Positions 1-33,865 of a DNA stretch of 33,865 bases are shown one piece after another. The stretch lies in contig CANGKR010000009.1 in assembly GCA_947454355.1 (NCBI GenBank), positions 1 to 33,865 of the forward strand, read 5' to 3'. The notes beneath the pieces are model-generated. The model was given only the letters and a program-made list of their open reading frames with translations. It was not told where the DNA came from and made no database searches. The DNA comes from Comamonadaceae bacterium (GTDB taxonomy: Bacteria > Pseudomonadota > Gammaproteobacteria > Burkholderiales > Burkholderiaceae_C). Positions within the stretch are counted from its first letter, which is position 1, and each line of letters starts with the position of its first letter. The translations under genes and the position numbers were made by a program.

Positions 1-2
1 AT

Positions 3-413
3 ATCACCGATGACGATATCTTGAACAGCATGGGCGATGTGGCCAACGGCGTGGTGACATCTCACCATTACTCGGCCTCGCACGGCTCCGCTTTGAACAA
101 AAAATTTGTTGCAGCTTTTGAGAAAGCCAACAACGGTCTTCGCCCCAACTTCATGGCCGTGGGCGGTTACGACGGCATGCGCGTGATCTATGAAGCCGCC
201 AAAGCCAGCAAAGGTGCGGGTGGCCAGGTCTTGCTGGATGCGATGAAGGGTCAAGTATTTGAAAGCCCACGCGGCCCGATGTTCATTGACGCGCAAACCC
301 GCGACGTGGTGCACAACATCTACATCCGCAAAGTTGAGAAGATCAATGGCCAGTTGTACAACCAAGAGTTCTCCACGATCAAAGACGTGAAAGACCCAGG
401 CAAAGCCCGATAA
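3..413 (+). CDS. Branched-chain amino acid-type ABC transporter substrate-binding protein (LivK family), C-terminal part; runs off the left edge
   Basis: The open frame continues upstream of the listed ORF start (ITDDDILNSMGDVANGVVTSHHYSASHG...). It has the LivK-like FMAVGGYDGMRVIYEAAKA segment and is followed immediately by H, M, G, F genes. Confidence 0.85.
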   Translation: MTDDDILNSMGDVANGVVTSHHYSASHGSALNKKFVAAFEKANNGLRPNFMAVGGYDGMRVIYEAAKASKGAGGQVLLDAMKGQVFESPRGPMFIDAQTRDVVHNIYIRKVEKINGQLYNQEFSTIKDVKDPGKAR

Positions 414-416
414 GTC

Positions 417-1292
417 ATGCTGACGATTTTGTTTGACGGCATTGCCTATGGCATGCTGCTGTTCATCCTGGCGGTGGGTTTGTCCGTGACGATGGGCTTG
501 ATGAATTTCATCAACCTTGCGCACGGAGCCTTCGCCATGGTCGGGGGTTACCTCACGGTGGTCTTGATGCAGCAGCATGGCGTGCCCTTTGCGGCTTGTT
601 TGCCACTGGCCTTTGTAGGTGCCGGTCTGCTGGGTGCGCTCCTGGAGCGCACCTTGTATCGGCCCATGTATCGTAAGCCGCATTTGGACCAGGTTTTGTT
701 CTCCATTGGCCTGGCCTTCATGGCAGTGTCTTCCACTGATTACTTCATGGGCTCCCAGCAACAAATCATGCAACTGCCCGAGAGTTTGCGGGGCCGCACA
801 GAATGGTGGACGGGTACGCCTTTTGAGCTGGGCATGGGCCACTACCGCTTGTTCATCATCGCGGTCTGCGCAGCTCTCACGGTGGGTTTGCAGTACATCC
901 TGGCCCGCACCCGCTTTGGCAGCCGTTTGCGCGCCAGTGTGGACGATTCGCGTGTAGCTGCAGGCCTGGGCATCAACGTCAACGTGGTGTTCGCTGCGAC
1001 CTTCGCGGTGGGCTCGGGCCTGGCCGGTTTGGGCGGTGCTTTGGGCGCTGAAGTTTTGGGGCTGGATCCAACCTTTCCACTCAAGTTCATGGTGTACTTT
1101 TTGATCGTGGTGGCCGTGGGTGGCACCTCGTCGATTACCGGCCCCTTGTTGGCGGCTTTGCTGTTGGGCATTGCCGATGTGGCCGGTAAATACTACATGC
1201 CCAAACTGGGCGCCTTCATCGTTTACTCGCTCATGCTGGTGATTCTCCTTTGGCGGCCTCAAGGCTTGTTTGTGCGCAAAGGGGGTGCATGA
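417..1292 (+). CDS. Branched-chain amino acid-type ABC transporter permease (LivH family)
   Basis: Hydrophobic 291 aa protein with LivH-type GLMNFINLAHGAFAMVGGY and a C-terminal GLFVRKGGA; operon context. Confidence 0.92.
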   Translation: MLTILFDGIAYGMLLFILAVGLSVTMGLMNFINLAHGAFAMVGGYLTVVLMQQHGVPFAACLPLAFVGAGLLGALLERTLYRPMYRKPHLDQVLFSIGLAFMAVSSTDYFMGSQQQIMQLPESLRGRTEWWTGTPFELGMGHYRLFIIAVCAALTVGLQYILARTRFGSRLRASVDDSRVAAGLGINVNVVFAATFAVGSGLAGLGGALGAEVLGLDPTFPLKFMVYFLIVVAVGGTSSITGPLLAALLLGIADVAGKYYMPKLGAFIVYSLMLVILLWRPQGLFVRKGGA

Positions 1293-2275
1293 TGCATCCG
1301 TTGCAATCGACTTTGCTGGGGGCTTCACGCATTCAGCTATGGGAGCCACTTTTATGGGCGCTGGCCTTTGCCGCGCCTTGGGCCCTGCCTGGACACGCTC
1401 TGATCGTCAACGAGATGGCCATCGTTGCGCTGTTTGCCTTGTCGCTGGATTTGATTCTGGGCTATGCCGGCGTGGTCTCGCTCGGGCATGCGGCGTTTTT
1501 GGGCTTTGGAGCCTACACCGCGGCGCTGTTTGCCAAATGGGTGCACCCTGATCCGATCACTGGCTTGCTGGTAGGCATGGCCGCAGCGTCTGCCTTGGGC
1601 GCGCTGTGCTCCCTGACCATCTTGCGTGGCACCGATTTGACGCGTTTGATGGTCACCTTGGGCATGGCTTTGATCTTGCTGGAACTCGCCAATAAACTTG
1701 ACTGGCTGACCGGAGGGTCAGACGGCTTGCAAGGCGTGGTGATGGGCCCCGTGTTGGGACGCTTCGAGTTTGACCTGATGGGGCAAACCGCCGCTTGGTA
1801 TTCGCTCACCGTCTTGGTGTTGCTGTTCGTGCTGGCACGCCGCTGGATGCATTCGCCCTTTGGTGCCACGCTCAAAGCCGTGCGCGACAACCCATTGCGG
1901 GCCATGGCGATAGGCATTTCGGTGCATCGGCGCTTGGCTGTGGTCTATACCCTGGCTGCAGGCCTGGCTGGTGCAGCGGGTGCACTGCTTGCCCAAACCT
2001 CGGGCTTTGCGTCGCTCGATGTGTTCGCTCTCGATCGCTCAGCCGATGTGATGCTGATGCTGGTCATTGGTGGCGTGGGCTGGTTATACGGCGGTGTGCT
2101 GGGTGCAGTGGTGTTCAAGCTCTTGCACGATGTGATCTCGGGCATCACGCCGCAGTACTGGACGTTCTGGATCGGTTTGTTTTTGGTGGTGCTGGTGCTG
2201 GTCGGTCGTGACCGATTGCTCAAGCCCTGGTTGTGGTGGGGTTCACGTTCGACCTCGACAGGAGATTCCGCATGA
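1289..2275 (+). CDS. Branched-chain amino acid-type ABC transporter permease (LivM family)
   Basis: LivM motif LDLILGYAGVVSLGHAAFLGFGAYTAAL. The start is refined to the ATG overlapping the livH stop; the track ORF begins upstream at 1250. Confidence 0.92.
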   Translation: MMHPLQSTLLGASRIQLWEPLLWALAFAAPWALPGHALIVNEMAIVALFALSLDLILGYAGVVSLGHAAFLGFGAYTAALFAKWVHPDPITGLLVGMAAASALGALCSLTILRGTDLTRLMVTLGMALILLELANKLDWLTGGSDGLQGVVMGPVLGRFEFDLMGQTAAWYSLTVLVLLFVLARRWMHSPFGATLKAVRDNPLRAMAIGISVHRRLAVVYTLAAGLAGAAGALLAQTSGFASLDVFALDRSADVMLMLVIGGVGWLYGGVLGAVVFKLLHDVISGITPQYWTFWIGLFLVVLVLVGRDRLLKPWLWWGSRSTSTGDSA

Positions 2276-3042
2276 GCCCCCATCCCGTGGTCTTGAAGAC
2301 CGAAGGCTTGGTCAAGCAATTTGGCGGCATCACCGCGACACAGGATGTGAATCTGTCCATCGCCAAAGGCGCGCGGCATGCCTTGATCGGCCCGAATGGT
2401 GCAGGCAAAACGACCCTCATCAATTTGATGACGGGCGTATTGGAGCCGACCCATGGGCGCATCGTTTTAGAAGGCGTGGACATCACCCGTATGGCTCCCG
2501 AGCAGAGGGTGCATAAAGGGTTGGTGCGCACTTTCCAAATCAACCAGTTGTTTGCCAGCATGAGCCCATTGGAAACTTTGGCCATGGTGGTGTCGCAGCA
2601 GCAAGGCCTGGGAGGGCGCTGGTGGCAACCTTTGGGAGCCAGTCGCCGGGTGCTTGAACGCTGTGAGCAATTGTTGAGTTTGTTCCGATTGACTGAGGTC
2701 ATGAACCAGCGAACCGATGCATTGGCTTATGGCAAGCGCCGTTTGCTGGAGATGGCCATCGCGTTGGCCTGTGAGCCCCGCGTGCTCTTGCTCGATGAGC
2801 CTGTGGCCGGTGTTCCTGCGGGTGAGCGCGAAGAACTCTTGCACACCGTGGCGGCTTTGCCGGCCGATGTGTCGGTATTGTTGATTGAGCACGACATGGA
2901 CCTTGTGTTTGATTTCGCCACCCGCATCACTGTGCTGGTCAATGGCGCGGTGTTGACCGAAGGTACGCCTGCCGAGATCGCGAACGATCCGCAAGTCAAG
3001 TCGGTATACCTCGGTCATGGAGAGGAGTTGGCCCATGGCTGA
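2272..3042 (+). CDS. ABC transporter ATP-binding protein (LivG family)
   Basis: Walker A GPNGAGKTT and Walker B VLLLDEPVAGV. ATGA overlap with livM; start refined to 2272 (MSPHPVVLKTEG). Confidence 0.92.
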   Translation: MSPHPVVLKTEGLVKQFGGITATQDVNLSIAKGARHALIGPNGAGKTTLINLMTGVLEPTHGRIVLEGVDITRMAPEQRVHKGLVRTFQINQLFASMSPLETLAMVVSQQQGLGGRWWQPLGASRRVLERCEQLLSLFRLTEVMNQRTDALAYGKRRLLEMAIALACEPRVLLLDEPVAGVPAGEREELLHTVAALPADVSVLLIEHDMDLVFDFATRITVLVNGAVLTEGTPAEIANDPQVKSVYLGHGEELAHG

Positions 3043-3781
3043 TCTGTTGCAAGTTACGCAGTTGAGCGCGGGTTATGGCGAAGCCGTGGTGCTCAATGGT
3101 GTGGGTTTTTCCTTAGCCGAAGGTGAAACCCTGGCCTTGCTCGGACGCAATGGCACCGGTAAAACCACCTTGATGGACACCTTGGCCGGCGCCACCCGCC
3201 AGCACGCGGGCGAGATCCTGCTGGGCGGTGCTGCATTGCACCGAATGCCTTCGCATGAACGTGCGGCAGCGGGCATCGGTTGGGTGCCGCAAGAGCGCAA
3301 TATTTTCAAATCTCTCACGGTCCATGAAAACCTGTCTGCGGTGGCTCGGCCTGCACGCGCAGGTCATGCCGCCTGCGCTTGGACGCCTGATCGTGTTTAC
3401 GACTTGTTTCCGCGATTGGCTGAGCGCAAGACCAACTTGGGCACTCAGTTGTCGGGTGGCGAGCAGCAAATGCTGGCCGTGGCCCGGGCGCTGGTGCTCA
3501 ACCCGCGATTGCTTTTGCTCGACGAACCCCTAGAAGGTTTGGCGCCAATCATTGTGGAAGAGTTGCTGCGGGCCATTGCCCGCATCACCCGAGACGAGGG
3601 TTTGTCGGCCATCATCGTGGAGCAGCATCCGCAGGCCATTTTGGCTATCAGCCACCAAGCAGTGGTGCTTGACCAAGGCCGCGTGGTGCATCAGGGGCCT
3701 GCTCAGGCGTTGCAGGCGCAGCCTGAATTGTTGGATCAATTATTGGGTGTGGCTCGTGAGCGCACCGCAACGAAAGGGTGA
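3035..3781 (+). CDS. ABC transporter ATP-binding protein (LivF family)
   Basis: Walker A GRNGTGKTT, signature LSGGEQQMLAVARAL, Walker B LLLLDEPLEGLAP. Start refined to 3035. Confidence 0.92.
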   Translation: MADLLQVTQLSAGYGEAVVLNGVGFSLAEGETLALLGRNGTGKTTLMDTLAGATRQHAGEILLGGAALHRMPSHERAAAGIGWVPQERNIFKSLTVHENLSAVARPARAGHAACAWTPDRVYDLFPRLAERKTNLGTQLSGGEQQMLAVARALVLNPRLLLLDEPLEGLAPIIVEELLRAIARITRDEGLSAIIVEQHPQAILAISHQAVVLDQGRVVHQGPAQALQAQPELLDQLLGVARERTATKG

Positions 3782-3784
3782 ATG

Positions 3785-4846
3785 ATGTTTCTCAAAAACA
3801 CATGGTATGTGGCGTGTCAGTCGCATGAATTGACTGACAAGCCTTTGGGCCGCAAGGTCTGCGGCGAAAGCATGGCTTTCTTTCGCGGCCCAGGCGACCA
3901 AGCTGCAGCGGTAGAAGATTTTTGCCCACATCGCGGCGCGCCTTTGTCGCTGGGTAAAGTGTGTGATGGCAAGTTGGTGTGCGGCTACCACGGTCTGGAG
4001 ATGGGCTGCGACGGCAAAACAGTGGCCATGCCCGGTCAACGGGTGCGAGGTTTTCCACCGGTCAAACGTTTTGCTGTTGTCGAGCGCTATGGCTTCATTT
4101 GGGTCTGGCCGGGTGATGCCGATCTGGCCGATGAATCGGCCATGCCGGTCTTTGAGTGGTTCGAAAATCCCCAGTGGGCCTACGGCGGAGGGCTTTACCA
4201 CATTGCCTGTGATTACCGTCTGATGATTGACAACCTGATGGACTTGACGCATGAGACCTATGTGCACTCCACCAGCATCGGTCAAACTGAAATCGACGAA
4301 ACCCCCAGCAAAACCACGGTGGACGGTGACAAGGTGGTGACCAGTCGCTTCATGCACGACATCAAGGCGCCACCGTTTTGGCAGATGGCCTTGCGGGCCA
4401 ATGACCTGCCCGACGACGAGTTGGTAGACCGTTGGCAGATCTGCCGATTCACCCCGCCCAGCCATGTGCTGATCGAAGTGGGTGTGGCCCTGGCCGGCAA
4501 AGGCGGCTACGATGCGGCGCCCGAGCACAAAGCTTACAGCGTGGTGGTGGACTTCATTACCCCTGAGACGGAAACCAGTATCCATTACTTCTGGGGCATG
4601 GTGCGGCAATTCAAACCGCAGGACGCTGCATTGACTGAGCAAATCCGCAAAGGGCAGGGTGCCATTTTTGCTGAAGACCTGGACATGCTGGAGCAACAGC
4701 AAAAGAACCTCAGCGCCAACCCCGAGCGCGCTTTGTTGATGCTCAACATCGACGCAGGCGGTGTCCAATCGCGACGTGTGATTGACCGTCTGCTGGTCCA
4801 AGAACATGCTGCCATGAACTCCAACTCAGCGCAGGAGTCCGTATGA
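3785..4846 (+). CDS. vanA: Vanillate O-demethylase oxygenase subunit (Rieske non-heme iron oxygenase)
   Basis: Starts MFLKNTWYVACQSHELTDKPLGRKVCGE. Rieske CPHRGAPLSLGKVCDGKLVCGYHG, then DLTHETYVHSTSIGQTEIDE. Looks near full-length VanA-like from recalled family sequences. Confidence 0.93.
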   Translation: MFLKNTWYVACQSHELTDKPLGRKVCGESMAFFRGPGDQAAAVEDFCPHRGAPLSLGKVCDGKLVCGYHGLEMGCDGKTVAMPGQRVRGFPPVKRFAVVERYGFIWVWPGDADLADESAMPVFEWFENPQWAYGGGLYHIACDYRLMIDNLMDLTHETYVHSTSIGQTEIDETPSKTTVDGDKVVTSRFMHDIKAPPFWQMALRANDLPDDELVDRWQICRFTPPSHVLIEVGVALAGKGGYDAAPEHKAYSVVVDFITPETETSIHYFWGMVRQFKPQDAALTEQIRKGQGAIFAEDLDMLEQQQKNLSANPERALLMLNIDAGGVQSRRVIDRLLVQEHAAMNSNSAQESV

Positions 4847-5124
4847 GCGCAACAGACCATGGCTTTGAAGTTGAAATCGCCAGCACCGGTCAAGTGATCG
4901 AAATCCCTGCCGGACAATCGGTATTGCACACCTTGATGTTCGAAGGTTTTGACATCCCCTTCGCTTGCGAAGAGGGTGTTTGTGGCACCTGCCTGACCGG
5001 TGTGAAAGGCGGTGAGATCGATCACCGAGACCAGTACCTGACCCCCGAGGAGCAATCCAGTCAAACGCAATTTTTGCCTTGCTGCTCCCGCGCCAAGTCG
5101 GCTCGGTTAGTTTTGGATTTATAA
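4843..5124 (+). CDS. Stand-alone [2Fe-2S] ferredoxin homologous to the C-terminal domain of VanB; no FMN/NAD reductase domain
   Basis: 93 aa with CEEGVCGTC...CC cluster ligands and the VanB-like ending CCSRAKSARLVLDL. The start codon overlaps the vanA stop (ATGA). Confidence 0.88.
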   Translation: MSATDHGFEVEIASTGQVIEIPAGQSVLHTLMFEGFDIPFACEEGVCGTCLTGVKGGEIDHRDQYLTPEEQSSQTQFLPCCSRAKSARLVLDL

Positions 5125-5183
5125 ATTATGATTTAATTTATTAATTAAAATATATTCTTTTGTATTCATTTAAAGGAAGGCGC

Positions 5184-5339
5184 ATGTATTTACTGCGGCA
5201 CACAGCTTCAGCAGCCCTGCTGGCCCTGCTCACCGCCTGCGGCGGCGGGGGAGGGGCAGGTTCTGACTTCGGCTCGACGCCTCCTGTCGTCACACCAGTC
5301 GCGACTTCGACTGGCCTGGCCTAAATATGTGCGCCTGAA
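5184..5339 (+). other. Lipoprotein signal peptide/leader ORF in the same frame as, but separated by a TGA from, the S41 peptidase ORF
   Basis: Purine-rich RBS AAAGGAAGG, then ATG and MYLLRHTASAALLALLTAC (lipobox LTAC), ending at TGA 5337-5339. The frame is identical to ORF 5346..6695. Confidence 0.6.
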
Positions 5340-5345
5340 AACCCT

Positions 5346-6695
5346 TTGGTCAAGGACGCATTGGAAAAGACCCGTACAGGCACCCTGAGCGACGAGAAGA
5401 AGTGGATCCAGGCCTACATGACTGAGCGCTATCTTTGGTACCGCGACATGCCCAATCTCAATGCCGACAGTGCGCGCTACCAGGTCAACACCAATGGCGC
5501 TATCAATGCCGTCCGGTCATTGGCCAATTATTTTTACGACAGTTTGACGCCCCTCAAAACTGCTTCGGGCACGGCCGTTGACAAATTCAGCTTTTTGATC
5601 GACACGGGCTCCTGGAACAGTTTTGTCGACAGCACTGATCTGGGCTACGGTTGGATGCTCAAGTCCAGCAGCGCCACGGGCCAGCGCGTGGTCACCGTGA
5701 GCTATGTGTCCCCCAACTCTCCAGCCATGGCGGCCGGTATCCAGCGCGGCGATCAGGTGGTCAGCATCGATGGCGCCTTGGCCAGCGACACCAGCGCCAG
5801 TGCCATGGCGATCTTCAGCGAAGGCACTTACCCCACCCGCGCGGCTTCGCATGCGATGGTCTTGTCGCGTGCGGGCACGAGCCTGTCCAAAACTTTGGTG
5901 GCCAGCACCGTCAATTTGCAGCAAGCCGAATACAAGTTGGTCAACAGCAATGGCCGCACCGCAGGCTATGTGTTGTTCAACAGCCATGTGCCTAATGCCG
6001 AAAGCTATCTCATCAAGGCCATGACCGCTTTCAAACAACAAAACGTGAAGGAGTTGGTGGTCGATTTGCGTTACAACACCGGTGGGTATTTGAGCATCGC
6101 CAATGCCCTGGCCTATGCTGTGGCGGGCGATGCGCGAGCCAAGGGCTGTGTGTTTGAACTGGCCCGCTATTCTGACAAGCGCAGTTCAGAAAACTACCCC
6201 ATGACGTTCTCTAATGTCGGCTTGTCGAATCAGATCTACCCCACACTCGGCTTGTCCAAAATTTACGTGCTGGTCTCGGGCAGCACCTGCTCAGCCAGTG
6301 AGTCCTTCGTGAATGGTTTGCGCGGTATCGATGTCGAGGTGGAGTTGATTGGTACCACCACCTGCGGCAAGCCTTATGGTTTTGTGCCGCAAGACAATTG
6401 CGGGCTGACATACGCTGCCATGGAAATCGAAGGCGTTAATGCCAAAGGCCAGGGCGGATACTCCGAAGGTATGGTGCCGCAATGTGCTGTCAATGATGAC
6501 GTGAACCATGCTTTGGGCGATCCGGCCGAAGCGCTGTTGTCTGTGGCATTCAAGCGCATGCAGGGCATGAGCTGTGCCCAAGCAGCTGGTTTGACCCTGG
6601 GTTCGAAATCCTTGTCTAGCATAGCGCTGCGTGATGACGGTGTGCTCATGCGGCCGCAGTGGCAGCAGAACAAAATCTGGCCCACAGTCCATTGA
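5346..6695 (+). CDS. S41 family (C-terminal processing-like) peptidase with PDZ domain; N-terminus apparently interrupted
   Basis: PDZ-like VVTVSYVSPNSPAMAAGIQRGDQVVSIDG and S41 core ELVVDLRYNTGGYLSIANALA...VLVSGSTCSASESFVNGLRG. The only listed start is a TTG without an obvious RBS. Confidence 0.75.
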   Translation: MVKDALEKTRTGTLSDEKKWIQAYMTERYLWYRDMPNLNADSARYQVNTNGAINAVRSLANYFYDSLTPLKTASGTAVDKFSFLIDTGSWNSFVDSTDLGYGWMLKSSSATGQRVVTVSYVSPNSPAMAAGIQRGDQVVSIDGALASDTSASAMAIFSEGTYPTRAASHAMVLSRAGTSLSKTLVASTVNLQQAEYKLVNSNGRTAGYVLFNSHVPNAESYLIKAMTAFKQQNVKELVVDLRYNTGGYLSIANALAYAVAGDARAKGCVFELARYSDKRSSENYPMTFSNVGLSNQIYPTLGLSKIYVLVSGSTCSASESFVNGLRGIDVEVELIGTTTCGKPYGFVPQDNCGLTYAAMEIEGVNAKGQGGYSEGMVPQCAVNDDVNHALGDPAEALLSVAFKRMQGMSCAQAAGLTLGSKSLSSIALRDDGVLMRPQWQQNKIWPTVH

Positions 6696-6829
6696 CTCTG
6701 ATTGCTGGGACAATGTGAGGATGCACATTTCCCAGGACACGGTATGAAACTCGGCTGGATCCGCAGCGGCGAGGTCGGTAAAACCATAGCTGGCGGCATC
6801 TGGGCTCGCCGCGATAGGAACACTTGAAG

Positions 6830-7774
6830 ATGTTGGACATACTGGCCATCACCTGCCCGATTTACTTGGTGATTGCCTTGGGTTACGGATGTACCCGCCA
6901 AGGCATCTTCCAGTCCAGTGACCTCAAGGCCTTTGGCAAATTCACGATCAACCTGGCCTTGCCCGCGCTGCTGTTCACCAATGTGTCCGAGCGCGCGCTG
7001 ACCGAGATCCTGAACCCGCCTTACATGCTGGCCTATGGAGCAGGCTGCCTGGTCATGGCCCTGGCGGGCCTGTGGTGGGGACAGCACCTCAAGGGGGCGT
7101 CCTTGAGTTACAGCAGTATGTTGGCTATGGGCATGAGTTGCCCCAACAGTGGCTTTGTGGGTTACCCGATTTTATTGATGATGCTCGGCCCGGTGGCCGG
7201 GGTGTGCTTGGCGTTGAATGTGATGGTGGAAGTGATGGTGGTCATTCCGCTTCTGTTGGCAGTGGCCGACCACCAACAAGGTGCTACAGGCCATTGGACG
7301 CAAGGCGTCCAGAAGACTCTGTGGGGGCTCATGCGTAATCCTTTGATGTTGAGCATCGCCGCAGGCGCCGCCTTTTCCCTCGGTGGCGGTGAGATGCCCC
7401 CGTTTTTGATGCGCACCGTGCATTTGTTCGCGCAGGCCACCGCGGTGTTGGCGCTGTTTGTGATCGGCGGCTCACTGGTGGGCTTGCGTTTGCAGGGGCA
7501 ACGCAGCACCGTGAGCCTGATCGCTTTCGCCAAATTGGTAGTGCATCCACTGGTGGTGGCGGGCTTGGTCGCGTGGCTCTTGCCTGTAGCCGACCCGACG
7601 ATGCGCATCGCGGTCGTCCTCTCGAGTGCCATGCCGATGATGGGCATTTACACCATCCTGTCGCAGCGCCATGGCCATGAAGCCATCAGTGCTGCTGCCT
7701 TGCTGGTAACCACTGTGGCTTCTTTTTTCACTGTCAACGGATTGCTGTGGGTCTTACACAGCGTGAACGCATGA
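6830..7774 (+). CDS. AEC family (auxin efflux carrier-like) transporter
   Basis: About 10 hydrophobic segments; N-terminal MLDILAITCPIYLVIALGYG and internal GMSCPNSGFVGYPILLMMLG typical of AEC permeases. Start refined to ATG 6830. Confidence 0.82.
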   Translation: MLDILAITCPIYLVIALGYGCTRQGIFQSSDLKAFGKFTINLALPALLFTNVSERALTEILNPPYMLAYGAGCLVMALAGLWWGQHLKGASLSYSSMLAMGMSCPNSGFVGYPILLMMLGPVAGVCLALNVMVEVMVVIPLLLAVADHQQGATGHWTQGVQKTLWGLMRNPLMLSIAAGAAFSLGGGEMPPFLMRTVHLFAQATAVLALFVIGGSLVGLRLQGQRSTVSLIAFAKLVVHPLVVAGLVAWLLPVADPTMRIAVVLSSAMPMMGIYTILSQRHGHEAISAAALLVTTVASFFTVNGLLWVLHSVNA

Positions 7775-8949
7775 GTACGAATTCGCCCGTGCAGTTGGTC
7801 GCGTGGTCTGCTTTTGCCAGCATGGCCGCCATGCGCATTTGTGACCCGATGTTGGTGGACCTGGGGCGAACCTTCGGCGTGACCACGGGCGAAGCCGCGC
7901 AAGTCATCACCGCCTACATGGTGGCCTATGGCGTCTTGCAATTGTTCTATGGCCCCTTGGGCGACCGATTGGGCAAGTTGCGGGTGATTTGGCTGGCCAC
8001 CTTCGCTTGTGGTGTGTTGAGTTTGGTCACCGCCGCGGCCCCCAACTTGTTGAGCCTGGTGGCAGCGCGAGCAGCCATGGGCGCGGCGGCGGCCGGCATC
8101 ATCCCGTTGTCGGTGGCCTGGGTGGGTGACCAAGTGCCCTATGCTCAACGTCAAGAGGCGCTGGCGCGTTTGATGGGTGCCACGGTCATGGGCATGATGG
8201 TGGGCCAATGGTTTGGCGGCTGGGCCACCGAGCATTGGGGGTGGCGTTACGGGCTTGCCGGTTTGGCCGTTTTGTTTGCCATGGCCGTGTGGCGCATGCA
8301 CCGCAGCCTGCAACAACTGCCCGCCTTTGTGCCTCCGACCGAACACATGCCTTGGGTGCAATATTGGCAAGCCACTGCCCGCTTGTGGACCCAGCCGCGG
8401 GTGCGTTGGGTGCTGACGATGACTTTCGCTGAAGGCGCTTTGGTGATGGGCACTGTGGCCTTCATGCCCAGCCGCTTGGTGGACCTGGGTTTGTCGGTGT
8501 CGCAGGCCGGTACGGCGATGGTGCTTTACGGCGCTTGTGGTCTGGCCTACAGCCAGTTGGCCAAGGTCAGTTTGGCGCGTTGGGGCGAGCAAGGCTTGGC
8601 GCGTGGCGGCGGTGCCTTGGTGGCTTTGGGTTTGTTGTCGCTGTCACTTGCCCCAGGCCCCGGCTGGGCGGTGCTGGCCTGCCCCTTGGCTGGCTGGGGC
8701 TTTTACATGATGCATAACACTTTGCAAACGCAGGCCACTCAAATGGCTCCCGAGGCCCGCAGCATGGCGGTGACTTTGTTTGCATGCACGCTCTTCCTCG
8801 GGCAAACGGCGGGTGTGGCCCTGGTGGCGCTGTGTCTGGATGCAGGCGGTTTGCAAGCCGCTCTCGGTATTGCGGCTGGTGCGGTGCTGCTGCTCGGTCT
8901 TTTTATGGCCAAAGGCTTGCAGCCTAAGACTTTGCTCAGTCCGCCTTGA
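7771..8949 (+). CDS. Major facilitator superfamily transporter
   Basis: 12-TM-like protein with the MFS motif QLFYGPLGDRLGKLRV. ATGA overlap with the upstream AEC gene; start refined to 7771. Confidence 0.88.
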   Translation: MSTNSPVQLVAWSAFASMAAMRICDPMLVDLGRTFGVTTGEAAQVITAYMVAYGVLQLFYGPLGDRLGKLRVIWLATFACGVLSLVTAAAPNLLSLVAARAAMGAAAAGIIPLSVAWVGDQVPYAQRQEALARLMGATVMGMMVGQWFGGWATEHWGWRYGLAGLAVLFAMAVWRMHRSLQQLPAFVPPTEHMPWVQYWQATARLWTQPRVRWVLTMTFAEGALVMGTVAFMPSRLVDLGLSVSQAGTAMVLYGACGLAYSQLAKVSLARWGEQGLARGGGALVALGLLSLSLAPGPGWAVLACPLAGWGFYMMHNTLQTQATQMAPEARSMAVTLFACTLFLGQTAGVALVALCLDAGGLQAALGIAAGAVLLLGLFMAKGLQPKTLLSPP

Positions 8950-9008
8950 CTTTTCCCGATCTGATCAGAGCTCGCCAGCAGGCGCGGATTTCAGTTGCGC
9001 GTTGGTGT

Positions 9009-9923
9009 TCAGGGGCTGACGGCTAACAATTGCTGAGCCGTGTCGCGGATCAGTTGCAAGGTGGCTTGTTGGGTCAAAGTAGAAGGCCGCAAAGAGCTGA
9101 CTGCTGTGCTCAATTCAATGGTCAAGGACGGTGCGCTGATGGATCGAACGCTGAAAGCCGAAGGCTTGATCGAGCGAGCCACTGCATTGCGCGACAAAAT
9201 CGCCGAGCCCGCGCCATCGGCCACCAGATCAAGGATGGCCGGTACACCGTCAATTTCGAGCGCTATGTGGGGCTGGCAACCGATGCGGGCCATGGCCGAT
9301 TCGACATGCATGCGGATCGCATTCGGACGACTCGGAATGACCAAGGGCAGGGCGGCCACATCCCGCAAGTCAATGGCAGCGGGAGGCGGGTCTTCTTGCA
9401 AACCCGGGGGGCGGGCTTGCACCAGCAGCAATTCTTCACGCACCAGGGGCGTAACCTCGATGCCCGAGGCGCGGTTGGCGTTGTAGAGCATGGCAATGTC
9501 CAAGCGGCCATGTTGCAAGCCTTCTTGCATGGCGGTGCTCAGGCCCTCGCTGATGGACAGCCTGGCCTCGGGCAAGGCTTGGCGAAAGGCCCTTGTCAAA
9601 GGTACGGTGAGCACCCGCGCCACACTGGGCGGCATGCCCAGCGACACCTGACCGGTCAGCCCGGTGCGCACCCGGCCAAGCTCTTCTCGGGCCCGCTCGA
9701 CCTGGTGCAGGATGCCCCGACCGTGCTCCAGAAGCACCTGGCCCGCCTCGGTAGGCGAGGCGCCACGGCCATTGCGCACCAGCAGGTTCTGTCGCAGCTC
9801 CACTTCCAGCAAACGAACCTGACGACTCAAGGCCGGTTGAGCGACGTTCAGTGCCGCGGCCGCACGGGTAAAGCTGCCCAGCTCGGCCACGCGCACAAAG
9901 TACTCGAGTTGTTTGAGGTCCAT
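9009..9923 (-). CDS. LysR family transcriptional regulator
   Basis: N-terminal HTH MDLKQLEYFVRVAELGSFTRAAAALNVAQPALSRQVRLLE. Divergent from the lig operon. Confidence 0.93.
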   Translation of the reverse strand: MDLKQLEYFVRVAELGSFTRAAAALNVAQPALSRQVRLLEVELRQNLLVRNGRGASPTEAGQVLLEHGRGILHQVERAREELGRVRTGLTGQVSLGMPPSVARVLTVPLTRAFRQALPEARLSISEGLSTAMQEGLQHGRLDIAMLYNANRASGIEVTPLVREELLLVQARPPGLQEDPPPAAIDLRDVAALPLVIPSRPNAIRMHVESAMARIGCQPHIALEIDGVPAILDLVADGAGSAILSRNAVARSIKPSAFSVRSISAPSLTIELSTAVSSLRPSTLTQQATLQLIRDTAQQLLAVSP

Positions 9924-10047
9924 GGTTTAAATTTTACATAGCTTTACTTGAGTTATTTAATATTGTTCTATCTGCTAGATCCCCGCAAGGGCTGTGCCCT
10001 CGCGCCTCTAGGGCCGACAATGTGAAATTCATCCTGAGAGGCCCCCC

Positions 10048-11088
10048 ATGAAGCAACCCCTGATCATCGACTGCCACGGCCACTACACGACTGCCCCCAA
10101 GGCGCTGGAGACTTGGCGCAACCAGCAAATTGCCGGCATCAAGGATCCGTCTGTCATGCCCAAAGTATCGGACCTGAAAATCAGTGACGACGAATTGCGT
10201 GAATCGATCGAGACCAATCAACTCAAGCTCATGAAAGAGCGCGGCTCGGACATCACCATCTTCAGCCCCCGCGCCAGTTTCATGGCTCACCACATCGGTG
10301 ACTTCCAAATTTCTTCCACCTGGGCGGCCATTTGCAATGAGCTGTGCTACCGGGTTTCTCAGCTCTTTCCTGATCATTTCGTACCAGCCGCCATGCTGCC
10401 GCAGTCGCCCGGTGTGGACCCGGCCACCTGTATACCGGAGCTTGTCAAGTGTGTGGAGCAATACGGTAATGTGGGCATCAACCTGAACCCCGACCCGTCC
10501 GGCGGCCACTGGACATCGCCACCTTTGAGCGATAAACACTGGTACCCGATTTACGAAAAAATGGTGGAGTACGACATCCCCGCCATGATCCATGTGAGCA
10601 CCAGCTGCAACAGCTGCTTTCACACCACGGGTGCTCATTATCTGAACGCCGACACCACCGCCTTCATGCAATGTTTGACCAGTGATTTGTTCAAGGACTT
10701 TCCGACGTTGAAGTTCTTGATCCCGCATGGCGGCGGCGCTGTGCCTTATCACTGGGGCCGTTTCAGGGGCCTGGCACAGGAGCTGAAGAAGCCCTTGCTT
10801 CAAGACCATTTGCTGAACAATATTTTCTTTGACACCTGCGTGTACCACCAGCCGGGCATCGACCTGCTGACCAAAGTGATTCCGGTCGAGAATATTTTGT
10901 TCGCCTCCGAAATGATCGGCGCTGTGCGGGGCATCGACCCCGAAACCGGTCATTATTTCGATGACACCAAACGCTACATCCAGGGTTCGGACATTTTGAA
11001 TGACGACCAGCGCTTCAAGATCTATGAAGGCAACGCGCGCCGTGTGTTCCCGCGTCTGGATGCGCAACTCAAGGCCAAAGGGCATTGA
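10048..11088 (+). CDS. ligJ: 4-oxalomesaconate hydratase (amidohydrolase superfamily)
   Basis: [20 protein letters not shown], metal-site [16 protein letters not shown] and [21 protein letters not shown]; located with the other PCA 4,5-cleavage genes. Confidence 0.88.
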
Positions 11089-11149
11089 GTCGCCATCACT
11101 TTTAATTCCTCATGTCGGGCATCTCATACACATTTACAGGAAATTCACC

Positions 11150-11833
11150 ATGACCACTTTGGGCATCGTCAAACGCAATATCACCCGCGCCGATAAAGCA
11201 GCGGTCGACAAACTGGGCCGCTTCGGTGTGGCCACCGTGCATGAGGCAATGGGCCGCGTGGGCTTGATGCAGCGCTACATGCGCCCGATCTACAGCGGTG
11301 CCTTGGTCTCGGGCACTGCGGTGACCGTGCTGCTGCACCCCGGCGACAACTGGATGATGCACGTGGTGGCCGAGCAAATCCAGCCCGGCGATGTGGTGAT
11401 CGCTGCATTGAGTGCCGACAACTGCGATGGCTTTTTTGGAGACCTGTTGGCCACATCTTTCATGGCGCGCGGTGCGAAAGCCTTGATCATCGATGCGGGC
11501 GTGCGCGATGTGAAAGAACTCACCGCAATGGGTTTTCCAGTCTGGAGCAAAGGCATCAGTGCCAAGGGCACCATCAAGTCCACCTTGGGCTCTGTGAACA
11601 TCCCGGTGGTGTGCGCTGGCGTGAGCGTCAATCCTGGTGATGCGGTGGTCGCCGATGACGATGGCGTGGTGGTCGTGCCTGCCGAGTGGGCGCAAAAAGT
11701 AGCCGATGCGGCCGAAGCCCGCGAAGCCAACGAAGGCGAGAAGCGTGCCAAACTGGCTGCAGGCGTGTTCGGGCTGGACATGTACAACATGCGCGAACCC
11801 CTGGCCAAAGCCGGCTTGAAATACATCGACTGA
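11150..11833 (+). CDS. ligK: 4-carboxy-4-hydroxy-2-oxoadipate aldolase (HMG/CHA aldolase, class II)
   Basis: Starts [36 protein letters not shown]; contains [25 protein letters not shown] (RraA-like/HMG aldolase fold). Start refined from 11000 to 11150. Confidence 0.88.
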
Positions 11834-11834
11834 C

Positions 11835-12809
11835 ATGACTACTTTGAAAAATTTGTTGCGAAGGGCCTGTGTGGCCATTGGCGCTGCCCTGTGCCTGTCT
11901 GCATTTGCGCAGACTTACCCCGCCAAACCCGTCAAGGTGGTGGTGGGTTACGCCCCTGGAGGTGCGGTTGACATCGTTGCCCGCACTTTGGGCCAAGGCC
12001 TGTCGGCCAGTTTGGGTCAAGCCTTTGTAGTGGAGAACAAACCTGGCGCAGGAACCAATATCGCCGTCAAATCGGTGATCTCAGCCGAGCCGGATGGCCA
12101 CACCTTGATGTTGGCAGCCAATGCGCTGGCGGCCAACATGGCGCTGTACAAGCCCATGCCCTTCGATGCTGAAAAAGAACTGGTGGCGGTGTCCTTGATC
12201 GGCCGCGTGCCGGTGGTCATTGCGGCCAATCCCAATGTGCCCTATGCCTCTGTGGCACAGTTGATCGAGGCGGCCAAACGCCAAGCCAATTCGGTGGCCT
12301 TTGCCAGCCCGGGTAACGGCTCCACCCCGCACATGGCAGTGGAGTTTTTTGCCAAAGCTGCAGGCATCGATTTGCAGCATGTGCCTTACCGCGGCGGCAC
12401 GCCAGCGATCACCGATACCATCGGTGGACAGGTGCCGCTGGTGGCCGTGAATGCGCTGGAGGCCTTGCCGCATGTGAAAAGCGGCAAGCTCAAGGTATTG
12501 GCCGTCTTGAGTCCTGCGCGCAGCCCGATCTTCCCGGATGTACCCACCATCGCTGAGTCAGGTTTTGCAGGCTTTGAAGCCTCTGTCTGGTATGGCTTGG
12601 TGGCGCCTGCAGCCACGCCCAAGGGTGTGGTGGTCAAGCTGCATGAGCATGTGCAAAAAGCCTTGCAATCCCCTTTGATGCGTGAGCGTATGACGGCTGT
12701 GGGCGGGGAAGTCGTGCCAGGCAGCAGCGAGATGTTTGCCAATCTCATTCGTTCAGAACGCTTGCGCTACGAGAAACTCGTTCGCGAAGCGAACATCCAA
12801 CCCGATTGA
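11835..12809 (+). CDS. Tripartite tricarboxylate transporter-type periplasmic substrate-binding protein (Bug/TctC family)
   Basis: Signal peptide ending SAFAQ, then YPAKPVKVVVGYAPGGAVDIVARTLGQGLS and VENKPGAGTNIAVKSV; typical Bug family. Confidence 0.93.
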   Translation: MTTLKNLLRRACVAIGAALCLSAFAQTYPAKPVKVVVGYAPGGAVDIVARTLGQGLSASLGQAFVVENKPGAGTNIAVKSVISAEPDGHTLMLAANALAANMALYKPMPFDAEKELVAVSLIGRVPVVIAANPNVPYASVAQLIEAAKRQANSVAFASPGNGSTPHMAVEFFAKAAGIDLQHVPYRGGTPAITDTIGGQVPLVAVNALEALPHVKSGKLKVLAVLSPARSPIFPDVPTIAESGFAGFEASVWYGLVAPAATPKGVVVKLHEHVQKALQSPLMRERMTAVGGEVVPGSSEMFANLIRSERLRYEKLVREANIQPD

Positions 12810-12826
12810 TTATTGAAAATTTTTGT

Positions 12827-13747
12827 ATGGAATTCACCAAAACCCCCGGCTGGTTGGACTGGTACACCGGCCCGAGCAAACCCCAATTCCAGGTGCCCGC
12901 AGGCGCGGTGGACGCGCATTGCCACGTGTTTGGCCCCGGTGCCGAGTTCCCCTATGCGCCCGAGCGCAAGTACACGCCTTGCGATGCGTCCAAGCACCAG
13001 CTGTATGCGCTGCGTGACCACTTGGGCTTTGCGCGTAACGTGGTGGTGCAAGCCACTTGCCACGGCGCAGACAACCGCGCTATGGTCGATGCGCTGGTCC
13101 ACTCGGGTGGCAAGGCCCGTGGCGTAGCCACGGTCAAGCGCACTGTGACCGATGAAGAAATCCAGGCCATGCACGACGCCGGTGTGCGCGGAGTGCGATT
13201 CAACTTCGTCAAGCGTTTGGTGGACTTCACACCCAAGGACGAGCTGATGGAGATTGCCAGCCGCATCGCCAAGTGGGGCTGGCATGTGGTGATCTACTTT
13301 GAAGCGGTGGACTTGCCCGAGCTGTGGGATTTTTTCACCGCACTGCCCACCACTGTGGTGGTGGACCACATGGGGCGGCCTGATGTGTCCCTGCCAGTGG
13401 ATGGCCCGCAGTTTGCGTTGTTTCAGAAGTTCATGCGCGAGCATCAGAATGTGTGGAGCAAAGTGTCTTGCCCCGAGCGGTTGTCGGTCACCGGCCCTAA
13501 GGCTTTGAGCGGTGAACAAAACGCTTATCAAGATGTGATTCCCTTTGCCAAGCGCATCGTTGAAGAGTTCCCTGACCGCGTACTCTGGGGCACTGATTGG
13601 CCCCACCCCAATCTGAAAGACCACATGCCCGACGACGGCCTGCTGGTGGACTTCATCCCACACATCGCGACCACGGCCGAGCTGCAGCAAAAGCTGTTGG
13701 TCGATAACCCGATGCGCTTGTACTGGCCTGAAGAAGTCAAGAGCTGA
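12827..13747 (+). CDS. ligI: 2-pyrone-4,6-dicarboxylate lactonase (amidohydrolase)
   Basis: VDAHCHVFGPGAEFPYAPERKYTPCDAS, VVDHMGRPD, LWGTDWPHPNLKDHMPDDG. Start refined to ATG 12827. Confidence 0.92.
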   Translation: MEFTKTPGWLDWYTGPSKPQFQVPAGAVDAHCHVFGPGAEFPYAPERKYTPCDASKHQLYALRDHLGFARNVVVQATCHGADNRAMVDALVHSGGKARGVATVKRTVTDEEIQAMHDAGVRGVRFNFVKRLVDFTPKDELMEIASRIAKWGWHVVIYFEAVDLPELWDFFTALPTTVVVDHMGRPDVSLPVDGPQFALFQKFMREHQNVWSKVSCPERLSVTGPKALSGEQNAYQDVIPFAKRIVEEFPDRVLWGTDWPHPNLKDHMPDDGLLVDFIPHIATTAELQQKLLVDNPMRLYWPEEVKS

Positions 13748-13778
13748 TGCATCTTGCAAAGACATTTCAAGGAAATCT

Positions 13779-15099
<1,321 letters not shown>

Positions 15100-15111
15100 G
15101 AGGACATCCCC

Positions 15112-16065
15112 ATGAGCAAAACCATCAAAGTCGCCCTGGCAGGCGCAGGTGCCTTCGGCATCAAACACCTGGACGGCATCCAAAACATCGATGGCGTGGA
15201 AGTGGTCTCCTTGGTCGGCCGCGAACTGCCCAAAACACAAGAAGTCGCCGCCAAATACGGCATTGCCCATGTCACCACCGACCTGGCCGCCAGCTTGGCT
15301 TTGCCCGAAGTGGATGCGGTGATTTTGTGCACTCCCACCCAAATGCATGCCTCACAAAGTTTGTCTTGTTTGCAGGCGGGCAAACACGTGCAGGTTGAAA
15401 TTCCATTGGCCGACAGCTGGAAAGATGCTGACGAAGTCGTGCGTGTGGCGGCGCAAAAAGGCCTGGTGGCGATGTGCGGTCACACTCGGCGCTTCAACCC
15501 CAGCCACCAGTGGGTGCATCACAAAATCAAAGCCGGTGAATTCAACATCCAACAGATGGATGTACAGACCTACTTCTTCCGCCGCACCAACATGAACGCG
15601 CTGGGCCAGGCCCGCAGCTGGACCGACCATCTGCTTTGGCACCACGCGGCCCACACAGTGGACCTGTTTGCCTACCAATGCGGCAGCCCGATTGTCAAAG
15701 CCAATGCCGTGCAAGGTCCGATCCATCCAGCCTTGGGCATTGCCATGGACATGAGCATCCAACTGCAAGCGGCCAACGGCGCGATCTGCACCTTGAGTTT
15801 GTCCTTCAACAACGACGGTCCTTTGGGCACTTACTTTCGCTACATCGGCGACACCGGTACTTATTTGGCCCGCTACGACGACCTGTACACCGGCAAGGAA
15901 GAACAAATCGATGTATCCAAGGTGGCCGTCTCAATGAACGGCATCGAGTTGCAAGATCGCGAGTTCTTTGCTGCCATCCAAGAAGGCCGAGAGCCCAATT
16001 CCAGTGTGGCGCAGGTTTTGCCTTGCTACAAAGTTTTGCACGACCTGGAGCTTCAACTGAGCTGA
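15112..16065 (+). CDS. ligC: 4-carboxy-2-hydroxymuconate-6-semialdehyde dehydrogenase (Gfo/Idh/MocA family)
   Basis: Rossmann start KVALAGAGAFGIKHLDGIQ, then EIPLADSWKDADEVV and FNPSHQWVHHKI; follows ligAB. Confidence 0.9.
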   Translation: MSKTIKVALAGAGAFGIKHLDGIQNIDGVEVVSLVGRELPKTQEVAAKYGIAHVTTDLAASLALPEVDAVILCTPTQMHASQSLSCLQAGKHVQVEIPLADSWKDADEVVRVAAQKGLVAMCGHTRRFNPSHQWVHHKIKAGEFNIQQMDVQTYFFRRTNMNALGQARSWTDHLLWHHAAHTVDLFAYQCGSPIVKANAVQGPIHPALGIAMDMSIQLQAANGAICTLSLSFNNDGPLGTYFRYIGDTGTYLARYDDLYTGKEEQIDVSKVAVSMNGIELQDREFFAAIQEGREPNSSVAQVLPCYKVLHDLELQLS

Positions 16066-16107
16066 GGGCGATAAGATCATCTCCATTTTGGAATGAAATG
16101 AGTGGAC

Positions 16108-16935
16108 ATGACTGACCGTTACGCCGTCATCGGCAACCCCATTGAGCAGAGCAAGTCGCCGCTCATCCACACTGCTTTTGCCCAGGTGACTGGGCATGAC
16201 ATCAGTTACACCAAGGTCCTCGCGCCCTTGGATGGATTTGCCGACACTGTCGATGCCTTTCGCGCTGCCGGTGGTCGGGGCATGAACGTGACCGCGCCCT
16301 TCAAACTCGATGCTTGCGAGTATGCGACCGATCTGGCCCCCAGTGCACAGATGGCCGGTGCAGTCAATGCGATGAAGTTCGATGGCGACAGGGTCTTTGC
16401 AGAAAACTTCGATGGCGTGGGCTTGGTGCGTGACATGGTGCACAACCTGGCGCGGCCACTGAAAGGCCAACGCGTGTTGCTGTTAGGTGCAGGTGGAGCC
16501 ACACGTGGAGCCTTGCTTCCGCTGTTGGCGCAGCAACCTGCGCAGGTGGTTCTGGTCAATCGCACGGTGGCCAAAGCCCACGAATTGAGTGCTTTGGCGC
16601 AACGCCACAACCCCTTGCAGGTGCAGGCCTTGGGTTATGAGGATTTGCACGACATGGCTTTTGATGTGGTGATCAATGCCACCTCGGCCAGTTTGACGGC
16701 GCAGTTGCCCCCTTTGAAGGCCCAGGTTTTCGCCCCTGGCAGCCTGGCTTATGAACTGGCCTACGGCAAAGGACTCACTCCCTTTTTGAAACTGGCCCAG
16801 CAAGCCGGTGTCACCCACCTGGCCGATGGTGTAGGCATGCTTGCTGAGCAAGCCGCCGAAGCCTTTGCCTGGTGGCGTGGTGTGCGTCCGGACACGGCAG
16901 CGGTGATCCATCAACTGACGGTGCCATTGGTGTAG
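16108..16935 (+). CDS. aroE: Shikimate (quinate) dehydrogenase, AroE family
   Basis: YAVIGNPIEQSKSPLIHTAFA, NVTAPFK, ENFDGVGLVRD, LLLGAGGATRGALLPLL, ADGVGMLAEQAAEAFAWWRG. Confidence 0.92.
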   Translation: MTDRYAVIGNPIEQSKSPLIHTAFAQVTGHDISYTKVLAPLDGFADTVDAFRAAGGRGMNVTAPFKLDACEYATDLAPSAQMAGAVNAMKFDGDRVFAENFDGVGLVRDMVHNLARPLKGQRVLLLGAGGATRGALLPLLAQQPAQVVLVNRTVAKAHELSALAQRHNPLQVQALGYEDLHDMAFDVVINATSASLTAQLPPLKAQVFAPGSLAYELAYGKGLTPFLKLAQQAGVTHLADGVGMLAEQAAEAFAWWRGVRPDTAAVIHQLTVPLV

Positions 16936-16965
16936 TACGGCATCAAGCCAGCCTATACTCGTCAA

Positions 16966-16983
16966 ATGAACCAATTGGTACAT
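16966..16983. promoter_or_regulatory. Putative TetR operator overlapping the annotated tetR start codon
   Basis: ATGAACCAATTGGTACAT is an 18-bp near-perfect palindrome (8 of 9 pairs). A 14/16 match of AACCAATTGGTACATT occurs at 17712-17727. Confidence 0.55.
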
Positions 16984-17655
16984 TCCGACAAAGACCCTGC
17001 CCTGCGAGACAGTCCCAAGGAGCCGGCGCGTACCAACGACCCGGCGCGTACCATGGCTGAAATCCTGGCCGTGGCCACGCACGAGTTTGCTGATAAAGGC
17101 TTGAGCGGTGCCCGTATCGACGAGATCGCGGCCGCCACGCGCACCAGCAAGCGCATGATCTATTACTACTTCGGAAGCAAAGACGGGTTGTACCTGGCTG
17201 TGCTGGAAGAGGCTTACCGGCGCATGCGTACGATCGAGGCCGATTTGCATCTGGCCGATCTGGGCCCGGTGGGGGCGCTGCGCAAGCTGGTGGAGTTCAC
17301 CTACGACCACCACCGCGACAACGAAGATTTCATTCGCCTGGTCATGAACGAGAACATCCAGCGCGGCGAGTATCTGCGTCAAAGCCAAAGCATCCAAGCG
17401 CTCAATACCAATGCCATTCAGTCCGTGCGCGCAGTGTATGAACGCGGGGTCGCACAGGGCGATTTCCGAGCCGGTCTGGACCCAGTGGACATCCACTCCG
17501 CTATTTCCGCTTTCACATTTTTCAATGTCTCGAACCGCCACACCTTCGGCGTGATTTTCAAAGACCGCGCCAGCACGGGCAAGGCGGAGACCCTGCAACG
17601 CGAGCATGTGGTCGAATTGATCCTGCGTTTTGTCAGCCATTCGATCTCGGCATAA
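16966..17655 (+). CDS. TetR family transcriptional regulator
   Basis: HTH ILAVATHEFADKGLSGARIDEIAAATRTSKRMIYYYFGSKDGLYLAVLEE. The start could be 16966 or ATG 17053. Confidence 0.92.
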   Translation: MNQLVHSDKDPALRDSPKEPARTNDPARTMAEILAVATHEFADKGLSGARIDEIAAATRTSKRMIYYYFGSKDGLYLAVLEEAYRRMRTIEADLHLADLGPVGALRKLVEFTYDHHRDNEDFIRLVMNENIQRGEYLRQSQSIQALNTNAIQSVRAVYERGVAQGDFRAGLDPVDIHSAISAFTFFNVSNRHTFGVIFKDRASTGKAETLQREHVVELILRFVSHSISA

Positions 17656-17711
17656 CAGCTGGCATCTGACAGCCATGCCGAGTAAGGGTAAATACGGATA
17701 TGTATAAAACT

Positions 17712-17727
17712 AACCAGTTCGTACATT
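17712..17727. promoter_or_regulatory. Putative TetR operator upstream of the TRAP dctQ gene
   Basis: AACCAGTTCGTACATT differs at two positions from AACCAATTGGTACATT at 16969-16984. It lies just downstream of a TATAAA-like -10 element (17703-17708) and 24 bp before dctQ. Confidence 0.5.
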
Positions 17728-17751
17728 AATGAGAAATCCTTTGGAGCCAAC

Positions 17752-18291
17752 ATGTTGAACGCAATCATTGAGGGGTACTGCCGCCTCCTCAACCTCATCA
17801 CCGCCGCTGCGCTGGCGGTCATGGTGGTCTTGGTCTTTGGGAACGTGGTCATGCGCTACGGCTTCAATACGGGCATCACCATGTCAGAAGAGTTGTCTCG
17901 CTGGTTGTTTGTCTGGTTGACTTTTTTGGGCGCCATTGTGGCCATGAAGGATGGCGCGCACTTGGGTTCCGATACTTTGGTGTCTCGCTTGCCTCTGGGC
18001 GGCAAAAAACTCTTCATGCTGATCGGTCACGGCTTGATGCTGTTTGTCTGTGGCTTGTTGTTCAAAGGCTCTTACGAGCAAGCCGTCATCAATTGGGACA
18101 CCACCAGTGCGGTGATGGAGGCGTCCATGGCGATCTTCTATGGCTGCGGCATGGTGGCTGCTGTCTCGATGGCGGTCATTTTGCTCAACAAACTGTGGCT
18201 GTTGGCCACAGGTCAATTGACTGAGCAAGAGCTGGTCGGGGTGCGCGAGTCGGAAGAGGAACCGATCGATGTGCCTGCACCTTTGAAATAA
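17752..18291 (+). CDS. TRAP transporter small membrane subunit (DctQ family)
   Basis: 4-TM protein with VFGNVVMRYGFNTGITMSEELSRWLFVWLTFLGA; followed by DctM- and DctP-like genes. Confidence 0.92.
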   Translation: MLNAIIEGYCRLLNLITAAALAVMVVLVFGNVVMRYGFNTGITMSEELSRWLFVWLTFLGAIVAMKDGAHLGSDTLVSRLPLGGKKLFMLIGHGLMLFVCGLLFKGSYEQAVINWDTTSAVMEASMAIFYGCGMVAAVSMAVILLNKLWLLATGQLTEQELVGVRESEEEPIDVPAPLK

Positions 18292-18305
18292 GAAGAAAGA
18301 GAAAA

Positions 18306-19583
18306 ATGACCATCGCTGTTTTTCTGGGTTCTTTGCTCGCAGCCATGGCGCTGGGCATTCCGATTGCGTTTTCATTGCTCTTGTGCGGCGTGGCTCTCAT
18401 GTGGCACATGAACATGTTCGATGCGCAGATCCTGGCGCAAAACCTGATTGAAGGCTCCAACAGCTTTCCTCTGCTGGCCGTGCCTTTTTTCATGCTGGCC
18501 GGTGAAATCATGAACACCGGAGGGTTGTCGCGTCGCATCGTGGACTTTGCCATGGCTTTGGTGGGGCACATCCGTGGCGGTTTGGGATATGTGACCATCG
18601 TCGCCGCTTGCTTGCTTTCCGCCTTGTCCGGCTCTGCTGTGGCCGATGCCGCAGCTCTGACAGCCTTGCTTTTGCCCATGATGGTCAAGGCCGGACACGA
18701 TAAGGCCCGCAGCGGAGGCTTGATCGCCGCTTGCGGTGTGATCGGCCCGATCATCCCGCCTTCGATTGGTTTCGTGATCTTTGGGGTGACGGCCAATGTG
18801 TCGATCAGCAAGCTGTTTTTGGCGGGCATTTTCCCGGGCATCGTCCTCAGTGCAGGCTTGTGGATCACCTGGGGTTGGCTCACCCGAAAAGAGCAGTTGA
18901 CGCCACCACCACGTCAACCGCTGTCTGAAATCATGGCCTCATTGCGCCGCGCCACCTGGGCCTTGATGCTGCCGGTGATCATTTTGGTCGGCCTGCGCAT
19001 GGGCGTGTTCACACCCACTGAAGCGGCTGTGGTGGCTGCGGTTTATGCTTTGTTTGTGGCTGGGGTGATCTACCGTGAACTCAGCTGGACGCAGTTGTTC
19101 GATGTGTTCCAGGCCGCCGCCAAAACCACTGCTGTGGTGATGTTCCTGGTCGCCGCTGCCATGGTCTCGGCTTGGTTGATCACTGTGGCCAATTTGCCCC
19201 AGCAGGTCATTACCTTGTTGGAACCGCTTTTGGGCAGTCCCACCTTGTTGATGTTCGCCATCATGATTTTGTGCATGATCGTGGGCACAGCTATGGACAT
19301 GACACCCACCATCCTGATTTTGACGCCCGTGCTCATGCCTTTGGTGACGGCGGCGGGAATCGATCCGGTGTATTTCGGTGTCATGTTCATCATCAATAAT
19401 TCCATCGGCTTGGTCACGCCGCCCGTGGGCACGGTGCTCAATGTGGTTGCGGGTGTGGGTCGCATGCGCATGGACGATGTGACACGTGGTGTCATTCCAT
19501 TCATGGTGGTGCAATTTGCAGTGATGTTCCTGATGGTGCTGTTCCCGCAAATTGTGATGGTGCCAGCACGCTGGTTCTACTGA
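18306..19583 (+). CDS. TRAP transporter large membrane subunit (DctM family)
   Basis: 425 aa polytopic; LLAVPFFMLAGEIMNTGGLSRRIVDFA, GPIIPPSIGFVIFG, LVTPPVGTVLNVV. Confidence 0.95.
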   Translation: MTIAVFLGSLLAAMALGIPIAFSLLLCGVALMWHMNMFDAQILAQNLIEGSNSFPLLAVPFFMLAGEIMNTGGLSRRIVDFAMALVGHIRGGLGYVTIVAACLLSALSGSAVADAAALTALLLPMMVKAGHDKARSGGLIAACGVIGPIIPPSIGFVIFGVTANVSISKLFLAGIFPGIVLSAGLWITWGWLTRKEQLTPPPRQPLSEIMASLRRATWALMLPVIILVGLRMGVFTPTEAAVVAAVYALFVAGVIYRELSWTQLFDVFQAAAKTTAVVMFLVAAAMVSAWLITVANLPQQVITLLEPLLGSPTLLMFAIMILCMIVGTAMDMTPTILILTPVLMPLVTAAGIDPVYFGVMFIINNSIGLVTPPVGTVLNVVAGVGRMRMDDVTRGVIPFMVVQFAVMFLMVLFPQIVMVPARWFY

Positions 19584-19665
19584 TTTTTTCTTGAGGTCTG
19601 ACCGGGTACGCCAGTCCTCAAGTTCTTGCATGCGTACGTCCTTGACATTTTTTTGGAGAAAAATC

Positions 19666-20697
19666 ATGAAACGTGTGTTCATCAAGTCCTTGATCGCTGC
19701 CGTAGCTTTGGCTGCTGTGGGCGTGGCTTCGGCACAAGACAAAACCATCAAGTTCGCCAACCAGAACGCGGCGGGCCACCCCATCATTTTGGGGATGGAA
19801 AAATTTAAAGAAATCGTAGAAAAAAACTCCGGCGGCAAGATCAAGGTCAACGTGTTCCCGGGTGGCGCCTTGGGCAGTGACCAGGCCAACGTGTCTGCCA
19901 TTCAGGGCGGCTCTTTGGAGATGGCTGCCATGAACTCCGGCATTTTTGCCGCGCAGGTCAAAGAGTTCGCCATTTTTGACTTCCCCTTCATGTTCGCAAC
20001 CGGCAAAGAAGCTGACGCGGTGGTGGACGGTCCTTTCGGTAAGAAGCTGCACGCCAAGTTGGAAGAAAAAGGCCTGATCGGTCTGGGTTACTACGAACTG
20101 GGCTTTCGCAACATCACCAACAGCAAGCGCGCCGTCAATAAAGTGGAAGACCTCGAAGGCCTGAAACTGCGCGTGATCCCCAACCCGATCAATGTGGACT
20201 GGGTCAAAGCTTTGGGCGCCAACCCGACACCGCTGCCTTTCCCTGAGCTGTATGCAGCCTTGGACCAAAAAGCTGTGGACGGCCAGGAAAACCCAGTGGC
20301 CACCATCAACGGTGCCAAGTTGTATGAAGTCCAAAAACACCTGGTGTTGACTGGCCACCAGTACAACCCCCAGTCGGTCGTGATCAGCAAGAAGTTCTGG
20401 GAAAAGCTGTCTGCAGCTGAGCAAAAAATCGTGGCCGATGCCGTGACCGAGTCTGCGAAGTTCCAGCGCGAAAAAGCCCGTGCCCTGGAATCCAGCATTT
20501 TGGACAATCTCAAGAAAAACGGCATGCAAGTGACCCAGTTGCCAGAAGGCGAAATGTCCAAGTTGCGCGACAAGATGCGCCCTGTGACCGCCAAGTATGG
20601 CGTGACGATGGGTCAGGATCTGGTCAAGGAACTGCAAGCCGACATCGAAAAAGTGCGTATGGCTGCGGCTGCACCTGCCAAAAAATCTGGCAAGTGA
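19666..20697 (+). CDS. TRAP transporter periplasmic substrate-binding protein (DctP family)
   Basis: Signal peptide MKRVFIKSLIAAVALAAVGVASAQ; VNVFPGGALGSDQANVSAIQGGSLEMA; LKLRVIPNPINVDWVKALGANPTPLPFPELYAALDQKAVDGQENP. Start refined to 19666. Confidence 0.95.
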   Translation: MKRVFIKSLIAAVALAAVGVASAQDKTIKFANQNAAGHPIILGMEKFKEIVEKNSGGKIKVNVFPGGALGSDQANVSAIQGGSLEMAAMNSGIFAAQVKEFAIFDFPFMFATGKEADAVVDGPFGKKLHAKLEEKGLIGLGYYELGFRNITNSKRAVNKVEDLEGLKLRVIPNPINVDWVKALGANPTPLPFPELYAALDQKAVDGQENPVATINGAKLYEVQKHLVLTGHQYNPQSVVISKKFWEKLSAAEQKIVADAVTESAKFQREKARALESSILDNLKKNGMQVTQLPEGEMSKLRDKMRPVTAKYGVTMGQDLVKELQADIEKVRMAAAAPAKKSGK

Positions 20698-20707
20698 TGG
20701 CGCTTTG

Positions 20708-20735
20708 AGGCTTCGCAGTCTTTGCTGCGAAGCCT
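20708..20735 (+). terminator. Strong hairpin between dctP and aroQ (attenuator, partial terminator or mRNA-stabilising element)
   Basis: AGGCTTCGCAG-TCTTTG-CTGCGAAGCCT, perfect 11-bp stem and 6-nt loop, followed by GTTTTAA. Confidence 0.7.
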
Positions 20736-20757
20736 GTTTTAACTTCAAGGAGTCCAC

Positions 20758-21201
20758 ATGAAAGTCTTGATGCTGCACGGCGTGAACCACAACATGTTCG
20801 GCAAACGCGACCCCAAGCAGTACGGCACCATCACCCTCGACGAAATCAATGCCAACTTGCAAAAATTGGGTAAAGAGCTGGGTGCCGAGGTTGAGTGCTA
20901 CCAGACCAACCATGAAGGTGATATGTGCGAGCGCATTCACCAGGCTTACTTCGACAAAGTCGACGCGGTGTTGATCAATGCCGGTGCATGGACCCATTAC
21001 AGCTATGCCATCCGCGATGCGCTGGCGGTACTGACTTGCCCGGTGGTTGAACTGCACATGTCCAACATCCACGCCCGCGAAGAATTCCGTCACAAGTCGG
21101 TCTTCGCCGAAATCGTCAATGGTCAGATCTGTGGCTTTGGCGCAGACAGCTATTTGCTGGCGCTGCGAGCTGGTGTGTCCGCCGCACAAGCCGCTCGCTG
21201 A
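20758..21201 (+). CDS. aroQ: Type II 3-dehydroquinate dehydratase, divergent (probably catabolic)
   Basis: 147 aa; KRDPKQYGTITLDEIN, NHEGDMCERIHQAYF, INAGAWTHYSYAIRDAL, ELHMSNIHAREEFRHKSV retain the AroQ active-site pattern, with a divergent N-terminal loop HGVNHNMFG. Confidence 0.9.
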   Translation: MKVLMLHGVNHNMFGKRDPKQYGTITLDEINANLQKLGKELGAEVECYQTNHEGDMCERIHQAYFDKVDAVLINAGAWTHYSYAIRDALAVLTCPVVELHMSNIHAREEFRHKSVFAEIVNGQICGFGADSYLLALRAGVSAAQAAR

Positions 21202-21237
21202 TCCCTGGGCAATCTGCCCGAACTCATTGAAAGAGCC

Positions 21238-22071
21238 ATGATCAACGGCCATACCCAACTCATCGCCCACATCGGTTACCCGACGCACAGCTTCAAGTCG
21301 CCGATGATTTACAACCCGTATTTTGACCATGCGGGCATCAACGCGGTGGTGGTGCCCATGGGCTGTCAAGCCGAACACTATGCTGAGTTCTTGAAGTCTG
21401 TTTTCAACCTGACCAACATCTGTGGTGCCTTGATCACCATGCCCCACAAAGTCACCACCGTGGGCTTGCTCCATGAAGTCACCCCCACCGTTCGGGTGGC
21501 CGGCGCCTGCAATGCGGTCAAACGCTTGGCCGATGGCCGCTTGGTGGGCGACATGTTCGACGGTGCAGGTTTTGTGCGCGGTGTGCAAGGTAAGGGTTTT
21601 GACCTGACAGGCAAGCGCGTGCTGGTGGTGGGCACAGGCGGTGTCGGTTGCGCCATTGCGGCCTCGCTGGCAGGTGCAGGTGTGGCGGCCATCAGCTTGT
21701 TTGATGTGCACATGGAAAGCTGTGAAGCCCTCGCGCAACGGCTGAAAACGCATTACCCGCAAATCGAGGTGCGCACAGGTTCCAACGATCCGGCCGATCA
21801 CCACCTGGTGGTCAATGCCACGCCCATGGGCATGAACGAGGGCGATCCCTTGCCCTTGGATGTCAGCCGCTTGTCCCCCGACACCTTTGTGGGCGAAGTC
21901 GTCATGAAGACCGAAAGGACGGCCTTCTTGCAGGCCGCTCTCAGCCGAGGTTGCCGCGTACAAGTGGGCTCGGACATGTTGTTTGAACAAATTCCAGCGT
22001 ATCTGGAATATTTCGGTCTACCCAGCACCACGCCCGCTGAGCTGCGGGCTTTGGCTCAATTGAGTTACTGA
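21238..22071 (+). CDS. Shikimate dehydrogenase-like protein (second, divergent AroE homologue)
   Basis: HIGYPTHSFKSPMIYNPYFDHAGI, GALITMPHK, GDMFDGAGFVRGV, VLVVGTGGVGCAIAASLAGAG, NATPMGM, GSDMLFEQ. Confidence 0.85.
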   Translation: MINGHTQLIAHIGYPTHSFKSPMIYNPYFDHAGINAVVVPMGCQAEHYAEFLKSVFNLTNICGALITMPHKVTTVGLLHEVTPTVRVAGACNAVKRLADGRLVGDMFDGAGFVRGVQGKGFDLTGKRVLVVGTGGVGCAIAASLAGAGVAAISLFDVHMESCEALAQRLKTHYPQIEVRTGSNDPADHHLVVNATPMGMNEGDPLPLDVSRLSPDTFVGEVVMKTERTAFLQAALSRGCRVQVGSDMLFEQIPAYLEYFGLPSTTPAELRALAQLSY

Positions 22072-22116
22072 AGCAGGCGAGATATTTCTCCCGCTATTTT
22101 TCAATAGGATGACCCC

Positions 22117-22998
22117 ATGAGCTTGCAAGCTGTTCACCGCGAAGCCGTCCCCGAAATGCCCAACCGCTTGGGCATCGAGGGCATCGAGTTCATCGAGTAC
22201 GCCACCAGTCGCCCGCAGGCGCTGGGCCAGGTGCTAGAGAACATGGGTTTTCGGCCCGTGGCGCGGCACCGCTCGCGCGAGGTGACTTTGTACCGTCAGG
22301 GCTCGATGAACCTGGTGGTCAACGCCAGCCCTGATGATGCACGGGTCAGCGGCACAGTGGATGGACAACCTGTCATCTCTGCAGTGGCCTTTCGAGTCCA
22401 GGATGCGCTCAAGGCCCACACCCGCTGCATGGAGCTGGGCGCTTGGAGCGTGGGCAGCCATGCGCAAGCGATGGAACTGCACATCCCCGCCATTCACGGC
22501 CCGGGCGGCAGCCGCTTTTACTTTGTGGACCGCTGGCAAGAGTTTTCGATCTACGACATCGACTTCAAGACCATTCCCACGGTGGACCCACATCCACCGG
22601 CATTGACCGAGATGAGTTACTTCGGTGTGGTGCAGTACATCGGTGCTGAGCGCAGTGCCGATTGGCTGGCTTACTACGAACACATGTTCGACTTCAGCAC
22701 CATTGCCGATGACGAGCGCTTTGGCATCTTGCCCAAAGGCAAACTGATGAAGAGCCCGTGTGGCCAGTTTCTGTGGCAGTTGATCGAGCCCGATCCCTGG
22801 ATGGACGAGGCCGACGAGTCCCCAGAGTGCCTGCAGCGTGTAGGCTTTGGCGTGCCTGATGTGGCCCAGTCTGTTCAGGCATTGAAGACGCGTGGGGTCG
22901 AGTTCGTCGAGTCCACGGCATTGCACCCGGAAGACCGAGGTGCTTTGACTCGCACGACTTTGGGCAGTGTGTCCTTTGAATTGGTGCACAAGGCATGA
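22117..22998 (+). CDS. 4-hydroxyphenylpyruvate dioxygenase-like VOC protein, metal site degenerate; likely the split-off HPPD-like part of a QuiC-type dehydroshikimate dehydratase
   Basis: HPPD N-domain hallmarks GIEFIEYATSRPQALGQVLENMGFRPVARHRSREVTLYRQGSMNLVVNAS and FYFVDRWQEFSIYDIDF. ATGA overlap with the downstream dehydratase gene. Confidence 0.8.
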   Translation: MSLQAVHREAVPEMPNRLGIEGIEFIEYATSRPQALGQVLENMGFRPVARHRSREVTLYRQGSMNLVVNASPDDARVSGTVDGQPVISAVAFRVQDALKAHTRCMELGAWSVGSHAQAMELHIPAIHGPGGSRFYFVDRWQEFSIYDIDFKTIPTVDPHPPALTEMSYFGVVQYIGAERSADWLAYYEHMFDFSTIADDERFGILPKGKLMKSPCGQFLWQLIEPDPWMDEADESPECLQRVGFGVPDVAQSVQALKTRGVEFVESTALHPEDRGALTRTTLGSVSFELVHKA

Positions 22999-23879
22999 AC
23001 GCGCAAATTGCCGGTTTCGGCATGGACACCATCACCATGGCCGGCACGCTGGAAGCCAAGCTGGCGGCCATGAAGGAAGCAGGTTTTTCGCAAGTCATGC
23101 TGATGGCCAAAGACCTGGTGACCCACCCGGCAGGCGTGGAGGGCGCAGTGCAAGCCGTCAAGAACAGCGGCCTGCGGCCCACGGGCTTTCAGGTGCTGCG
23201 AGACTTCGAAGGCCTCTCAGGCCATTTGCACGACTACAAGATCGACATTGCCAAATCCATGCTGCAAATGTGCGCAGCCACAGGTAGCCAAGTTTTGTTG
23301 GTGTGTTCGTCCACCTCGCGCCACGCCACCTGCGACTTGGACGCTTTGGCCCGTGACCTGAAAAAACTGGCCATGCTGGCCATACCCTTGGGCATCAAGA
23401 TCGCCTACGAAGGCTTGTCTTGGGGGCGCCATGTCAACGAGTTCACCACCGCCTGGGATGTGGTGTGCCGCGCCGATTGCCCTAACTTGGGGCTGGGACT
23501 GGATTCCTTTCACATCTTCGCCACCGGCACCGCTCTGGACGCGATCGATGAGTTGGATCCCACCAAAATTTTCTTGACGCAATTGTCGGACTTCATGTGG
23601 AACGAGACCCCCACCTTTGAAGACCGCATGACCACCGCCCGCACATTCCGTGTGTTCCCAGGGGAGGGCGTGCACAGCGCACAGTTGGCCGATCTGGTCC
23701 TGCGGTTGGAACGCATCGGTTACCGCGGTGACTACAGCTTTGAAGTCTTCAACGACGACTACCAACAACTGCCCTTGGCCACCGTGGCCGAGCGTGCACG
23801 CCGCAGCGCTCTGTGGCTGCACGATGACGTGCTGCACCGCGCCGCACCTCTGCCCGATTGGACACGCCAAGGCGTGTGA
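22995..23879 (+). CDS. quiC: 3-dehydroshikimate dehydratase, sugar phosphate isomerase/epimerase-like TIM barrel (N-terminal part of QuiC-type enzymes)
   Basis: QVLRDFEGL, VLLVCSSTSRHA, IAYEGLSWGRHVNEFTTAWDVVCRADCPNLGLGLDSFHIFA, FRVFPGEG, YSFEVFNDDY match recalled QuiC/AsbF-type features; AroQ/AroE/PCA-cleavage context. Confidence 0.85.
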   Translation: MNAQIAGFGMDTITMAGTLEAKLAAMKEAGFSQVMLMAKDLVTHPAGVEGAVQAVKNSGLRPTGFQVLRDFEGLSGHLHDYKIDIAKSMLQMCAATGSQVLLVCSSTSRHATCDLDALARDLKKLAMLAIPLGIKIAYEGLSWGRHVNEFTTAWDVVCRADCPNLGLGLDSFHIFATGTALDAIDELDPTKIFLTQLSDFMWNETPTFEDRMTTARTFRVFPGEGVHSAQLADLVLRLERIGYRGDYSFEVFNDDYQQLPLATVAERARRSALWLHDDVLHRAAPLPDWTRQGV

Positions 23880-24626
23880 TCAATGCACTGACGACAAAAA
23901 CTGTTTCAGCTCTGGTGTTTGCGGATGCGCAAACAACTCCTCAGGCGGCCCCTGCTCATGGACGCGCCCTTGGTGCATGAAGATCACACGGTCGCTGACC
24001 CTGCGGGCAAACTGCATTTCATGCGTAACCATCAGAAGTGTCATGCCTTCTTGAGCCAAAGACTCCACCACCGCCAAGACCTCCCCCACCAATTCTGGAT
24101 CGAGCGCCGAGGTGATCTCATCGCAGAGCAAAATCATGGGTGACATGGCCAATGCACGGGCTATCGCTACGCGCTGTTGCTGGCCGCCTGACAACTGGTC
24201 TGGAAAGGCGTCGAATTTTTCTTCCAACCCCACACGAGCCAGCAGACGTCTGGCCAGTGTTTCTGTTTCAGCGCGGGTCTGGTGTTTGACCAGTCCAGGT
24301 GCCAATTGGATGTTGCGTCCCACATTCAAGTGCGGGAACAAATTGAAGGACTGGAAAATCATGCCTACCTGTTGACGCAAGACCCGCAAGGCAACAGGGT
24401 TGTGGGGTTCCAGTGATTGCCCTTGTACCTTCAGTTTACCCTGTTGAAACGATTCCAAGCCATTGATACAGCGCAGCAAGGTGCTTTTGCCAGAACCGCT
24501 TTTGCCGATGATGGCAATCACTTCACCGGACTGGACCTCCAGGTCGACACTTCGGAGCACTTCGTTGTTACCGAACGATTTACGAAGTCCCTGGATGGAC
24601 AGGGCACAGGGGTTAGCGTTTGACAT
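23880..24626 (-). CDS. Polar amino acid-type ABC transporter ATP-binding protein
   Basis: Walker [19 protein letters not shown], signature [15 protein letters not shown], Walker [21 protein letters not shown]. Confidence 0.93.
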
Positions 24627-25263
24627 TCAAATGGCTTTCGAGGGATCGAGCGTACCAACTGATCGGATAGCAAATTGCAAAATACATGAAAGCAACGCAG
24701 CTGTAGACCAAGAAAGGTTTGAAGGTTGCGTTGGTGATCATGGTGCCCGCTTTGGTCAATTCCACAAAGCCAATGACGGAAGCCAAGGCCGTGCCTTTGA
24801 TCACTTGAACCAGAAAACCGACGGTCGGGGCTACCGCCAATTGGGCGGCTTGAGGAAAGATGACGAAGCGCAGTTGCTCTCGAAAGTTCAAGGCCAGACT
24901 TTGCGCAGCTTCCCATTGGCCTTTGGGCACTGCTTTGACACAGCCATGCCAAATTTCGACTAAAAAAGCACTGCTGTACAAAGTCAAAGCTACCGAAGCA
25001 GACATCCACGCTGTGGTCTCCACTCCCAACAAGGCCAAACCGAAGTAGGCTAAAAACAGTTGCATCAGCAAGGGTGTGCCTTGAAAGACCTGTACATACA
25101 CCGCTACCGCCTTTTGCAGTGCAGCCATGGGTGAGCTACGAATGACGAGCAAACACAGACCCAGGACGCCACCGCCCGTAAAGGCAATGAGCGACAACAA
25201 CAAAGTCCAACGTGCGGCCAAGAGCAAATTACTGAAGATGTCCCATAGTGAAAATTCAACCAT
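24613..25263 (-). CDS. Polar amino acid-type ABC transporter permease
   Basis: HisM/GlnP-type FQGTPLLMQLFLAYFGLALLG, FLVEIWHGCVKAVPKGQWEAAQSLAL. Start refined to 25263 (MVEFSLWDIF). Confidence 0.92.
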   Translation of the reverse strand: MVEFSLWDIFSNLLLAARWTLLLSLIAFTGGGVLGLCLLVIRSSPMAALQKAVAVYVQVFQGTPLLMQLFLAYFGLALLGVETTAWMSASVALTLYSSAFLVEIWHGCVKAVPKGQWEAAQSLALNFREQLRFVIFPQAAQLAVAPTVGFLVQVIKGTALASVIGFVELTKAGTMITNATFKPFLVYSCVAFMYFAICYPISWYARSLESHLNVKR

Positions 25264-25927
25264 GACGGCCACCCCATAAAAATCGTCGTGCCAAGGCATT
25301 CAGGACGTGGCGCGTAGCGATCGAGAGGATTAGATACAAACCTGTGGCGATGATGAATGCCTCGAACGATCGGAAGTTGCGGCTTTGGATCAGATTGGCT
25401 GCATAGCTCAGTTCAGGTGTGGAGATCTGTCCGCACACCGCAGATCCCAGCATGACGATAATGATCTGACTGACCAGTGCAGGCCAGACTTTCTGCAGAG
25501 CAGGCGGCAGCACCACCCAGATGAACACCTGACTGCGGCTCAATGCCAGACTTTCAGCGGCTTCGATTTGCCCTGCGGGGGTATTGACGATGCCTGCGCG
25601 GATGATCTCAGCAGAATATGCGCCCAGGTTGATGACCATGGCCAGCACAGAAGACCATTCCGGACTCATCCTTATGCCCAGCGCAGGCAAACCAAAGAAG
25701 ATGAAAAACAGTTGAACAATGAAGGGCGTGTTGCGGAACAACTCCACATACAGACCCGCCCCCTGCCGCGCGGCTTTTGGACCTTGGGTGCGTACCCAGG
25801 CGCAAACAGTACCTAACAACAACCCACCCATTGCCGATATCGCGGTCAGCCCAAGCGTCCACAGCACCCCGTGGACCAGCAAGGGCCATTCGCTCCAGAC
25901 GGCTGAAAAGTTCAATTGGATGGGCAT
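25256..25927 (-). CDS. Polar amino acid-type ABC transporter permease
   Basis: ELFRNTPFIVQLFFIFFGLPALG, YSAEIIRAGIVNTPAGQIEAAESLALSRSQ. Confidence 0.93.
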   Translation of the reverse strand: MPIQLNFSAVWSEWPLLVHGVLWTLGLTAISAMGGLLLGTVCAWVRTQGPKAARQGAGLYVELFRNTPFIVQLFFIFFGLPALGIRMSPEWSSVLAMVINLGAYSAEIIRAGIVNTPAGQIEAAESLALSRSQVFIWVVLPPALQKVWPALVSQIIIVMLGSAVCGQISTPELSYAANLIQSRNFRSFEAFIIATGLYLILSIATRHVLNALARRFLWGGRHG

Positions 25928-25939
25928 GGTGAGCCGTTT

Positions 25940-26734
25940 TTATTCAGGCAAAGTGCCCGCGGGACGGCCTAGCCATTTTTGCGCCATTTTGTCGATGTCG
26001 CCTGATTTTTTTGCGTCAGCAATGATCGCATTGACTTTGTTACGCAAGGCATCTTCGCCCTTGGCCACGCCGATGAAGTTGGGACTATCTTTGAGTAACA
26101 ACTTGAACTCTGCATTCAATTGCGGATTCTTTTGCATCATCACGCCCGCCACCTGTGCGCCCGTGGCCACCAGTTGCGTTTGTCCAGAAACAAAAGCCGA
26201 TACGGTGCCGTTGTTGTCTTCAAAACGTTTGATATCGGTGGAAGCGGGGGCCACTTTGGTTAACTCTTGATCTTCCAATGCGCCGCGTGTGGCCGATACG
26301 GTTTTGCCCGCCAGATCGGCCATGCTTTTGATGCTCATGTTTTTGGGGCCGTAGACGGCTTGGAAGTAGGGTGAATACGCAAAGCTGAAGTCGATGACTT
26401 TTTCGCGGTCTGGATTTTTGCCCAGTGTCGAGATCACCAGGTCCGCTTTTTTAGTCTGCAAATAAGCAATACGGTTGGGACTGCTGACTGGCAGCAATTC
26501 GACCTGCACGCCCATTTTGCTGGCAATGTATTGCGCCATCTCGATGTCAAGACCTTGCGGTTTCAGATCTACACCGACAAAGCCGTAGGGCGGGAAATCT
26601 GTGGGGATGGCGATCTTGATTTGTTTGGCTTTCAAAATCGATTCCATTGCATTTTGTGCCCAGACATTGGGCGTCATCAAAAGTCCCGCAGCAGCCAAGG
26701 CGGTGGTCAAAAAAGATCGAGGGGTGAGTTTCAT
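25940..26734 (-). CDS. Polar amino acid-type ABC transporter substrate-binding protein (SBP_bac_3)
   Basis: Signal peptide MKLTPRSFLTTALAAAGLLMTPNVWAQ; IKIAIPTDFPPYGFVGVDLKPQGLDIEMAQYIASKMG; SATRGALEDQEL. Confidence 0.93.
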   Translation of the reverse strand: MKLTPRSFLTTALAAAGLLMTPNVWAQNAMESILKAKQIKIAIPTDFPPYGFVGVDLKPQGLDIEMAQYIASKMGVQVELLPVSSPNRIAYLQTKKADLVISTLGKNPDREKVIDFSFAYSPYFQAVYGPKNMSIKSMADLAGKTVSATRGALEDQELTKVAPASTDIKRFEDNNGTVSAFVSGQTQLVATGAQVAGVMMQKNPQLNAEFKLLLKDSPNFIGVAKGEDALRNKVNAIIADAKKSGDIDKMAQKWLGRPAGTLPE

Positions 26735-27408
26735 GAAGAACTTTCAGAGGCAGGTTGAGAAATGGTGAGCAGTCGACGCAAGCCTGCGTCCACACTGTCG
26801 ATCAAGGGGATTGGAAAATACGATTGCAGCCGCTCGGCCCAGCCGGCCAAACCCGCGCCACCGATGATGATGGACTTGACTGGACTGCGTTTGAGCAGGT
26901 TCACGCAGGCTTGTGTCAACAGTTGCTCGGCTTCTGCGGGGCGGGCGCTCAAGGAGGCGCCGTCGAGTTCCACGGTTTCAATGCCCAGCAGATCACGGCC
27001 GCTGGGCAATGACAGCGCCAGCCGCTGCAACATCGGCCCCCAGGCCCGGCCACCGGTCACGATGCCATACGGCCCGATGGCTTGCGCGGCCATGAACGAT
27101 GCTTCAGCCAAACCCGTCACGGGCACGCCTGCAGCTTCGCGAAGCGCAAACAAGCCGGGGTCGCCAAAGCAGCCGATCAAGACCGCATCGATGGGCCATT
27201 GGGCCGACGCGGTTTGCCAGGCTTGCCAGGTTGCATGCCCTGCAACGGCGCAGGCCACCTCGGTCGAGATGTATGGGGCACCGAACGGTGCAGTCACTGC
27301 ATGTAAGGTGGCTGGCGCCAGCAGTTCAAGACCAAGGCCTTGCAAGCGGTCGGTCACCAGCGCGGTGGTGTTGGGATTGATGATCAGATAGGACGGCAAG
27401 GTATTCAT
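26731..27408 (-). CDS. Asp/Glu/hydantoin racemase superfamily protein, second catalytic Cys replaced by Gly
   Basis: LIINPNTTALVTDRL, LIGCFGDPGLFALREAAGVPVTGLAEA, IIIGGAGLAGWAERL (GCAG expected in racemases). Confidence 0.83.
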   Translation of the reverse strand: MNTLPSYLIINPNTTALVTDRLQGLGLELLAPATLHAVTAPFGAPYISTEVACAVAGHATWQAWQTASAQWPIDAVLIGCFGDPGLFALREAAGVPVTGLAEASFMAAQAIGPYGIVTGGRAWGPMLQRLALSLPSGRDLLGIETVELDGASLSARPAEAEQLLTQACVNLLKRSPVKSIIIGGAGLAGWAERLQSYFPIPLIDSVDAGLRRLLTISQPASESSS

Positions 27409-28160
27409 CCTTCAAGGGGCTCACCCAGCCGCAGCAGGTGCTGCAGGTCTTGCTTGGGCGTCTCGGGCCGTTGCCACACCAGGCTGTGTTCGATTTCAAG
27501 CAAGTGTGCTTGCATCAACTGCTGTGCGGGCTCGGGCACGCGCAAACGAATCGCATCGACCAAAGCCTGGTGCGCGTTGCAACCGCACGCAGCCCGCTCC
27601 GCACGGGCGCTTTGGTCGCCTTGCCCGTAAGTCATCAAAATCAACGAAGTGCGAGATACCAATTCGCTGAGCACCCGTTGCAGCGTGGTGTGTCCCGATT
27701 TTTCGGCAATCCACAAATGGAACTGTCCTGACAAACGAATCGCCCGCTGCCGGTCGCCTGCGAGATGGGCCGCTTCTTCATTGTCAATGATTTCGCGCAG
27801 GGTGTTCACATCCGCATCGCTGGCCTGCGCGATGAAACGGGCCACCAAGGTCGGCTCAATCATGCGGCGCACTTCAAAAATTTCTCGAGACTCTTGCGGT
27901 GTGGGTTCCGCCACCACCGCACCTTTGTTGGGCCGCAGGGTGATGATGCTTTCATTGGCCAGTCGTACCAGTACTGGGCGGATGCGGGTGCGCGAGACCC
28001 CAAAGGCGGTCGCGAGTTTGTCTTCCACCAGCTTGGTGCCAGGCACCAAGCGATGGTCCAAGATGGCCGAGATCAAGGTATCGTAAATTTCGACATCCGA
28101 AACACTGCCTGGCTCCGCGGTGCTGGCTAAGGACGAGTGGTTGTGCGCGGCCTGCAACAT
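27405..28160 (-). CDS. GntR family (FCD domain-type) transcriptional regulator
   Basis: AILDHRLVPGTKLVEDKLATAFGVSRTRIRPVLVRLANESIITLRPNKGAVVAEPTPQESREIFEVRRMIE. Confidence 0.93.
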   Translation of the reverse strand: MLQAAHNHSSLASTAEPGSVSDVEIYDTLISAILDHRLVPGTKLVEDKLATAFGVSRTRIRPVLVRLANESIITLRPNKGAVVAEPTPQESREIFEVRRMIEPTLVARFIAQASDADVNTLREIIDNEEAAHLAGDRQRAIRLSGQFHLWIAEKSGHTTLQRVLSELVSRTSLILMTYGQGDQSARAERAACGCNAHQALVDAIRLRVPEPAQQLMQAHLLEIEHSLVWQRPETPKQDLQHLLRLGEPLEG

Positions 28161-28162
28161 GT

Positions 28163-29053
28163 TCAGCCTTGGCTTTTCGCGCGGCGGGCCAACCAGGAGC
28201 GTAGGCCCAATGCCAGGCCCATCACCGCAAAAGACACCACGGTGGTGAGCGTGCCCAAAGCATAAATGGCCGGTGTGGTCACGGTGGTGGTCAGGCCTTG
28301 CAACTCCAGCGGCAGGGTGTTGACATCGCCAATGGCCTGTGAGGTTCTGGAGATTTCATCCCAGCTCAAGGTAAAGCCGAACATGCCCACGCCCACCACG
28401 GCTGGACCGATCAAGGGCAGCACCACATGACGAAAGCTTTGCCAGGGTGTGGCCCCCAGATCCCGCGCGGCTTCTTCGTAAGCGGGGTTGAAGCGATTGA
28501 ATACCGCAAACATGATCAACAAACCAAAAGGTAAGGTCCAGGTCAAATGCGCACCCAGAGCCGAGGTGTAAAGGCCCAGCGCGGTGCCATAAGCTTCCAA
28601 CCCGTCGGCCATGCCCCAGGCTTCCATCACCGATTTGATGCCGGTGTCCAACAAACGAAACTGCAAGCCAATGCCTAAGGACACGATGATCGAGGGCATG
28701 ATCAAGCTGGCGATGCTGATGAAGAACAAGGCGTCTCCGCCCGGCAAGCGTTTGCGAAATGCCAGACCCGCCAGAACCGACATCACCACCGTCAGCAGCA
28801 TGACCACCGTGCCCAGCGCCAAAGATCGCAAGAAGGCGGCAGAGATGTCCACCACCCCCAGGCCTTGCATGAGCTGGCGGTACCAATGCAGCGAAGTGCC
28901 TCGCATTGGGAAGGTCAAACCGCCCTCGGGCCCCTGAAAGCTCAATGCAAAAATGGTGGCCACCGGGCCATACAAAAACAGCACGAACAAAACGAACACG
29001 ATGGCCAATGGCCAAAAGCCAGGTGCACGGGGTGGGTGGAAAGGGGCAGACAC
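28163..29053 (-). CDS. Spermidine/putrescine-type ABC transporter permease (PotC-like)
   Basis: LYGPVATIFALSFQGPEGG, RFNPAYEEAARDLGATPWQSFRHVVLPLIGPAVVG. Confidence 0.92.
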   Translation of the reverse strand: MSAPFHPPRAPGFWPLAIVFVLFVLFLYGPVATIFALSFQGPEGGLTFPMRGTSLHWYRQLMQGLGVVDISAAFLRSLALGTVVMLLTVVMSVLAGLAFRKRLPGGDALFFISIASLIMPSIIVSLGIGLQFRLLDTGIKSVMEAWGMADGLEAYGTALGLYTSALGAHLTWTLPFGLLIMFAVFNRFNPAYEEAARDLGATPWQSFRHVVLPLIGPAVVGVGMFGFTLSWDEISRTSQAIGDVNTLPLELQGLTTTVTTPAIYALGTLTTVVSFAVMGLALGLRSWLARRAKSQG

Positions 29054-29054
29054 G

Positions 29055-29945
29055 TCACAGCTCCTTGCGAATGTCCACGATCCGGGTCAAGCCCCAGATG
29101 ATCATCAACACCACCAACAGCAACAACACGGCATTGGCTGCTGCCAGCGGAAACTGCAGGTAGGAGGTTTGCACTTGGATCATCTTGCCCACCGAGGCGA
29201 TTTGCTGACCGCCCATCACCCCCACGGTGATGAAGTCGCCCATGACGATGGTGATGATGAAGATCGAGCCGATCAAAATGCCCGTGCGCGAGAGCGGCAC
29301 GATCACTTGCCACAGCGTCTGCCATGCGCTGGCCCCCGCATCGTTAGCCGCTTCCAGCAAAGACCGGTCGATGCGCATCATCGAGTTGAAAATGGGCACG
29401 ATCATGAACATGGTGTACAGATGCACAAAGGCCAGCACCACGGAAAAATCAGAAAACAGCAACCACTCCATGGGAGTCTGAGTCAAGCCCAAAGTCTGCA
29501 AGCTTTGGTTAATGAAACCGTTGCGCCCCAGCAATGGAACCCACGAGATCATACGGATCACGTTGGACGTCCAAAAGGGCACGGTGCACAGCACAAACAA
29601 CAGGGTCTGCATGCTCACCGTTTGAACATGAAAAGCCAGGAAATACGCCACCGTAAAACCCAGCACCAAGGTAATAGCCCAGACCATCACACTGAATTTG
29701 AGGGTCGACAGGTAGGTGGCCAGAGAGACGCACCAATTACCGTACTCGTTGAGCTGCGTGCAGCCTTCAAAAATGGCCGCATAGTTGCGCCAAGTGAAGT
29801 CAGGTAACAACTCGTACTCATTGAAATTCCAGAAGCTGACCATCAGCACCAGCCCCAGCGGAATCAAGAAAAACAACAGGAACACGGCCCCCATGGGCAT
29901 GGCTTGCCACCAAGGGTGAATGCTTGTGGATCGGGCCGTGTTCAT
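29055..29945 (-). CDS. Spermidine/putrescine-type ABC transporter permease (PotB-like)
   Basis: FFLIPLGLVLMVSFWNFNEYELLPDFTWRNYAAIFEG, RSLLEAANDAGASAWQTLWQVIVPLSRTGILIGSIFI. Confidence 0.92.
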   Translation of the reverse strand: MNTARSTSIHPWWQAMPMGAVFLLFFLIPLGLVLMVSFWNFNEYELLPDFTWRNYAAIFEGCTQLNEYGNWCVSLATYLSTLKFSVMVWAITLVLGFTVAYFLAFHVQTVSMQTLLFVLCTVPFWTSNVIRMISWVPLLGRNGFINQSLQTLGLTQTPMEWLLFSDFSVVLAFVHLYTMFMIVPIFNSMMRIDRSLLEAANDAGASAWQTLWQVIVPLSRTGILIGSIFIITIVMGDFITVGVMGGQQIASVGKMIQVQTSYLQFPLAAANAVLLLLVVLMIIWGLTRIVDIRKEL

Positions 29946-29961
29946 GCAGATGCTCGTCAGG

Positions 29962-31233
29962 TCAAGCGGCGACGAATTCGTTCCACTTCTTGACCATGTA
30001 CTCGTTCTCGTCCATCACCGCATTCCAGCAAGCGATGCCACCCATGCGGGCTTCATAGCTGCCGCCGTCACGGACTTCGCCAACCTTGGCCAGCAAGTCG
30101 CCATTGGGGGACTTGATGTCCTTGGTGGCGGGCTTGCCTTCCATCCAGTAGGCCCATTCGTAGGCTTCCATCTTGGCCTTGGCTGTGTCGAGGACGGCGC
30201 TGTAGTAGCCCTGGCGGTTGAGGTAAGCGCCAGCCCAGCCGTCGAGGAACCAGTTGATGAATTCGTAGCAGCCGTCGAGCTTTTTGCCGGTGGTGGTTTT
30301 GGGCACGCCAAAGCCAGCAGCCCAGGCGCGATAGCCTTCTTTGAGGGGCTGGAAGGTGCAAGCAATGCCCTTTGTGCGCACCGCGGTCACTGCAGGGCTC
30401 CACATGGACTGGATCACCACTTCGCCAGAGGCCATCAGGTTGACCGACTCGTTGAAGTCTTTCCACAGAGAGCGGAATTGACCGGCTTTTTTCGCTTCAA
30501 TCAGCGTTTTGATGGTCAGGTCGATTTCCTTTTTGGTCATGTTCCCTTTGTCAGGGTACTTGTACAGACCCATGGCCTCGACCACCATGGCTGCGTCCAT
30601 GATGCCGATGGACGGAATATTCAAAATCGCGGCTTTGCCTTTGAACTCGGGGTTGAGCAATTCAGCCCAAGAACTGATGGGCCGCTTGATCAGGTCAGGA
30701 CGTATCCCCAAGGTGTCGGCGTTGTAAACCGTGGGGATCAAAGTCATGAACTGCGTTGGGGAAGCCGAGAAGGTCTTGGCAGTCGACGAAGGCAGGTACA
30801 TGACCTTTTTAGGTGCTGTACCCTGATCGCCCACTTTCTTCCCGGCCACTTCGCCTTTGGTGAAGAGCGATGTGATCTTGTCAGCGTGCTTGATGCGCTT
30901 GCTGTCTATGCCCAGCAAGTTTCCAGTGGGCACGATCTTTTTGAGCGAGAAATACTCGGTGTCGATCAAGTCGAAGCTGTTGGGTGCAGTCACGGCCCGC
31001 TTGGTCACGTCGTCGGTGGTGACCGCCACGTACTGGATTTCAATGCCGGTGTCGGCTTTGAATTTTTCAGCGATGGTCTTGTCCTGGTTCACTGCAGTGC
31101 CCAGGTAACGCAGAACAATTTTTTCCTGCGCATGGATAGCCGGAAACACGCCACTGGCCAAGATGGCCGCTGTGCCTTGCAGCACGCTGCGGCGGGAGGG
31201 AGTAAGAGATGGGAAATCTTCAGAACCGGACAT
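29962..31233 (-). CDS. PotD/PotF-like ABC transporter substrate-binding protein with a Tat-like signal peptide
   Basis: N-terminus SRRSVLQGTAAILASGVFPAIHAQ; SBP-like VLRYLGTAVNQDKTIAEKFKADTGIEIQYVAVTTDDV, DGCYEFINWFLDGWAGAYLNRQGYYS. Confidence 0.9.
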   Translation of the reverse strand: MSGSEDFPSLTPSRRSVLQGTAAILASGVFPAIHAQEKIVLRYLGTAVNQDKTIAEKFKADTGIEIQYVAVTTDDVTKRAVTAPNSFDLIDTEYFSLKKIVPTGNLLGIDSKRIKHADKITSLFTKGEVAGKKVGDQGTAPKKVMYLPSSTAKTFSASPTQFMTLIPTVYNADTLGIRPDLIKRPISSWAELLNPEFKGKAAILNIPSIGIMDAAMVVEAMGLYKYPDKGNMTKKEIDLTIKTLIEAKKAGQFRSLWKDFNESVNLMASGEVVIQSMWSPAVTAVRTKGIACTFQPLKEGYRAWAAGFGVPKTTTGKKLDGCYEFINWFLDGWAGAYLNRQGYYSAVLDTAKAKMEAYEWAYWMEGKPATKDIKSPNGDLLAKVGEVRDGGSYEARMGGIACWNAVMDENEYMVKKWNEFVAA

Positions 31234-31266
31234 GGATAACTCCTGAGGGTGAATCGCCTGAGGCCG

Positions 31267-32298
31267 TCAGGCAGCGGTGGGGGGACGCGGGGAGGCTTTG
31301 ACAAGATGCGCGTCAGGGGTGTGCCAACTGGCGCGGGCGCTGTCATTCACTTGCAAAGGGTGAGCCAAGTAAGCGGCCTCGGTTTGGCTGATGTGCAGGT
31401 CCTCTTGACCTGAGCCTTCGGGCTGCAGCGTGAGCACCACATAGGCGCCTTGGTATTCGACATGGGTGATCTGGCCTGTGCGGCCCGGCAGATCGCTCTG
31501 CATTTCGGCATGACTCAGTTGCATGCGGTCGATACGCACAGCCACGCGGCCCGCTGGCGTGTCCAGCAGGTTATGGCCGCCCATGAAGCGAGCCACAAAT
31601 TCAGTGGCTGGTTGATTGAAGATGTCCCGTGGTGATCCGCTTTGCTCGATGCGGCCTTGGTTCATCACCACCACCAGATCAGCCAGGGCCATGGCTTCTT
31701 CTTGCGAGTGGGTCACATGCACAAAGGTCAGGCCCAGGCTTTGTTGCCAGCGACGCAGCTCGGCCCGCATTTGCCCGCGCAAAAATGGGTCCAGCGCGGA
31801 CAGCGGTTCATCCAGCAGCAGCACCTGAGGCTGCATGATCAAGGCACGGGCCAGCGCCACGCGTTGTTGTTGGCCGCCCGACAACTCGGCCGGTTTGCGG
31901 TGTGCCAGTTCTCGCATGGACACGCGCTCGAGCAGCGCAAGCGCCTGGGCCGAGCGTTCAGCCTTACCCACGCCTTTCATTTTCAGGCTGAAGGCCACAT
32001 TGTCCAAAGCGCTGAGATGGGGAAACAGCGCATAGCTTTGAAACATCATCGCTGTGCCCCGCTCTGCGGCGGGCAGGTGAGTGATGTTGCGTTGCCCCAG
32101 CAGCACATCGCCGCTGGTGACAGTTTCGTGTCCAGCGATCATGCGCAGGGTAGAGGTTTTGCCACAACCGGAAGGGCCGAGCAGGCAGCAGTAGCTGCCG
32201 GAAGCGATCCTCAGGTCCAGCGCGTCCACAGCTACGGCGTCTGCACTGTAGCGCTTGGTCAGTGCGATCAGTTCCAAAGAGGCGGGCGGTGTGCTCAT
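31267..32298 (-). CDS. Spermidine/putrescine-type ABC transporter ATP-binding protein (PotA-like)
   Basis: [53 protein letters not shown]-terminal TOBE-like region. Start refined to 32298 (MSTPPASLEL). Confidence 0.93.
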   Translation of the reverse strand: MSTPPASLELIALTKRYSADAVAVDALDLRIASGSYCCLLGPSGCGKTSTLRMIAGHETVTSGDVLLGQRNITHLPAAERGTAMMFQSYALFPHLSALDNVAFSLKMKGVGKAERSAQALALLERVSMRELAHRKPAELSGGQQQRVALARALIMQPQVLLLDEPLSALDPFLRGQMRAELRRWQQSLGLTFVHVTHSQEEAMALADLVVVMNQGRIEQSGSPRDIFNQPATEFVARFMGGHNLLDTPAGRVAVRIDRMQLSHAEMQSDLPGRTGQITHVEYQGAYVVLTLQPEGSGQEDLHISQTEAAYLAHPLQVNDSARASWHTPDAHLVKASPRPPTAA

Positions 32299-32328
32299 GC
32301 ACATCTTTACGCAAAGCCTGTGCCAGAC

Positions 32329-32361
32329 TTGTACGCAATCGAGACGGCAAATTGCGTACAA
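32329..32361. promoter_or_regulatory. Inverted repeat upstream of the PotA-like gene; candidate GntR operator pair
   Basis: TTGTACGCAAT (32329-32339) and ATTGCGTACAA (32351-32361): perfect 11-bp arms with an 11-bp spacer, 22 bp centre to centre. Confidence 0.5.
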
Positions 32362-32429
32362 CTTGCACGCTCTTGGTGATTGCCAGTGCACCAAGTCCGT
32401 GCGATTGCACTTAATGGTGCGTGGTCAGG

Positions 32430-33077
32430 TCAATGTTTGGTGCCAAACAGCCGGTCGCCAGCATCGCCCAATCCCGGGACGATGTAGGCCTGTTCATTCA
32501 AATGCGAGTCGAGCGAGGCCACATACACCTGTACCTGCGGATACGCCGTCTGCAAGACGCGCACCCCTTCGGGGGCGGCCACCAGGGCCAGAAAGCGAAT
32601 GTTCTCGGGGTCCACGCCGCGCTCGGTCAGGATGCGCACCGCATGCACCGCCGAATAGCCCGTGGCCAGCATCGGGTCGCAGACGATGAACAAACGGCCT
32701 TCGACGTCCGGCAGGCGCACGTAATATTCCACAGGGCGGTGGTCCTCACCCCGATACAGGCCAATGTGTCCCTGTCGGGCCGAAGGGATCAAATCCATCA
32801 GGCCATCGGCCATGCCCAACCCAGCCCGCAACACCGGCACGACGGCCACTTTTTTACCCGCAATCATGGGCGCCTCCATCTCCGTCAACGGGGTTTGCAG
32901 TGTGCGGGTGGTCATGGGCAGGTCGCGTGTCAACTCGTAGCCCATGAGCAAGGTGATTTCTTGCAGCAATTGCCTGAAGTTGCGCGTCGAAGTACTTTGG
33001 TCACGCATCAAGGATAGCTTGTGCTGAATCAAAGGGTGTTGCAAGACATGCAGTTGAGGGAACTCGTTGGCGATCAT
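32430..33077 (-). CDS. upp: Uracil phosphoribosyltransferase
   Basis: [84 protein letters not shown]-terminus. Start refined to 33077. Confidence 0.97.
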
Positions 33078-33158
33078 GGTTAAAACTTTCTGTGTGATGC
33101 ATGAGGTTAGCAATATTTGTGCGAGTGCGTGCCAATGGTTTTCGCGCAAAATAGCGGC

Positions 33159-33865
33159 ATGCAACAACGACAACTCGGCCCCTTCTCTGTTTCAGCCATT
33201 GGCCTGGGCTGCATGAATTTGAGCCACGCGTACGGCCCCCCGGTGTCCACCGAGCAAGCAGAGCGGCTGCTGCTGAGCGCGCTGGATGCAGGGGTGACGC
33301 TGTTCGACACCGCCGCGCTTTATGGCTTTGGTACCAACGAAACCCTGGTGGGTCGAGTGCTCAAGCCCCACCGTAGCCGATTGACCTTGGCCAGCAAATG
33401 CGGCATGCAAGGTGTGCCGCAAGCCGATGGCAAGCCTGTGCGTGTCATTGACGGCCGCCCTGAAACCATCCGCCAAACCTGCGAAGACGCGCTGCGCCGT
33501 TTGCAGACTGATGTGATCGATTTGTATTACCTGCACCGCTGGGACAAAAAAGTCTCGATCGAAGACAGCGTGGGCGCCCTGAGCGACTTGGTGCGTCAAG
33601 GCAAGATCCAGAGCATCGGCTTGTCTGAAGTCTCAGCAGCCACGCTGCGCAAAGCGCATGCGGTGCACCCCATCGCGGCGGTGCAAACCGAGTATTCGCT
33701 GTGGACCCGCAACCCCGAAATCGCGGTGCTCGAGGCTTGCCAAGCTCTTGGCGCCGCCTTTGTGGCCTTCAGTCCGGTGGGACGTGGTTTCCTGTGCGGC
33801 ACGCCGATCGATGTGAGCACGCTCGACGCCAAAGACATTCGCCGCGCCATGCCTCGCTTTGCGCC
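33159..33865 (+). CDS. Aldo/keto reductase family oxidoreductase, 5' part; runs off the right edge
   Basis: Translation from ATG 33159: [68 protein letters not shown]...[39 protein letters not shown] motifs. No in-frame stop seen before the window end. Confidence 0.9.

Follow-up and report, generated by a model that had tools for sequence, protein, structure and literature searches.

The window (the whole stretch of 33,865 nucleotides that was analysed) carries two adjoining genes, one coding for a protein related to 4-hydroxyphenylpyruvate dioxygenase (HPPD) and the other for a TIM-barrel protein of the QuiC type, which are designated here as HPPDL and TIM, respectively. The two probably constitute a two-component 3-dehydroshikimate dehydratase (DSD) with an obligate pseudoenzyme partner that serves a quinate/shikimate catabolic operon. 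According to this model, TIM (22995–23879) would convert 3-dehydroshikimate to protocatechuate, which would then be degraded by the products of the neighboring 4,5-cleavage genes, and HPPDL would be an obligate partner, a subunit that retains the fold of HPPD but no longer the dioxygenase metal site. HPPDL would probably act on the dehydratase by oligomerising, stabilising, or tuning it, which is the kind of role proposed for the C-terminal domain in fused QuiC/QsuB. A two-subunit dehydratase had been put forward in the original prediction and is the best fit to our data, from which we infer the DSD activity, the physical complex, and the structural or regulatory role of HPPDL.

The pair is real and conserved, and this variant of a known enzyme has apparently not been described before. 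QuiC1 from Pseudomonas putida (PDB 5HMQ) and QsuB from Corynebacterium glutamicum are single polypeptides with an N-terminal DSD domain and a C-terminal HPPD-like domain, whereas the pair consists of two genes in the opposite order. The four DSD classes given in PMC9324987 include no two-gene class, and we found no described two-gene DSD in the open-access literature.

Anatomy and operon context of the gene pair

The pair ends a predicted quinate/shikimate operon, which adjoins a complete-looking cluster for protocatechuate 4,5-cleavage, with the following features.

10048..16065, + strand: protocatechuate 4,5-cleavage cluster
Starts at 10048 and 12806, + strand: two amidohydrolases of this cluster
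11096–11833, + strand: LigK/PcmE aldolase, RraA-like, over the curated cut-off
Between the aldolase and the amidohydrolase starting at 12806, + strand: TctC
13779–14216, + strand: small LigA-like ORF, assigned from position and size only
Start at 14221, + strand: LigB, over the curated cut-off
Start at 15112, + strand: Gfo/Idh/MocA dehydrogenase
16102..16935, + strand: AroE1, shikimate dehydrogenase, over the NCBIfam cut-off
16966..17655, + strand: TetR-family regulator
17752..20697, + strand: TRAP transporter DctQ, DctM, and DctP, probably for quinate/shikimate uptake
20758..21201, + strand: AroQ, type II 3-dehydroquinate dehydratase, which makes the DSD substrate, over the curated cut-off
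21238..22071, + strand: AroE2, divergent shikimate/quinate dehydrogenase-like protein, 45 bp upstream of HPPDL
22117..22998, + strand: HPPDL, HPPD-like VOC protein of 293 aa, ATG start, without a metal site
22995..22998, + strand: ATGA stop/start overlap of the HPPDL and TIM genes, absent from most relatives
22995..23879, + strand: TIM, predicted TIM-barrel DSD of 294 aa, QuiC1 N-domain type, ATG start

A LysR gene is also present with the 4,5-cleavage genes. In this pathway, quinate and shikimate are converted via 3-dehydroshikimate to protocatechuate, which undergoes 4,5-cleavage. Dehydration of 3-dehydroshikimate is the sole step for which the window offers no candidate gene outside the pair, and the source genome (85% complete) yielded no further QuiC-type TIM. 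AroE2, which usually adjoins the pair in 80 Limnohabitans-type loci, scores well under every curated cut-off (138.8 bits against 252) and may belong to a class of its own among the quinate or shikimate dehydrogenases. In relatives, AroQ/AroE genes adjoin both the split pair and fused QuiC.

On the far side of the pair, 23880–28160 holds convergent genes for an amino-acid-type ABC transporter (ATPase, two permeases, and binding protein), an Asp/Glu/hydantoin racemase, and, from its sequence, a GntR-like regulator; this region is not kept beside the pair in relatives. At 3782–4846, a vanillate O-demethylase-type Rieske oxygenase gene adjoins branched-chain-type ABC transporter genes, which suggests further aromatic-acid catabolism.

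Both ORFs are present as originally predicted, the HPPD-like one first and the TIM-barrel one second with a shared ATGA, and the assignment of the barrel to the QuiC type was likewise borne out. TIM is an AP_endonuc_2 TIM barrel with the N-domain of QuiC1 as its best PDB match (5hmq, 139 bits, 2e-39), and NCBIfam QuiC matches it over positions 6–268 (6.2e-48). HPPDL matches the Glyoxalase_5/HPPD N-terminal family PF14696 (1.6e-44, 151.9 bits against a cut-off of 27), and its second VOC domain is degenerate. The best PDB matches of HPPDL are the pseudomonad HPPD chains 9qmf (131.5 bits) and 1cjx (128.3 bits), with the C-domain of QuiC1 (5hmq) scoring below them at 74 bits. TIM (163.7 bits) and HPPDL (88.5 bits) both fall short of the 1200-bit cut-off of NCBIfam NF042435, but so do the majority of fused QuiCs that do not belong to the top-scoring group.

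Catalytic residues of TIM and HPPDL

When TIM was compared with the list of QuiC1 active-site residues in PMC7442255, nine of ten were identical, all four metal ligands among them. The corresponding residues (QuiC1 first) are R64/R69, L97/L102, E134/E139, L136/L141, D165/D170, H168/H173, Q191/Q196, S206/A215, R210/R219, and E239/E250. TIM thus has all seven residues by which we assigned proteins to the QuiC/QsuB DSD barrels, namely, the metal ligands E134, D165, Q191, and E239 together with R64, H168, and R210, and Ala at the S206 position is also found in several fused QuiCs. Judging from these residues, the TIM barrel is very probably CATALYTICALLY competent and the dehydroshikimate dehydratase of the operon.

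The split pair shares with QuiC1 and QsuB its two superfamilies, the active site of the barrel, a pathway position beside AroQ/AroE, and an HPPD-like part of unsettled function. It differs from them in that HPPDL is shorter, lacks the metal site, and falls into a separate clade, and the identity between the barrels is 33–36%. As a stand-alone metal-dependent TIM-barrel polypeptide, TIM resembles the single-domain bacterial DSD AsbF; however, AsbF is reported to be anabolic (petrobactin; PMC9324987), whereas TIM stands in a catabolic context with an HPPD-like gene alongside. IolI and other xylose-isomerase-like TIM barrels (PDB 1I60) have the AP_endonuc_2 fold and part of the metal ligands in common with TIM, but IolI is a weaker match (56 vs 139 bits) and has an unrelated gene context.

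HPPDL is predicted not to be a dioxygenase because it has other residues at two of the three metal-ligand positions of HPPD: the iron ligands H161, H240, and E322 correspond to G170, R241, and E288. This pattern holds for 131 HPPDLs of the family, with Gly in 130 and Ser in one at the first position, Arg in 131/131 at the second, and Glu in 130 and Gly in one at the third. Among representatives, the metal ligands were lost in 29/29 HPPDLs, whereas 24/24 sampled HPPDs had the His-His-Glu (HHE) set; the C-domains of fused QuiCs mostly have HHE or HQE, a set that the G-R-E of HPPDL does not match. With pseudomonad-type HPPD (1CJX, 9QMF; TIGR01263), HPPDL shares the VOC architecture and an N-terminal Glyoxalase_5 domain of about 40% identity, but its C-terminal domain is about 60 residues shorter, and its gene lies in an operon with a DSD gene instead of tyrosine catabolism.

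RefSeq names HPPDL homologues '4-hydroxyphenylpyruvate dioxygenase', for example those at 7968–8864 of locus L249 and 6974–7894 of locus L250. That HPPDL works as this enzyme or as a ring-cleaving dioxygenase is hardly credible, even though its N-domain is 40% identical to HPPD and HPPD is its top PDB and Foldseek match. In addition to the loss of the metal ligands throughout the family and the shortened C-terminal domain, HPPDL scores far under the TIGR01263 cut-off (85.8 vs 277 bits), and the source genome encodes a true HPPD elsewhere (contig C145, 388 bits). The dioxygenase reading is largely refuted already. The RefSeq name is almost certainly wrong for this family and is probably a systematic misannotation that can mislead reconstructions of the tyrosine pathway. 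The original prediction had weighed the pairing against an HPPD-like protein that belongs to an unrelated clade of VOC proteins and has an independent activity; HPPDL does form a clade of its own, but the site for a dioxygenase activity is absent.

Conservation of the pair and its separation from fused QuiC

Among 401 genomes sampled across the family of the source bacterium, 134 had HPPDL, and every one of them also had TIM. In 133/134, the two genes lay next to each other on one strand with HPPDL first, and the lone exception had a partial TIM on another contig; given this constancy, their pairing is far from chance. The reversed order, TIM before HPPDL, occurred in none of the 134. TIM is a stand-alone polypeptide that is encoded with HPPDL except in four genomes with TIM only: in two of these, TIM stands at the start of a contig, a third is 58% complete and has a partial TIM, and in the fourth (G389), TIM has diverged to only 46–48% identity. 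In 80 Comamonadaceae-type loci from relatives with 72–90% identity (many Limnohabitans, and also Rhodoferax, Curvibacter, Acidovorax, and one Achromobacter), HPPDL was followed by TIM except at contig ends, with AroE usually and AroQ/TRAP often upstream. Pairs on plasmids were found in Vitreoscilla and Massilia, and a single genome from another family had the order HPPDL–AroE–TIM (locus L358, 3518–6085, genome G919).

The intergenic gap is mostly a few to about 20 bp and 60–100 bp in some relatives, and ATGA occurs in few genomes; because of this variation, it is operon membership that is kept and not the overlap. The proposal that the genes are translationally coupled by the overlap can stand for this genome but does not extend to its relatives, and ATGA coupling as a conserved mechanism was ruled out.

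The relation of the pair to fused QuiC was examined with trees of both domains, as suggested in the original prediction. Split, fused, and true HPPD sequences formed three separate groups in the HPPD-domain tree, and split and fused sequences formed separate groups in the TIM-domain tree. The split and fused forms were mutually exclusive, well-supported clades for both domains, and no fused protein was nested inside a split clade in these trees. Both trees are unrooted; when Sphingomonas/Sphingobium HPPDs were used to root the HPPD-domain tree, the outgroup fell inside the HPPD clade. Fused QuiC, confirmed with the NCBIfam model in genomes where it was not already shown by the locus, coexists with the split pair in 18/134 genomes. 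A Massilia plasmid carries aroQ, an SDH gene, and a fused QuiC gene; 5 kb further along this plasmid lies a split pair that has the ATGA overlap. Since both forms occur on one plasmid or in one genome, the split pair is not an alternative reading of the fusion.

Because of the separate clades and this coexistence, we judge that the pair is not a broken fusion and that its present form did not give rise to the fusion. The gene order and the separate clades ruled out a fusion broken by a stop codon or a frameshift, in agreement with the original prediction, which had also been right that the order is opposite to that of the fusion. The other suggestion made there, an ancestral pre-fusion state, did not hold for the present form. 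The HPPDLs checked lack ligands that most fused domains keep, and for this reason a metal-ligand-less HPPDL was not plausibly the direct ancestor of fused domains that retain them. An origin of the pair as a pre-fusion form of QuiC or as a product of QuiC fission would account for the two shared superfamilies being tied to the same pathway and for the relatedness of the TIM clades, but it is improbable in view of the order, inverted in every case, the clade structure, the ligand loss, and the 18 genomes with both forms. An older common ancestral pair may lie behind the split and fused forms, with the tree being unrooted.

Decay of TIM and the role of HPPDL

In genomes without fused QuiC, the TIM catalytic residues were intact in 114/116 full-length cases, which would be the expectation for a TIM that is the sole DSD of its type, whereas 8/18 split TIMs in genomes with fused QuiC lacked metal ligands or other catalytic residues. 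For the association between TIM loss and fused QuiC, the Fisher p was 2.6e-6 by genome but only 0.035 with a single count per genus (3/11 vs 2/51 genera). The losses beside fused QuiC occurred in three genera, and their placement on the tree requires two or more independent events. Such decay implies catalytic redundancy between split TIM and fused QuiC, which in turn supports a DSD function of TIM. The exceptions that lost TIM residues without having fused QuiC are G386 and G676; G687, listed as another such case, has a truncated TIM fragment. In G386 (L202/L360), the split TIM carries E134Q, D165G, and R210G, with AroE and AroQ nearby; this genome may possess another type of DSD. In one genome (L180; G517:C46:14125-15983), a fused QuiC gene beside a degenerate split pair goes out of frame near profile residue 511, and its two pieces in different frames reflect either a broken gene or an assembly error.

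In the three genera with TIM losses, the TIM genes are still open and adjacent to HPPDL. HPPDL is constrained there (NG86 dN/dS 0.11–0.33), TIM is relaxed (0.35–0.57), and the ratio of TIM dN to HPPDL dN is 1.7–4.8. The ratio is mostly 0.3–1.5 in comparison genera with intact TIM (exceptions, 1.7 and 2.7) and 2.0 in a fused-bearing pair with intact TIM. Given that HPPDL is constrained despite a dead TIM, HPPDL does more than serve catalysis by TIM. We infer that the value of HPPDL outlasts the loss of catalysis in its partner; of the present results, this one is the most interesting and has the least explanation.

These observations count against the two-component model, as do the order at L358, which demonstrates that direct adjacency is not required, and the TIM losses in G386 and G676. 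The constraint on HPPDL and the order at L358 would be accommodated if HPPDL were a metal-free protein with its own function in quinate/shikimate catabolism, co-transcribed with the DSD gene and not a subunit of the enzyme; for example, it might bind or rearrange a carboxylate intermediate through Arg241, which is invariant at a former metal-ligand position. We regard this explanation as rather unlikely: none of the 134 genomes has HPPDL without a TIM gene, the catalytically dead TIM genes that remain intact and adjacent speak for partnership, and no enzyme family with an HPPDL-type site is at hand.

For the two-component model, the precedent is QsuB, whose HPPD-like domain has no activity on protocatechuate and for which a role in oligomerisation has been proposed; this domain promotes oligomerisation, drives octamer formation, raises kcat, and changes product inhibition (PMC7442255). 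An AlphaFold model of HPPDL alone with 28 close homologues had a pLDDT of 52, too low to judge an interface, and its Foldseek matches, HPPD first and 5hmq next, confirm the fold only. A single-chain HPPDL–TIM model, with the stop read through in an in-frame relative (L022), was uninformative (pLDDT 40, pTM 0.37).

A more speculative extension, which we put forward only tentatively, is that the HPPDL–TIM complex serves more than DSD catalysis, with HPPDL as a metal-free, ligand-binding regulatory or scaffold subunit and dead TIM as a second pseudoenzyme in a pair that is kept. If so, fused QuiC would take over catalysis and TIM would decay while the pair is retained for its other role, and HPPD-like partners would have been retained with DSDs in two architectures for one shared reason.

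The interest of the pair is moderate and mainly for specialists. What the HPPD-like half does in QuiC/QsuB is a standing question, and the pair makes it directly testable: here, this half has its own gene, lacks the iron site, and in 134 genomes of one family is strictly paired with the dehydratase gene, and therefore it can be removed by deletion, purified, and supplied again while the enzyme itself stays whole. Natural cases with a dead TIM and a retained HPPDL offer a way to separate the role of HPPDL from DSD catalysis. The pair would represent a two-gene counterpart of the one-piece DSD in Limnohabitans-type freshwater bacteria and many of their relatives.
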